Positions 1-49,264 of a stretch of DNA of 49,264 nucleotides are shown one piece after another (positions within the stretch are counted from its first letter, which is position 1; each line of letters opens with the position of its first letter). The notes beneath the pieces are model-generated. The model made no database searches. It had not been told where the DNA came from and saw nothing but the letters and a program-made list of their open reading frames with translations. Origin of the DNA: a virus; IMG/VR virus record IMGVR_UViG_3300023284_002099, positions 1 through 49,264 of that record; one strand, given 5' to 3'. Position numbers and translations under genes: made by a program.

Positions 1-20
1 TCATTCCCCTAGTAGTGGGC

Positions 21-61
21 ACTTTGTGTCTCGAAACAGCCTGTTTTTGGGACACAAAAGT
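21..61. promoter_or_regulatory. Imperfect dyad in the left-end control region
   Basis: The arms actttgtgtc (21-30) and gacacaaaagt (51-61) are complementary with one extra T, and an inner perfect pair aaacag/ctgttt (34-39, 41-46) sits inside them. It could be a protein-binding site, or a hairpin ending a transcript that enters from the other genome end. There is no long T run after it on either strand. Its role is unknown. Confidence 0.4.
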
Positions 62-78
62 GTAGTCAATTTGACTAC
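62..78. promoter_or_regulatory. Perfect 8-bp dyad, candidate operator
   Basis: GTAGTCAA and TTGACTAC are perfect reverse complements separated by one T. The half-site GTCAA/TTGAC recurs at 163-167, 171-175, 178-182 and 198-202, the last being the -35 element of the array promoter. A clustered half-site overlapping a -35 element is typical of a repressor operator, but no repressor was recognised in the window. Confidence 0.45.
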
Positions 79-162
79 AGGCGGTGCTTCGCAGCCGGCC
101 ACTCTGTGGAAATAAATTGTGCGTGGTGTACAAATGGACATCGGGAATTTCTGGAATTTCTA

Positions 163-182
163 GTCAAAGCTTGACGCGTCAA
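163..182. promoter_or_regulatory. GTCAA/TTGAC half-site cluster with 12-bp palindrome
   Basis: TTGACGCGTCAA (171-182) is a perfect palindrome, preceded by another GTCAA at 163-167. It lies 15 bp upstream of the -35 box of the array promoter, so a protein bound here could touch RNA polymerase. The assignment as an operator is inference. Confidence 0.4.
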
Positions 183-197
183 AAAGTAATGGCCCAC

Positions 198-225
198 TTG
201 ACTTCGGCCAATCATAGGGTATACT
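198..225 (+). promoter_or_regulatory. Sigma-70-type promoter for the PRP array
   Basis: TTGACT (198-203) and TATACT (220-225) are spaced 16 bp apart, each one base from consensus. The expected start point, near 232, is the first base of the left arm of the long hairpin at 232-357, so the transcript would begin with that structure and then run into the PRP genes. The opposing operon at the other end of the window has an almost identical promoter (49158-49185). Confidence 0.7.
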
Positions 226-231
226 TGAATA

Positions 232-357
232 GGTTGCTCTACCATGGAACGCATAGGTGGATTTTAGAGTACCACTGAGTCGTATCGAACCTCTAAATCA
301 GTAACGAGCCCTATTACGACTATGGCTGTGACCTATGCGTTCCAGAGTAGAGCAACC
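232..357 (+). ncRNA. Predicted structured leader RNA: 27-nt inverted repeat with inner hairpins
   Basis: The arms 232-258 and 331-357 are complementary at 25 of 27 positions (the two mismatches are mid-stem), enclosing 72 nt. Inside are smaller complementary pairs: 260-269 with 291-299, 278-284 with 315-321 as an alternative, and 307-310 with 324-327. The left arm begins at the predicted transcription start of the promoter at 198-225. The layout resembles a multi-branched RNA closed by a long stem. I do not recognise the family. It could be a leader controlling the array, a free small RNA, a protein-binding RNA or a DNA-level structure such as an origin. The short open frames crossing it have no ribosome site and are judged spurious. 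Confidence 0.5.
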
Positions 358-359
358 GC

Positions 360-416
360 GTGGTCGGCGGGGTGCATAGCCGGCCTGATGACACCGCTAT
401 GCACTCTGCACGCCAC
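360..416 (+). ncRNA. Second leader hairpin directly before the first PRP gene
   Basis: The arms 360-380 and 396-416 pair at 16 of 21 positions, and three of the five mismatches are G-U pairs in RNA. The inner nine pairs (372-380 with 396-404) are perfect and close a 15-nt loop. It begins 3 nt after the end of the first leader structure and ends 6 nt before the AGGA Shine-Dalgarno site of the first array gene. No U tract follows, so it is not a simple terminator. A role in translation control or RNA stability is inference. Confidence 0.45.
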
Positions 417-433
417 ACTACAGGACCAGGGAC

Positions 434-832
434 ATGCCAAACCAAACAAGAGTACTATCCTATCCCACAAGATGTGCCATTGCAGTGCAGGAGGTGACGG
501 GATGGGGAAACACAGTCAAGACAGCCTTGAAAGACCTGATCCGGCAAACACAAAACCTAAAAGGGCTGTCACTCGTTGGCTACAGCCTAAACGGAATAAA
601 TTTTCAGGGATGCGATTTACGGAACAACCACTTCAGGTCCTGCGATCTCAGGTGCTGTAATTTCCAGGACTGTGATTTGCGGAACATCGCCTTCGAGAAC
701 TGTGAACTAAACAACGCTGACTTTCGGGGAGCTAAGATGACGTCAGACTGTAAGATCCTCCTCAAGTATTGCCACCCGTCGGCAATCTTCGGTCCACCAA
801 TGGACGGCAACCAACTACTGCTGGAGTTTTGA
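434..832 (+). CDS. Pentapeptide-repeat protein with C-terminal clamp-binding-like tail (array copy 1)
   Basis: 132 residues. Residues 24-45 form a predicted helix (core TALKDLIRQTQNL) that is conserved through the family. Residues 46-100 are about eleven tandem pentapeptides with L or F at the centre and often C in place of the usual A (for example GCDLRNNHF). PRPs fold as right-handed quadrilateral beta-helices, and some (MfpA, Qnr) imitate DNA and bind gyrase. The last residues, GPPMDGNQLLLEF, end in QLLLEF, which fits the hexameric sliding-clamp-binding motif QLxLx[L/F] placed at the very C-terminus, as in DNA polymerase IV. The start is set by AGGA (422-425) 8 nt upstream and by identity with the other copies. 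The clamp binding is inferred. Confidence 0.88.
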   Translation: MPNQTRVLSYPTRCAIAVQEVTGWGNTVKTALKDLIRQTQNLKGLSLVGYSLNGINFQGCDLRNNHFRSCDLRCCNFQDCDLRNIAFENCELNNADFRGAKMTSDCKILLKYCHPSAIFGPPMDGNQLLLEF

Positions 833-834
833 AT

Positions 835-1233
835 ATGCCAAACCAAACAATAAGAACACCCTCCTTCTCAGACTGTATCATTGAATCGCATGGCGTGACG
901 GGATGGGGAGCGACAGCGAGGGACGCCTTGAAAGACCTGATCAGAAAGACACAAGACCTATCGAATCTTACACTTATTGGCTACAACCTAAACGGAACAA
1001 ATTTTCAAGGATGCGATCTACAGAACAGCCAGTTCAGACACTGCGACCTCATTGGCTGTAATTTCCAGAACTGCGACCTACGGAACATCTTTTTCAAGAG
1101 CTGTGAACTACGCAACTGTGATTTCCGGGGAGCCAAGATGACGAGATCCTGTAAACTTTATCTCCAGTCTCACTATCCGTCGGCGATCTTGGGCCCAGCA
1201 ATGGACGGCAACCAACTACTACTGGAATTTTGA
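835..1233 (+). CDS. Pentapeptide-repeat protein with clamp-binding-like tail (array copy 2)
   Basis: 132 residues, beginning MPNQTIRT. The frame is open further upstream, but the start at 835 matches the paralogs and lies two bases after the previous stop. The SD-like GGAG (824-827) sits inside the preceding gene's tail codons (CTG GAG TTT TGA). The helix is at residues 24-45, the pentapeptides at about 46-100 (core GCDLQNSQFRHCDL), and the tail is GPAMDGNQLLLEF. It is a close paralog of copy 1 with most differences in the exposed repeat positions, suggesting divergence of the surface while fold and tail are kept. Confidence 0.88.
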   Translation: MPNQTIRTPSFSDCIIESHGVTGWGATARDALKDLIRKTQDLSNLTLIGYNLNGTNFQGCDLQNSQFRHCDLIGCNFQNCDLRNIFFKSCELRNCDFRGAKMTRSCKLYLQSHYPSAILGPAMDGNQLLLEF

Positions 1234-1235
1234 GC

Positions 1236-1634
1236 ATGCCAAACCAAACAAGAGTACTATCCTATCCCATAGGCTGTAGAGTTGAGGCTCACGGGGTGAC
1301 GGGATGGGGAAACACAGTCAAGGACGCACTGGAAAACTTGATCCGTAAAACACAAAACCTAGAGGGCCTTGCATTCTTTGGCCACAACCTAAATGGAATA
1401 AATTTTCAAGAGTGTGACTTACGTGGTAACAAATTCGACTCCTGTAACCTCAATGGCTGTAATTTCCAAAACTGTGATCTGAGGAATATAGGGTTCAGAT
1501 GGTGCAAGTTAAAGCGTGCTGACTTCCGGGGAGCTACTATGACGGCAGACTGCAAACGCTTCCTTAAGTTTCACCACCCGTCGGCAATCTTCGGTCCACC
1601 AATGGACGGCGATCAACTACTACTGGAGTTTTGA
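1236..1634 (+). CDS. Pentapeptide-repeat protein with clamp-binding-like tail (array copy 3)
   Basis: 132 residues, beginning MPNQTRVLSY. An in-frame TTG at 1230 would add two residues, but the ATG at 1236 matches all paralogs. The N-terminal block is nearly the same as copy 1, then the repeats diverge (GNKFDSCNLNGCNF, residues 64-77). The tail is PMDGDQLLLEF: here N of DGN is D, as in the tagged proteins of the opposite strand. Its SD is embedded in the end of copy 2. Confidence 0.87.
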   Translation: MPNQTRVLSYPIGCRVEAHGVTGWGNTVKDALENLIRKTQNLEGLAFFGHNLNGINFQECDLRGNKFDSCNLNGCNFQNCDLRNIGFRWCKLKRADFRGATMTADCKRFLKFHHPSAIFGPPMDGDQLLLEF

Positions 1635-1636
1635 GC

Positions 1637-2034
1637 ATGCCAAACCAAATGACAGAAAGACTCTCCCCCGCAAGATGTGCCCTTGAGTCTCAGGGGGTGA
1701 GGGGGTACGGCAACACACACAGAACCGCTTTGGAAGATTTGATCCGGCAAACACAAGACCTAAAGGGGCTGGAATTCACTTGTCGTTATCTAAATGGAGT
1801 AGATTTCCAGGGGAGCAATTTATGTAATAGCAGTTTCAGGTCCTGCAACCTCATTGGCTGCAATTTCCAGAACTGTGATCTGCGGAACATCACCTTCTAT
1901 AATTGTAGACTACGCAACTCTGACTTCCGGGGGCCAAAATGACGGTAGAATGCAAGATCCTCCTCAAATCTCACCACCCGTCGGTGATCTTGGGCCCAGC
2001 AATGGACGGCAACCAACTACTACTGGAGTTTTGA
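1637..2034 (+). pseudogene. Frameshifted pentapeptide-repeat gene (array copy 4) cut before its tail
   Basis: The frame opens at 1637 (MPNQMTERLS) and stops at 1942 after 101 residues, right at the end of the repeats (DFRGPK). The sister copies read ccggggagcc where this copy reads ccgggggcc: one A is missing. Past the stop, the +1 frame continues with the expected sequence MTVECKILLK through PAMDGNQLLLEF to a TGA at 2032-2034. The unit is 400 nt instead of 401, confirming a one-base deletion. As read, the product keeps helix and repeats but lacks the tail. It may be a mutant copy, a sequencing error at the G run, or a natural untagged variant. Confidence 0.85.
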
Positions 2035-2036
2035 GC

Positions 2037-2435
2037 ATGCCAAACCAAACACGAAGTAATCTACCTCTAGAAACCTATATCGTTGAGGCTCAGGGCGGAA
2101 TAGGGTCTGGGAATACAAAAAAGGAAGCCTTGAAAGACCTGATCCGGCAAACACAAAACCTAAATTGGCTGTCACTCGTTGGCTGTAAACTAGACGGAAT
2201 AAATTTTCAAGATTGCGATTTACGAAACACCAGATTCAACTTCTGTAACCTCAAGGGCTGTAATTTCCAGGGCTGTGATCTGAGAAATATAGATTTCAGA
2301 GACTGTAAACTAAACAGAGCTAACTTCCGGGGAGCCAAGATGACGGCAGACTGCAAGATTCTCCTCAAGTTTCACCATCCGTCGGCGATCTTGGATCCAG
2401 AGATGGATGGCAACCAACTACTACTGGAGTTTTGA
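2037..2435 (+). CDS. Pentapeptide-repeat protein with clamp-binding-like tail (array copy 5)
   Basis: 132 residues, beginning MPNQTRSNLP; a much longer upstream reading frame exists but overlaps copy 4 and is rejected. It has the helix block KKEALKDLIRQTQNL, pentapeptides at about residues 46-100 (core CDLRNTRFNFCNLKGC), and the tail PEMDGNQLLLEF. The start follows the stop of the broken copy 4 by two bases, so its translation would not be coupled to that copy's terminating ribosomes (which stop at 1942). It would depend on the embedded GGAG. Confidence 0.87.
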   Translation: MPNQTRSNLPLETYIVEAQGGIGSGNTKKEALKDLIRQTQNLNWLSLVGCKLDGINFQDCDLRNTRFNFCNLKGCNFQGCDLRNIDFRDCKLNRANFRGAKMTADCKILLKFHHPSAILDPEMDGNQLLLEF

Positions 2436-2437
2436 GC

Positions 2438-2815
2438 ATGCCCGCTGAAACACGACGCACCTTTTCCACCGATGAATGCCAGGGGGTAGGAGGCACCCCC
2501 CGGGCTGCGCTGGAAGATTTTATGACCCAAACACGGAATATGAAGAACATTAGCATCTTTAAATTTGATTTAACTGGGATGGACTTCCGGGGGTGTATCT
2601 TTTCAAACGCTCTATTCACGGAATGTAATCTGAGTAACTGTAACTTTCAAGGATGCGATCTGACGGAAGTATTCTTTGCAACTTGCACACTAGACTATGC
2701 TGATTTTCGCGGAGCCAAATTACGAGCAAGGCAGTTAATGGATACCAAACTTTACTGGAAAACAGCGATCTTCGGCCCACCAATTGATGGCAACCAACTA
2801 CTACTGGAGTTCTAA
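2438..2815 (+). CDS. Pentapeptide-repeat protein with clamp-binding-like tail (array copy 6)
   Basis: 125 residues, beginning MPAETRRTFS. The N-terminus is shorter than in copies 1-5 and the helix block is diverged (RAALEDFMTQTRNM). The repeats (core GCIFSNALFTECNLSNCNF) and the tail GPPIDGNQLLLEF remain. It is closest to copy 8, sharing the block GCDLTEVFF. This is the first array member outside the strict 401-nt unit, so it belongs to an older duplication layer. Confidence 0.86.
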   Translation: MPAETRRTFSTDECQGVGGTPRAALEDFMTQTRNMKNISIFKFDLTGMDFRGCIFSNALFTECNLSNCNFQGCDLTEVFFATCTLDYADFRGAKLRARQLMDTKLYWKTAIFGPPIDGNQLLLEF

Positions 2816-2819
2816 AACC

Positions 2820-3218
2820 ATGCCAAATAACTGTATCATTCAATTATGGCCTAACGGATTTTCGGCCAGCTCGCTCAGTCACAGTGTAACAGCTTCCTCG
2901 CCCAAAGAGGCCTTGGAACGTCTACTCAGTAAAACCAAAGCCCTCCCCAATCTCCTCGCAAGCGGGTATGATCTCAGTGGTGTAGACTTTCGGGGCTGCG
3001 ACATAAGCAACAGTAAATTTGAAGCGTGTAACATGCGCAATTGCGATTTTCGCGACTGTGACCTCTTGTCTACCTACTTTCCGCTTTGCGTCCTGGACCA
3101 CACCGACTTTCGCGGAGCCATCGTGCGCGACACATTTATCCGGAAACTAGAACTCGATTGGCCACTCGCAAAGCACATCTCGCTAATCGACGGCAACCAA
3201 CTCCTTTTGAGGTTCTAA
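2820..3218 (+). CDS. Pentapeptide-repeat protein, tail variant QLLLRF (array copy 7)
   Basis: 132 residues, beginning MPNNCIIQLW. The start at 2820 follows GGAG in the previous tail codons and two bases of ACC-type spacer. The N-terminus is the most diverged of the first group (helix KEALERLLSKTKAL). Repeats include GCDISNSKFEACNMRNCDF. The tail is IDGNQLLLRF: the E of the usual QLLLEF is R, a position that is free in the hexameric clamp motif (QLxLxF). The R codon AGG creates GAGG, the probable SD for the next gene. Confidence 0.85.
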   Translation: MPNNCIIQLWPNGFSASSLSHSVTASSPKEALERLLSKTKALPNLLASGYDLSGVDFRGCDISNSKFEACNMRNCDFRDCDLLSTYFPLCVLDHTDFRGAIVRDTFIRKLELDWPLAKHISLIDGNQLLLRF

Positions 3219-3220
3219 GC

Positions 3221-3601
3221 ATGCCTAGCGAAACACAAGTATGTAGATTTACTGTACATAAATATCAAGGTATTGGATCCACCCCCCAAGCCGCTCTAAA
3301 AGACCTCATCAGGCAAACACAAAACCTAACTTACGTTCGTACAGGTTTTAAAGATTTGAGTGGAGTGGATTTTCGGGGTTGTAATCTGAAACATACTGAA
3401 TTCTATACTTGTGATCTAACCGAATGTAATTTTCAAGGATGCGATCTGACGGAAGTTTTCTTTTCAAATTGCACATTTGATTACACCAACTTCCGTGGAG
3501 CTACACTACACCAACCAAGGCGGGAGTACCTAGAAAGAAATTGGCCGAGCGCTTTACTCGGTCCAGCAATCGACGGCAATCAACTATTACTGGAGTTTTA
3601 A
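3221..3601 (+). CDS. Pentapeptide-repeat protein with clamp-binding-like tail (array copy 8)
   Basis: 126 residues, beginning MPSETQVCRF. It has the helix block QAALKDLIRQTQNL, repeats from about residue 46 (core GCNLKHTEFYTCDLTECNF), and the tail PAIDGNQLLLEF. The start at 3221 is two bases after the previous stop. The sequence resembles copy 6 in the second half (GCDLTEVFF), suggesting these two arose from one ancestor, separated by copy 7. Confidence 0.86.
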   Translation: MPSETQVCRFTVHKYQGIGSTPQAALKDLIRQTQNLTYVRTGFKDLSGVDFRGCNLKHTEFYTCDLTECNFQGCDLTEVFFSNCTFDYTNFRGATLHQPRREYLERNWPSALLGPAIDGNQLLLEF

Positions 3602-3603
3602 TT

Positions 3604-3969
3604 ATGTCCTACACACTTTTAGTACAAGGAATTTACGCCAGAGGAGCCACCCACGCTGAATGTCTATTGAATTTTATGGCCCAAACTAAGGATCTAAGTA
3701 CGATAAGCACTGACCATGGTGACTTCAGAACAATAGATTTTAGGGGCTGTACCTTTGATACTAATGAATTTTATTCATGTGATTTTGATCACTGTAATTT
3801 CCAGGGGTGCGATTTGGTACGTGTTAATTTCCGTAATTGCTTCTTTAATCGCACAGACTTCCGAGGAGCTATACTGTCGAAATCAACCAGACAAGAAATC
3901 GAAGAAAATTGGCCAACCGCTATCTTCGGCCCGCCGATCGACGGCAACCAATTACTGTTGGAGTTCTAA
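3604..3969 (+). CDS. Pentapeptide-repeat protein with clamp-binding-like tail (array copy 9)
   Basis: 121 residues, beginning MSYTLLVQGI, with a shortened N-terminus. It has helix AECLLNFMAQTKDL, repeats IDFRGCTFDTNEFYSCDFDH and following, and the tail PPIDGNQLLLEF. The start at 3604 is preceded by GGAG inside the tail codons of copy 8. Phenylalanine is the central residue in most pentapeptides here, a common PRP variant. Confidence 0.85.
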   Translation: MSYTLLVQGIYARGATHAECLLNFMAQTKDLSTISTDHGDFRTIDFRGCTFDTNEFYSCDFDHCNFQGCDLVRVNFRNCFFNRTDFRGAILSKSTRQEIEENWPTAIFGPPIDGNQLLLEF

Positions 3970-4317
3970 ATGATCGATATTTGTAAAAACGATGGTCGGT
4001 TGGTTACACGGAGTCGAACCGCAAAGACTGCAATGGACTTTATGATACGCATTGGATGCAATCTAGTGGGTTTGAATCTCTCGTCCATGGACTTGAGCAA
4101 TATGGATTTATCTGGTCAGGATTTCGGCCTCTGTGATTTCAACCACGCGAACCTCAGGGGCTGTGATCTGCGTGACACGCTTCTCGATGGTTGTTGTATG
4201 TACTACGCGGACTTGCGGGGTGCTATATTAAATTCAGATACACGTGTTGACCTCCGGTACTCGGATCACGTTTTACTCGGTCCCTTCGCCGACGGCAACC
4301 AACTCTTACTGTTTTAA
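3970..4317 (+). CDS. Pentapeptide-repeat protein ending QLLLF (array copy 10, second subfamily)
   Basis: 115 residues, starting directly after the stop of copy 9 with GGAG 6 nt upstream. It opens the second subfamily: the helix block is now SRTAKTAMDFMIRIG and the repeats are rich in LS pairs (LDLSNMDLS-like, residues 36-60). It ends FADGNQLLLF at the extreme C-terminus. QLLLF is the pentameric sliding-clamp motif QLxLF, one residue shorter than the QLLLEF of earlier copies. The DNA CTGTTT at this point has no SD, so the motif is kept without any role in translation of the next gene. Confidence 0.85.
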   Translation: MIDICKNDGRLVTRSRTAKTAMDFMIRIGCNLVGLNLSSMDLSNMDLSGQDFGLCDFNHANLRGCDLRDTLLDGCCMYYADLRGAILNSDTRVDLRYSDHVLLGPFADGNQLLLF

Positions 4318-4321
4318 GACT

Positions 4322-4678
4322 ATGACACGAATATACAACATATACAACGAATACCGATTCAGAGGTGAGACGGCTAAATTGGCTCTCATAGATCACATGA
4401 ATGCTGGTTACACTTTTGCTAACCTAGACCTAAGTTATTTTGATTTAAGTGGAACTGATTGGGCGAATCGACGCTTTGGTAGGTCAAACTTAATAGGAAC
4501 TAATTTCAGCAATTGCAACCTCCTAGGTGCCGACTTTAGCACGTGCCAGATGGATGGTACTGATTTTACAGGGGCTCAGATTGATTCTCGTCTCCGTAAA
4601 CAGTTGAGTAAATGGCCCAGTGCAATAATTAGACCTATGGACGGCAACCAACTCCTGCTATTCTCGGATGTACGATGA
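4322..4678 (+). CDS. Pentapeptide-repeat protein, internal QLLLF (array copy 11)
   Basis: 118 residues from ATG 4322 (MTRIYNIYNE); the longer upstream frame overlaps copy 10. It has the second-subfamily helix ETAKLALIDHMN and repeats from about residue 40 to 92 (core GTNFSNCNLLGADF). The tail is PMDGNQLLLF followed by SDVR, so the clamp-like pentamer is four residues from the end. The stop overlaps the next start (ATGA), indicating coupled translation. Confidence 0.84.
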   Translation: MTRIYNIYNEYRFRGETAKLALIDHMNAGYTFANLDLSYFDLSGTDWANRRFGRSNLIGTNFSNCNLLGADFSTCQMDGTDFTGAQIDSRLRKQLSKWPSAIIRPMDGNQLLLFSDVR

Positions 4679-5025
4679 TTAAGGTATACAATATCTGGCA
4701 AGGGTACGTATTTAGCGGTAAGACCGCCAAGTCTGCCCTTATAGACCACATGCACCGGGAGGGCACTGCTTTTTGCAATCTGGATCTGAGTCATTTTGAT
4801 TTGAGTCACGCTGATTGGGGATTCAAAAACTTTGACCATGCAGATTTAACAGGAACTAATTTCAGGTACTGCAACCTGGTAGGCGCTCATTTCAACAACT
4901 GTGTTATGGATCATACTGATTTTACAGGGGCGGTGATTGATTTAATTCTTTTCAACCAACTAAAGAAATGGCCTAATGCAATCTTTCAACCCGTTGACGG
5001 CAACCAACTCTTACTGGATTTCTAA
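4675..5025 (+). CDS. Pentapeptide-repeat protein ending QLLLDF (array copy 12)
   Basis: 116 residues, start overlapping the previous stop (ATGA at 4675-4678). It is a close relative of copy 11 (helix KTAKSALIDHMH, repeat core GTNFRYCNLVGAHF). The tail is PVDGNQLLLDF, the hexameric type with D before F, which is the form used by the small tagged proteins encoded on the opposite strand. Confidence 0.85.
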   Translation: MIKVYNIWQGYVFSGKTAKSALIDHMHREGTAFCNLDLSHFDLSHADWGFKNFDHADLTGTNFRYCNLVGAHFNNCVMDHTDFTGAVIDLILFNQLKKWPNAIFQPVDGNQLLLDF

Positions 5026-5027
5026 AA

Positions 5028-5423
5028 ATGATTCAACTTCTTGCCAGAGATGGTAGACTCATAGTACAGGGTAGAACTGCAAAAATCGCATTACAACTTC
5101 GTATGGATGGACACGGAGTTGATCGTAATAGGGCAATTGATTATTTAGATTTATCAAATCTAGATTTGAGTCATATGTATTTGAAAAATCAAAACTTAAA
5201 TAGTTGTGATCTTACTAATACTAACCTCCAGGGTTGTGATCTTCGAGGTGTACGTCTTTGCGGCTGTATTATGATAAAAACAGATTTTCGAGATGCTCAG
5301 TTTGATGAACATATGATTTTCGATGAATCATTCCAAGATTGTATTTTTGGTCCACTAATGGATGGCAACCAACTCTTAATGGACTTTTACGGGGGAGTAC
5401 GATGGTCCAGATTCTCAATGTAA
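5028..5423 (+). CDS. Pentapeptide-repeat protein, internal QLLMDF (array copy 13)
   Basis: 131 residues, starting two bases after the previous stop. It has helix RTAKIALQLRMD and repeats LDLSNLDLSHMYLKNQNL and following, to about residue 95. The tag is PLMDGNQLLMDF and is followed by eleven extra residues that run into the next gene, with which it overlaps by 22 nt. The extension contains the GGGGGAG Shine-Dalgarno for copy 14, so it probably reflects a shifted gene junction. Confidence 0.82.
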   Translation: MIQLLARDGRLIVQGRTAKIALQLRMDGHGVDRNRAIDYLDLSNLDLSHMYLKNQNLNSCDLTNTNLQGCDLRGVRLCGCIMIKTDFRDAQFDEHMIFDESFQDCIFGPLMDGNQLLMDFYGGVRWSRFSM

Positions 5424-5761
5424 ATGGGTTCTATATCGTAAGCGGCGAGACAGCTAAGGATGCCCTTTTATCGCACCTGCGGCGGGGGAGAACCCTGCAC
5501 TTTCTAAACTTGAGGGGGTTGGATTTAAGTGACTCCGACTGGAGTAACGTAGATTTCGGCGAGTCTGATTTAACAGGAACTAATCTAAGATTCTGTAATT
5601 TGGTAGGTGTCAATTTTTACGATTTTATTTTAGAAAAAACTGATTTACGTGGATCGAAATTTGATTTCGGTCTGGAAGCCATACTTCAAATGTGGCCGAC
5701 CTGTAGACACCAACCGTGTGATAAGAGTGGCCAGCTTCTACTCTTTCCCCTATCAGCCTAA
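5402..5761 (+). CDS. Pentapeptide-repeat protein with GQLLLF tail (array copy 14, last)
   Basis: 119 residues from ATG 5402 with GGGGGAG just upstream. It has the second-subfamily helix ETAKDALLSHLR and repeats at about residues 38-88 (core GLDLSDSDWSNVDF). The tag is CDKSGQLLLFPLSA: the usual DGN is replaced by KSG, but QLLLF is intact. The stop (5759-5761) overlaps the stop of dnaN on the other strand (5758-5760), so array and clamp operon converge with no terminator between them. Confidence 0.84.
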   Translation: MVQILNVNGFYIVSGETAKDALLSHLRRGRTLHFLNLRGLDLSDSDWSNVDFGESDLTGTNLRFCNLVGVNFYDFILEKTDLRGSKFDFGLEAILQMWPTCRHQPCDKSGQLLLFPLSA

Positions 5762-6849
5762 CGGTCCTTGACCAAGGGCATAATCACGTGCTGGTATTCA
5801 TCCTCTGTGGAGCAAATGATAGGGCTCTCTGCATCTTTGATCTCCATCTGGAATGCTTGCTCGTGGTCAAGAGACTTTAAAAAATCGATCACGTACCTGT
5901 AATCAAGTGAAGTTGTAATTTGTGGCCCGTCATAAAAGATAGGTAACTCGACGCGGGACTTCCCCACCCCCCCCGCCTCTCCAGTCAAAACTAGTTTTCT
6001 CCCACCAAAGGTGAAAACAAGACCACGATTACAACGGTTTGTAGCTATCGCAGCCTGCCTAATCGCAGAGAGTACTTCACCAACACCAAGCACAATGCTC
6101 GTAGCCTCCCTCTCACTCGGGAAGACATCACGCCACTTCGGAAAACGTCCTTCCGATAGGGAGAAATAGATGGTTGTTTCAGGGCTTTCTAGTATGGCCA
6201 GTCCGTCACGACACGTAATCTGAACTTCTGTATCATTATCGGGAAAAGCCCGCCCCACCAGCTGCATGGCCCGCATAGGGATGATTACAGTACACTCCCC
6301 ACCATCATGGCCCTGCACCGCCTCGGCCGTGACCTCTGTTGTCACCAAGCGACGCCCATCTGTCCCAACTGCTATGATTTTGTTGTCCTCGAACTCCAGC
6401 AGGATGCCACCCAACGCATACCGATTGTCTTCTGTATCTGTAGCATACAGTGTGCGTCGAATAATTTCCTGGAGCAGGCGTGATTCCACTTTGTGGAACT
6501 GATCTTCGTTGGCTGGGTCTACGATATCACATTGCCTGGGGTTTTGGGCGGGGAACTTAAATTCGCTTTGCCCACTGCGCACCACGACACTTCCCCTATC
6601 CACCTTGATACTCAGTTTCTCTTCGGTACTTTCCCGCAGGATGTCCCCAAATTTCCGGACAGGTAAGACAACACTGCCAGCGGTTTTGACAGTTACCCCT
6701 GGAATGTTGATACGAATGTCTGCGATTTCGCTCCCGCCCATTATAACACAGCCCTCCGCATCGGTTGCTACTAGAATATTACTCAAGTTCAAAACGGCAA
6801 TAATTTGAAAAGCCGACAACAACTTCTCACGCTCGCAGATAATTTTCAT
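5758..6849 (-). CDS. dnaN: DNA polymerase III beta subunit (sliding clamp)
   Basis: 363 residues, the usual length of bacterial beta clamps (about 366). It forms a ring dimer that slides on DNA and holds polymerases through a pocket between domains 2 and 3. Family marks seen: the start MKIICEREKLLSAF, VRSGQSEFKFP (91-100), and the pocket segment GTDGRRL (162-168), which equals TDGHRL of E. coli. The C-terminal HVIMPLVKDR (354-363) corresponds to YVIMPMRL of E. coli. The known clamp-peptide pocket is therefore present. AAAGGAAAG precedes the ATG. It is the last gene of the minus operon, behind small proteins carrying clamp-binding-like tails, and faces the PRP array. A phage clamp without a phage polymerase in view suggests it serves host Pol III (inference). 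Confidence 0.95.
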   Translation of the reverse strand: MKIICEREKLLSAFQIIAVLNLSNILVATDAEGCVIMGGSEIADIRINIPGVTVKTAGSVVLPVRKFGDILRESTEEKLSIKVDRGSVVVRSGQSEFKFPAQNPRQCDIVDPANEDQFHKVESRLLQEIIRRTLYATDTEDNRYALGGILLEFEDNKIIAVGTDGRRLVTTEVTAEAVQGHDGGECTVIIPMRAMQLVGRAFPDNDTEVQITCRDGLAILESPETTIYFSLSEGRFPKWRDVFPSEREATSIVLGVGEVLSAIRQAAIATNRCNRGLVFTFGGRKLVLTGEAGGVGKSRVELPIFYDGPQITTSLDYRYVIDFLKSLDHEQAFQMEIKDAESPIICSTEDEYQHVIMPLVKDR

Positions 6850-6860
6850 AACACTTTCCT

Positions 6861-7067
6861 TTAATCATTGAAATCCAATAGGAGTTGATCTCCGTCCTTC
6901 GGTTTTTCTTGTACAACTTTAATTTCTCCATAGTTAACATAGGTAAGGTTATCTTTTGCATGGCTGGCATAGGTAAGATTACCATCACCTATCCTTAATT
7001 GAATAGTTTCACCAGTTGTATCATCTGTTAAACTCCAGGTATACCCATTCAAAACAATTCTTGGCAC
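6861..7067 (-). CDS. Small protein with C-terminal QLLLDF tag, next to dnaN
   Basis: 68 residues from GTG 7067, with AGGAG in the end of the preceding gene as SD. The body (MPRIVLNGYTWSLTDDTTGE and on) looks like a short beta-strand domain, not a pentapeptide repeat, and is not recognised. It ends KPKDGDQLLLDFND, the same DG[N/D]QLLL tag as the PRP array on the other strand. Immediately upstream of dnaN, so co-expression with the clamp is nearly certain. Confidence 0.75.
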   Translation of the reverse strand: MPRIVLNGYTWSLTDDTTGETIQLRIGDGNLTYASHAKDNLTYVNYGEIKVVQEKPKDGDQLLLDFND

Positions 7068-7068
7068 A

Positions 7069-7257
7069 CTAATCTCCTAAGTCTAGTAAGAGTTGATCTC
7101 CATCTCTTGGTTTTTTGTTCATGTTTCCCAATAACTGCCCACAAGCCTCAAGCCACCCGTGGGGTTTGGAGTGTATAACAAGGTTTCGGACGTAGACGCT
7201 ATCCACCCAGTCTGACGGGGTCATGTCTTTGATTACAAATCTTATTTCATTCGACAT
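7069..7257 (-). CDS. Small protein with C-terminal QLLLDL tag
   Basis: 62 residues, beginning MSNEIRFVIKD. The first residues resemble those of the 98-residue protein two genes upstream (MPGEIRFIVYQ), suggesting a shared N-terminal strand. It ends RDGDQLLLDLGD; QLLLDL fits the hexameric clamp motif with L at the last position, as in E. coli Pol IV (QLVLGL). The terminal codons TTA GGA GAT contain the SD of the next gene. Function unknown. Confidence 0.72.
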   Translation of the reverse strand: MSNEIRFVIKDMTPSDWVDSVYVRNLVIHSKPHGWLEACGQLLGNMNKKPRDGDQLLLDLGD

Positions 7258-7266
7258 GATTCAACC

Positions 7267-7512
7267 TTATATGAATATACGCCAATTACTAACTTGTATC
7301 CATTTGTTCTCCTGCCAATCAGGAAATTCATTATTTTGAATGCGCTGTACAAGGACTTCAATTATTTTCTCACCCATCGTATCAGGTTCTTCTGAAAACG
7401 TGTTAAAATAACGATTAGATAATAGCTGTCTAAGCAGCCCTCCCTCAAGGATACGCGTGGAACCCTTACCAATTTCTATGGCGGCTTCTTCAAAAGTAGG
7501 AAATCTATTCAT
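7267..7512 (-). CDS. Hypothetical 81-residue protein, untagged
   Basis: The start is set at ATG 7512 (MNRFPTFEEA), two bases after the preceding stop; an upstream TTG would overlap that gene. It is mostly alpha-helical with an acidic-basic mix and ends QVSNWRIFI. It is the one gene in this stretch without a QLL-type tail. Its place among tagged genes suggests the same process, but nothing more can be said. Confidence 0.65.
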   Translation of the reverse strand: MNRFPTFEEAAIEIGKGSTRILEGGLLRQLLSNRYFNTFSEEPDTMGEKIIEVLVQRIQNNEFPDWQENKWIQVSNWRIFI

Positions 7513-7514
7513 TT

Positions 7515-7811
7515 TTAAGCCCAATCAAAAAGCAATTGTTCGCCATCACGAGGCACAGCCCCTGACTCAAACTTCGTCAATTTTCTCCATAATACACTTT
7601 CTTCAAAGGAACCGGGTGAGGCATTCCACCATTCGTTCACCATAGTTTTTAATTTTTTGAAATCTTTCCAATCTTCAGCTTGTATATCAGCATAATAAGA
7701 ATTGTGACTATAATCACTTCTTTGTAAACTAAAACTCATTCGGATTAGATTTTCTCTACGGAAATCCTGCCGACCGCTTTGGTAAACTATAAATCTTATT
7801 TCACCAGGCAT
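7515..7811 (-). CDS. Small protein with QLLFDW tail (paralog pair, member 2)
   Basis: 98 residues (MPGEIRFIVY). Shares with the upstream 99-residue protein the pattern SLEES/SFEESVLWRKL and the end RDGEQLLFDW. The tail here is DGEQLLFDWA: Q and both leading L are as in the clamp motif, and the aromatic end residue is W rather than F, as in QL-type motifs ending in W known from some clamp binders. The body is predicted alpha/beta with conserved tryptophans (EWWNASPGSFEES) and was not recognised. Confidence 0.72.
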   Translation of the reverse strand: MPGEIRFIVYQSGRQDFRRENLIRMSFSLQRSDYSHNSYYADIQAEDWKDFKKLKTMVNEWWNASPGSFEESVLWRKLTKFESGAVPRDGEQLLFDWA

Positions 7812-7814
7812 GAT

Positions 7815-8114
7815 TCAAACCCAATCAAAAAGCAATTGTTCGCCATCACGATGCAGACCTTGTAATGAAATCCTCTTCAACCTTCGCCACAATGCACTTT
7901 CTTCAAGGGAACCAGGCGGAGAAGTCCACCATCTTTGTACAAAGTCTTTTATGTCTCTAAAATCTTCATAACCTTTAGCTTGTATATCTATTTCTTCATA
8001 ATTTTTAGAATGATCCATTCTAACTAATTCAAAGTATAAATGAAGAAGACTGGTTTTACGTGAATGAGGATAACCTCGTTCATCCGTGGAATCTGTAAAT
8101 GGATGGTATGTCAT
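7815..8114 (-). CDS. Small protein with QLLFDW tail (paralog pair, member 1)
   Basis: 99 residues (MTYHPFTDST). Aligns with the following gene through AKGYEDFRDIKDFVQRWW, SPPGSLEESALWRRL and the end HRDGEQLLFDWV, so the two are a recent duplication. Same clamp-like tail. The duplicated tail and the divergent first 40 residues repeat on this strand the evolutionary pattern seen in the PRP array: variable body, constant tail. Confidence 0.72.
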   Translation of the reverse strand: MTYHPFTDSTDERGYPHSRKTSLLHLYFELVRMDHSKNYEEIDIQAKGYEDFRDIKDFVQRWWTSPPGSLEESALWRRLKRISLQGLHRDGEQLLFDWV

Positions 8115-8121
8115 AGGTCAA

Positions 8122-8691
8122 TTAGTTCCAATGTAATGGTTCACACCCTTGATTGGTTATTCTTACGTTGGCGAACCTTGAACCCATGCCCAAATTACGT
8201 AGGTTTCCGCACCCAACGAATCCACATTCGTCGAAGGTTACGCACTCCCAGTCCATGTCTGCAAATCTACAACCAGAAAACTCACAATTACGGAACGAAA
8301 TACCATACATACATGATCTAATAAAAACACAATCAAAAAATTTCACACCCCTCAATACAACATTTTTGAAGTTAGTCCCTTCAAAATTGGAACAGGAAAA
8401 CTCGGAGCGTGAGATAGCACCATTACGTATATCAGCATTTGCAAAGTCTAGGTATTCTCCGTTAGTATTTATCCAGGATAGCTGCTCCCAAAACGCCCTA
8501 CGGAATTTGCAACTACCAAGGGATGAATCTGTCAATTGCAATGAGTTCCATGTACACCCGCACAGGGCCAAATGATCCCAGAGCTTGTTTGACACCACCA
8601 TGTGACTAAGAAAATGCCCACTGAGATCCATAGGATATACCTGCTGTTCTCTTATTAACAGTTCTCGAACGTCCGTCGATAAAAGTGGCAT
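8122..8691 (-). CDS. Pentapeptide-repeat protein without tag (larger)
   Basis: 189 residues, near the size of MfpA (183). Degenerate pentapeptides run from about residue 40 to 175 (for example NFEGTNFKNVVLRGVKF and CEFSGCRFADMDW), enough for about six beta-helix coils. No QLLL tail: it ends GCEPLHWN. The start overlaps the stop of the upstream PRP gene (TAATG). It shares the fold with the opposing array but neither the helix block nor the tail, so it is a more distant relative. A role as DNA mimic is possible by family only. Confidence 0.8.
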   Translation of the reverse strand: MPLLSTDVRELLIREQQVYPMDLSGHFLSHMVVSNKLWDHLALCGCTWNSLQLTDSSLGSCKFRRAFWEQLSWINTNGEYLDFANADIRNGAISRSEFSCSNFEGTNFKNVVLRGVKFFDCVFIRSCMYGISFRNCEFSGCRFADMDWECVTFDECGFVGCGNLRNLGMGSRFANVRITNQGCEPLHWN

Positions 8692-9083
8692 TACACTTGT
8701 CCCCCATATTTGCAGTTGTTAAAGGTGACTTGCCTGTCTAAAGGGAACCAAGGCGGCCGCGCAACAAACAAACAGTCATTAAAACTGACCGCTGCTAGAA
8801 TGGTCCCACTGAAGAAACTACGCGAAAATACACAGTTTATGAAAGAGCAGTGTTCAATTTCAGTACAATCAAACTCAGCCCTGGTTAAATTGCACCACGC
8901 GAAGTGGCAGCCTTCCAACCTGTGTACGTTAGAAAAGTTTACTCCGTGCATATCACAATGTTTGAATTGAAACCCCCGTTCTACTTCCCCGTACAAGACG
9001 GCATCACTAAAATCCATGCGTTCAAAAAGCTTGTAATTCTGTGACTTGTAAAAATAGTTGGTATTTTTTGAAATTATGTTCAC
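8691..9083 (-). CDS. Pentapeptide-repeat protein without tag (smaller)
   Basis: 130 residues from a GTG that overlaps the upstream stop (TAGTG). Repeats run from about residue 20 to 105 (FSDAVLYGEV, FKHCDMHGVNFSNV, FAWCNLTRAEFDC, FINCVFSRSFFSG). Ends FNNCKYGGQV, with no clamp-like tail. Directly coupled to the larger untagged PRP, so the two may work together or form a hetero-pair. Function unknown. Confidence 0.75.
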   Translation of the reverse strand: MNIISKNTNYFYKSQNYKLFERMDFSDAVLYGEVERGFQFKHCDMHGVNFSNVHRLEGCHFAWCNLTRAEFDCTEIEHCSFINCVFSRSFFSGTILAAVSFNDCLFVARPPWFPLDRQVTFNNCKYGGQV

Positions 9084-9400
9084 TAGTTCCCCAACAATAT
9101 ACTAACAAATCCTTTAGTTTCTTCTTCCAGGTGCTCATCGGAGCACACCATTGGCTGTGATAAGTAGTGCATTGAGTACGTCATTACGCTAGTTGCTTTC
9201 TCGTACTCATCAACTGAACTGTCTAGAATCTCTTGAATCCCCGCTCTATATTCCCAGGGAGTGATACCAACTATAAAACCATGTCGTTCTAGTGAACGAG
9301 ATTGTACGTCCCATGTTCGTAGAGCCCCGCATCGGGATACCAGTTCAACACGGACCCTCTGGAAGAGTGGAAACATCTTATAACCTCTTGGGGAGTACAC
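9083..9400 (-). CDS. Hypothetical 105-residue protein
   Basis: Start GTG 9400 with AAAGGAA 6-7 nt upstream; an internal ATG at 9376 (MFPLFQRVRV) is an alternative. The sequence suggests an alpha/beta fold with a helical, acidic C-terminal half (EEETKGFVSILLGN). Not recognised. It lies in the operon between an unknown 203-residue protein and the untagged PRPs. Confidence 0.65.
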   Translation of the reverse strand: MYSPRGYKMFPLFQRVRVELVSRCGALRTWDVQSRSLERHGFIVGITPWEYRAGIQEILDSSVDEYEKATSVMTYSMHYLSQPMVCSDEHLEEETKGFVSILLGN

Positions 9401-9412
9401 GTGAAATTCCTT

Positions 9413-10021
9413 TCAATCGTCTTCAGAAGCAGTACCGTCATACTTCTTACGAAGTTCGGCATTTATCTTCAGAATCTTGTTCATAAGTCTGTAGAGATTC
9501 GCAGCGTAGAGCAAGATTTGTTCTTGAGTGTGCTCCTCCTCCTCCTCACTGAGGGCTCCTATCTCCACATTGTGGCCGGCGATGTAGATTTCGCCCCGTA
9601 TGGCTATCATCGCCTGGATTTCGTTATAGAGTTCAGGGAAGCGCAATGCCCGCACTATAAGAGGATGAGAAACAAAATCATCCATTTCCTGCTGGAGATA
9701 CGGGGCCACATCGTCCATAGTTATGGCTATTTTTGGTACTCCTGGCCGAAGCTGTTCACGCGAGACAGTAATAGATGTTCCGTTTTCCAGAGTCGACGCG
9801 GGGAGTTTCACTAATACGAGGTTTCCTGACTCCTTTAGAACAGTGACTTTTAATCGACCCTTCACCTCGTCCCCTTCTGTGGAGAGCGTGTCGCACTCTA
9901 CATCATCTTGAGGGACGAAGAGTGAGAATCCAGTGCCGTCGTGAGCCTTGCCATACACGGCGAGTTCATCACTGAACTGTCCAAGGGAGATCGTGCAAAT
10001 CAACCACGCTTGTTTACCCAT
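9413..10021 (-). CDS. Hypothetical 202-residue protein of the clamp operon
   Basis: Start chosen at ATG 10021 (MGKQAWLICT) with GGGGG upstream; an ATG at 10033 is possible. The first half is beta-rich with charged loops, then comes a helical segment (VAPYLQQEMDDFVSHPLIVRAL region). It ends in a strongly acidic stretch (GALSEEEEEHTQEQ) and a basic-acidic tail. No family recognised. As an early operon member it may bind nucleic acid or a host protein, but this is only a guess. Confidence 0.7.
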   Translation of the reverse strand: MGKQAWLICTISLGQFSDELAVYGKAHDGTGFSLFVPQDDVECDTLSTEGDEVKGRLKVTVLKESGNLVLVKLPASTLENGTSITVSREQLRPGVPKIAITMDDVAPYLQQEMDDFVSHPLIVRALRFPELYNEIQAMIAIRGEIYIAGHNVEIGALSEEEEEHTQEQILLYAANLYRLMNKILKINAELRKKYDGTASEDD

Positions 10022-10113
10022 ATGAGCCCCCATCGAGAAAACACAAAGCCCTCACAGTTCAATAAAAGGCTGGCGCGTGTTGTTTTGGCGTAATAGTACC
10101 CTATTTTTAGCAT

Positions 10114-10521
10114 TTATTTGGCTTTTTTGCTCTCAATCAGGAAGAATTTGCGGATTATGGACCCTTTTCCCCGCTTGCTCATCATCTTGGAGCGTTTAGA
10201 GGTCATCTTGCCCAGGCTGGTCGTGATTAGAGCTCCCGACTGTTCAACCCAGAGAACTCGGCCGACCTTGGTCTCTGAATACCAAGCTTTTCCGAAGTCT
10301 GGGGCCGTAGGATCATACAGCATGTAGGCATACACCACTGAATCAGGGGCGCCCTCCGTTCCCATCTGCATCAGGGGCTGTGGTAGCATGACTGGAGCGT
10401 CTTTTTGGACCCGGTCCAGGAGGATCAGAAGTAGGACCACCCCTGCTCCAAGCAGGAAAAAAATCTGCTTCGCCCCTATACTATCCCACCAAGCACTGAT
10501 TTTCTGTACGAATTCTTCCAT
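10114..10521 (-). CDS. Single-pass membrane protein, first gene of the clamp operon
   Basis: 135 residues from ATG 10521, preceded by GGAGAG at 6 nt spacing; an ATG at 10536 is upstream but lacks an SD. One hydrophobic segment at about residues 19-37 (FFLLGAGVVLLLILL) is followed by a soluble part, with a Lys/Arg/Ser-rich end (residues 108-135). N-in or N-out is unclear. It could anchor something at the membrane. Not recognised. Confidence 0.7.
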   Translation of the reverse strand: MEEFVQKISAWWDSIGAKQIFFLLGAGVVLLLILLDRVQKDAPVMLPQPLMQMGTEGAPDSVVYAYMLYDPTAPDFGKAWYSETKVGRVLWVEQSGALITTSLGKMTSKRSKMMSKRGKGSIIRKFFLIESKKAK

Positions 10522-10569
10522 TGTTGCTCTCCACATTAGGATAAAATGCTGTATTTTTACACCTGCTAT

Positions 10570-10598
10570 AGTTTACCACAGTTTATCAAAGAAAGCAA
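10570..10598 (-). promoter_or_regulatory. Promoter of the clamp operon
   Basis: Read on the minus strand, TTGCTT (10598-10593) and TAAACT (10575-10570) are 17 bp apart. The downstream start would lie near 10563, about 40 nt before the ATG at 10521. It diverges from the late-side genes beginning at 10712. Confidence 0.5.
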
Positions 10599-10682
10599 AC
10601 GTGCCTCACAGAAATTATTTTGACTATTTTAACGATTTTTCCGGATTTAGTGATTTTCTCTGCTCAGATTCGGGTAATTTCA

Positions 10683-10700
10683 CTATACTATATAGTATAG
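10683..10700. promoter_or_regulatory. Perfect 18-bp palindrome before the plus-strand operon
   Basis: CTATACTATATAGTATAG is its own reverse complement and ends 11 bp before the ATG at 10712. It includes TATACT and TATAGT, so it could overlay the -10 element of a promoter as an operator. A clear -35 is not seen. In RNA it could form a hairpin near the start codon. Confidence 0.45.
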
Positions 10701-10711
10701 GAACTACAATA

Positions 10712-11260
10712 ATGCCATTGAAACGTGTTACAGACGAGTCAGATCCTCGCCGATGCAAGGCTGCATCCCTTGATGGACAGTGTAGAAACATAAGTGAAGA
10801 GGGATATGAGTACTGTCTGGCCCACGGAGGGGTTGCTTCAGACGGCCAGGAAGCCCTGCGCCTGTATATGCTCACGCGAGAGACAGAACAGCATAAGCTA
10901 AACAAGCTTGTTTCCCACAATGGCATAAAGTCGCTCCGAGAAGAAATCACCCTTGCCAGAATCCTGCTGGAAAAAATTTGGAATTCTGTATCTGAGGATA
11001 CAGCCGATATCCTGCGATCTTCTGGACAGATAAATCAAATATTGTTGACGATCGAGCGATTGGTCCGGTCGGCCAGCCTGCTAGAAGAACGATCCAGCGT
11101 TTTACTTGAAAAAACCACAGTGATACACATCGCAAACGCCATGTGCGATACCCTCACTGAGGAATTGAATGGTGTCGAGAACTACGAATTGATAATCGAC
11201 AAGATCCACACCAGGATGTGCACAATCATCGCTGAGGCAGAAAACGAACACACGGAGTAG
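10712..11260 (+). CDS. Zinc-finger-like protein, candidate small terminase or DNA-binding protein
   Basis: 182 residues from ATG 10712 (MPLKRVTDES). Residues 11-36 hold C-x8-C-x10-C-x2-H followed by GG (from RRCKAASLDGQC to CLAHGG), a zinc-binding pattern often found in phage proteins encoded just before terminase genes. The rest is helical (ALRLYMLTRETEQHKL and on) and suited to oligomerisation, as in small terminases that bind packaging sites. The large terminase is 3.7 kb downstream, so the link is not close. The small-terminase call is an inference. Confidence 0.6.
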   Translation: MPLKRVTDESDPRRCKAASLDGQCRNISEEGYEYCLAHGGVASDGQEALRLYMLTRETEQHKLNKLVSHNGIKSLREEITLARILLEKIWNSVSEDTADILRSSGQINQILLTIERLVRSASLLEERSSVLLEKTTVIHIANAMCDTLTEELNGVENYELIIDKIHTRMCTIIAEAENEHTE

Positions 11261-11312
11261 TAAGTTGAATATTTACGAAGGTCTATCACCCAAAAAGTCG
11301 GAGGTTACATCG

Positions 11313-11504
11313 ATGAAGAAGAAATGGTACCAGTCTAATACAATCCGGGGTTCTTTTTTCACCGGAATTATTAGTCTTCTAAGCTTCATGCAAGGTCACG
11401 AGTTTGTCTCCACCAACCCGGGCTGGGTTGCTGGTATCGGCGTCGCGTTGAGTGTTCTCAATGTCCTCAATCGTTTCCGAACTGACAAGAAAATCACGCT
11501 CTAA
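11313..11504 (+). CDS. Small membrane protein, holin-like
   Basis: 63 residues from ATG 11313 with GGAGG at 8 nt spacing, the best ribosome site nearby; an upstream TTG would add 16 residues. The layout is KKKWYQSNTIRG, a hydrophobic stretch, a short loop, a second hydrophobic stretch (WVAGIGVALSVLNVLN), and a basic end (RFRTDKKITL). This resembles small phage holins that start with a WY-x-S-x-T segment and end LNRFRT-x-K. Holins form membrane lesions at lysis. No lysozyme-type endolysin was recognised beside it. Confidence 0.55.
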   Translation: MKKKWYQSNTIRGSFFTGIISLLSFMQGHEFVSTNPGWVAGIGVALSVLNVLNRFRTDKKITL

Positions 11505-11536
11505 GGGAATTGGTTATCGGTCCTTTATCTGGTTAC

Positions 11537-11803
11537 ATGAGTTCTAAATCTCCTGAACGGGAGACCACAACACTGCCGGCACTGAAGTCGCAGCTGGGAT
11601 ATGCGAAACTGCATTTTCGCAAACCAGTGAAGCGTAAAAATCCAACACCCGAGAGTTTACCAACTCCGATTGTTGGACAGTGCCTGTACTGTAACAATAA
11701 AATCCGTTACCAAAATGAATCCAGATGCGAAGATTGTTTCGCAGAGGATCAATTTCGTTGGAGTGGTCACGATCAGTCAGTTTCCTTGCATTTTAAGAAA
11801 TGA
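11537..11803 (+). CDS. Zinc-ribbon protein
   Basis: 88 residues if the first ATG (11537) is used; a TTG at 11510 would add nine residues, and neither has a convincing SD. The C-terminal half contains CLYCNNKIRYQNESRCEDC, two CxxC knuckles 12 residues apart that should bind one zinc. The N-terminal half is Pro/Lys-rich and probably disordered. Function unknown. Confidence 0.55.
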   Translation: MSSKSPERETTTLPALKSQLGYAKLHFRKPVKRKNPTPESLPTPIVGQCLYCNNKIRYQNESRCEDCFAEDQFRWSGHDQSVSLHFKK

Positions 11804-11804
11804 T

Positions 11805-12527
11805 ATGAAAATCCTATTTTCTGTTATTGGTATCGGGATCCTTTTGGTCGGTGGATACGTCCTCCAAGTATCACAGACCAGCGAGTCAACTTACGCTCAA
11901 ACTACAAATACTGACCCAGAAAAAGACGGCCCCACGGTAATTATTACCGCACCAAAGACTATTAAGATCGGGGGCTTGATCGTAATAGATGCCAGTAAAA
12001 GTGATGGCACTGGCTTCGATTTCAAGGTTTTCCCCGAGCCGAAGTACCTCCGGGTTGATTCTGATGGGAAGCGGATCTACTGTGGAACAGGAAACACACA
12101 TACTGAGTTCCTCTTCATAGTGTCCTGTGCAAAAAACGGAAAATCAAAAATCGGCCTGCACAGAATCAAAATCATTGGCAAAGATTTACCCCCCGTTGAA
12201 GTCACAGTAACCGATTTGGTACTAGATTGGTTTGAATCTGTAGATTCAGATATGAAAATTGTTGAAGCGAATCGCCTAGGACAGTCCTTCTCAAGTATTG
12301 CCACACTCATCGAGAATGGCACCCTCACGACTCCCGAACAAATCATAAACGCTACCGCCAAGTCCAACGTGGATGCTCTTGGAGAAAACTTAGCAGCTTG
12401 GAAGCCATTTCTTGATGCACTTATCATTAAACTTGATAGACTGGCAGAACAAGGAAAATTGACCACGTCAAGTCAGCACGCTGTTATTTGGAGAGAAGTG
12501 GCAACAGCACTCAAAACTATGGAGTAA
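11805..12527 (+). CDS. Exported protein with Ig/PKD-like domain
   Basis: 240 residues from ATG 11805, one base after the previous stop. Residues 1-28 form a signal peptide or anchor (MKILFSVIGIGILLVGGYVL, then QVSQTSESTYA). Residues 38-130 have the look of an Ig/PKD-type beta domain (GPTVIITAPKTIKIGGLIVI and SKSDG). The C-terminal 110 residues are helical. It is followed by a Tat-signal protease and a thioredoxin, all apparently exported. Its target is unknown. Such proteins are unusual in phages and might act in the periplasm at lysis or superinfection. Confidence 0.65.
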   Translation: MKILFSVIGIGILLVGGYVLQVSQTSESTYAQTTNTDPEKDGPTVIITAPKTIKIGGLIVIDASKSDGTGFDFKVFPEPKYLRVDSDGKRIYCGTGNTHTEFLFIVSCAKNGKSKIGLHRIKIIGKDLPPVEVTVTDLVLDWFESVDSDMKIVEANRLGQSFSSIATLIENGTLTTPEQIINATAKSNVDALGENLAAWKPFLDALIIKLDRLAEQGKLTTSSQHAVIWREVATALKTME

Positions 12528-12535
12528 CAGTCAAC

Positions 12536-13543
12536 ATGGATAGACGATTGTTTCTTAAATTATCTGGAGCAGCCCTACTTTCTACAAAAATCGCCGAAGA
12601 AGCCAATGCTGGACTATTCTTCGGATGGAACCGCGAAGCCCCGAAGCAAAGGACCCCCCGCTGGTCAAAAGATGCAAAGCTTTTAAGTGGTACAGGTGAA
12701 GGCAAGGTAGCCTTCCTCTGGCAAGCCATAGAAAAGGTGACCCGAAGGCGGTTCAAACCTCACCAACAAGGCGTTTCAGACTGTTGTGGACACTCGGTTG
12801 CTCTAGCATTAGACCTCCTATCCGCCCTCCAAGCCTTGGACCCCGAGCGTCAAGAACAGTGGGAAACCTTCACAGCACCTGAGCCTATCTTCGCTGGCTC
12901 CCGAATTGAGATCGGGGGAACCATGATCGAACGCGGCTCGCGAAACACTTGGTGCATGCAGTGGTGTCAGGAAGTGGGAGTGTTGCTACAAAAAGAATAC
13001 GGCGAATACGACCTCTCAGTATACAACCCCATGCGGTCTAAACTCTGGGGAGATGTAGATAACCACTGGAATGATGAGGGCGGTGTTCCAGACTATTTAG
13101 AAACCTTTGCCAACCTGCACAAACTAAAGGCCTACAGTCGTGTTGAGTCCTGGGAGGAAGTTCGGGACTCTATCGTGAACGGATATCCTGTGATAGTCGG
13201 GAGTGCGGTTGGTTTCGACAGCATGCGCAGACATCGAAAAAAGTCACAACCTTACATTCGAGACGCTCGTGGGTTCCTCCCACGCACAACAAACCCGGAC
13301 AAAGTCTGGCGACACTCCATGGCAATAATTGGCGTGGATGACCGCTCTAACCGCCCAGGGGCCTTGTTTATGAACTCCTGGGGAAGTAAATGGGTTATTG
13401 GACCAGCCCGCCATTTCCAACCACCAGGTTCTTTTTGGGTAGATGCTGAGATTGTAACTGAAATGCTTGCTTACGGAAGCAGCTTTTCCCTAACCAGCCA
13501 CAACGGTTACAAGCGTCAGAAAATTGACTACAGGATTTACTAA
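12536..13543 (+). CDS. Papain-like (C1A-type) cysteine protease with twin-arginine signal
   Basis: 335 residues from ATG 12536 (GGAG upstream). The N-terminus MDRRLFLKLSGAALLS matches the Tat signal pattern RRxFLK, with a likely cleavage after ANA (residue 25). Catalytic elements of C1 proteases are in order: Q78 and C84 in QGVSDCCGHS (Gln six before the Cys, as in papain), H260 in HSMAIIGVDD, N280 in NSWGSKW. The enzyme would be folded in the cytoplasm and exported. It could degrade cell-envelope protein, cross-links or host surface proteins. The second cysteine, C83, is odd. It overlaps no neighbour; a strong SD follows for the next ORF. Confidence 0.82.
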   Translation: MDRRLFLKLSGAALLSTKIAEEANAGLFFGWNREAPKQRTPRWSKDAKLLSGTGEGKVAFLWQAIEKVTRRRFKPHQQGVSDCCGHSVALALDLLSALQALDPERQEQWETFTAPEPIFAGSRIEIGGTMIERGSRNTWCMQWCQEVGVLLQKEYGEYDLSVYNPMRSKLWGDVDNHWNDEGGVPDYLETFANLHKLKAYSRVESWEEVRDSIVNGYPVIVGSAVGFDSMRRHRKKSQPYIRDARGFLPRTTNPDKVWRHSMAIIGVDDRSNRPGALFMNSWGSKWVIGPARHFQPPGSFWVDAEIVTEMLAYGSSFSLTSHNGYKRQKIDYRIY

Positions 13544-13560
13544 CTAGGAGGGTTATCAGC

Positions 13561-13689
13561 ATGATTCGTTTCGACCCTGACAGTGACAGTATTATTGAGG
13601 AACCAGAGGATGACATTTTTAGGTCTTTTAGCTACCTCATTACGTCTGATTTTTCTTACCTGTACACCGTTGACGGAGAACAGCAATGA
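13561..13689 (+). CDS. Acidic 42-residue peptide
   Basis: ATG 13561 lies 8 nt after AGGAGGG (13546-13552), one of the strongest ribosome sites in the window. The product MIRFDPDSDSIIEEPEDDIF continues to 42 residues, very acidic in the first half and aromatic in the second (SYLITSDFSYLYTV). It overlaps the N-terminal part of the thioredoxin frame in another frame, so either this peptide or the longer thioredoxin start is real, or both are. Function unknown. Confidence 0.5.
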   Translation: MIRFDPDSDSIIEEPEDDIFRSFSYLITSDFSYLYTVDGEQQ

Positions 13690-14134
13690 GGAAATGGCTT
13701 CGATTCAAGCGTCTGATGCGGTATGTTCTGTTTCGCCTGTCGAAGGGGAAACCTATCAATTGGTCTCGACAGTTGGCCAAACTCGCAAAAATCCTAAACT
13801 TAAAATGATCCACCCTTCACTTCTGAAGGGGGATAAGAACTTGAATTTAGTTGTGATGTATACAGGAACGTGGTGCGCTCCATGCCGTCTTATGTACCAG
13901 ACGGTTGAGGATCTACGTAAACAAGGTTACATCGTTTACCTGATAGACGTTGATGATCACCCCACTTTCGCTGAAAAAAATAAAATCGCAGCGGTTCCTA
14001 CTTTTGTGTTTTTTGATAAAGGCCGAGAAACGATTCGCTTAGTCGGGCTGACTAACATTTCCGAATTCAAAAAGCACCTGAAGACGAGATCAAAGCAGCG
14101 CAGCATACGATCTATTTTACGGAGTTTGTATTGA
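13610..14134 (+). CDS. Thioredoxin-like protein, probably exported
   Basis: 174 residues from ATG 13610, with GAGGA 8-9 nt upstream. The N-terminus (MTFLGLLATSLRLIFLTC) looks like a signal or anchor segment. The thioredoxin domain has the active site WCAPC (W88) and the cis-Pro segment AAVPTFVFF. A second possible start is ATG 13805 (109 residues, the normal thioredoxin size, no signal), which overlaps the stop of a 40-residue basic ORF (13686-13808) as ATGA. The protein reduces or exchanges disulfides. Beside an exported Cys protease it may keep that enzyme active. The domain call is firm, the start is not. Confidence 0.8.
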   Translation: MTFLGLLATSLRLIFLTCTPLTENSNEEMASIQASDAVCSVSPVEGETYQLVSTVGQTRKNPKLKMIHPSLLKGDKNLNLVVMYTGTWCAPCRLMYQTVEDLRKQGYIVYLIDVDDHPTFAEKNKIAAVPTFVFFDKGRETIRLVGLTNISEFKKHLKTRSKQRSIRSILRSLY

Positions 14135-14137
14135 AAT

Positions 14138-14455
14138 ATGGATAATCTAGATATCTTTATTGGTCAAATCAACAAAGCCTACACTCTGGCCGTAGCTACA
14201 GACAGGCTCTCTGCTGAACAAACTCAACTTTATGGTAACGCTCTAGCCGGGGAAGCAAGGTCATATCGACTACGACCTCGCACCAGGCTTCGTCGACGGT
14301 TGTGGCGAAATCGTGTAGCGAAGATGGTGAACAAAGCGTTTAACACCCAGCAAAAGCCATCTGAAATAGATTGGGCTGCAATCTGGCAGTTTATTCTTGA
14401 GAATATTATTCCTATTCTCCAGAAACTACTGCCCTTAACTCTCCTATTCATCTAA
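14138..14455 (+). CDS. Hypothetical basic protein with hydrophobic C-terminus
   Basis: 105 residues, starting 3 nt after the thioredoxin stop. The middle is very Arg-rich (RLRPRTRLRRRLWRNR, residues 44-59), suited to nucleic acid or phosphate contact. The end, WQFILENIIPILQKLLPLTL, is hydrophobic or amphipathic and could insert into membrane. The combination suggests a membrane-active or membrane-bound peptide, but the family is not recognised. Confidence 0.6.
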   Translation: MDNLDIFIGQINKAYTLAVATDRLSAEQTQLYGNALAGEARSYRLRPRTRLRRRLWRNRVAKMVNKAFNTQQKPSEIDWAAIWQFILENIIPILQKLLPLTLLFI

Positions 14456-14465
14456 AGGTACTTCG

Positions 14466-14912
14466 ATGAGAATCACCGTCCCGCTGCTCCCAACAGAAGC
14501 TTACAACACCCACATCCAAGTCTTTCACAACGACTTGCCAGTGGCAAATTGTCGGGCTGCGGGAGGTTTGGAATCTTGTACGGTCGCTATCCCGGACAAA
14601 CTCGATCCGTCCTACTGTTTGATTCTGGTTAACCTCATTGATAATTTTGGTAATTGTGTTGGACCAATATACCAGCTAATCGACGACGTGTTGTCTCCGT
14701 ATGATCCAAACGCTCCTCAACAGGCCGACTGGTCTGATCAAATGGAAAGCGAACCGGAGGAAGATGAGTCAGGGAGCACCCTCGATGTCTCTTCTGAAAA
14801 CACCGTTGGTGCAGAACTCTCAGATGAAGTTAGCCAGACGGATGGCAATACAATTAACATAACTGACGAAGCTTTAGGTTACGTAGATTCGGAAGACGAC
14901 GTTAATGGTTAA
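14466..14912 (+). CDS. Hypothetical acidic protein
   Basis: 148 residues; AAGG upstream of ATG 14466. The first 85 residues look like a small beta domain with four cysteines (CRAAGGLESCTV, PSYCLILV, FGNCVG). The rest is a disordered acidic tail (ESEPEEDESGSTLD and on). About 100 nt without a gene follow before the terminase. It could be a virion or packaging accessory, but there is no direct evidence. Confidence 0.6.
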   Translation: MRITVPLLPTEAYNTHIQVFHNDLPVANCRAAGGLESCTVAIPDKLDPSYCLILVNLIDNFGNCVGPIYQLIDDVLSPYDPNAPQQADWSDQMESEPEEDESGSTLDVSSENTVGAELSDEVSQTDGNTINITDEALGYVDSEDDVNG

Positions 14913-15014
14913 CTCAGGACGAACGCATACAAACTCGCCTACCAATTGAACAAAGCGACGTGTACGCGAAGTAAAAGCGAACCTGAAAGTAAGACCTTTA
15001 ACAGGATCTAAAAT

Positions 15015-16688
15015 ATGGCTAGTCCACTCCAAACCTTTAGGGATACCATCCAGGGCGGTTTGCGTGTAGGAGCCTTGACTAGTTGTTCACGCTGGGCTGA
15101 AAAATGCCGAGTAATGAGTAAACCCTTCCCGGGAGCCTACAGCTTTTATTGGCATCCCTGGGCACGAGAACCACATGATTCTTTGGCCAGCTGGAATGTT
15201 TGTATGAAAGCTGCCCAAACGGGCTTCACTGAGGTGGGTATCAATAGAACTTTTTATGCCCTCGATGTTAAGAATGAAGACGTGTTATACGCTTTCCCGA
15301 CTGAAAAGGGGGCAATTGATTTTTCACGCGGACGATTCACCCCTGCCTTGAGACTGAGTTCTTACATTCGTAATTTATTTACAGATGTAAATACTGTGTC
15401 GATGAAACAGGCTGGGGAACAAAGTCTTTATATCCGTGGAACCCGTGGTGAGGATACGTTAATTGGTATTCCTGTCTCAGAGTTAGTCTTGGACGAAGTT
15501 GACAGGATGGAGCAAGACAAAGTTTGGTTAGCTCTGGAACGACTTTCAGGTCAACCACAAAAATGTGTCTGGGCCATATCAACCCCAACGCTACCCAACA
15601 AGGGCATACACTTACTCTTTCAGACAACAACACAAGAGCATTTTATATTCAAGTGCCCGAAATGCTCAAAGTGGACTGAACTTATTTGGCCAGATTGCAT
15701 TGAGTACTGCGGCGAATCAATTTCTGATCCGGATTGTAAAAAATCTTTTCTAAAATGCAAAGAATGCAAAGGCAAATTAGATCACGAAAAGAAACCACAA
15801 TGGCTTAAACTGGGAAAGTGGGCTGTCACTGATAAAAATGCGGACCCCGATCGACGTGGGTTCTACATGAATCAGCTTTATAGTTCAACGGTAGAACCCT
15901 GGGAAATGGTAGTAGCCCATATGCGGGGAGTTGGAGATGAAGGAGCCGCCTCAGAATTCCATAATTCAAAACTCGGACTTCCGTATGTGGCCGAAGGATC
16001 CCAAATCACTGATGAAAAATTCGACAGGTGTATAGGTTCTCACAGCATTGAAGATGCTCGCCCCACGAATTCCCAGCGTCTAATCACGATGGGTATAGAC
16101 CAAGGGAAGTGGAACTATATCGAAGTAACCGAATGGTTCATCGAAAAGTTTGACCACGATTTAAACACAAACTCCTTTGCCCGTGTTCTCTGGGCAGGAC
16201 GATTTCACGAAGACGACGTGTGGCCTGCTGGCGGACTTTTTGATACTCTGATGCAAGAGTGGAAAGTACACCACTGTGTTATTGATGCAGACCCAAGTCC
16301 ACATTCGGCACGCCAATTCGCGAGACGATTTGCAGGGTATGTGACCCTTTGCAGATTCCGACGAGGGGTTACAGCCAGTGAATTAAAAGTAACTAAAGAT
16401 CCTAACAAGGCAGATTTGGTTACAGTTGATCGGACAAATTGGCTTGATGCTGCCTTAAAAAGATTTGCCCTCGGCAGAATTGAACTGCCAGTCGATATCG
16501 GTTATGAGTATCGAGAGCACCTGAAATCCCCGGTTCGGCACTACGAAAAAGATGAAGTTGGTAACTACATAGGTAAATACAGCAATACGGGACCAGACCA
16601 TTACGCATTTGCCCGCTGTTACTCTGAAATAGCATTACCCTTCGCTGCAAGTTACATGCGCGGGTACGACATTAAAAATTTGGTATGA
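15015..16688 (+). CDS. Terminase large subunit (GpA-like packaging ATPase/nuclease)
   Basis: 557 residues. Pumps DNA into the prohead and cuts it. The ATPase shows a Walker A-like KAAQTGFTE (65-73), Walker B LVLDE (157-161) and motif III STPT (189-192). A zinc ribbon follows (CPKC at about 214, CKEC at about 248), typical of the GpA family. The nuclease part begins near MGIDQGKWNYIE and includes VIDADPSPHSARQF with acidic residues. AGGA precedes ATG. The downstream portal follows by 10 nt, the standard head-gene order. Confidence 0.9.
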   Translation: MASPLQTFRDTIQGGLRVGALTSCSRWAEKCRVMSKPFPGAYSFYWHPWAREPHDSLASWNVCMKAAQTGFTEVGINRTFYALDVKNEDVLYAFPTEKGAIDFSRGRFTPALRLSSYIRNLFTDVNTVSMKQAGEQSLYIRGTRGEDTLIGIPVSELVLDEVDRMEQDKVWLALERLSGQPQKCVWAISTPTLPNKGIHLLFQTTTQEHFIFKCPKCSKWTELIWPDCIEYCGESISDPDCKKSFLKCKECKGKLDHEKKPQWLKLGKWAVTDKNADPDRRGFYMNQLYSSTVEPWEMVVAHMRGVGDEGAASEFHNSKLGLPYVAEGSQITDEKFDRCIGSHSIEDARPTNSQRLITMGIDQGKWNYIEVTEWFIEKFDHDLNTNSFARVLWAGRFHEDDVWPAGGLFDTLMQEWKVHHCVIDADPSPHSARQFARRFAGYVTLCRFRRGVTASELKVTKDPNKADLVTVDRTNWLDAALKRFALGRIELPVDIGYEYREHLKSPVRHYEKDEVGNYIGKYSNTGPDHYAFARCYSEIALPFAASYMRGYDIKNLV

Positions 16689-16698
16689 GATTAGATAA

Positions 16699-18540
16699 AT
16701 GCCTGATAATTCCCCCGAGTCTACAACCTCTATTATTCATCAAACACACCCGAGTGTGTTGAATAGTAGGCCTGAATGGAATAAATGGCGTACATGCTAC
16801 GAAGGTGGACAAAAATTCATTGATGATCACCTGAAAAAATTCAGCGATAAGGAAACCACCACTGAATTTCGTGCTAGAAAATCAATTACACCCGCCCCCG
16901 TTTTTGCTAGAGCTGCTGTCAACGACATACGTAATTCCATTTTCCAACACATGCGTGACATTACTCGCATCGGTGGAACGGAAGATTACCAAGCTGCTGT
17001 AAATGGATTCCAGGATGGTGTTGATCTTCGCGGGACTGGGATGAACAGTTTTATGGGCCGTTCAGTCTTGACTGAACTTCTTGTTATGGGAAAAGTTGGT
17101 GTCTACGTTGATATGCCACGCCTTTCCGATATCCGAAGTGGCCTTACCCTGGCAGACACAAAAAATATTCGACCGTACATATACATGTACCGTGTTGAAG
17201 ACATCATAAATTGGTCGTTTTCACACCCCTCAGAGCCTTCAGAATTCAACTCCTTGCTCTTGCGAGATGTCTCCCTCGATTATGACCCAACATCATTCCT
17301 ACCCAACCGGACTTCTTCTCGTTTCCGATACCTGTGGATAGACCACGAAACAGGTTTTGTAAAAATGAGATTTTACAATAAAGATGGGGAACAGATTGAT
17401 ATAGCTGGGAATCCGTCTAAAGAAGAGGTCCAACTGGGCCTGCGACGCATTCCATTCGTCCTGCTTGATATGGGTGGGAGTGTAATGCAAGACGTTTGTG
17501 GATATCAAATAGCTCTCCTAAATGTAGAGTCAAGTGATATCTCATACACATTAAAAGCAAACTACCCGTATTACGTTGAACAACAGGATATGCGGACTAC
17601 CGGAAGTCATTTGACTCCCAATGCAAACCCTGACGGGAGTGCATCTGACGGTCAGCAACGCAGCCACTTGAAGGAAATTCAGACTGGTATCAATCAAGCC
17701 AGGGCTTATGATATCGGTGCAGACGCACCTTCGTTCATCAATCCCTCCTCTGAACCTCTTCTGGCTTCGATGAAAAAGCAGGAGCAGTACAAAAGCGATA
17801 TCAGAAAGTTGGTCAATCTCGCTGTAACAAATATAGTCTCCGGTGCCTCAGCGGAATCCAAGCTAATGGATAACCAGGGGCTAGAATCTGGACTGTCTTA
17901 TATCGGCCTGATCCTAGAGACAGCAGAAACGAAATTAGTCAAGCTATGGACTGCCTACGAAGATAAACGAGAATCAAAACAAAAACTCGCTGTCATCAAA
18001 TATCCGGAGCGATACAGTTTAAAGACTGAGAAACAACGACTCGAAGAAGCTGAGAAGGCTATTGAGGTTACCCGACAGATACCGTCCTCAGCTGCACGAC
18101 GAGAATTGTGGAAAGTTATTGCTGAGAACCTATTGACTGGGCGTGTTGATCTGAAAATGATCCAAAAGATTTTCAAGGAGATCGAAGATTCACCATTCAC
18201 TACCAGCGATCCAGAGATTATTGACATGGCGTTGGAGCGAGGGGTTTTGGACTTGGAAACTGCTGCCGAGGCACTGGGGTTCGACTCAGATGCACCGAAA
18301 GAGGCACAGAAGGACCAGGCCATCCGCCTGGCCCTGATCCAACGGGCGCAGACCAGCCCAGAAGACGGGAACAATACAATCGTGCCTGGTGAGCAGGGTG
18401 CACGTGGACTAGCTGACGCAGACCCGGATCCCGGTAAAGCAAAAGAAGAAAAAGAAGCGTCTCAAAACCCAGACCTACAGGCAGACCGAAATCCAAGGGT
18501 GCGTGGGAGGGGACGTAAGAAAAAAAGGGGTAACAAGTAA
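16699..18540 (+). CDS. Portal protein
   Basis: 613 residues, in the range of portals of P22-like and DUF4055-type phages. It forms the 12-fold ring for DNA entry and tail attachment. Seen: a N-terminal region with WNKWRTCYEGGQKFIDDHLKK, a central stem region, a helical part (KTEKQRLEEAEKAIEVTRQI), and a disordered basic C-terminus ending RGRGRKKKRGNK. Position between terminase and head-tail genes supports the call. Confidence 0.82.
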   Translation: MPDNSPESTTSIIHQTHPSVLNSRPEWNKWRTCYEGGQKFIDDHLKKFSDKETTTEFRARKSITPAPVFARAAVNDIRNSIFQHMRDITRIGGTEDYQAAVNGFQDGVDLRGTGMNSFMGRSVLTELLVMGKVGVYVDMPRLSDIRSGLTLADTKNIRPYIYMYRVEDIINWSFSHPSEPSEFNSLLLRDVSLDYDPTSFLPNRTSSRFRYLWIDHETGFVKMRFYNKDGEQIDIAGNPSKEEVQLGLRRIPFVLLDMGGSVMQDVCGYQIALLNVESSDISYTLKANYPYYVEQQDMRTTGSHLTPNANPDGSASDGQQRSHLKEIQTGINQARAYDIGADAPSFINPSSEPLLASMKKQEQYKSDIRKLVNLAVTNIVSGASAESKLMDNQGLESGLSYIGLILETAETKLVKLWTAYEDKRESKQKLAVIKYPERYSLKTEKQRLEEAEKAIEVTRQIPSSAARRELWKVIAENLLTGRVDLKMIQKIFKEIEDSPFTTSDPEIIDMALERGVLDLETAAEALGFDSDAPKEAQKDQAIRLALIQRAQTSPEDGNNTIVPGEQGARGLADADPDPGKAKEEKEASQNPDLQADRNPRVRGRGRKKKRGNK

Positions 18541-19062
18541 ATGTCTTTTACATTCCCCCACTATGGCACAATCGTTGAGGCCAACGAATACTTTGATAAC
18601 CGACTACATGAAACAGCTTGGTCGGAATCAAATAATCCTGATCGAAATAAGGCCCTGATCGCCGCGACACGTACTATCGACGCACTAAATTATAAGGGCA
18701 ATAAGAATCCAATTTTCTTAGCACTTGAGGCAGATGCAAATGCAACTGAAGAAACGCTTCGCGACGCCGGCCTGACACAGGCTCTTAAATTCCCCCGTGG
18801 AGTTGATACTATTGTTCCAGATGTTATTAAATTTGCTTGCTTTGAAATTGCATATTCGCTCCTTGATGGTAAAGATCCAGAAATAGAGCTAGAGAATTTG
18901 ATGGTCACAAGACAAAAGTATGCGAGCGTCAATATCGAATACAACCGTAAGAATGTTCCTGTTGAACATATCGTCAATATGATACCAAGTTCCATCGCTT
19001 GGAGATGGCTGAGGCCATTTCTAGTGGATGAAGACCGAATTATTTTACGGCGAGTGTCGTAA
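18541..19062 (+). CDS. Head-tail connector / DnaT-like family protein
   Basis: 173 residues, ATG directly after the portal stop. The sequence (YGTIVEANEYFDNRLHETAW, NKALIAATRTIDAL) is typical of the family annotated in phages as DnaT-like, which has the same size and gene position as head-completion adaptors. It is helical with a C-terminal strand. An adaptor under the portal is the more likely role; the DnaT name reflects weak similarity. Confidence 0.65.
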   Translation: MSFTFPHYGTIVEANEYFDNRLHETAWSESNNPDRNKALIAATRTIDALNYKGNKNPIFLALEADANATEETLRDAGLTQALKFPRGVDTIVPDVIKFACFEIAYSLLDGKDPEIELENLMVTRQKYASVNIEYNRKNVPVEHIVNMIPSSIAWRWLRPFLVDEDRIILRRVS

Positions 19063-19076
19063 AAACATACCCACGC

Positions 19077-19126
19077 ACCTTGACCGCAGGGGTGTAGAGG
19101 TGGGGTTCTGAAATGCGGGTCAAGGT
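19077..19126 (+). promoter_or_regulatory. Hairpin that covers the scaffold gene's ribosome site
   Basis: The arms 19077-19088 and 19114-19126 are complementary over 12 pairs with one bulged base and enclose 25 nt. The right arm ends in CAAGGT, which holds the only SD-like sequence for the gene starting at 19135 (8 nt spacing). Pairing would hide it. Translational control of scaffold amount is known in P22; here it is inferred. Confidence 0.5.
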
Positions 19127-19134
19127 CTACCAAA

Positions 19135-19968
19135 ATGAACTACCTATACCAATGGAATTTCCTGCCGCTATACGATGATCCAATTGATCCTCCAGTTGAT
19201 CCCCCAGTTGATCCCCCAGTTGATCCTCCGGTTGATCCTCCGGTTGATCCTCCGTCTGGAAAACTTATGACTCAGGCGCAGTTTGACAAAGCTTTGCAAG
19301 ACCGTCTGAAACAAGATCGTCAAAAATTCCAAGAGCAAAACAAGAAACACGTTGCTCAAATAGAAACTCAATATCAGGAGTTGATGGAGAATAAAAATAC
19401 CACAGAGGAAGAAAAAGAATCTCTGGCCAATGCTGTAGAAGACTTGCGGAAGCAGTACCGAACTGCTGAGGAACAGGCGAAGATTGATAAGAAGCGCAGC
19501 GAAGGTGAGTTCCAAACTCAACTGAAAGCTGCGAATGAGAAATCTGAATTTTGGGAAACCAAATATACGGACTCCACAATTGAGGTTGCAATTTCTTCAG
19601 CTTCCAGCAAAGCAGAAGCCTGTGATACCACGCAGATGATAAAACTTTTTAGAGGCCAAACTAAGTTGGTTGAAGAAGTTGATGATGATGGTAACAAAAC
19701 TGGTAAAACAGTTGCGATGATTGAGTTGGAGGATGTAGACTCTGAAACTGGCAAGCCTTTTGTGGCTTTGCGAACTCCAGATGAAGCAATGGAAAGGCTT
19801 CAAACTCTCCAACCTAACCTATTCAAGGGTAACCTTGTACCCGGTGTTGGAGGTACAGCCTCAGATTATTCTAACACAGGAGCAAATGGAAAAGCGATAG
19901 TCAAGGACATGAGTCCGGAAGACTATCGAAAACTTAGGAAAGAAAATCCCGAAGCCCTAGGGCTGTAA
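19135..19968 (+). CDS. Scaffolding protein with DPPV-repeat N-terminus
   Basis: 277 residues. After a short hydrophobic start come six copies of DPPV-type units (residues 18-41). Then a long coiled coil (about 50-150, QAQFDKALQDRLKQDRQKFQ), a middle acidic part, and a C-terminus with YRKLRKENPEALGL, the usual end of phage scaffolds (helix-turn binding coat). It directs coat assembly and is then lost. It lies directly before the coat gene as expected. A shorter start at 19267 would remove the DPPV part; the downstream start has no SD. Confidence 0.8.
   Translation: MNYLYQWNFLPLYDDPIDPPVDPPVDPPVDPPVDPPVDPPSGKLMTQAQFDKALQDRLKQDRQKFQEQNKKHVAQIETQYQELMENKNTTEEEKESLANAVEDLRKQYRTAEEQAKIDKKRSEGEFQTQLKAANEKSEFWETKYTDSTIEVAISSASSKAEACDTTQMIKLFRGQTKLVEEVDDDGNKTGKTVAMIELEDVDSETGKPFVALRTPDEAMERLQTLQPNLFKGNLVPGVGGTASDYSNTGANGKAIVKDMSPEDYRKLRKENPEALGL
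19186..19257 (+). repeat. 12-nt tandem repeat encoding DPPV
   Basis: Six 12-nt units based on GATCCTCCGGTT, with C/T changes at the third positions, encode Asp-Pro-Pro-Val. It is a likely site of unit-number change by slippage. The protein part would be a stiff, exposed, acidic-proline rod. Confidence 0.85.
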
Positions 19969-20027
19969 TACCACTTGAGGTAAAGCAGACTAGAGCGATC
20001 ATTTATTTAACTAAAAGGAGTGTTCTA

Positions 20028-21434
20028 GTGAACTCTTTGTACGTAATGACACCGTTTTTGGCGGTCTACGCCAATGATACTACACCTTTCGAGCCAGAAA
20101 TTTGGACGCAAGAAGGCTTGGCCTTGCTTGAGGAAAATATGGTTGTGGCTCCTCTGGTCCATCGTGATTTTAAGGACGAAATTGCCAAATTTGGTACTAT
20201 TGTCCATACTCGACGGCCTAATGATTTCACTCCCAAGCGTAAGACGGACGCACTCAGTGTGATCAGTCAAGATGCAATCACGACTGAAATCCCAGTTGTG
20301 CTTGATCAACATATCTACGTTACTTTCACATTGAAAGACGGAGAAATCACCCGATCGTTTAAGGATCTTGTGGCTGAGTATCTGCAACCAGGTATGATCG
20401 CCAATGCCCGTATGATCGATCGCGCTCTTCTGGGTCGTGCTGCTCACGGTTTCTTGACAAACCGAGTCGGTACTCTCGAAGGCTTGACGGGTGCGAATAG
20501 TCGTGCTTTGATGGTTGAAGCTGGTGAGACAATGGATATCAATAAGGCCCCAAATCGTGGTCGTAATTTGATCGTTTCTCCCAAGAGTCAATCTGCATTG
20601 CTCGAAAATGATCTGTTTATCTCTGCTGAGAAGCGTGGCGATGATGGTACTGCATTGCGAGATGCCAGTATTGGTCGTGTTTTGAACTGGGATGTTTGGA
20701 TGGATCAGAATGTCAATTTCCTGTCTTCGACAAATGCTGAAACTATCGCTGGTGCGATGGATGCGGCTGAACCAATTGGCGAAACATTGATGGATCTTAC
20801 CATTACTGGTTATGTTGCCAATGTTGGTGAATTCATTGTTTTTGCTGATTCCGCAGATACTACGTTTGTGACAGCTGAAACGGATTCCGGTGGTAATACG
20901 ACAGATGTCACCATCAATGATCCAATCCGAGCTGCGGTTACTAGTGCTTCCGTCGTTACCCTCTATAAAGCTGCGGATGTGGTCGGTGCCCATGTTGTTG
21001 GCCATACAACGCATGTTTCCTTAGATGGTTATGCTGCGAACAAGGGGCCACAGGTTGGTCAATTGATTGCTTTCGGTGCAGGTGCGAGTCGTCGAACATA
21101 CACAATTGTGGATGTTAATACGCTTACGAGTACTTCCAATGAAGTTTTGTTGGATCGTCCTCTGGAAGTGGCATTAGCTAATGACGATTTGGCTTTCCCT
21201 GGACCCGCTGGTAGCCTTAATATTGGCTTCACGAGAAACGCTCTTGCGTTGATCAATCGCCCTCTGGCGTTGCCAGAAGGTGGAGTCGCTGCGGCTGTCA
21301 CTAGCTTTAACGACCTGTCGATGCGTTTTGCGATGCAATACGACATCACAGCTCAGGGTACAATTATTACCCTGGATCTGTTGGCTGGTACTGCCATCTT
21401 GGATACAAACCAAGGTGTGATTTTGCAGGGCTAA
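20028..21434 (+). CDS. Major capsid protein (P22 coat-like, HK97 fold)
   Basis: 468 residues from GTG 20028, with AGGAG at 7 nt spacing. Typical features: an N-terminal arm, WTQEGLALLEENMVVAPLVH, IVHTRRPNDFTPKRK, and VVLDQHIYVTFTLKDGEITR, as in coat proteins of the P22 group. A region from about residue 245 to 390 (VGEFIVFADSADTTFVTAET and on) is Thr/Val-rich and may be an inserted surface domain like the P22 I-domain. It is followed by a strong terminator and stands alone on its transcript segment, which fits high expression. Confidence 0.9.
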   Translation: MNSLYVMTPFLAVYANDTTPFEPEIWTQEGLALLEENMVVAPLVHRDFKDEIAKFGTIVHTRRPNDFTPKRKTDALSVISQDAITTEIPVVLDQHIYVTFTLKDGEITRSFKDLVAEYLQPGMIANARMIDRALLGRAAHGFLTNRVGTLEGLTGANSRALMVEAGETMDINKAPNRGRNLIVSPKSQSALLENDLFISAEKRGDDGTALRDASIGRVLNWDVWMDQNVNFLSSTNAETIAGAMDAAEPIGETLMDLTITGYVANVGEFIVFADSADTTFVTAETDSGGNTTDVTINDPIRAAVTSASVVTLYKAADVVGAHVVGHTTHVSLDGYAANKGPQVGQLIAFGAGASRRTYTIVDVNTLTSTSNEVLLDRPLEVALANDDLAFPGPAGSLNIGFTRNALALINRPLALPEGGVAAAVTSFNDLSMRFAMQYDITAQGTIITLDLLAGTAILDTNQGVILQG

Positions 21435-21443
21435 AAATCTTCT

Positions 21444-21476
21444 CCCCACCACCCTGCTGTGGGTGGTGGGGGTTTT
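21444..21476 (+). terminator. Rho-independent terminator after the capsid gene
   Basis: Perfect 11-bp stem: CCCCACCACCC (21444-21454) with GGGTGGTGGGG (21461-21471), a 6-nt loop, then TTTTATT. It ends 30 bases before the next reading frame, which has its own SD. It likely adjusts the ratio of head to downstream transcripts. Confidence 0.85.
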
Positions 21477-21498
21477 ATTACCCTTTGGAGGGATTCTT

Positions 21499-21727
21499 GT
21501 GTCTAGTTTAGAAGAATTATTGCAGAATCAAGCGGCTCAAGGAGAGCAAATCAAAAACATAGAAAAAAACTTGTGAAGAAATTCGGGTGGCTTTCCTTAA
21601 TGTACCTGTGAGGATAGACAGGCTTGAACAAAAATCAAAAACCTTTTCACGTGTCATTTGGTTGATAACAAGTGGTTTTATAGGAGCAATTGTTCTTGCC
21701 ATTGTAGCAAGAATAGGTTGGGTTTAA
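21499..21727 (+). pseudogene. Frameshifted small coiled-coil/membrane protein gene
   Basis: GTG 21499 has GGAGGG 6 nt upstream and reads VSSLEELLQNQAAQGEQIKN before a stop at 21574-21576. The next frame continues EEIRVAFLNVPVRIDRLEQK and then a membrane segment (ITSGFIGAIVLAIVARIG) to the stop at 21727. Together this is a normal small phage protein of about 75 residues (coiled coil plus transmembrane end, as in XhlA-like proteins). Removing one base from the A7 run at 21563-21569 joins the frames. A sequencing error, a real mutation or a +1 shift are all possible; the A AAA AAC heptamer would favour -1, which leads elsewhere. Confidence 0.7.
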
Positions 21728-21729
21728 AA

Positions 21730-22833
21730 ATGACCGTCAATTTTCATAGAGTTAATACTGAGGATGAATCAGTACCGGTCGGAAATTCAGCAGATCGCCA
21801 ACATTTAACTAGCGCTGATGCCTCATTAGATCAAATGGGTTATCAACAATTAACTCTATTGAGTACAGCAAAATCATTAAATGTTCCTACTGGTGCGACT
21901 ACTGCTTACCTAAAAGCGATGTTCCAGAATGTCCGATACAGAGATGACGGAGTAGCCCCCACTTCTAGCGCGGGAAATGTAATCAATGTCGATGAAGGAT
22001 TTTGGTACACAGGGGATCTCAATTCCATACAATTCATAGAAGACACTGCCGGGGGAGAATTAAACGTACTTTATTATAGGCCATTTACTGGAGTAGCCTA
22101 CCTTCCTATTTCTTCAGGGTTGATCTTTTGGCTTAAAGCGGATGAAAGAGTTTTCAAAGATGCTGGAATAACTAATGCAGCCGATGGAGAGACTGTTGAA
22201 CAATGGAATGAAGGAATATCAAATTTTGCATTTTCTCAGAGTACAGGTTCAAAAAAACCCACTTATAAGGAAACTGAACTCTTTGGCCGTCCTGCCATTC
22301 AGGGGGATGGTGTTGATGACATTTTAGTAAATGCGACTCAATTGATGTCAGGCAATGAAGGTACAATTTTTAGTGCTTGTAAATTTAATACAGTTCCTGT
22401 TACTTCAACTTGTTTATCGATGAGTTCAGAAGCGACCACAGAAAAACTTGCATCCTTCATAGCTGTTAATACGTTTTTGAATCCAGATCGCATAAGTTTC
22501 ATACACAGAGATGGTGCACGAGAACAATTTGATGGTAGTACTACAATATTGGGAGATGTATTGCATCGTGGTGTGTGGTCTAGTGATGGATCAATAAATC
22601 GAATGCGTTTGAATGGTAATGAAGAAATTGTAACTGCTTCTGTAGGAGCAAACACAGGGTCTTGGTTTGCTGACGTTCCTGATGTAGATAACACAACTAT
22701 TTTAGCAATTAAAAGCACTACTGAAAATAACCATTTAAAGGGGGAACTAGGCGAACTACTCGTATACGATCGAGAGTTAACAGACAACGAAATAGACCAC
22801 AATGAAAAATATCTGTTAGCGAGGTATTCATAA
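21730..22833 (+). CDS. Virion protein: beta-domain fused to LamG-like domain
   Basis: 367 residues from ATG 21730. The first 120 residues are a paralog of the three short proteins that follow (pattern LNVPTGATTAYLKAMFQNVR, YRDDGVAPTSSAGN, and an end in YY). Residues 135-365 are a concanavalin/LamG-like beta sandwich (LIFWLKADERVFKDAGI, GVDDILV, GELGELLVYDRELTDNEI), shared with the gene at 23935. Such domains bind glycans or decorate virions. It is in the head-to-tail gene region. Confidence 0.7.
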   Translation: MTVNFHRVNTEDESVPVGNSADRQHLTSADASLDQMGYQQLTLLSTAKSLNVPTGATTAYLKAMFQNVRYRDDGVAPTSSAGNVINVDEGFWYTGDLNSIQFIEDTAGGELNVLYYRPFTGVAYLPISSGLIFWLKADERVFKDAGITNAADGETVEQWNEGISNFAFSQSTGSKKPTYKETELFGRPAIQGDGVDDILVNATQLMSGNEGTIFSACKFNTVPVTSTCLSMSSEATTEKLASFIAVNTFLNPDRISFIHRDGAREQFDGSTTILGDVLHRGVWSSDGSINRMRLNGNEEIVTASVGANTGSWFADVPDVDNTTILAIKSTTENNHLKGELGELLVYDRELTDNEIDHNEKYLLARYS

Positions 22834-23189
22834 TGCCTATCCCAACCAAAGATATCACCAATGATTCAAAGATATCTCCTAATGGCGAATTAACATCACC
22901 GATTCAATGTGAAGCTAGAGCTAAAGTAAAAATACCTCTAGGATATGAACGGATAAATAATCCCACCACTGCTCAAAGTTTAACCGTTCCTGTTGGTACA
23001 ACTTTAATTTTGATACAAGCAGAAGTTGAAGGAATCCGTTTTCTTGACAGTAGTCTGACTCCTACTAGTACTTACGGAATGCCTATCGTAGCTGGAGAAT
23101 CATTCTATTACTCCGGTGATCCTACTCGAATTAAATTGATTGCAATTACGTCAGGGGGGTCGGTCCATGTCGCATATTACAAAACATAA
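22833..23189 (+). CDS. Small virion beta-domain protein, paralog A
   Basis: 118 residues, TAATG overlap with the upstream gene. The single domain has the pattern LGYERINNPTTAQSLTVPVG, a VEGIRF core, a PTSTYGMPI turn and the end VHVAYYKT. This domain is widespread as uncharacterised phage proteins near capsid genes. A decoration or connector role is inferred from position. Confidence 0.68.
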   Translation: MPIPTKDITNDSKISPNGELTSPIQCEARAKVKIPLGYERINNPTTAQSLTVPVGTTLILIQAEVEGIRFLDSSLTPTSTYGMPIVAGESFYYSGDPTRIKLIAITSGGSVHVAYYKT

Positions 23190-23201
23190 AGGTTATTTGA
23201 T

Positions 23202-23561
23202 ATGCCAATAGGTTCTCTACGAGTTAATACAGCAAATGAACAGGTGCCTACTGGTGAAAATTCTGATCCAAAAAGAGTTAGCAATGTTCAACCCAGCAAA
23301 ACGCCATTAGGCTATCAAAGACTTGTTTCAATTACAACATCGACTGCACTTACAGTACCCGATGGAACTACTGAAATTAGATTACAAGCAGAAACAAAAC
23401 CTATACGTTGGCGAGATGATGGCTCACCTCCTACAGCTTCTGTAGGAAATTATATTCCTGCTGGCAAATCAATAAAATACTTGGGCGATGTGTCCGCAGT
23501 ACGAGTATTTGGTGAAGATTCTACAGCTATTTTACATGTTGCTTACTATTCAATCACTTAA
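23202..23561 (+). CDS. Small virion beta-domain protein, paralog B
   Basis: 119 residues, 12 nt after paralog A. Same domain: LGYQRLVSITTSTALTVPDG, IRWRDDGSPPTASVGN, and the end LHVAYYSIT. Closest in the RWRDDG core to the N-terminal domain of the 367-residue protein. The three paralogs in a row suggest either alternative subunits of one ring or surface layer, or duplication for surface variation. Confidence 0.68.
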   Translation: MPIGSLRVNTANEQVPTGENSDPKRVSNVQPSKTPLGYQRLVSITTSTALTVPDGTTEIRLQAETKPIRWRDDGSPPTASVGNYIPAGKSIKYLGDVSAVRVFGEDSTAILHVAYYSIT

Positions 23562-23575
23562 CAACGGTATTTAAC

Positions 23576-23935
23576 ATGCCTGTATATCATCTACCAGTAA
23601 ATGCAAATAATTCTCCCACTCCAACTGGCGAATCTTCAGATCCTATCAATGTAAATTCATCTGATGGTAATTACGTACCAAAAGGTTATGAACAGATAAC
23701 TGGTCTCTCTTCAGTAAAATCTTTAACACCACCCGCTGGTTCAATACTGGCTGTAATTTCCGTAGTTTCTCAAGGTGTCCGTTGGTTAGATGATGGGGCC
23801 TCCCCAACCTCTACCAATGGTATGGTGATAGCAGCAGACACTGATTTTAGCTACGACGGTGATTTAAGTGTTTTCAAATTACTTGAACTTGCTGCTAGCG
23901 CAGAAGTCAATGTTTCTTACTACGGTCTATCTTAA
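23576..23935 (+). CDS. Small virion beta-domain protein, paralog C
   Basis: 119 residues. Same domain with KGYEQITGLSSVKSLTPPAG, VRWLDDGASPTSTNGM and the end VNVSYYGLS. Its stop overlaps the start of the LamG protein (TAATG), so the order domain then LamG, fused in the 367-residue protein, is here split into two coupled genes. Confidence 0.68.
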   Translation: MPVYHLPVNANNSPTPTGESSDPINVNSSDGNYVPKGYEQITGLSSVKSLTPPAGSILAVISVVSQGVRWLDDGASPTSTNGMVIAADTDFSYDGDLSVFKLLELAASAEVNVSYYGLS

Positions 23936-24798
23936 TGTCTGAACGAATCTGGATCAACGAAGATGGATATAGTTTCCGTCGAAATCAAGTAAGTAGTGCT
24001 CCAGGTATTGCACCTGTTGTTAGTAATCCTTTTGCAGATCCAAGTACAGTAACAGGATTGGTCTTGAGGTTACGTGCTAGCGATGAAGTTTATAAAGATG
24101 CAGGAATAACTTTATCGGCAGACGGAGATGTAGTTGAACAATGGGTTGATATTACGGCGAACGCAAAAGTATTCTCTCAAACAACCGGCGCTAAACAACC
24201 TACGCTGCAAACAAATGAAATCAATGGCAAACCAATCATTAGGTTTGATGGTACAGACGACTTATTGGTTTTGGCTGAAGAATATTTGACCAGCACATCA
24301 GGAAGTATATTCTTTGTCTATAAATTGAATACCTCTGTAGGTGGGCTACAGGTTGTTATATCTTCGTCTGATGAAGCTACTTCCGATAATTTTCTTGAGT
24401 TCCAGGGTATAGAGTCCGCTACGAATAAGCGATTACTTTTAGACCAAGAAAATGCCGGAACTAGAAATCTTATGGTAGATAGTACAGCAACACTGAATGT
24501 ATCGGGCGGGACGATTTTGGCAGCTATGGAAAGTTCTGGCACATTATTTAATTTTAGGATAGACGGAACAGATGTAGGTGTTACTGGAATTGTTGGTGCA
24601 AATGATGGTCGTTGGTTCGGAGACCTTGCTTCTATTAGAGACAATGTAACTGTAGGAAGCATTAAAAAATCCTCAGAAAATCACTTTTTTAAAGGGGATC
24701 TAGCTGAAATACTTGTCTATGACAATAAAGTTTCCAGCGGAGACAGGGATACAATTGAAGGCTATTTGGGATTTGAATATGGAGTAACATTGCCGTAA
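23935..24798 (+). CDS. LamG-like virion protein
   Basis: 287 residues. Residues 45-285 match the C-terminal domain of the 367-residue protein (LVLRLRASDEVYKDAGITLS, FDGTDDLLVLAEEYL, KGDLAEILVYDNKVSSGDRD). A beta-sandwich fold with probable glycan or surface binding. The first 45 residues (ERIWINEDGYSFRRNQVSS) probably attach it to the particle. No enzymatic residues are evident. Confidence 0.68.
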   Translation: MSERIWINEDGYSFRRNQVSSAPGIAPVVSNPFADPSTVTGLVLRLRASDEVYKDAGITLSADGDVVEQWVDITANAKVFSQTTGAKQPTLQTNEINGKPIIRFDGTDDLLVLAEEYLTSTSGSIFFVYKLNTSVGGLQVVISSSDEATSDNFLEFQGIESATNKRLLLDQENAGTRNLMVDSTATLNVSGGTILAAMESSGTLFNFRIDGTDVGVTGIVGANDGRWFGDLASIRDNVTVGSIKKSSENHFFKGDLAEILVYDNKVSSGDRDTIEGYLGFEYGVTLP

Positions 24799-25202
24799 TG
24801 ACACAATTCATGTACAGGGCAGTAGTCATTGTAACTGCTGCTGATAGAACAGAAGCCAGAACTATCTGGACTAATATTGATCCAATGGGTGCAGGGGACA
24901 CATTTACTAGTGGACTTTCTTCAGACGGTAATGATCCACCATCCCACTATATTTGTTCAAGTGCAGTAAAGGAATCTGATATAGTCCATTTAGAAACCCT
25001 GGCTAACAGGCTTAAAGACACCGAAATCATTCTTCACATTGACAATCGAATGGGTGACCAATCTAAGATTGACATTCCATTTAGAAAAGAAAAATTTACT
25101 GAGAAAGCTAATCCACGAGCCGTTGCTCGTGTAGAAAGGTTGAAAAAAGATCCTCATATTTTCATATCAGAAAAGTCTTTACAGGTTCTTAAACCAGTCT
25201 AA
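24798..25202 (+). CDS. Hypothetical 134-residue protein of the neck region
   Basis: Starts in a TAATG overlap. Alpha/beta composition (MTQFMYRAVVIVTAADRTEA, DTEIILHIDNRMGDQSKIDI); conserved-looking but not recognised. Its place between decoration genes and a head-tail adaptor candidate suggests a minor structural role. Confidence 0.6.
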   Translation: MTQFMYRAVVIVTAADRTEARTIWTNIDPMGAGDTFTSGLSSDGNDPPSHYICSSAVKESDIVHLETLANRLKDTEIILHIDNRMGDQSKIDIPFRKEKFTEKANPRAVARVERLKKDPHIFISEKSLQVLKPV

Positions 25203-25765
25203 TGCCAGCAGTAAACCGCAGTCTTACACGCCGACTCAGTTCAATACTTTATTCCTTGAAACGAAGTTTTGGGGGAGTTATTGATATATATCAAATCGGC
25301 GATGCGACAACAGATACTCGCACCGGTGTGAAAACTATACCCAAGACATCTATCACTATCGATCGTGCGATTATCTTGCCAGCTAAAGCAGTGCGGGAAG
25401 CGATTCAAAGTATTTCTGTCATCTCTGCTAATAAGAAATTTGTCTACGGTGGCACATACGACAGCACAGTCAGATTATTCATCGTTGACAAAAAAGATGT
25501 ACCTACCCTGGAATTAAGAGAATCTGACTACATCGTCTACAATGACCGAAAGTATGAAATCAAAGATTTTCAAGAATTTGAATTTGATGCTGGATGGACT
25601 ATAACTGCAAAGGCAGTCTTAGGAATTATACCAGAAAAGATTTTTAGAGTAGCTGCGGAGAATTTTTTCAATTTAACACAATCAATTGGTCCGAACACAC
25701 TTAATGTCATACATGGCGTTAGTAATATTTTACATGATGGTAACGAGGTAATATACAATGCCTGA
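25202..25765 (+). CDS. Candidate head-closure / neck protein
   Basis: 187 residues, TAATG overlap. The beta-rich core with VPTLELRESDYIVYNDRKYE and KDFQEFEFDAGWTITAKAVL reads like the small barrel of head-closure proteins (SPP1 gp16/HK97 gp7 type). These typically have a line on the property of a position and its measured value in a strand-turn pattern. The last 45 residues (FFNLTQSIGPNTLNVIHGVS) resemble the LTQ repeat motif of a tail gene downstream. Role inferred mainly by order. Confidence 0.5.
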   Translation: MPAVNRSLTRRLSSILYSLKRSFGGVIDIYQIGDATTDTRTGVKTIPKTSITIDRAIILPAKAVREAIQSISVISANKKFVYGGTYDSTVRLFIVDKKDVPTLELRESDYIVYNDRKYEIKDFQEFEFDAGWTITAKAVLGIIPEKIFRVAAENFFNLTQSIGPNTLNVIHGVSNILHDGNEVIYNA

Positions 25766-26372
25766 GCTGGATTTAAAACAATTAAATCAAAACCTAGATA
25801 TCAAAGGTGATGGGACAGCATCTCGGACTATCATTGTTGGTCAGAGTGCCAGTAATCCAGATTTAATTAAATTAAATGTTCCATTTGCAAATGCTAAGGT
25901 GAATAATCAACGATTTGTTTTCAAAGACAATTTAAGTTCAACTGCGGCACCTTCTGTTACAGATGATACTGCTTCTGGGTATGAAATCGGATCAAGATGG
26001 ATTGATATAACTGGCCAGAGATCATATGTTTGTTTAGATGCCACGACCGGTGCCGCAATCTGGAAAGTTCTTACCGGTCCCACGGGCGCAGTATTTAATA
26101 CTGTCACCAAAACCGGAAACTACACCGCAACAATTAACGATCATTTGATATTGTGTAATGCCTTCAGTGGAAGCTTTACTATTACTCTACCAGCTGTTGC
26201 TATTGTAATTGGTCTTATTCTGCATATCAAAAAGATAGATGTTAGTGCAAATACTGTAACCGTTGACGGTGATGGTTCAGAGACTATAGACAAAGGCTTA
26301 ACGGCTATATTAACAGCTCAATTCGAGGCAATTTCAATTCAATCTGATGGTACGGAGTGGTGGATAATATGA
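25758..26372 (+). CDS. Fibre-like structural protein
   Basis: 204 residues. The C-terminal 100 residues (GNYTATINDHLILCNAFSGS, then ITLPAV, VTVDGDGSETIDKG) form the common phage fibre end that carries repeated beta strands and a ETIDG turn. The N-terminus is polar and probably attaches to the particle. Stop and next start overlap (ATGA). Host contact or decoration is likely by family. Confidence 0.62.
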   Translation: MPELDLKQLNQNLDIKGDGTASRTIIVGQSASNPDLIKLNVPFANAKVNNQRFVFKDNLSSTAAPSVTDDTASGYEIGSRWIDITGQRSYVCLDATTGAAIWKVLTGPTGAVFNTVTKTGNYTATINDHLILCNAFSGSFTITLPAVAIVIGLILHIKKIDVSANTVTVDGDGSETIDKGLTAILTAQFEAISIQSDGTEWWII

Positions 26373-27568
26373 CCTATAAACCCGCGATACAGGGACCTTT
26401 GACAGCATTCGGCGATAGTAGAGTTGCTGAGTTATCGCCTATTTTTCATGGTTCATTTGAGTATTCTGTTACAAATTCTCTTTTGTTTAAACTTGTTAAT
26501 ACTAATGGAGGCAATGTCACACAAGCATTGGGTATGGCAGTTGTTAGCACATCAACAACAACAAGTAGTACAGCGGAATTAAAAAGCGTTCAACATTTGA
26601 AATATCATCCAGGATTAGGTGGGCTTGTAAGATTTACTGCATTATTCACTTCGCCCGTTGCTAACACTGAGCAGTATGTTGGCTTGGCCGGTGATACTGG
26701 TGTATCAGAACCCTTTGATAATGGTTATATGGTTGGGTATGATGGCACAACTTTTGGTTTTCATCGATTCTCTAATGATACTAAAATTTCCGTCCCACAA
26801 TCATCCTGGGATGATCCAATGGATGGGACTGGCCCGTCTGGTATGACATTGGACCAAACAAAATTGAATGTATTTTATATTCAATTCCAATATTTGGGTG
26901 CCGGAGCAATCAAATTGTTCATTGAAAATGATTCCACAGGGGATTTAACTCTGGTTCATACGGTTGACTACGCGAATGCAAATGTTGAACCAAGTGTTCA
27001 CAACCCAAATTTCCATTTTATACTATGGGTTAATAATAAAGCTACCACCACTAATTTGATCGTTAAATCCTCATCTTATGGGGCGTTTATTGAGGGGAAG
27101 GTAACCCATATTGAACGCCACATACCATTAAATTCCTCCGGAGCCAAGGAAAAGACAGGAGTAGTGACTGAAGTAGCAATTTTTACTATACGCAACAAAA
27201 CTTCCTTTGCCGGTAAAACTAATTTAATTGACATTTTGCTTTTAGGTGCTCAAGCATCAATTGAAGCTGGATCAGCAAATAATTTAGGGCAAATCCGGAT
27301 TGTTAAGAATGCTACACTAGGTGGTTCCCCTGCTTATTCAGATATTAACACTACGAATTCAATAATTGAAATTGATACAGCAGGGACAACAGTGACCGGA
27401 GGGACTGAAATAGCATTTTTGCCACTTGCGGGTAAAAATGACAGTGTAATAGTAAGCATAGAATCTTGGAGTCTTACATTAAATCCAGGAGACACTATTA
27501 CCGTAGCCGGATTATCAGCTAATTCCGCCACCATTGATGCAGCAGTAGTGTGGCACGAACTTTTTTAA
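26369..27568 (+). CDS. Virion protein with lectin-like beta-sandwich
   Basis: 399 residues from ATG 26369, overlapping the previous stop; an upstream GTG is rejected. Residues 60-240 (LKYHPGLGGLVRFTALFTSP, YMVGYDGTTFGFHRFS, NPNFHFILWVNNKATTTNLI) resemble viral jelly-roll or LamG-like particle proteins. The C-terminal 140 residues are a second beta domain (IFTIRNKTSFAGKTNLIDIL). Position among neck genes and size suit a whisker or decoration protein. Function inferred. Confidence 0.58.
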   Translation: MTYKPAIQGPLTAFGDSRVAELSPIFHGSFEYSVTNSLLFKLVNTNGGNVTQALGMAVVSTSTTTSSTAELKSVQHLKYHPGLGGLVRFTALFTSPVANTEQYVGLAGDTGVSEPFDNGYMVGYDGTTFGFHRFSNDTKISVPQSSWDDPMDGTGPSGMTLDQTKLNVFYIQFQYLGAGAIKLFIENDSTGDLTLVHTVDYANANVEPSVHNPNFHFILWVNNKATTTNLIVKSSSYGAFIEGKVTHIERHIPLNSSGAKEKTGVVTEVAIFTIRNKTSFAGKTNLIDILLLGAQASIEAGSANNLGQIRIVKNATLGGSPAYSDINTTNSIIEIDTAGTTVTGGTEIAFLPLAGKNDSVIVSIESWSLTLNPGDTITVAGLSANSATIDAAVVWHELF

Positions 27569-27604
27569 CGACTAATATCATCGACATAATGTTGAAAGTT
27601 TTAT

Positions 27605-28111
27605 ATGAGTACTCGACCTAATCCACATTGGCCTAGATGGTTGAAGTCTTCTATTGTAGAACACTTTCAAACTAATGTGGCTACACCTCTCACCTTACCA
27701 TTTCTGGCCGAGGGTATCAACGAGAGGGATACTATTTTTATGGAATCCGAAGATCGAGCAGAGATTAGAATCTACGGCCCAACAACAAAAGAAATTAGCA
27801 ACAACTGCTGGAAGTTACAAATTGAAATAAATATACTGATAACGTCTTCAATGGGTGGCTCAGCAAAAAACGCTTATCAATTAGAAATACTCTCTGGACG
27901 GTTTCTAGAGTTTGCGAATACTGCTATAAGTATTTTCAAATTCGGAAGTGGTATAGATGATGACAATTCCTTACTGGGTTGCCTGTCACCCAGCACAAGA
28001 AAAAATGACAGCGTAAAATTCATCGACTTCGGTCAAATAAACAGTACGGATAAACTCAGACAGGCCCAAATCGATGGCCGATACGAAATGATCCTTAACA
28101 CACAAACTTAA
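27605..28111 (+). CDS. Candidate tail terminator / completion protein
   Basis: 168 residues. Alpha/beta pattern with a strand-rich centre (AEIRIYGPTTKEISNNCWKL, IEINILITSSM) and an end in YEMILNTQT. It lies directly before the tail tube gene, the usual place of the protein that caps the tail. Sequence identity to a known family is not evident. Confidence 0.55.
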   Translation: MSTRPNPHWPRWLKSSIVEHFQTNVATPLTLPFLAEGINERDTIFMESEDRAEIRIYGPTTKEISNNCWKLQIEINILITSSMGGSAKNAYQLEILSGRFLEFANTAISIFKFGSGIDDDNSLLGCLSPSTRKNDSVKFIDFGQINSTDKLRQAQIDGRYEMILNTQT

Positions 28112-28125
28112 TTGGAGAAACAATA

Positions 28126-29220
28126 ATGGCTCGTATAGAATTACGTGATACGACTATTCGACTGAAAGATGGTCTGTCTGGAACAGGTGCACTCAATGAG
28201 GCTTCGCCTACATCTACAGACACCACTGCTGGTGTTGATGCTACAGTTCTCAATGGTACGAATACTCGTCGAATTCCAGTTGGTGCTCGCTTTACAGTTA
28301 GCACTGCCGGCAATACAACTACTTACACTGTCACAGCTCGAACTGAGAGCTTAGGTGTGGATGAAGTTCAAAGTCTCTCAGCGAGTGGTGCTACAGCTGG
28401 TACGTTTACACTAACAATCACTCTTGTTGGTGAAAGTCTTACACCAGTCACTACTGCTACTATTGCTTTTGATGCTGCCCCGGCTGCCATTCAAACAGCT
28501 ATTGATACAGCCTTGGCAGTTGTTGCAAGCTATGTTGCTGGAGACGTTACAGTGTCTGGCTCAGGTACTGCGGAAGCTGCTGCCACGGTATTCACCTTTG
28601 ATGGTACGAATGTTCTCAAGAAGAATCAACCTCTGATGACAGTTGATGGAACTGGTTTGACTGGTGGTGGTAGTGAAGCCATCACAGTTACAACCGAAGG
28701 TGAATATGTCAATCAAACGACTAACATCACCTTCACACCTGCCTGGGGAACACCTACCCCGGCTGATAACGATACTATCACCTATCTACCACAGCAACTC
28801 GGCATCAAAATCGGTGAAGGCAATTTGACTTACACGGAAAACAAGGATTATGAATACCTCCTTGACCGTGGTACTTTGGACACTGTTCGTGAAAATGATG
28901 AACAACCGATGGAAATCACTATCGGTCTAACTTATGAGTTTATCACAACAGGTACAGGTGAAGCCGTAACTCCTATTGATGCTCTTAAACAAAAAAATGG
29001 AGCCGCTGAATGGGTGAGTGGTGCTACTGATCTCTGTGAACCATACGCTGTGGATGTTGAAATTGATCATAATCCTGCCTGTGGAGCTACAGAAAAGGAA
29101 CTCACTATCTTCCCAGATTTTAGACATGACAGTCTTGAAATGGATCTAGATGCGTCAACGATCACGGCCACTGGCCGATGCAAGGCGACTGAACCGACCG
29201 TTACACGGGTTGCTGTTTAA
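28126..29220 (+). CDS. Major tail tube protein with inserted domain
   Basis: 364 residues; GGAGAAACAATA before ATG. The ends hold a tube fold (MARIELRDTTIRLKDGL, KIGEGNLTYTENKDYEYLLD, DALKQKNGAAEWVSG, IFPDFRHDSLEMDLDASTIT). Residues about 83-190 (VDEVQSLSASGATAGTFTLT, AIQTAIDTAL, LMTVDGTGLTGGGS) are a Thr/Ala-rich domain seen in many phage and bacterial surface proteins and probably project from the tube. The strong SD and the hairpin after the gene fit high expression. Confidence 0.75.
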   Translation: MARIELRDTTIRLKDGLSGTGALNEASPTSTDTTAGVDATVLNGTNTRRIPVGARFTVSTAGNTTTYTVTARTESLGVDEVQSLSASGATAGTFTLTITLVGESLTPVTTATIAFDAAPAAIQTAIDTALAVVASYVAGDVTVSGSGTAEAAATVFTFDGTNVLKKNQPLMTVDGTGLTGGGSEAITVTTEGEYVNQTTNITFTPAWGTPTPADNDTITYLPQQLGIKIGEGNLTYTENKDYEYLLDRGTLDTVRENDEQPMEITIGLTYEFITTGTGEAVTPIDALKQKNGAAEWVSGATDLCEPYAVDVEIDHNPACGATEKELTIFPDFRHDSLEMDLDASTITATGRCKATEPTVTRVAV

Positions 29221-29227
29221 GTCGATA

Positions 29228-29253
29228 GGGTAGGGTCAGAAATGACCCTACCC
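29228..29253 (+). terminator. Perfect 11-bp GAAA-loop hairpin after the tail tube gene
   Basis: GGGTAGGGTCA (29228-29238), loop GAAA, TGACCCTACCC (29243-29253). The T run after it is short (GCCCTTTAG), so termination would be partial; the GNRA loop also gives stability to an mRNA 3' end. The tRNA gene begins 8 bp later. Confidence 0.7.
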
Positions 29254-29261
29254 GCCCTTTA

Positions 29262-29334
29262 GCTAACGTGGCTCAATTGGTAGAGCGTTTGATTTGTAAT
29301 CAATCGGTTGGGGGTTCAAGTCCCTCCGTTAGCT
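29262..29334 (+). tRNA. tRNA-Thr (anticodon TGT)
   Basis: Complete cloverleaf of 73 nt. The acceptor stem GCTAACG/CGTTAGC is perfect; D arm GCTC/GAGC; anticodon arm with loop TTTGTAA (anticodon TGT at 34-36, T33 and A37 as usual) and one mismatch (27-43); T arm GGGGG/CCCTC with loop TTCAAGT. The discriminator is T; CCA is not encoded. It reads ACA codons (and, with U34, others). A tRNA placed inside the tail gene cluster is unusual. It could raise threonine supply for the Thr-rich structural proteins (inference). Confidence 0.93.
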
Positions 29335-29347
29335 CTCTTAGACCCCT

Positions 29348-29416
29348 CCTGGACCAGTACCCCAGGACCGACATCTTACGATGTTTAGGGCGGGAATTAC
29401 TTCCCGCCCACATTTT
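29348..29416 (+). terminator. Hairpin series ending in a terminator-like stem after the tRNA
   Basis: Three small stems follow the tRNA: TCCTGG with CCAGGA (near 29348-29368), ACATC with GATGT (29371-29384), and GGGCGGGAA (29388-29396) with TTCCCGCCC (29401-29409). The last has a TTAC loop and is followed by ACATTTTATC. The final stem could stop part of the transcripts. The others may be tRNA trailer structure. Between 29221 and 29449 there is no protein gene. Confidence 0.5.
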
Positions 29417-29449
29417 ATCCGAGATTAACCCACACAGGAGTAACTGAAC

Positions 29450-29998
29450 ATGAAAATTGGTGGACTAAAAATTGAAGGGGATCTTGCAAAACCAAATGAA
29501 GATGTATTGGTTTTACCGCGTCCGAATTCTAAACAAATTATCTTTACTGCTAGAGCATTCCAAACAATGGAAGATTTTGAAACGCTCTGCCCTTCCCCAA
29601 TAGCTCCCCAAGTATTTGAAGCTGGTAAAGGGTGGGTACCTCAGCTGTCTAATGAAACATATCTACAACAAGTACAGGAATATGGAGAAAGACAAGTTGG
29701 GTATATTGTTATTAAATCTTTGGAACCCAGTGAAATTGAATGGGACACAGTCAAACTAGACGATCCAGGAACATGGGGAAAATGGGAAAAAGATTTGCTC
29801 AACAATAATTTCAGCCAAAGAGAATGTAATTTGGTTATGAAACTTTGCTGGGATATAAATAACCTAGATGAGAGTAAAATTGAGAAGGCACGCGAACTTT
29901 TTTTACGTGGGCAGGAGGAAGTGTCCGAAAAATCAACTTCCCCAGCCACAGAACAGAAAAGTTCGCGATCTGGAAAGCCTGTCTCCTCTGCGAAATAA
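29450..29998 (+). CDS. Tail assembly chaperone, short form (gpG-like)
   Basis: 182 residues; AGGAG before ATG. It has the position and length of tail chaperones located before the tape measure gene. Starts MKIGGLKIEGDLAKPNEDVL, has a helical second half (NLVMKLCWDINNLDESKIEK) and a disordered Ser/Lys end (KSSRSGKPVSSAK). It binds the tape measure during tail assembly. The end overlaps a -1 frame that extends the protein (separate entry). Confidence 0.72.
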   Translation: MKIGGLKIEGDLAKPNEDVLVLPRPNSKQIIFTARAFQTMEDFETLCPSPIAPQVFEAGKGWVPQLSNETYLQQVQEYGERQVGYIVIKSLEPSEIEWDTVKLDDPGTWGKWEKDLLNNNFSQRECNLVMKLCWDINNLDESKIEKARELFLRGQEEVSEKSTSPATEQKSSRSGKPVSSAK

Positions 29999-30165
29999 CG
30001 CCCCCTGGTTTGCCGGCGTGTCCTAGTAAAACGCATTGGGACCAATTGACTGGAATGCAGCAAGCAACAGTCATTGCATACTACCAGGTCTCTAGCCATG
30101 ACGAGGATGAAAGGGATGCCAGTCTAACAGGGGCAAGGATGTCCACCTCGTCTTTAGGAAAATAA
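29450..30165 (+). CDS. Tail assembly chaperone, frameshifted long form (gpG-T-like)
   Basis: In the -1 frame past the short gene an open stretch runs to TAA 30163-30165 and encodes about 60 residues with a plausible chaperone T end (LPACPSKTHWDQLTGMQQAT, then VIAYYQVSSHDEDERDASL). The best slip site is T GGA AAG (29971-29977, codons GGA AAG in frame), one base from the G GGA AAG of phage lambda. The joined protein would be about 238 residues. Programmed -1 shifting at this point is a hallmark of long-tailed phages; here it is seen as an open frame and a slip-like site, not proven. Confidence 0.7.
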
Positions 30166-30169
30166 CAGA

Positions 30170-30670
30170 ATGAAATTCAAAGGAGTATTCCGAGCACCTC
30201 AGGTGAATTTCACCAAATGGAAACAGCAATTAGAAGAAGAATTATCAACAGAACTAGCTAGGTCTGCGGGTGAATGGTTAGCAACCGCTGTGGCCGCTAT
30301 CCCCGTTTGGTCAGGAGCCGCCAGGGCTACCCTCATTGACTTGGGGAACTTAATTAACTTCCACGTCCAGGTCTCACCCAAATCAACTGCCCCCGATAGG
30401 AGAGGCATAGGTAAACGTGAGGGGAGGGGTGAGCTAATAATAGACAGCAATAAAGGTCAGTTTGAATTTTCTTACTCAACAACTTTGGACCATTTGATCT
30501 TCAATGAAACACAGTCCAACCAAAAAGCGGACCCAAACATTTTCAAAGGGTTACTAACTCCCATACCATATAAATTCTTAGAAAAATCGAGAAGGGTTTG
30601 GGAAGCAGCTGTACAATCAGTTAGATTACCTGCCCCAGTAATAAAGGCTGGGCAAAGTATTAGGTTTTAG
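30170..30670 (+). CDS. Minor tail/neck protein (HK97 gp10-like)
   Basis: 166 residues between the chaperone pair and the tape measure gene. A helical N-terminus (NFTKWKQQLEEELSTELARS), then WLATAVAAIPVWSGAARATL and an alpha/beta remainder. The opening pattern with an arginine-rich middle (STAPDRRGIGKREGRGE) is reminiscent of gp10-type proteins. The role in tail completion is inferred from order. Confidence 0.55.
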   Translation: MKFKGVFRAPQVNFTKWKQQLEEELSTELARSAGEWLATAVAAIPVWSGAARATLIDLGNLINFHVQVSPKSTAPDRRGIGKREGRGELIIDSNKGQFEFSYSTTLDHLIFNETQSNQKADPNIFKGLLTPIPYKFLEKSRRVWEAAVQSVRLPAPVIKAGQSIRF

Positions 30671-30672
30671 TA

Positions 30673-33600
30673 ATGGCAGAAGAAATTAAACAAGTATTAG
30701 GATTTGACGCCTCTGGTGCGATTGAGGAATTGAAGAGATTAGACAAAGCCATGCTTGGTTTTAGGTCTTCTCTTGGAACTTTCTCTGCCTCTTTCAAAGA
30801 ATTTAATCGTGGTGCTGGTAAAACTATTTCTGCCTTGAAGAGGATTCAAGGACAAGCAGGTGCTACTCGTAATGCTTTGGGCAAGGGTTTTGCAATACCA
30901 GCTGCACAACAAGATGCAATTCCAACACAAGTTACTGAACCATTTGCCAAAACAGAAACATCATCTAAAAAAGCTGCTGCTTCATTAAATAAACTACGAA
31001 AAAGAGCGCTGGCTGCTGAAAAACAATTAAAACAAGTAGGAGAAACTGGAAGTAAAGCAGCCAATCGTCTTATTATTGATTTTGAGACTTTTTCTCGAAT
31101 TGTGGGAACACAACTAGTAGTACGAGCATTCGGTTCTTTGAAAAGGGCTCTGGATGACGCTGTTTCACAAGCATTTGAATTCCAAGCCGCTATTCGTGAA
31201 ATTGCTACAATTGATCCTAGGGTCAATACAGCTCTTATTGAAGGAATTGATGTTGGTCCAGCTATTCAAAATATTGAGAAGGATGTTTTGGCCCTCTCAA
31301 ATGCTTTCAATATTCCTTTACTTGAAACATCACGGGGTCTCTATCAAGCGATCTCGAATCAAATTGCCCGGACGGGAACGGAATCCCAAAGGGCTAAGAC
31401 AACTGTTGATTTCTTGAGTGAATCTTTCAAATTCGCCCGAGGTGCTGTTGTTGACGCAGAATCGGCTACTAATCTGTTAGCAGGTACTATAAACGCATTT
31501 GAACTGAGCGTAGAAGATGCGGACATAGTGGCTTCAAAGTTCTTCAAAACAATCGAATTGGGACGAACTACTGGACGAGAATTAGCGAGATCCTTTGGAT
31601 CTGTTGCCCCAATCGCTAAGCAACTTGGTATCTCTCTCGATGAATTAAATGCTTCATTTACCACAATCACCATTGGTGGCGTGGATACAGCCAAGGCAGC
31701 TACGCAGATTCGAGGGGTTATGTCCTCTCTCCTCAAACCAACAAAAGACATGACACGAGCTTTTGAAGATTTGGGTGTAGCCAATGGCGAAGAACTTATT
31801 GAATTATTCGGACTGCAAAAGGGTCTAGAAGCTGTCATTGCAACAACTGATGGATCAGCTCAGTCCATAGGTAAATTGATTCCCCGTCTACGTGGGTTGG
31901 GTGGTGCATTACGATTAGTTTCTGAAGGAGGTGCTAAAACCTTTGCAGAGGATCTGGAAGAATTACAGAATGTTAGTCGCAATTTATCTCAAACAAAATT
32001 TGACCTTTCTATTAGCACAGATGCTTTCCAAGTTCAAAGAGATTTAGAAAAACTACGCAAATTCCTCATAACTGATTTCGGCAATAGTTTCATCAGTGCT
32101 ACAAAATCTGCTTTAGATTTAGCTGGTGGTGTTACAACATTTACGTCTGTTGCTACCAGCATGGGAAAGGTTTTAACAACTGTACTACCTTTAATAGGAT
32201 TGACAGCTGTAGCTTGGAAGGGCTATTCGACCGCTGTTGCTTTAGCCGCCGCAGAAACACGCACAGCTGCTTTAGTAATTGGATCTGGAGCTGGAGCTGC
32301 TTTAGGTGCAGCTTTACTAATCAGTTTCGTTGGAGGAAGAATAGATGCAGCCCGCGAAGCGTTTATAAAGGGCGAACGCGATGCGTTTCAGGCGCTGATT
32401 GATGGACGCAAAAGAAAATCTGATGCCGAAATTGCTATCGAGGAAACGAAAAATAAGAAAATCTTATCCCAGATCAAATTACTAGTTATTGAATCAAAAA
32501 AAGCAAACGCACAACTTGTTAAGGATGCCAAATTACAAGCATCACAATATGCTGATTCTTTTAAAGACGCCGCGAATCGAATACTACAGGTCAATCTTGA
32601 TGTTGAACAAGAAATTAGTCGTAATCTCAAATCCAATATTAAAGATAGACTAGATGCTCAGAAAAATTTCGCGGATCAAACACTTCGTCTAGAAGACCGT
32701 AGATTTGAATTAAGTATTGAAAATCTTAGTACGGAAAGAAAAGTAGGATTTCTCAGCGCAAAGGTCAGAGAAGATCAACTCAGAGCCAATGAGTTGCTGA
32801 AAAAATCACAAACAGATCAGTCTATTTCACTAGATGATGTTAGAGCAGCTTTTGAGCGAGCAGTTACTTCTGCTGACAAATTAAAACAAGCTGCTGGAGC
32901 AACTAAGGGTTTCGCTGATGATAGCATAGCCAACCAAGCTATTTTAGATACTCTCGGAAGGAGACGTGATGTAGAAAAGGACCTAGGTCGACTTTCCACA
33001 AGACGTGCTTCTACAAATCGTAGAGAATTAGAAACAGTTGAAAAAAATAATGTGGAATTAAAAAAGTTAATTGCACGAAGTATCGAATTAACTGGGGTTC
33101 TAAAAACAGATAGTCCTTTAACCGCTAATTTTAAAGAAGCTGAAAAAGAATTAGGTACTCTGCTTCCAAAAATTGCCAAAACTCTACAATCAACTGGAGA
33201 GATCAGTGCTCAACAAGCTCTTGGCCTTCTTCAAAGCTCATTAGATCAAATCCGTCCTGCTGATATTAAAAAATTAGCAGCAAGTCCAGAAGCATTAAAG
33301 GGATTACGATCTCAAGTACAAGAAGCACTGGCCTTCGATACTGCTGATTTGGATACAAATATACGAGTATCATTTGAACAAGCTGGTATCTCTGGAAAAT
33401 TTTCATCCGCCCAAGATTTTATTTCTGAAGTCCAAAAAATTCTTTCTGATAATACTTTATCTACAACTTTATTAGTTAGTATAACAGATGCTGACGAGTT
33501 AAAAGTTGATGTAGTTAACCAAATAAGAGAAATAGAAGCTGGCCTTAAAAAAATTACCCTTGAAACACGTGTATCACAAGCAATACGTGTATCACAAGGA

Positions 33601-34410
33601 CAATTAGACACAAGTGGACTTGCTCCTGATCCTAATGCAGCGCAACAAATTAAGGATTTAACTCTTTCATTTTTAGAACTAATAAAAGCTGGTAAGGAAC
33701 TTCCAAAAATTGATGTAAGTAAATTTGAAGGTCTCGGATTTGCTATTAAAAAGGGTGAATTAGACACTGCTCTTGCATTCCTTAAACGCACAGTTGATTT
33801 ATCACAACAACAACAAGAACGATTGAAACAAACTGGAACTGTATCAGAAAACACAGCCAGGTTAGAAGAATTAAGAAATACAAGAAGTGCTGAACAAATT
33901 GGTATTCTTGAGCAAGGACTAATTGTTCTTGAGAAACAAAAAGAAACAGAAAAAGCTCTCAATACAGCGGCGCAGGATGTAAATAAAACCCTAACTGAAA
34001 CAATATCTCCTGCACAAAACATACGAAACTTAGCAAAAGAAACTGCTACATTCTATTCCGATGCAGAACAGTCTGCTGGAAGAATAGGTAATGGAAGCAC
34101 ACCAAACGGAGTTGTTCAAGGCTTTGCATCTGGAGGCTTTGTCTCTAGAGGTACGGATACCATACCGGCTATGCTATCAAAAGGCGAGTTTGTTGTTAAT
34201 GCTCGCTCTACACGGAAGTTCTTCTCAGAAATCCAGTCACTCAACGCCGGGGTTCGACCCTCGTTTAGACAAAACGGTGGACCTGTATCTACCAGTATCA
34301 CTATCGGGGATATCATCGTTTCGGGAGCTGACTCACCACGCGCAACCGGGCGAGAAGTCTTGAGAGAACTTAAACGGGAGTCACGTAAAAACACACCTTT
34401 ACTTAACTAG
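30673..34410 (+). CDS. Tail tape measure protein (TP901 family)
   Basis: 1245 residues, which by the usual proportion gives a tail near 190 nm. Residues 150-420 are the TP901 core (LLAGTINAFELSVEDADIVA, GRELARSFGSVAPIAKQLGI, LDELNASFTTITIGGVDTAK). Hydrophobic segments lie at about 495-560 (LTTVLPLIGLTAVAWKGYST, IGSGAGAALGAALLISFVGG), followed by long coiled coils. The end has the common GGFVSRGTDTIPAMLSKGEF and VVNARSTRKF block. It sets tail length and passes into the host membrane at infection. Confidence 0.93.
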   Translation: MAEEIKQVLGFDASGAIEELKRLDKAMLGFRSSLGTFSASFKEFNRGAGKTISALKRIQGQAGATRNALGKGFAIPAAQQDAIPTQVTEPFAKTETSSKKAAASLNKLRKRALAAEKQLKQVGETGSKAANRLIIDFETFSRIVGTQLVVRAFGSLKRALDDAVSQAFEFQAAIREIATIDPRVNTALIEGIDVGPAIQNIEKDVLALSNAFNIPLLETSRGLYQAISNQIARTGTESQRAKTTVDFLSESFKFARGAVVDAESATNLLAGTINAFELSVEDADIVASKFFKTIELGRTTGRELARSFGSVAPIAKQLGISLDELNASFTTITIGGVDTAKAATQIRGVMSSLLKPTKDMTRAFEDLGVANGEELIELFGLQKGLEAVIATTDGSAQSIGKLIPRLRGLGGALRLVSEGGAKTFAEDLEELQNVSRNLSQTKFDLSISTDAFQVQRDLEKLRKFLITDFGNSFISATKSALDLAGGVTTFTSVATSMGKVLTTVLPLIGLTAVAWKGYSTAVALAAAETRTAALVIGSGAGAALGAALLISFVGGRIDAAREAFIKGERDAFQALIDGRKRKSDAEIAIEETKNKKILSQIKLLVIESKKANAQLVKDAKLQASQYADSFKDAANRILQVNLDVEQEISRNLKSNIKDRLDAQKNFADQTLRLEDRRFELSIENLSTERKVGFLSAKVREDQLRANELLKKSQTDQSISLDDVRAAFERAVTSADKLKQAAGATKGFADDSIANQAILDTLGRRRDVEKDLGRLSTRRASTNRRELETVEKNNVELKKLIARSIELTGVLKTDSPLTANFKEAEKELGTLLPKIAKTLQSTGEISAQQALGLLQSSLDQIRPADIKKLAASPEALKGLRSQVQEALAFDTADLDTNIRVSFEQAGISGKFSSAQDFISEVQKILSDNTLSTTLLVSITDADELKVDVVNQIREIEAGLKKITLETRVSQAIRVSQGQLDTSGLAPDPNAAQQIKDLTLSFLELIKAGKELPKIDVSKFEGLGFAIKKGELDTALAFLKRTVDLSQQQQERLKQTGTVSENTARLEELRNTRSAEQIGILEQGLIVLEKQKETEKALNTAAQDVNKTLTETISPAQNIRNLAKETATFYSDAEQSAGRIGNGSTPNGVVQGFASGGFVSRGTDTIPAMLSKGEFVVNARSTRKFFSEIQSLNAGVRPSFRQNGGPVSTSITIGDIIVSGADSPRATGREVLRELKRESRKNTPLLN

Positions 34411-34418
34411 GAATTACC

Positions 34419-35009
34419 ATGAAAAAAACAATTTATACTGGTCAAACTTCTGTCCTGCCTTCAAAATCTGGAAGTAGCATAGACTTCAAAAATGTCTTAC
34501 ACACGTGGTTGGAGCGTGATGGTGAAGTCATTTGGGAAAATTACCATTTTAATGGCATCACAACGGAAGGCAAAAATAAACTTCTGGGATCTGGTTTCAA
34601 TGGCGAAACACAAATCACTACTTGGTTTTGTGGTCTAATTAACCTTTCAGGTTTTACCGCTCTAGCTGACGGCGATACCTATGACGATATCGATCAAGCT
34701 GGTAATGGTTGGGATAGTTTTCAATCTTACACAGATGGTAACAATGCTGATAATACAACCACAAGACCAGATTGGCAACCAGATTCTCCTTCAGCAGGTT
34801 CGATTACCAATACCACCGTTATGGTATTTAATATTACTGGTTCTGGAACTGTTAAAGGATTGTTTGTTGTTGGTGGTGGTGCTGCTCCACAGACTAAAGG
34901 AAACCATGCACCTGGTAGTACGCTCTGGGCGACGAGTCTCTTTACCGGTGGTGATGTCGTGGTTGCGAATGCAGATACTCTCAAGAGTACCTACACAGTT
35001 AATGCTTAA
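34419..35009 (+). CDS. Tail-associated protein downstream of the tape measure
   Basis: 196 residues; GGAATTACC before ATG. Mostly beta with Trp, Asn and Thr (HTWLERDGEVIWENYHFNGI, TTWFCGLINLSGFTALADGD, MVFNITGSGTVKGLFVVGGG). Such proteins are common in long-tailed phages of poorly studied hosts and are usually called tail fibre or tail proteins. Ends with TLKSTYTVNA. Followed by a terminator. Confidence 0.6.
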   Translation: MKKTIYTGQTSVLPSKSGSSIDFKNVLHTWLERDGEVIWENYHFNGITTEGKNKLLGSGFNGETQITTWFCGLINLSGFTALADGDTYDDIDQAGNGWDSFQSYTDGNNADNTTTRPDWQPDSPSAGSITNTTVMVFNITGSGTVKGLFVVGGGAAPQTKGNHAPGSTLWATSLFTGGDVVVANADTLKSTYTVNA

Positions 35010-35050
35010 TCCCTATTGAGACTCCGTGTGGGTACGTAATCTCCCCACCA

Positions 35051-35086
35051 AGGGGTGGTGGTGTAAAAACTGCCACCCCTATTTTT
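35051..35086 (+). terminator. Rho-independent terminator
   Basis: AGGGGTGG (35051-35058) pairs with CCACCCCT (35073-35080), followed by ATTTTT. Upstream CCCCACC at 35043-35049 can pair with the left arm as an alternative (anti-terminator-like) fold. It splits the tail operon between the genes at 34419 and 35128. Confidence 0.7.
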
Positions 35087-35127
35087 AACAATCCACAGTC
35101 AAAAAGCCCAAGAAAGAAGTACAGCTA

Positions 35128-36036
35128 ATGGTACGTAGAGAAAGATTTGCTAACGATGCTGAAACAACTTTAAATGGTGCTATCACTGACGTAGCAACTT
35201 CGCTCACGGTTACTAGTGCTACAGAATTTCCAACAGAAGGCGACTTTCGACTTCTTCTTGATCTTGAAATCGTATTAGTTACAGCAGTAGCAGGCGCTGT
35301 TTTTACTATTGTACGCGCCCAAGAAGGCACTACTGGCGCTTCACATATAGACCTTGCCCCTGTTATACAAATTGTTACAGAAGAAGGATTAGACAAATTT
35401 ATACGAGAAAGTTCAAATCCTTGGCACGGAGAACGACCTCCATACAGAATTCACGATGCTTCTGGAAACAAGTTAGCTAAAGCTGATTTTACGGAAGTAA
35501 ATTTTACCAACACTACAGCAATAGATCACACAATAAGTGGTGTCATTAGTATTGAGAATGACGACACGCCATCATCTGCTAATTCATTGAGAATGTTAGT
35601 AAGAACTGCTCCATCTACGCCATACACACTAGAAGGATGTGTTGATATGGGAGTAGGTGGTTTACAAGTTCCGGCGAGTTCTTCCAGCCATTATGGTTTA
35701 CTTTTTAGGGAAACCTCTAGTAGTAAAATTGTTTCTGTTTCTTTTAGACCAATGGCTAATTTTGCTATTTGGAATTGGACCAATGCAACTACTTTTAGTT
35801 CAGAACCTGCTGGACGAGCAGCTTTTTCTCATTACGATAAAATGTGGATGAAATTAAATGCAGACGGAACCAATTTAACATACAGTATTTCTCACGATGG
35901 AGTAAATTATATTCAACTTTACACATCGACAAAGGGACTGTTTTTTACAACTGCCCCAGATCAAATTGGGTTCTATTACTCAGCAAATAGCGCTTTGTTA
36001 GATAACCGTGCTAATCTTCTCGCCTGGTCTGAATAA
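35128..36036 (+). CDS. Tail tip/fibre protein
   Basis: 302 residues. Residues 10-95 are a phage tail domain (TLNGAITDVATSLTVTSATE, IVLVTAVAGAVFTIVRAQEG, GLDKFIRES). The rest is beta-sandwich-like (SSHYGLLFRETSSSKIVSVS, YDKMWMKLNADGTNLTYSIS, GVNYIQLY), consistent with a carbohydrate-binding region. Its stop overlaps the next start (TAATG). Confidence 0.62.
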   Translation: MVRRERFANDAETTLNGAITDVATSLTVTSATEFPTEGDFRLLLDLEIVLVTAVAGAVFTIVRAQEGTTGASHIDLAPVIQIVTEEGLDKFIRESSNPWHGERPPYRIHDASGNKLAKADFTEVNFTNTTAIDHTISGVISIENDDTPSSANSLRMLVRTAPSTPYTLEGCVDMGVGGLQVPASSSSHYGLLFRETSSSKIVSVSFRPMANFAIWNWTNATTFSSEPAGRAAFSHYDKMWMKLNADGTNLTYSISHDGVNYIQLYTSTKGLFFTTAPDQIGFYYSANSALLDNRANLLAWSE

Positions 36037-38660
36037 TGACAATTAAAACTGGTAAACTAGGAACAGCTAATACGAAACTGGGCAAGAATCTTGTCTTAGG
36101 ATCACATCTTGTAGCTGTAGGACCGACAGTACATGATGAAGCAGCGGTTTCAACACTGAGTTTAACTCAAGTTGCGAAATCTATAACACCAATAGATGTT
36201 GCTGCTGTTAACACACTCTCCCTCACTACATCGTCCACACAAGTCATAAATCCTAAAGGTGTCCATGCTTCTGAGACTCTTAGTTTAACACAAAGTTCTA
36301 CTAGCAGTATCCGTAATGTTTTCTCTGTAGATACAATTGGCATCACGGATTCATCTCGTGTTCCCGATACCTTCGTTACTACTGCATCAAGCACTCTTAA
36401 CTTAACACAATCGAACACAAAATCTGGGTCACTAAGATACTTCGCTGAAAGCACCCTCATCCTGGTTTCTCAAGCTGATACAGAAATCAAGGCACGTGAA
36501 GTAGTAGATAATCTTAATTTAACTCAGATTTCTACGGTTGATTTAATTAAAAATTGTGTAAGCACACTTGTTCTTACACAGTCTGCTGACTTAGAGGCAA
36601 CAGAAGTAAGTTGCTTTAGTACACTTAATTTAACGCAATCCTCAGCTGCTGGTGGTCCTATACTGGTGTCAGCCAGTGACTCCTTATCACTGACACAGTC
36701 TATTTCCACGAATATCAAAGGTGCCCACGCTGTTTCTACTTTGGTTTTGACTCAAATTTTATCGAGTACAAAACCGATATATGTTACGGCTGTTACCGAT
36801 CTCATTGTAACTGAAGTTGTATTTAATCCAATCCTAGGAGAACCTACAACTGTAACGACTGGTCTTTCGCAAACGTCTACAGCCCAACTAGATGCACAAC
36901 CTGATAGCGGGCAAAATTTATCGTTATCTCAAAGTGCATCTGCTGTTCTGATACCTGCTGGTGCTATTGCGGTAGACGCTGTTTCAACTTTAATTCTAAC
37001 CCAATCTGCCGACATACCTTTAGATGAATCAGCTTCATCTACCTTAAATCTTACTCAGAGTTCTTCAGGTCAATTAGTTGATGATAGTGGACCTAGCACG
37101 TTAAATCTCTCTGACAGTAGCACAGCACAAATTATCAGAGCCAGCACACCGGCTTCTAATACCCTTGATTTACATCAGACCGTTACCTACGAATTAATCA
37201 AAAGCGACACTGAGTGCGACTACTCGCCGTTTGTCGGCGGTACAGACCGAACGGACCTGCCAACACCACCACCATTCACCATACCGGAACCATTGCCGCT
37301 GAGCACTGGTACTAGATTCCGCTTAATTTTTCCAGATGCCACAGTCACAAATACTCCGGATTTTGAAGTCTCTCTGCGACCACCTCTTTTTGACAATTCA
37401 GAAGGTATTCAAAGTTTACGTATCAATGAAACAAACCGTGGTGGCGAGTCAATAATTTTCGCAGATCCTACTTGGCCTAAATTTTATCGAATGACAGTTC
37501 AATTTTCTGATTTAAAACAGGTAAAAGCTTATGATACTTTGTCTTTCTTAGATCGAACCTTGGGAAATATCATAGGCATTGAGGATCACGAAGGGCAGGG
37601 ATGGAAGGGCATAATTACAAATCCACAAGAAGCGCTAGTGCAGGATGGTAATGATAGGTATTCTTTGAGTTTAGAGCTGGAATTGGAAAAGGTAGATAAA
37701 ATAGCCTTTGAGTCCAATCAGGCTCTCAATTTATCACAATCTTCTACTGCTGTATTAGTCTCTGGAATCAAAGCAAGTTCATCAACATTATCTATGACAA
37801 CTTCATCCGTTGCTGGAAGAAACAGAACTGCAACTAGCATAGATCCATTGAATATGAATAGTATTGCTAATTCAATCTGGAGTGGTACTCGTGGATCTTC
37901 TTCAAACATTAACACCAATGATCAATCTTATGGCTCAATTGGATTCCCAACATTCAGTGCTTTATTGCACAGATGGGATGCTACTGAAATTTCTTCTTCA
38001 GATAGCGCACCAATCTCTGTTGTGGCTAACACGGGCTCAAGCGGCGTTGATTTACACCACTTGAATATGAATACTATAAATGCCCCAGTTTATAAAACTA
38101 GTATACTAGGCGGGCAGCCTGTCATAAGATTTGAACATGGTTTTGTTGGACAGGGGTTGGTCAGTGATAGCAATTTGGTTCTCTTCCCGGCTAGACGTGG
38201 AACAATCGTTGCTCTACTAGTTCCTCGGGGGGATTTGAGTAGTGGCAGTACATCAAAGACAATCTTTGAAAATCGCAATCTACCGTCTTTAGAACAACTT
38301 CAATTTGGCCAAGGTAGCCACCTTAAAAGGCCAGTGTCTTGGGCTCAGAATCCTGATGCAACAGAAACCTTAGAAACACCAGGGATTGATTTCCTGCCGC
38401 AAAATGAATCTCAATTGTTAATTATAACACGAGATACAGATACCTCCATGACATTCCGAAGGAATCGTGTTGATCAAAGTGGTCGAGCCCTGGCCTCTGC
38501 ACCTTCTCCAACAAGTGGTAGTTTGATAATCGGTGGTGGAAATTCTTTATCAGACGCTCTTGATTATGATTTGGCCTTCTTCGCAGTGTATGACAAAGCA
38601 CTTAATTCTACCGAAGTAGAAAATGTAGAATCCTATGTAAATGTGACTTACGGAGTTTAG
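36036..38660 (+). CDS. Large tail protein with STLxLTQS repeats and LamG-like end
   Basis: 874 residues. Residues about 35-395 are some 18 units of 18-23 residues, each opening with a version of STLNLTQSS (also DSLSLTQSI, NTLDLHQTV), too regular to be chance. Residues about 415-560 are a domain shared with the next gene (GQGWKGIITNPQEALVQDGN versus NGRRWRGILANNPPEL). Two more LTQ-like units follow (near 565-610), then a LamG-like domain (about 640-874). Probably a fibre shaft and a host-binding end. No known name. Confidence 0.65.
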   Translation: MTIKTGKLGTANTKLGKNLVLGSHLVAVGPTVHDEAAVSTLSLTQVAKSITPIDVAAVNTLSLTTSSTQVINPKGVHASETLSLTQSSTSSIRNVFSVDTIGITDSSRVPDTFVTTASSTLNLTQSNTKSGSLRYFAESTLILVSQADTEIKAREVVDNLNLTQISTVDLIKNCVSTLVLTQSADLEATEVSCFSTLNLTQSSAAGGPILVSASDSLSLTQSISTNIKGAHAVSTLVLTQILSSTKPIYVTAVTDLIVTEVVFNPILGEPTTVTTGLSQTSTAQLDAQPDSGQNLSLSQSASAVLIPAGAIAVDAVSTLILTQSADIPLDESASSTLNLTQSSSGQLVDDSGPSTLNLSDSSTAQIIRASTPASNTLDLHQTVTYELIKSDTECDYSPFVGGTDRTDLPTPPPFTIPEPLPLSTGTRFRLIFPDATVTNTPDFEVSLRPPLFDNSEGIQSLRINETNRGGESIIFADPTWPKFYRMTVQFSDLKQVKAYDTLSFLDRTLGNIIGIEDHEGQGWKGIITNPQEALVQDGNDRYSLSLELELEKVDKIAFESNQALNLSQSSTAVLVSGIKASSSTLSMTTSSVAGRNRTATSIDPLNMNSIANSIWSGTRGSSSNINTNDQSYGSIGFPTFSALLHRWDATEISSSDSAPISVVANTGSSGVDLHHLNMNTINAPVYKTSILGGQPVIRFEHGFVGQGLVSDSNLVLFPARRGTIVALLVPRGDLSSGSTSKTIFENRNLPSLEQLQFGQGSHLKRPVSWAQNPDATETLETPGIDFLPQNESQLLIITRDTDTSMTFRRNRVDQSGRALASAPSPTSGSLIIGGGNSLSDALDYDLAFFAVYDKALNSTEVENVESYVNVTYGV

Positions 38661-38661
38661 T

Positions 38662-40047
38662 ATGTTTCGTATTGCGGCGCCTTTTGAAGCATCTCAAACA
38701 ACTACCATTTTGCCGAACCCCAGCTTCGGTGATCAGGAAAATCTAGAAGTAAGCTTGGATCAACATAGGGCCATGGACGGAACTATTCGTACATATATTT
38801 CCCGTGGAGGTCGGCGCCGAGTGGTTTGGACTTTCACTCTCGATCGAAAAAAGGGTATCGAATTAAGAGAATTTATCTTTTCTTACCATTCGACTGAGAT
38901 TCTAATAGAAGATCATAATGGTCGCAGGTGGCGTGGAATTTTAGCTAATAATCCTCCTGAACTCCGTATGACATCAAGGTGGGGGGATTCAGATGATTTT
39001 ACTAAAAATGAAAAATCAGAAATAACCCTGGAATTCATAGCTGAATTATTAACACCCGATGTGAGATCATCAATAAAACATGAACGTTCAGCAGCCAGTC
39101 ATTTGGAATTAACACAACAAATTACTTCAGATATGGATGTGCCCACTGATGGACTCATTAACGATTGGGATGCTACTAAAATAACGCCCCAGGCCGATAA
39201 TACGAGATTAACTACCTGGGCAGATAATATTTCTGGAGGTAATGATCTAGAAACATATTCGGATAATCTATCAGCTTCAGACCCTGGTATAAATTACTCT
39301 CCCTACTACCAAACCAAAATATTTGGTACTCACCCAGGTGTATATTTTACCACAGAGCAGGGGAACTTCAACATAGTCTCCACCGCCATGCAGACTACAT
39401 CTGACACAGAAATTTTTAAGAACAAACGGGGCACGATGTTCTTTGTCTTCGCACATAACCTCGGGGGCATCCCTGGTGGCTTTAGTCCGTGGTCGGCTGA
39501 TAATGAAGAACACACCCTCTGGGATTTCCATGCTGGTGACGAAACACAGTACGAGTTTAACATAGTGGGTGGTGCAAATGTCTTCGCCCCTGTGGTGTTC
39601 AATATAGACGGCGACACCACCACAGGGACACCTAAGCTACATGGGGCGTGGCAGCCAATCCCCCGGGGGCGCACACTACTGTATACTTTGCAACGAGACT
39701 CCCACACCAACTTGCGGTTCAGGGTCAACGGCATAGAAAAAGACGGCCGCCTGATACACGACCACGCAAGCAAAATCGGTCGCCTTCGGGTCGGCGTGGG
39801 AGAGAAAGCGTTGCACGGGTGGATGGGACAAATTTTAGTGTATGAAAACTCACTAGATGATGCCGACATAGCGTTAGTGGAAACAGCCCTAGCACATAAA
39901 TGGGGGGCTTGCCTAGGAGTCGACTTGCCTGTCCTATCAGATTGTTACCCACATATTTGCAGGTCGTTCCCCGAATCGTGCAGCAACGGAATACCAAATT
40001 TTGACACTAGTAGTTTTAACTTAGATTGCAATTGCAACGGAGAATAA
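38662..40047 (+). CDS. Tail protein: shared domain plus LamG-like and Cys-rich end
   Basis: 461 residues, one base after the previous stop. Residues 1-135 match the middle domain of the upstream 874-residue protein (NPSFGDQENLEVSLDQHRAM, RRVVWTFTLDRKKGIELREF). One LTQ unit (SHLELTQQITSDM) is followed by a LamG-like domain (NDWDATKITPQADNTRLTTW, WMGQILVYENSLDDADIAL). The last 40 residues contain seven cysteines (LSDCYPHICRSFPESCSNG, LDCNCNGE), perhaps disulfides outside the cell. It is likely a tail tip adhesin. Confidence 0.62.
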   Translation: MFRIAAPFEASQTTTILPNPSFGDQENLEVSLDQHRAMDGTIRTYISRGGRRRVVWTFTLDRKKGIELREFIFSYHSTEILIEDHNGRRWRGILANNPPELRMTSRWGDSDDFTKNEKSEITLEFIAELLTPDVRSSIKHERSAASHLELTQQITSDMDVPTDGLINDWDATKITPQADNTRLTTWADNISGGNDLETYSDNLSASDPGINYSPYYQTKIFGTHPGVYFTTEQGNFNIVSTAMQTTSDTEIFKNKRGTMFFVFAHNLGGIPGGFSPWSADNEEHTLWDFHAGDETQYEFNIVGGANVFAPVVFNIDGDTTTGTPKLHGAWQPIPRGRTLLYTLQRDSHTNLRFRVNGIEKDGRLIHDHASKIGRLRVGVGEKALHGWMGQILVYENSLDDADIALVETALAHKWGACLGVDLPVLSDCYPHICRSFPESCSNGIPNFDTSSFNLDCNCNGE

Positions 40048-40049
40048 TT

Positions 40050-40148
40050 ATGACTAAACACTTCCTAGAGAAACCGAAGAAACCGATCAAGCCCAAGGCT
40101 AAGAAGCCGATGAAACCAACAAAGCCAAGGAAACCAAGGAAAAAATAA
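40050..40148 (+). CDS. Lys-Pro-rich 32-residue peptide
   Basis: ATG 40050 has GGAG 7 nt upstream. The product is mostly KKP and KPK units (MTKHFLEKPKKPIKPKAKKP and on), charge about +15. It is a short separate version of the same sequence that begins the next gene, so it is either a duplication of that head or a remnant. Basic proline-rich peptides bind polyanions such as nucleic acid or surface polysaccharide; which applies is unknown. Confidence 0.6.
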   Translation: MTKHFLEKPKKPIKPKAKKPMKPTKPRKPRKK

Positions 40149-40157
40149 GAAAGATCA

Positions 40158-42971
40158 ATGGCTAAGCCAAAGAAACCTAAAAAGCCAAAAAAGCCAGGGA
40201 AGCCAAAGAAACCTAAAAAGCCAAAAAAGCCAGGGAAGCCAGGGAAGCCAAAGAAACCAAGGAAGCCAAAGAAACCAATGGCCAGAGATTTATCACCAGA
40301 AGCTCTTTTACAACTGTCCCAAAAAACGTCAGTGGAATCCGTCGTCATCGTTGGTATACGGTGGGGTGGTTCGGATACAGAGCTATTGTATTCTGACCGC
40401 ACTGTCAACGGGCATCCAAACGTCAGGCCGGTAATCACGGATCTAAGTGACTTGGATTCCATTGTCGCCGTATCTCAGAATGAAACCTCAGATGAGGTTA
40501 GTCTAACCCTATTGGATACTAGTGGAGAGTTGAAAGATATCCTGGATGCGAATGATATTCACCTGAAGGAAGTCGTTATATACCAATGGTTTACAACGAT
40601 TCCATTTGATAAAAAGTTTGTCATTTTCCGAGGACAGATCAACTCCCCCGTCGTTTGGTCTGAGGGTACACGACGTTTATCACTCAGTGCTGTTACGAAA
40701 CTTGAGGATAAGGAGATCGGCTTCAGTCCCGAGGAAGGTGAATTCCCGGGGCTGCCTGAAGACCTGATAGGGAAGACCTGGCCTGAATGTTTTGGCATAT
40801 CTGTTCACGAGGAATCTTTACAAATTGATCGCCAAAGCCGTGGTACCTTAGGTGAAGCAGTTAGCATGAGTGATTTCACACTTCCTGATAAAATCACAGC
40901 GATTAGTGAGATCATAAACTTCCTTGTAGAATTACAAGTCTTTTGGGCACTCGCAGAGGGCTACCTGAGATTCATCGGTGCTGAGCAAGCTGCTGAACAA
41001 GTTCACCAAAAACAGTTACAGTTTGTTCAACAACAAGCACAATATATACAACAACGACAGCAGCTTCAGACTGAATTCGCTAACCAGGCACTACATCTCA
41101 AGAGCAGTTTTAGGGTTATCGGTGGAGAAGACTTTCCGCGTGGGTTTATTGAATTGGACATAAGCGGAGCTAAATTCCAAGGACAGTTTGCTGGAACTAC
41201 AGACATCTTTAGTGTTTCATGCCAGCAACATCCAGAACGTGAAAACTTTGTTGCTTTCAGCATTGGTGCTCCCCTTGTGGAGGGTGGTTCACTGTGCCCC
41301 GGTAATACATCTACTGGGGTTAAACAATTCCCCAGCGCTGAGTCTTTCTTTGGAGAACAGGTCGGGGGAGATACGATCACCATCCTCACTGGAGTGATCC
41401 TGGGTGAAGAGGCTGGTGCTTTTTTTGCCCAAGCAGGTGCCGCAGTAACTATTTCTAGCAACGAACCCATCCGGTATATCACTACGATAACGCCTGGCTT
41501 TGGTGGGGTCAACAACACGGGTGTCTTAAAGGTTGCTGCATTTTCAACATTTGAAAGCGGGGAACGCGTTTTAGTAGACGTACCCACGAACCTATACACT
41601 GCTAAAGTCATTAACTTTGGGTCGGTAAGTGCTGTAGTGATAACAGTAAAGGATGCTCTTTCTAAACAAGTGCCTTCCTGGGAGAATACAATCCATGTGA
41701 CATTTCAGTCTACTGTGGGGCCGAATACAGTTGATATTATGAAATATCTTATTGGCAAGTACTCTGGCTTGACATATGATACCGCAAGTTTCAATAAGGT
41801 ACGGGGATTTTTGGCTAACTACCCAATGAATTTCTGCTACAAGACCAAAAAGAATCTCATTACGGCTCTTAAAGAATTGGCATTCATGTCTATGTGTGCA
41901 ATTTTTATCCGAAACGGAGTGTTTCATCTGAAGTACCTGCCAGAGACCCCCACAGTTGTGCACACCTTCAAGGAGTCTAACGTAAAGGTAGCCAGCCTCG
42001 CGCTAGGGTTTACTGAAACAGAAGACCTTATGACTAAGTTCATTGGGACTTGGCGATCCCATGGGGCACAACCTGAAGACAACAAAATCATTCTCAAACA
42101 AAACGTCAAAAAATATGGGACACATGAAAAACAATTCGACTTCTATGCCTACAGTAATATCGACATAGTTTTGAAGTCTATGAATTTTTGGTTAGCTAGA
42201 CGTAGCCACACTTGGAAAAAACTCACCTTCCAAGCATCCATGGATTCCCTGAATGTAGAAGTATTTGATGGAGTAAGCATTGACTTCATAGGAAACTATG
42301 CGAGTAATGTTGCCTTTACTGGGCTAGTTGAAAATGCCAGGTATGATTCACTCACGCACACTGTGGACTTTGAGATTTGGACTGGAGTTCGGGCAGGCGA
42401 CATGGCCCCATCTGACTTAGCATTCTCCAAGGATGTTTCTAAACTTGTGCTCTTTCCTAGCGAAATTGATGTTGCATCAGGGTTTGCGGGTGGTGACAGT
42501 ATAGGTAAAGATGCTGAAGGAGTAATTGTACGAGAAGGAGGTACTGGATTAACCGTACAATATAATGGCGCAGTTGATCCTTTTGGATGGGATGATGCTC
42601 GTACTTCTGATCACACACCTAGGAAAATCTCTGATGTCGGGGACTTAAATCCGGGTGAGCCAGAGGTTAAGGAAACCGGAGCAATTATACCCGGTCTTAT
42701 TCCCCTGTCGAATCCTATTGACGAACCTCGTCAAATTCCAGATCCGGAGTTTCCATTCACCATTGATATCCGTGAAACAGAAGTAGTTGATTCAGAGAAT
42801 GGTACCTCAGCTACCCTCGACAGTTTCTTCAAAGCTATCAAAGACAGTAAGCTACAGGGAAGTGTGAATGCTGAGTGGAGCGACGGCAGTAAAGATGCAG
42901 AGTTCGATTTCAAGCATGACTCCGAGGGTAACAAATTCGGAGCCGGCACCGCGTTTCTCAAAGATGATTAA
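40158..42971 (+). CDS. Tail tip/hub-like protein with Lys-Pro-rich N-terminus
   Basis: 937 residues from ATG 40158; an ATG at 40278 would drop the first 40 residues, which are almost only K, P, G and R. The main part starts MARDLSPEALLQLSQ and goes through beta-rich domains (VVIVGIRWGGSDTELLYSDR, DEVSLTLLDTSGELKDILDA, FRGQINSPVVWSEGTRRLSL). A helical span with many Q lies near 275-310 (HQKQLQFVQQQAQYIQQRQQ). The arrangement resembles central tail tip proteins. The C-terminal end (FKHDSEGNKFGAGTAF) is acidic. Role by position and size. Confidence 0.6.
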   Translation: MAKPKKPKKPKKPGKPKKPKKPKKPGKPGKPKKPRKPKKPMARDLSPEALLQLSQKTSVESVVIVGIRWGGSDTELLYSDRTVNGHPNVRPVITDLSDLDSIVAVSQNETSDEVSLTLLDTSGELKDILDANDIHLKEVVIYQWFTTIPFDKKFVIFRGQINSPVVWSEGTRRLSLSAVTKLEDKEIGFSPEEGEFPGLPEDLIGKTWPECFGISVHEESLQIDRQSRGTLGEAVSMSDFTLPDKITAISEIINFLVELQVFWALAEGYLRFIGAEQAAEQVHQKQLQFVQQQAQYIQQRQQLQTEFANQALHLKSSFRVIGGEDFPRGFIELDISGAKFQGQFAGTTDIFSVSCQQHPERENFVAFSIGAPLVEGGSLCPGNTSTGVKQFPSAESFFGEQVGGDTITILTGVILGEEAGAFFAQAGAAVTISSNEPIRYITTITPGFGGVNNTGVLKVAAFSTFESGERVLVDVPTNLYTAKVINFGSVSAVVITVKDALSKQVPSWENTIHVTFQSTVGPNTVDIMKYLIGKYSGLTYDTASFNKVRGFLANYPMNFCYKTKKNLITALKELAFMSMCAIFIRNGVFHLKYLPETPTVVHTFKESNVKVASLALGFTETEDLMTKFIGTWRSHGAQPEDNKIILKQNVKKYGTHEKQFDFYAYSNIDIVLKSMNFWLARRSHTWKKLTFQASMDSLNVEVFDGVSIDFIGNYASNVAFTGLVENARYDSLTHTVDFEIWTGVRAGDMAPSDLAFSKDVSKLVLFPSEIDVASGFAGGDSIGKDAEGVIVREGGTGLTVQYNGAVDPFGWDDARTSDHTPRKISDVGDLNPGEPEVKETGAIIPGLIPLSNPIDEPRQIPDPEFPFTIDIRETEVVDSENGTSATLDSFFKAIKDSKLQGSVNAEWSDGSKDAEFDFKHDSEGNKFGAGTAFLKDD
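40167..40238 (+). repeat. 36-nt perfect tandem duplication
   Basis: The stretch 40167-40202 is repeated exactly at 40203-40238. Each copy encodes twelve Lys-Pro-Gly residues. It lies in the basic N-terminal leader of the hub-like protein and would be a hotspot for length change. Confidence 0.85.
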
Positions 42972-42975
42972 GGTA

Positions 42976-43004
42976 TTGACATTTGTCCCAATTCTAATTA
43001 TAAT
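42976..43004 (+). promoter_or_regulatory. Perfect consensus sigma-70 promoter before clpP
   Basis: TTGACA (42976-42981) and TATAAT (42999-43004) are separated by exactly 17 bp: full consensus. It would start RNA near 43011, 35 nt before the clpP ATG. It begins 5 bp after the stop of the tail hub gene, so this pair of genes can be made independently of the late transcript. Confidence 0.85.
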
Positions 43005-43045
43005 AGAGATTGAAGAAATTATATCTTAAACACGGAGAATGCGTA

Positions 43046-43624
43046 ATGGCAAAGTCAATGTTTGATAAAGACTGGGTCGAAGCTTACTTTGAAAATGGCA
43101 TCGATATCAAAAACAGGCGTGTATTTTTGGATTCAGACATTGGAGGCCAATCGATAGGGGCGGCAATCAGGGGGCTTTATTTGATGGAAACAGAATCAAA
43201 TATTGACCCTGTAGAAATGTTTATATCATCATTTGGAGGGTGTTTGTATGATACACTTGCCCTTTATGATATCATTAACACTGTTACTTGTCCAGTTCAC
43301 ACGTTTACCTACGGAAAGTGCATGTCCGGTGCAGTATTACTGTTAGCTGCGGGGGAGAAGGGACAACGATGGGTCACTCCACATGTATCCTTCATGTTTC
43401 ACGATTTGTTTGCAGAATTAGAGGGGACCCGGGCTCAATTACAGCATGAGTATAAACATACCAAACAATTAGGAGAGACTTGGGTAAAGTTAATAGCTAA
43501 AAACTCCAGCCAAAACTCTAAATGGTGGGATGCACGTGCCAAAAAATCTAGTGATTTCTATTTCTCCGCAGAAGAAGCAATAGACTGGGGGTTGGCAGAT
43601 CAAATTTGGGTGGAAAAAGAATAA
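43046..43624 (+). CDS. clpP: ClpP-like serine protease
   Basis: 192 residues from ATG 43046 (CGGAGAA upstream; an upstream frame would add 12 residues). ClpP barrels cut unfolded proteins fed by an AAA+ unfoldase. The catalytic triad is visible: S94 in KCMSGAVLLLAAG, H119 in FMFHDLF, D170 in KKSSDFYFSAEEA. Oligomer segments such as DPVEMFISSFGG are kept. Two non-standard points: Cys92 before the nucleophile, and the position after the tail genes rather than before the capsid, so it is probably not a prohead protease. It has its own strong promoter, so early or constitutive activity is possible. Confidence 0.9.
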   Translation: MAKSMFDKDWVEAYFENGIDIKNRRVFLDSDIGGQSIGAAIRGLYLMETESNIDPVEMFISSFGGCLYDTLALYDIINTVTCPVHTFTYGKCMSGAVLLLAAGEKGQRWVTPHVSFMFHDLFAELEGTRAQLQHEYKHTKQLGETWVKLIAKNSSQNSKWWDARAKKSSDFYFSAEEAIDWGLADQIWVEKE

Positions 43625-44439
43625 TGCCAAATCCAAATAAACCTTTTCGTAGAACAGGATCTAACAGTTGGGAAGAATTACTTGATAAAGTAAACGACAA
43701 ACTCCAGAACCCACCAGAGGATACTGATTGCGAAGCAATAGATGAAATTGATATTCCTGATGCACCACACCGCTGGGCCAAAAGTGACATCAGGGAAGTC
43801 CATGACGCCCTAAACGAAATGCCTGGGGATTGTTTTAATTTCCAAGAGATCCCTGATTTGTGGCGAAACAGTACTATCAAAGACATCGAGGACCAGTTGG
43901 ACAATTCGTGGTGTGATTGTGAATCTGAATGTACCCAAGAAGACCAAGATGCACAACGCGCTCTTGATGGGACCATAACTGTTTTAGGAACGTTACCCCC
44001 GGTACTGTGGACAAACTGTGAGGCCTTCAAAGACCCTGGAAGCAACATACTTTGGACAGAAGATGGATCAATAACTGATCAAGGGCACTTTTTTGATTTC
44101 TGTGATACCATAAATGGATCTCAAGTGGGAGATCCAGGATTTGCAGGTAGATTTGTTCGCCTTGGGTCAAGAAATGTCGGAGACACTGGTATAGGAACAA
44201 TCATTTTTGCCGCAGTAAACTGTGAAGGAATTGTAGAAATACCTTCTTGCGCTGGACCACATTCAGTTGCCATACCCTTTCAACGTTTTGGAAACTGTCC
44301 AAATTTAAGCTTTCTCGCATGTGGCACCCCTGGGTGTGATACTATCTTTAATGATGCTCTTATTTTATTCGCCAGTGATCCAACACGTGAAGTCGTTATG
44401 CAACTATCATTTAGTGCAGCAGTTTGTGAAGAATGTTAA
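43624..44439 (+). CDS. Hypothetical Cys-rich protein coupled to clpP
   Basis: 271 residues from ATG 43624 in a TAATG overlap with clpP. The first 110 residues are helical and acidic (SWEELLDKVNDKLQNPPEDT, SDIREVHDALNEMPGD) with Trp repeats; the second part is a Gly/Cys-rich beta domain (LGSRNVGDTGIGTIIFAAVN, CGTPGCDTIFNDALILFAS). 15 or so cysteines in total, ending in CEEC. Could be an adaptor or substrate of the protease, or a secreted/virion protein; neither is shown by sequence. Followed by a bidirectional terminator. Confidence 0.65.
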   Translation: MPNPNKPFRRTGSNSWEELLDKVNDKLQNPPEDTDCEAIDEIDIPDAPHRWAKSDIREVHDALNEMPGDCFNFQEIPDLWRNSTIKDIEDQLDNSWCDCESECTQEDQDAQRALDGTITVLGTLPPVLWTNCEAFKDPGSNILWTEDGSITDQGHFFDFCDTINGSQVGDPGFAGRFVRLGSRNVGDTGIGTIIFAAVNCEGIVEIPSCAGPHSVAIPFQRFGNCPNLSFLACGTPGCDTIFNDALILFASDPTREVVMQLSFSAAVCEEC

Positions 44440-44580
44440 ATCTTCCGACTGGGTAGGATAACACGCTAGAGCGTTTATCTTACTTTTTAGTTCAATAGCA
44501 CAACAGTAAACAAAAAAGATAATGACCCCCAAGAAGGCCAGCAGTATTAAGGCAAAAATGAATTTATTAGGTGAGTCCAT
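44407..44580 (-). CDS. Small membrane protein (57 residues)
   Basis: ATG 44580 with AAGGA 8 nt upstream. MDSPNKFIFALILLAFLGVI continues with FFVYCCAIELKSK: one strong transmembrane helix (residues 7-27), then a short basic and a Cys-containing tail. It reads through the terminator hairpin and overlaps the end of the opposite gene by 33 nt, which lowers confidence in the full length. With the 21-residue peptide upstream it forms a pair of tiny membrane proteins, a layout seen for lysis accessory genes. Confidence 0.45.
   Translation of the reverse strand: MDSPNKFIFALILLAFLGVIIFFVYCCAIELKSKINALACYPTQSEDLTFFTNCCTK
44457..44490. terminator. Terminator between convergent operons
   Basis: GATAA-C-ACGCT (44457-44467) pairs with AGCGT-TTATC (44470-44479) with one bulge, followed by TTACTTTTTAG on the plus strand. 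On the minus strand the stem is followed by CCTACCC, so termination is better for the clpP side. A small minus-strand ORF reads through it (44407-44580). Confidence 0.6.
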
Positions 44581-44584
44581 ATCT

Positions 44585-44650
44585 CTAATCCTTTTTCAAA
44601 ATTAAATAAAGACCTAACAATATCAAAGCTGTCGCTAAAAAAGAATCCAC
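44585..44650 (-). CDS. Very short membrane peptide (21 residues)
   Basis: GTG 44650 reads VDSFLATALILLGLYLILKK and ends at TAG 44585. It is a single transmembrane helix with a Lys end. The start is supported because the 18-nt leader CCAGAAAGGAAGTGGTAG recurs almost exactly before the gene starting at 44974, with the same 10-nt distance from AAGGA to the start codon. Function unknown; a membrane role by sequence. Confidence 0.35.
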   Translation of the reverse strand: MDSFLATALILLGLYLILKKD

Positions 44651-44674
44651 TTCTACCACTTCCTTTCTGGACGA

Positions 44675-44974
44675 TCAAAGATATTTAGTGGGTTTAACTT
44701 CGTCAGCTAAAAGTCTTAATTCACTCCATCTCGATTCATCACATTCGCATTGATGGGAATAAGGGCTTTTAGTAACAACATGTACCTCTACTTCATCCTT
44801 GACGAATTCAACAGTATGCTCTGCCTCAATAGATTCCATATCAGCACATATCTCGTCAATCAAAGTTCTTACACGTGAAGTATTACACACTGATTCGTCC
44901 AAAAATAATAAGGATTCGTTCTCTGACTGTAAAACAGTTCCTTGACGTATTAAAGAATATCCAACAGATATCAT
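44675..44974 (-). CDS. Hypothetical acidic protein (99 residues)
   Basis: Start set at ATG 44974 (MISVGYSLIR) with AAGGGA 10 nt upstream; a longer ORF begins at 44998 but lies inside the end of the previous gene. Contains an acidic helix (TLIDEICADMESIEAEHTVE) and a HQCECDES cluster. Not recognised. It is the fifth gene of the replication operon. Confidence 0.6.
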   Translation of the reverse strand: MISVGYSLIRQGTVLQSENESLLFLDESVCNTSRVRTLIDEICADMESIEAEHTVEFVKDEVEVHVVTKSPYSHQCECDESRWSELRLLADEVKPTKYL

Positions 44975-44976
44975 AT

Positions 44977-45339
44977 CTACCACTTCCCTTCTGGGCACTT
45001 CATAGCCCGAATTGATGCTTTATAACTAAGGTTGCAACCGCATTTGACGCAAGTGTTCTCCACCTTAAATTCACACCCCGCACAAATCTCCAGCCGCCTC
45101 CGCTTCTCCCGCCTACTCACGAATTTCATCCCGTCGCAAACAAACTTCCAAAGACTCCGCATTAGAATGACAGCCCTCACCTTAAATGGTGGGGGTTTCT
45201 CTGTAGTTAAACATCGCACCAAACAGGTGTCACATTCTACGGGAGTGACAAATCGTTTGTAACCATCTGCCAGTGGATGTAAACAGGTTCTATTCCTACC
45301 TATTTTCAAACAATTGGCACACTCTTTGTACTCTAACAT
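44977..45339 (-). CDS. Zinc-binding protein with double ribbons
   Basis: 120 residues. The N-terminus has CANCLKIGRNRTC; the end has CAGCEFKVENTCVKCGC followed by MKCPEGKW, a C-terminal zinc ribbon that is recognisable in small phage and bacterial proteins. A basic middle (RSLWKFVCDGMKFVSRREKR) could touch nucleic acid. Overlaps the exonuclease gene by 7 nt. Role unknown; a replication or recombination accessory is plausible from position. Confidence 0.68.
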   Translation of the reverse strand: MLEYKECANCLKIGRNRTCLHPLADGYKRFVTPVECDTCLVRCLTTEKPPPFKVRAVILMRSLWKFVCDGMKFVSRREKRRRLEICAGCEFKVENTCVKCGCNLSYKASIRAMKCPEGKW

Positions 45340-45956
45340 ATCTCAAACAACTCACTGGTTATCTGTCTCTTGTAAACCTTGGCACATGCTAGTGAATCAT
45401 GGTAAGCGTCATGTGCGCTCTTGTTTACAATTTGGAGTTTCTTACATATTGCTGGGAGGCTGGTGATTGGGAACGGAACCGTCATTCCACGAAAAGAAGC
45501 CATATCATTCAGACTGTTTGCGAGTGCCATCGTATCACGGAAAGAGCCATCGAAAAAATGGCTGAAGTGGGTCGGCCCTAGCCAATGCTTTAAGAACGTT
45601 GACTCGAACACATAGTTATGGCACAGGGGTATTAGTCTCTTCTCCTCCAGGAGGTGGAGAGATTCAAACCATTCCTCAAACCATTCTATGACGTACTCTG
45701 AGAGTGGTGCGTGTACAGAAAGGTAATCGATATCAAGCCCATGTGCCGTTGTTGCCCGCATGTCTGCACGCTCTGGAATTTCTGGTCGAATCGTATGATA
45801 AAACTCTCCAAATCTCTTATCTGGTTCTAAATCGGAATCCAGCGGGACGATTGCTATTTGAATTATCTCGTGGTACCCCACAGTCAACCCTGTTGTTTCG
45901 ATGTCCATAGCGACCATAAGGTGACCATTATTGTGTACTAGGGTGCTGTATTTCAT
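45333..45956 (-). CDS. DnaQ-like 3'-5' exonuclease (DEDDh type)
   Basis: 207 residues. Removes nucleotides from 3' ends, as proofreading subunits do. Motif I is DIETTG (D18, E20), motif II HNYVFESTF (residues 113-121), motif III HDAYHD (H182, D187). In motif II the usual Asp is Glu (E118), which still can hold a metal. It lies in the same operon as the primase-helicase. With a phage clamp present it may proofread with host Pol III or process ends. Start overlaps the upstream stop by 4 nt. Confidence 0.83.
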   Translation of the reverse strand: MKYSTLVHNNGHLMVAMDIETTGLTVGYHEIIQIAIVPLDSDLEPDKRFGEFYHTIRPEIPERADMRATTAHGLDIDYLSVHAPLSEYVIEWFEEWFESLHLLEEKRLIPLCHNYVFESTFLKHWLGPTHFSHFFDGSFRDTMALANSLNDMASFRGMTVPFPITSLPAICKKLQIVNKSAHDAYHDSLACAKVYKRQITSELFEIC

Positions 45957-46390
45957 TCTGATAGACCGTTCCTCTCCCGGTAGCTGTCCTCATCGAATGG
46001 TGTATTGAAGTCAGGCAACGATTCACTAAACCCAGTAAATGCCGGCGGCCTATCGTCACCCGCCTTGTAAGTCTTTAAGTAATGTTTCAAAAATAGAAGA
46101 TTGCAAATGGCAAGATCAATATGATGCTCACCCATTTCCTCATCGATCTCCTCCCGCATATACCAGAACTTAAACAAGTGCCTGAATGTGCAGTCCATAC
46201 ATACAGACCATGCCATACCCTTGCTCCAATTGAATGCAGCATACTTGAGGGCTCCCCCCATAAGCACACGTGCCACCCCATCTAAGAGGTGCATAGGCAC
46301 TTGGGTGAGGGATACTTTCCCCCCGTTCTTCCTGGCCCCGGAACCCCGAGCCTCGCTACTAAGGTCTCCGACCGCTACTTTATCATTCAT
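45953..46390 (-). CDS. MazZ/MazG-like dATP/dGTP diphosphohydrolase domain protein
   Basis: 145 residues. The block GARKNGGKVSLTQVPMHLLD and GGALKYAAFNWSKG, with the metal-site sequence MGEHHIDLAICNLLFLKHY (helical, E and D residues), is characteristic of the phage dATP/dGTP diphosphohydrolase family. It hydrolyses (d)NTP to (d)NMP and diphosphate. In phages with 2-aminoadenine DNA such an enzyme feeds PurZ, but no PurZ was seen here, so pool cleaning is the safer role. The stop lies inside the exonuclease gene. Confidence 0.78.
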   Translation of the reverse strand: MNDKVAVGDLSSEARGSGARKNGGKVSLTQVPMHLLDGVARVLMGGALKYAAFNWSKGMAWSVCMDCTFRHLFKFWYMREEIDEEMGEHHIDLAICNLLFLKHYLKTYKAGDDRPPAFTGFSESLPDFNTPFDEDSYRERNGLSE

Positions 46391-49124
46391 CTTGCACCCT
46401 CTCCACTTTCACTAGTCGCCCATTACGGTCTACCAACTCCGGTAGAACCTCCACGTCTTCGTTAGCCCAAAAAACATTGGCTATTTGCTTGTTGTTACTA
46501 GCTCCATATTTCCCCTGTAACAGCATGGTGGAAACCTTTCTACTCACCTTCAGACGAGACGACCACTCACGACGGTCCTCCGTGGGGAGCCAATCTTGGA
46601 AGCGTGAGAAGAACTCACTAAACATCACAGAATTTCCCACAGCAGATTGCAGGCTTTCGTCAATGAATCTTTCCAACGGGGATTTCATCAGTTCTTGGAA
46701 CTGCTCTTTCTTATTCGTAGAAATCATCGGCAGCCTAAATCTATTGTCAGTTTCAGGTAAGTCCAAAGACAAGAGAAAGGCTAGGAAATCAGGTGCTTCG
46801 TTGTGCAATCTTTCCAGTAAGCCGTTTGCCGCATCTTTTGGTATTTCTGTTCCTGGGGCGAGCGGTTGAACAAAGACAGAAGTGATACGTGTGTCCCCTT
46901 GCCTGGCCAAGCAAGAGTCCTCAAAGTTAGACATCTGAACCATATGCAAAGAATTTGCCTGGCTGTAAGTGTCCGTTCGCATCTTGCGAATGGCTATCGT
47001 TTTGTTAGTAACCCAACTCTTCATACGGTTTATGGCCACAGAGCCGGATATCCCATGAACGTCGTCTTCTTCAATAACAGCCAAAACAGCATTTGCTAAT
47101 TCCCCATTGAAACCACTAGAAACTGTCAAAGCACGTTCTGCCCGCGCCACGCCGGCGGTGAGCAAACAAGACTCGATCGCCTCATGGAAGATAGATTTAC
47201 CACAGTTTTCATCTCCCCAAAAGAAGAGATAAGGCAGCCTATCGAAGGGGTAGCGTATCATGCAAGCTATCCACATTGCCAAATACAAGCCCCCAGTTGA
47301 CACGCCATTCTCTATCCCCCAGGGGTGGGCTTTGATAGCCTCGTCTAAGTCCACCCCAAGATGGTTTAATACCTTCCACCATGTTTTAATTTCTGGCTCC
47401 CTGTCCACCAACTCTGATGGGATTATTCGCAGCTGCGGTGCGCCTCTATTCCACCGACGATTTCCTGGGTACTCCGGCTGGAAGGGCATGTGGGTTTCTT
47501 CCCAACTATTCTCTACCGAGTGTCCGAGTATCTGTTTGGCTTCGATATCCGCGTGACCTTTGTAATTGAGCCACCTCATAATTGAGGATGTGGAACGTGA
47601 AACCCATTTGTCGTCTACTATACGATCACGCAAAACCCAATCATACTCTTTGTTACTGGGAGAAGAGACACACCGGATCATAGAGTCATAGTCTTCTAGG
47701 GGCCCCGCCCCATGTTGACTGCTAACCTTGACGTTCTTTACTTGAACCCACCACCCCCGCTTATCAACCCACCCACGAGGTCCCGTCTCAGGAGTTTTCT
47801 TCTCGATTCTAATTACTAGTTTTCCTGTTTTACTAGTTTTTAAATTGACTTGCCTGTCGTTCCATTCCTCCCCCAAATCAATGGTTGCACCTAACGCTTC
47901 AACAGCCACCCTGGCCTCTTGTACGGTGGGGAACATATACGAATTTTCTGCCTCATCTTCCAGGCCACCTGCTGACAGGGAAGCGGTCGCCAGATCGGGG
48001 TCTTTGTTGAAGTAACAAAATCCGTACCCATCCCCTGGACAACTCCAGGTTGGGTGTTCCCTGGAATCCTCAAACCGAAATACTTTCCAAGCACCATCAT
48101 CCAAGGGGAACATAAACGCATTCGGTTTACCTGGGTCCTCGCCTGTGGAAACTGTTTCAAAGAACCCTTTCAAATCCAATTCCTCACGGTGATTATCCAA
48201 CAACCCCTTCAACGCCACAGTGTGTGTTTGGAGTAAATTGTGGTCATGCACCCAGTGCGTTGTAAAGCCACTCTCGCACAAGTACTCGATAACTCGCTGG
48301 TGTGCGGGTGTCAGCGAGACCACGATTTTAGAATTTGATAAGCCCTCTACGTATCCCTGATCCTCTGGATTAACCCCGCGTATCGTAACCTTAGACCGTC
48401 TCCGTGTGATTACTTCTAGATTATCTCGCCAGTAAACTGGCAGAGCACCCTCTTCAAGGGCGTATTCTGCTTCCCGCAGTAAGAGTAAACCTTGATTCTC
48501 CTGGGTGACCTTCCTGTGCCAAACCCACATATTCCCGCCATACACATCAACAGCCGCAGAGAAATCAAATCCCGCAAGAGTTGACAGCTGATCCAATACA
48601 GTTTTGCCCAAAGCAGAGTGTTCTGTGTGATTCTTGGTTGGTATTGCATCCAGGTGGATGTAAAGATGCAACCCCCCACCGCCCGTGGACTTCCTGACCT
48701 CTACCCATGGAATTGTGCAGGCTCTTTCCCTTATCTGGTCTAGTTCTTCGTCTGAAACCCCCACCCCTGCGGCATGGCCAACTATGCTATCAAAATCAAA
48801 GCCAACCCATCGTGATACTTTATTCTCCCAGTCCCACCCTGTCATGCCAATACCTTCAGCGTATTCCGTCAAAGACCAGTTCATCGGCCGATCTTCGTAG
48901 TGCGGTTCCGTTTTCGCATCTTTGGGAATACGAATGTGCCACCACTCATTCAAGCCATCCGAAAAGGTGTTGCTCTTACCCTCAACCTGGTGGCCGTATC
49001 CTTTGGCCACATTGACTTGCACTTCCATTGCCGGCGTATACCGTGCTAATAGTTCTGGAGCATTGTAACCACCCTGGCTGATATAGGAAAAGAAGTTTTG
49101 AATCGTTTCACGATTGTTTGGCAT
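46383..49124 (-). CDS. Primase-polymerase fused to superfamily 3 helicase
   Basis: 913 residues. The N-terminal third is an archaeo-eukaryotic-type primase (PrimPol): acidic FDFDSI (residues 109-114), sxH motif STGGGGLHLY (146-155). The C-terminal half is a D5/SF3-like helicase: Walker A GDENCGKS (about 636-643), Walker B AVIEEDDV (about 682-689), and an R-finger region. It makes primers and opens DNA for replication, replacing DnaG and DnaB. It is the first gene of the operon with its own promoter. This is the only priming or helicase gene seen. Confidence 0.88.
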   Translation of the reverse strand: MPNNRETIQNFFSYISQGGYNAPELLARYTPAMEVQVNVAKGYGHQVEGKSNTFSDGLNEWWHIRIPKDAKTEPHYEDRPMNWSLTEYAEGIGMTGWDWENKVSRWVGFDFDSIVGHAAGVGVSDEELDQIRERACTIPWVEVRKSTGGGGLHLYIHLDAIPTKNHTEHSALGKTVLDQLSTLAGFDFSAAVDVYGGNMWVWHRKVTQENQGLLLLREAEYALEEGALPVYWRDNLEVITRRRSKVTIRGVNPEDQGYVEGLSNSKIVVSLTPAHQRVIEYLCESGFTTHWVHDHNLLQTHTVALKGLLDNHREELDLKGFFETVSTGEDPGKPNAFMFPLDDGAWKVFRFEDSREHPTWSCPGDGYGFCYFNKDPDLATASLSAGGLEDEAENSYMFPTVQEARVAVEALGATIDLGEEWNDRQVNLKTSKTGKLVIRIEKKTPETGPRGWVDKRGWWVQVKNVKVSSQHGAGPLEDYDSMIRCVSSPSNKEYDWVLRDRIVDDKWVSRSTSSIMRWLNYKGHADIEAKQILGHSVENSWEETHMPFQPEYPGNRRWNRGAPQLRIIPSELVDREPEIKTWWKVLNHLGVDLDEAIKAHPWGIENGVSTGGLYLAMWIACMIRYPFDRLPYLFFWGDENCGKSIFHEAIESCLLTAGVARAERALTVSSGFNGELANAVLAVIEEDDVHGISGSVAINRMKSWVTNKTIAIRKMRTDTYSQANSLHMVQMSNFEDSCLARQGDTRITSVFVQPLAPGTEIPKDAANGLLERLHNEAPDFLAFLLSLDLPETDNRFRLPMISTNKKEQFQELMKSPLERFIDESLQSAVGNSVMFSEFFSRFQDWLPTEDRREWSSRLKVSRKVSTMLLQGKYGASNNKQIANVFWANEDVEVLPELVDRNGRLVKVERVQDE

Positions 49125-49157
49125 ATTTCGTTCACGTTTGAACGTATGTTTTTACCC

Positions 49158-49185
49158 ACTATAACCGAATATGCCAGGAAGTCAA
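49158..49185 (-). promoter_or_regulatory. Sigma-70-type promoter of the replication operon
   Basis: On the minus strand TTGACT (49185-49180) and TATAGT (49163-49158) are 16 bp apart, almost the same as the array promoter at 198-225 (TTGACT-N16-TATACT). The first gene starts at 49124. A 6-bp dyad CGTTCA-CGTT-TGAACG (49129-49144) lies between, covering the 5' end of the message and possibly its ribosome site. The remaining end of the window (49186-49264) shows no gene. Confidence 0.65.
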
Positions 49186-49264
49186 GTAACCAGAATAAGA
49201 AACCTCATCGGAGGGGTTAGCTGTCCGAAAAGTATCCGGCGCGTAAATCCTTTTAGATAACTGA

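Follow-up and report, generated by a model that had tools for sequence, protein, structure and literature searches.

Why does a virus keep a tandem series of small pentapeptide-repeat proteins (PRPs) sharing one short tag beside a gene for a sliding clamp? This question is raised by positions 434–8114 of a 49,264-nucleotide stretch of viral DNA (IMG/VR record IMGVR_UViG_3300023284_002099), the whole of which is called here the window. On the plus strand, 13 intact PRP genes and one frameshifted copy follow one another in tandem (434–5761), which agrees with the fourteen tailed genes, one of them frameshifted, counted in an initial annotation of this DNA. They form one tight operon-like run, in which neighbours overlap or almost touch, and converge on dnaN (5758–6849, minus strand), whose stop overlaps that of PRP 14; the immediate adjacency of dnaN noticed in the same annotation is thus confirmed. 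Promoter and terminator scans of positions 1–11000 gave site numbers that were not above those of shuffles. All three PRPs tested against Pfam (PRP 1, 6 and 12) match PF00805 (E 2e-10 to 9e-18) and a family profile matches 14 of the 14 copies. These proteins therefore carry tandem A(D/N)LXX repeats above the Pfam cut-off, together with a beta-helix fold.

The tag QLL[LM](x)F is present in all 14 copies and usually follows DGN or DGD. Its most frequent core, QLLLEF, occurs eight times: as DGNQLLLEF in PRP 1 (434–832), PRP 2 (835–1233), PRP 5 (2037–2435), PRP 6 (2438–2815), PRP 8 (3221–3601) and PRP 9 (3604–3969), as DGDQLLLEF in PRP 3 (1236–1634), and in the frameshifted PRP 4 (1637–2034), whose body frame stops at 1942 while DGNQLLLEF stays open in another frame. 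QLLLRF, QLLLDF and QLLMDF are found once each, in PRP 7 (2820–3218, DGNQLLLRF), PRP 12 (4675–5025, DGNQLLLDF) and PRP 13 (5028–5423, DGNQLLMDF), and the five-residue form QLLLF three times, in PRP 10 (3970–4317, DGNQLLLF), PRP 11 (4322–4678, DGNQLLLF) and PRP 14 (5402–5761, SGQLLLF). The tag is strictly C-terminal in 11 of the 14 copies and is extended in the other three, by SDVR (PRP 11), YGGVRWSRFSM (PRP 13) or PLSA (PRP 14). DGN or DGD precedes it in 13 of 14, close to the PxDGN context described earlier, and DKSG in PRP 14.

The initial annotation had missed that four minus-strand genes upstream of dnaN, none of which encodes a PRP, carry the same tag. Their products, of 68 aa (6861–7067, DGDQLLLDFND), 62 aa (7069–7257, DGDQLLLDLGD), 98 aa (7515–7811, DGEQLLFDWA) and 99 aa (7815–8114, DGEQLLFDWV; 45% identity to the 98-aa protein), have no significant Pfam or PHROG match. 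Just beyond the array (8122–9083), two divergent PRPs lack the tag. Since it is present on four proteins that are not PRPs and absent from two that are, the tag behaves as a module. Tag peptides of the array proteins are PPMDGNQLLLEF, ADGNQLLLF, RDGDQLLLDLGD and RDGEQLLFDWA.

Canonical clamp-binding motifs follow Q-aliphatic-x-[L/M](x)[F/L], the tightest being QLxLF and QLxLxF; the five- and six-residue forms have similar affinities, the flanks are usually acidic, LQLELDF was the top phage-display clamp peptide and a terminal W weakens binding (PMC11139829). The 14 PRP copies and the 62- and 68-aa proteins fit this pattern, and the array tags, flanked by D/E, match the high-affinity consensus exactly, in the five- as well as the six-residue form. 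QLLFDW of the 98/99-aa pair is not a strict fit, W being its final residue. It is therefore probable, judging from sequence, that these tags dock the array proteins on a sliding clamp, and the tailed PRPs are most likely a family of clamp clients.

The tag is also rare elsewhere. The strict form QLx[LM](x)F is absent from the last 20 residues of the 48 gene-like ORFs of the window outside the cluster. Among 3,898 background ORFs from 215 other loci, it was found there in one distinct gene, encoding a SNF2/ResIII-type helicase that ends in QLSLFEQF and lies beside the nearest phage clamp. At the nucleotide level, the window contains 42 CARYTNYTNYT sites versus 12.1 ± 3.6 in shuffles. These data bear on the proposal that this short linear motif serves another purpose, such as recognition by a protease adaptor or by another phage hub protein, or packaging into the virion, and that the proximity of dnaN is accidental. 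Common C-terminal tags can indeed be degrons or cargo signals, a ClpP-type protease is encoded in the window (43010–43624) and clamp binding of the tag is itself a prediction. However, the tag matches the clamp consensus exactly and in both lengths, every tagged gene flanks dnaN with none elsewhere in the window, and the strict motif turns up in the background only about once in 3,900 ORFs. The degron version is further lowered because three tags are internal and hence ill-suited to a C-degron. Another target thus appears distinctly unlikely.

Within the PRP family the tag is the most constrained part, with a pN/pS of 0.04 for QLLL+F versus 0.57 for the body, and DGNQLLLxF has the lowest pN among 100 nine-residue windows, while synonymous divergence still reaches 0.69. 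Among the four closest paralogues, pN/pS is 1.1 for one outward repeat-position class, 0.05 for the L/F centres and 0.08 for the tail. The variable bodies and constant tails described earlier are therefore borne out by the substitution pattern. Could the tail be kept without any protein function, because its codons contain the Shine-Dalgarno sequence of the gene that follows or because of gene conversion? CTGGAGTTTTGAgcATG sets GGAG about 8 bases ahead of the next start, and the change to TTGAGG in PRP 7 still leaves a Shine-Dalgarno-like word. Yet QLLL lies upstream of the Shine-Dalgarno and its amino acids are constrained although synonymous changes have occurred, PRP 14 retains the tag with no co-directional gene behind it, and the minus-strand tags use other codons with no GGAG. 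Such an explanation is rejected for QLLL+F and, for the tail as a whole, is extremely improbable; the E/R position of the tag alone may have been shaped in this way.

In the AF2 model of PRP 1, the core reaches pLDDT values of 84–98 and comprises three coils in about 58 residues (approximately residues 46–103), whereas the last 12 residues have values of 51–64 and no secondary structure. The model thus places the tail outside the folded core and not buried within it, so that the tag sits in a flexible and exposed stretch. When the 62-aa tailed protein was modelled with AF2 as read through into the clamp, the clamp fold was obtained and QLLLD was drawn as a strand, at a pLDDT of only about 50.

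The initial annotation had also proposed that the PRPs display a DNA-like beta-helix on the clamp where, as one of several possible roles, such decoys of the MfpA/Qnr type would divert defence proteins that bind DNA from the replication fork. The fold is indeed that of PRPs: in a structure comparison (Foldseek), the best PDB match is MfpA (2bm4, E 3e-4), which is also among the sequence-profile matches, but the TM-score on the query is only 0.48. The net charge of the PRPs lies between -6 and +3, and the first members are basic, with pI values of 8.0–8.5 in the first four intact ones, so that no strongly acidic DNA-like surface is seen. MfpA and Qnr form long, acidic, dimeric rods of about 8 or more coils, as against three coils here. 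Because of the size and charge of the PRPs, the DNA-mimic reading is rejected and we consider it very unlikely.

The dnaN product has three Pfam clamp domains and matches PHROG 947 (E 4e-44). In a tree, it branches within the clamps of Pirellulales, and 19 of the 20 mapped positions of its canonical peptide pocket carry the planctomycete majority residue; R152, L155, T172, G174, R176, L177, P242, V247, V360 and M362 are the same as in Escherichia coli. The virus probably infects planctomycete bacteria. In planctomycetes, one Pol IV carries RQLSLF, and DnaEs carry QQNLF or QKNLF. The tailed proteins might serve a host take-over: abundant early synthesis would occupy the pockets of the host clamp and bring host replication and repair to a halt, with the phage clamp as a reserve ring made later. 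A high-affinity consensus on 13 intact PRP genes and four others, their operon-like arrangement and the existence of phage inhibitors aimed at the clamp, e.g., Gp168 of Twort (PMC11139829), are consistent with this scenario. Nevertheless, Gp168 acts at the DNA channel and not at the pocket, and the diversified bodies are left unexplained, as one abundant protein would suffice. Moreover, since phage and planctomycete clamps have the same pocket, saturation would poison the phage clamp too. On balance, a host take-over is unlikely.

Relatives of the array were sought in several collections. Single-sequence scans of viral contigs with the terminase and DnaN gave no relatives. An alignment-based DnaN scan of viral contigs provided 80 dnaN loci for comparison, and the PRP profile had no match in these or in seven other loci. 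A methyltransferase adjoining the dnaN of another phage ends in QIDLFGAVA. The closest four-member PRP subgroup has no relative in viral contigs, phage and plasmid records gave only partial PRP matches (29–55% identity), and the viral contigs searched contain no further instance of the exact tag patterns. In the order of Blastopirellula, a slightly wider tag pattern is absent from 397 genomes and PRP arrays at E 1e-15 from 147. Contigs with relatives of the capsid protein (48–50% identity; up to 88 kb, possibly fragments) carry neither clamp nor PRPs. A similar array is thus absent from the searched viral contigs, phage records and Pirellulales genomes, and the array therefore has no evolutionary replication in these data. 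Literature searches on PRPs and clamps, and on clamp binding and anti-phage defence, retrieved no described system, so that the novelty claimed earlier stands for the literature and collections searched.

The clamp-binding tails proposed in the initial annotation are well supported as a prediction, by the consensus in both lengths, purifying selection, the tag on unrelated neighbours, the conserved pocket and the modelled position of the tail outside the core. We favour, as the probable explanation, that the tags are beta-clamp-binding motifs and that the docked diversified PRPs and four other small proteins act as interchangeable clamp clients. The process could be viewed as follows. Through the tags, the small PRP solenoids and the four other proteins would attach to the phage clamp at its peptide pocket, and probably to the host clamp too because its pocket is the same. 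The docked proteins would compete for the pocket or share it, with their variable faces displayed outward, and each member might block or recruit a different partner at phage replication forks. Actual binding, the choice of clamp and what the bodies do once docked are what we infer here. One difficulty is that the phage presumably depends on the polymerase of its host, since none was recognised among the genes of the window, and so many proteins with a high-affinity tag might get in the way of that enzyme. Tentatively, a dedicated clamp-occupancy system could be imagined, in which a captured planctomycete clamp and a combinatorial set of interchangeable tag-docked solenoids, each with a face for another host factor of replication, repair or defence, would allow the phage to rewire the work done on its clamp; this is possible, though we would not bet on it. 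A decoy or arms-race role for the array is a guess.

These data suggest that the virus uses the array to crowd or equip a clamp in a manner not described before. If so, the sliding clamp would be to the phage a docking hub that can be programmed with many variable small proteins sharing one short tag, and clamp biology, so far concerned with single clients, would come to include a client family encoded by many genes. It would also give a new role to PRPs, for which a partner is often not known, and point to a clamp-based phage-host conflict in Planctomycetota, where little phage biology is known.

Among known systems, Pol IV (QLVLGL), Pol II and Hda of E. coli likewise carry QLxL(x)[F/L] at an exposed protein end, and the matching pocket residues are present in the phage clamp. 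Unlike canonical clamp clients, which are polymerases or repair or regulatory enzymes, the array bodies are non-enzymatic PRP solenoids encoded by 14 genes. With MfpA, Qnr and AlbG they share a right-handed pentapeptide beta-helix (PF00805/PF13599; Foldseek to MfpA), but with about three coils they do not amount to a long rod, and they are not acidic and bear a putative clamp tag. Like Gp168 of Twort, the array proteins are predicted to be aimed at a bacterial sliding clamp; Gp168, however, is the product of a single gene and acts by blocking the channel for DNA rather than the peptide pocket, whereas the array is a family. In T4, gp43, gp55 and gp33 have interchangeable C-terminal clamp epitopes in common (PMC2988020). 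As in these proteins, which bind gp45, unrelated phage proteins of the array share a short acidic-hydrophobic C-terminal tag, whose clamp binding is here predicted. The T4 proteins are a polymerase, a sigma-like factor and a co-activator, respectively, whereas no transcription or polymerase domain was recognised in the tailed proteins of the array, those searched having no Pfam or PHROG match to an RNA polymerase or sigma-like domain.

The viral record, of 49,264 bases with linear ends and possibly a fragment, carries an array of 14 tandem plus-strand genes (PRP 1–14, 434–5761) of ~115–132 codons each, which overlap or almost abut. They encode pentapeptide-repeat proteins (PRPs), as indicated by Pfam in the three members tested and by the family profile in all 14. 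Each carries a QLL[LM](x)F tag at or close to its end (QLLLEF in eight, QLLLF in three and QLLLRF, QLLLDF and QLLMDF in one each), directly preceded by DGN or DGD in 13 of them. PRP 4 is frameshifted beside a G run (1900–1975, CCGGGGGCC), which may reflect either a misassembly or a genuinely broken copy. The phage sliding clamp gene dnaN (5758–6849, minus strand) is convergent with PRP 14, and their stop codons overlap. Upstream of dnaN, four minus-strand genes end in DGDQLLLDFND (6861–7067), DGDQLLLDLGD (7069–7257, 62 aa), DGEQLLFDWA (7515–7811) and DGEQLLFDWV (7815–8114). Their products match no Pfam or PHROG family (the single sub-threshold Pfam match is at chance level), and the last two share 45% identity. 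Beyond them lie two divergent PRP genes without tag (8122–8691 and 8691–9083). As some PRPs lack the tag and at least one other kind of protein has it, it is not a fixed component of the PRP family.

Elsewhere, the window encodes a protein without Pfam match that combines a papain-like NSWG motif with an RR-type signal (12488–13543); it is followed by a thioredoxin-like protein (13583–14134). The structural region includes three tandem paralogous genes of 118–119 aa (22833–23935), and a ClpP-type protease gene (43010–43624; PF00574, E 1e-30) lies close to the end of the structural module.

Natural clamp-binding motifs follow Q-aliphatic-x-[L/M][F/L] or Q-aliphatic-x-[L/M]x[F/L]; QLxLF and QLxLxF bind most tightly, length having little effect, acidic flanks are common and the top phage-display peptide is LQLELDF (2024 review, PMC11139829). 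The array tags show both motif lengths and acidic flanks. Clamp binding is less sure for the DGEQLLFDW pair (7515–7811 and 7815–8114), which departs from the consensus by F at position 4 and W at the end. The window contains 42 CAR-YTN-YTN-YT sites versus 12.1 ± 3.6 in shuffles. A strict tail, i.e., QLx[LM](x)F inside the last 20 residues of gene-like ORFs, is absent from all 48 such ORFs that the window has beyond the cluster; among the 3,898 of 215 other loci, a single distinct gene has it. This gene (locus L008, 4535–6709) encodes a 724-aa SNF2/ResIII-type helicase ending QLSLFEQFMGAKR, lies 1.3 kb upstream of the best-scoring phage clamp of the viral scans and likely specifies another clamp client. 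In Microcystis phage Mae-JY04 (locus L001, 9180–10616), an N6/N4 DNA methyltransferase encoded directly downstream of dnaN ends in QIDLFGAVA, a clamp-binding-like tail. Both proteins are further instances of a tailed protein encoded beside a phage dnaN.

Among the 13 intact paralogues, DGNQLLLxF has the lowest nonsynonymous divergence of 100 nine-residue windows; pN/pS is 0.04 for QLLL+F (pS 0.69) versus 0.57 for the PRP body. In the four closest paralogues, it is 0.05 for the L/F repeat centres, 0.08 for the tag and 1.1 for one outward repeat-position class, all these ratios being descriptive since the paralogues recombine and are not independent. This is the pattern expected for a constant tag on a folded scaffold whose surface varies. 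The final tag codons double as the Shine-Dalgarno sequence of the next gene (CTGGAGTTTTGAgcATG): at junctions within 820–3606, CTG GAG TTT TGA supplies GGAG for the following PRP, and in PRP 7, TTG AGG retains a similar word while E is replaced by R. This overlap may shape the E/R position but does not account for QLLL or F, both of which persist where there is no such need.

The phage clamp shares 48–50% identity with its nearest cellular relatives and falls among those of Pirellulales in the tree (95/84 support for its grouping with a set of mostly Pirellulaceae rows; end branch 0.94). This makes a planctomycete the probable host, and the clamp was probably captured from a planctomycete. Seven other IMG/VR phage clamps (L091, L092, L093, L104, L107, L114 and L119) form a supported clade beside planctomycete clamps and have almost identical pocket residues; neither PRPs nor tags were found near them, and they perhaps represent a wider planctomycete phage group carrying clamps. 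In the peptide-binding pocket of the phage clamp, 19 of 20 mapped positions match the planctomycete majority. Ordinary motifs are present in planctomycete clamp partners, namely RQLSLF in a Y-family polymerase and QQNLF, QKNLF and QKTLF in DnaE-type proteins. Host and phage pockets appearing alike, the tags should not discriminate between the two clamps. This shared pocket and the diversity of the PRP bodies weaken the main functional alternative, i.e., that the tailed proteins saturate the host clamp.

In the AF2 model of PRP 1 (with paralogues), a beta-helix of three coils (~residues 46–103) lies between a beta/alpha cap at the N-terminus and a C-terminal cap helix. The low-confidence tail lies outside the core and so is not buried in it, as required by the initial annotation, which proposed that clamp-docked PRPs display a DNA-like beta-helix. 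Foldseek retrieved chiefly PRPs, MfpA first; the DNA mimicry part of this proposal is weakened by protein size and charge. When the 62-aa tailed protein was read through in frame into dnaN with stops as glycine, a good clamp was obtained (matching PDB clamps at E ~1e-29), and QLLLD was tentatively drawn as a strand in this artificial fusion, at low confidence (pLDDT close to 50).

Most likely, the tags would dock the tailed proteins on the clamp pocket, and the variable faces of these proteins would serve at phage forks to recruit partners or to block them. Docking through the tags is well supported; the effect that it would have at the forks is an inference. The single components (PRPs, clamp motifs and phage clamps) are known. 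In the viral contigs, phage/plasmid records, Pirellulales genomes and papers that were searched, no array of tag-bearing PRPs around a clamp came up; uniqueness means only ‘not found here’, as some searches were insensitive (exact patterns, fragments, order-level samples). For the principle of C-terminal clamp tags, a precedent is provided by T4 gp43, gp55 and gp33, whose C-terminal clamp epitopes are interchangeable (PMC2988020).
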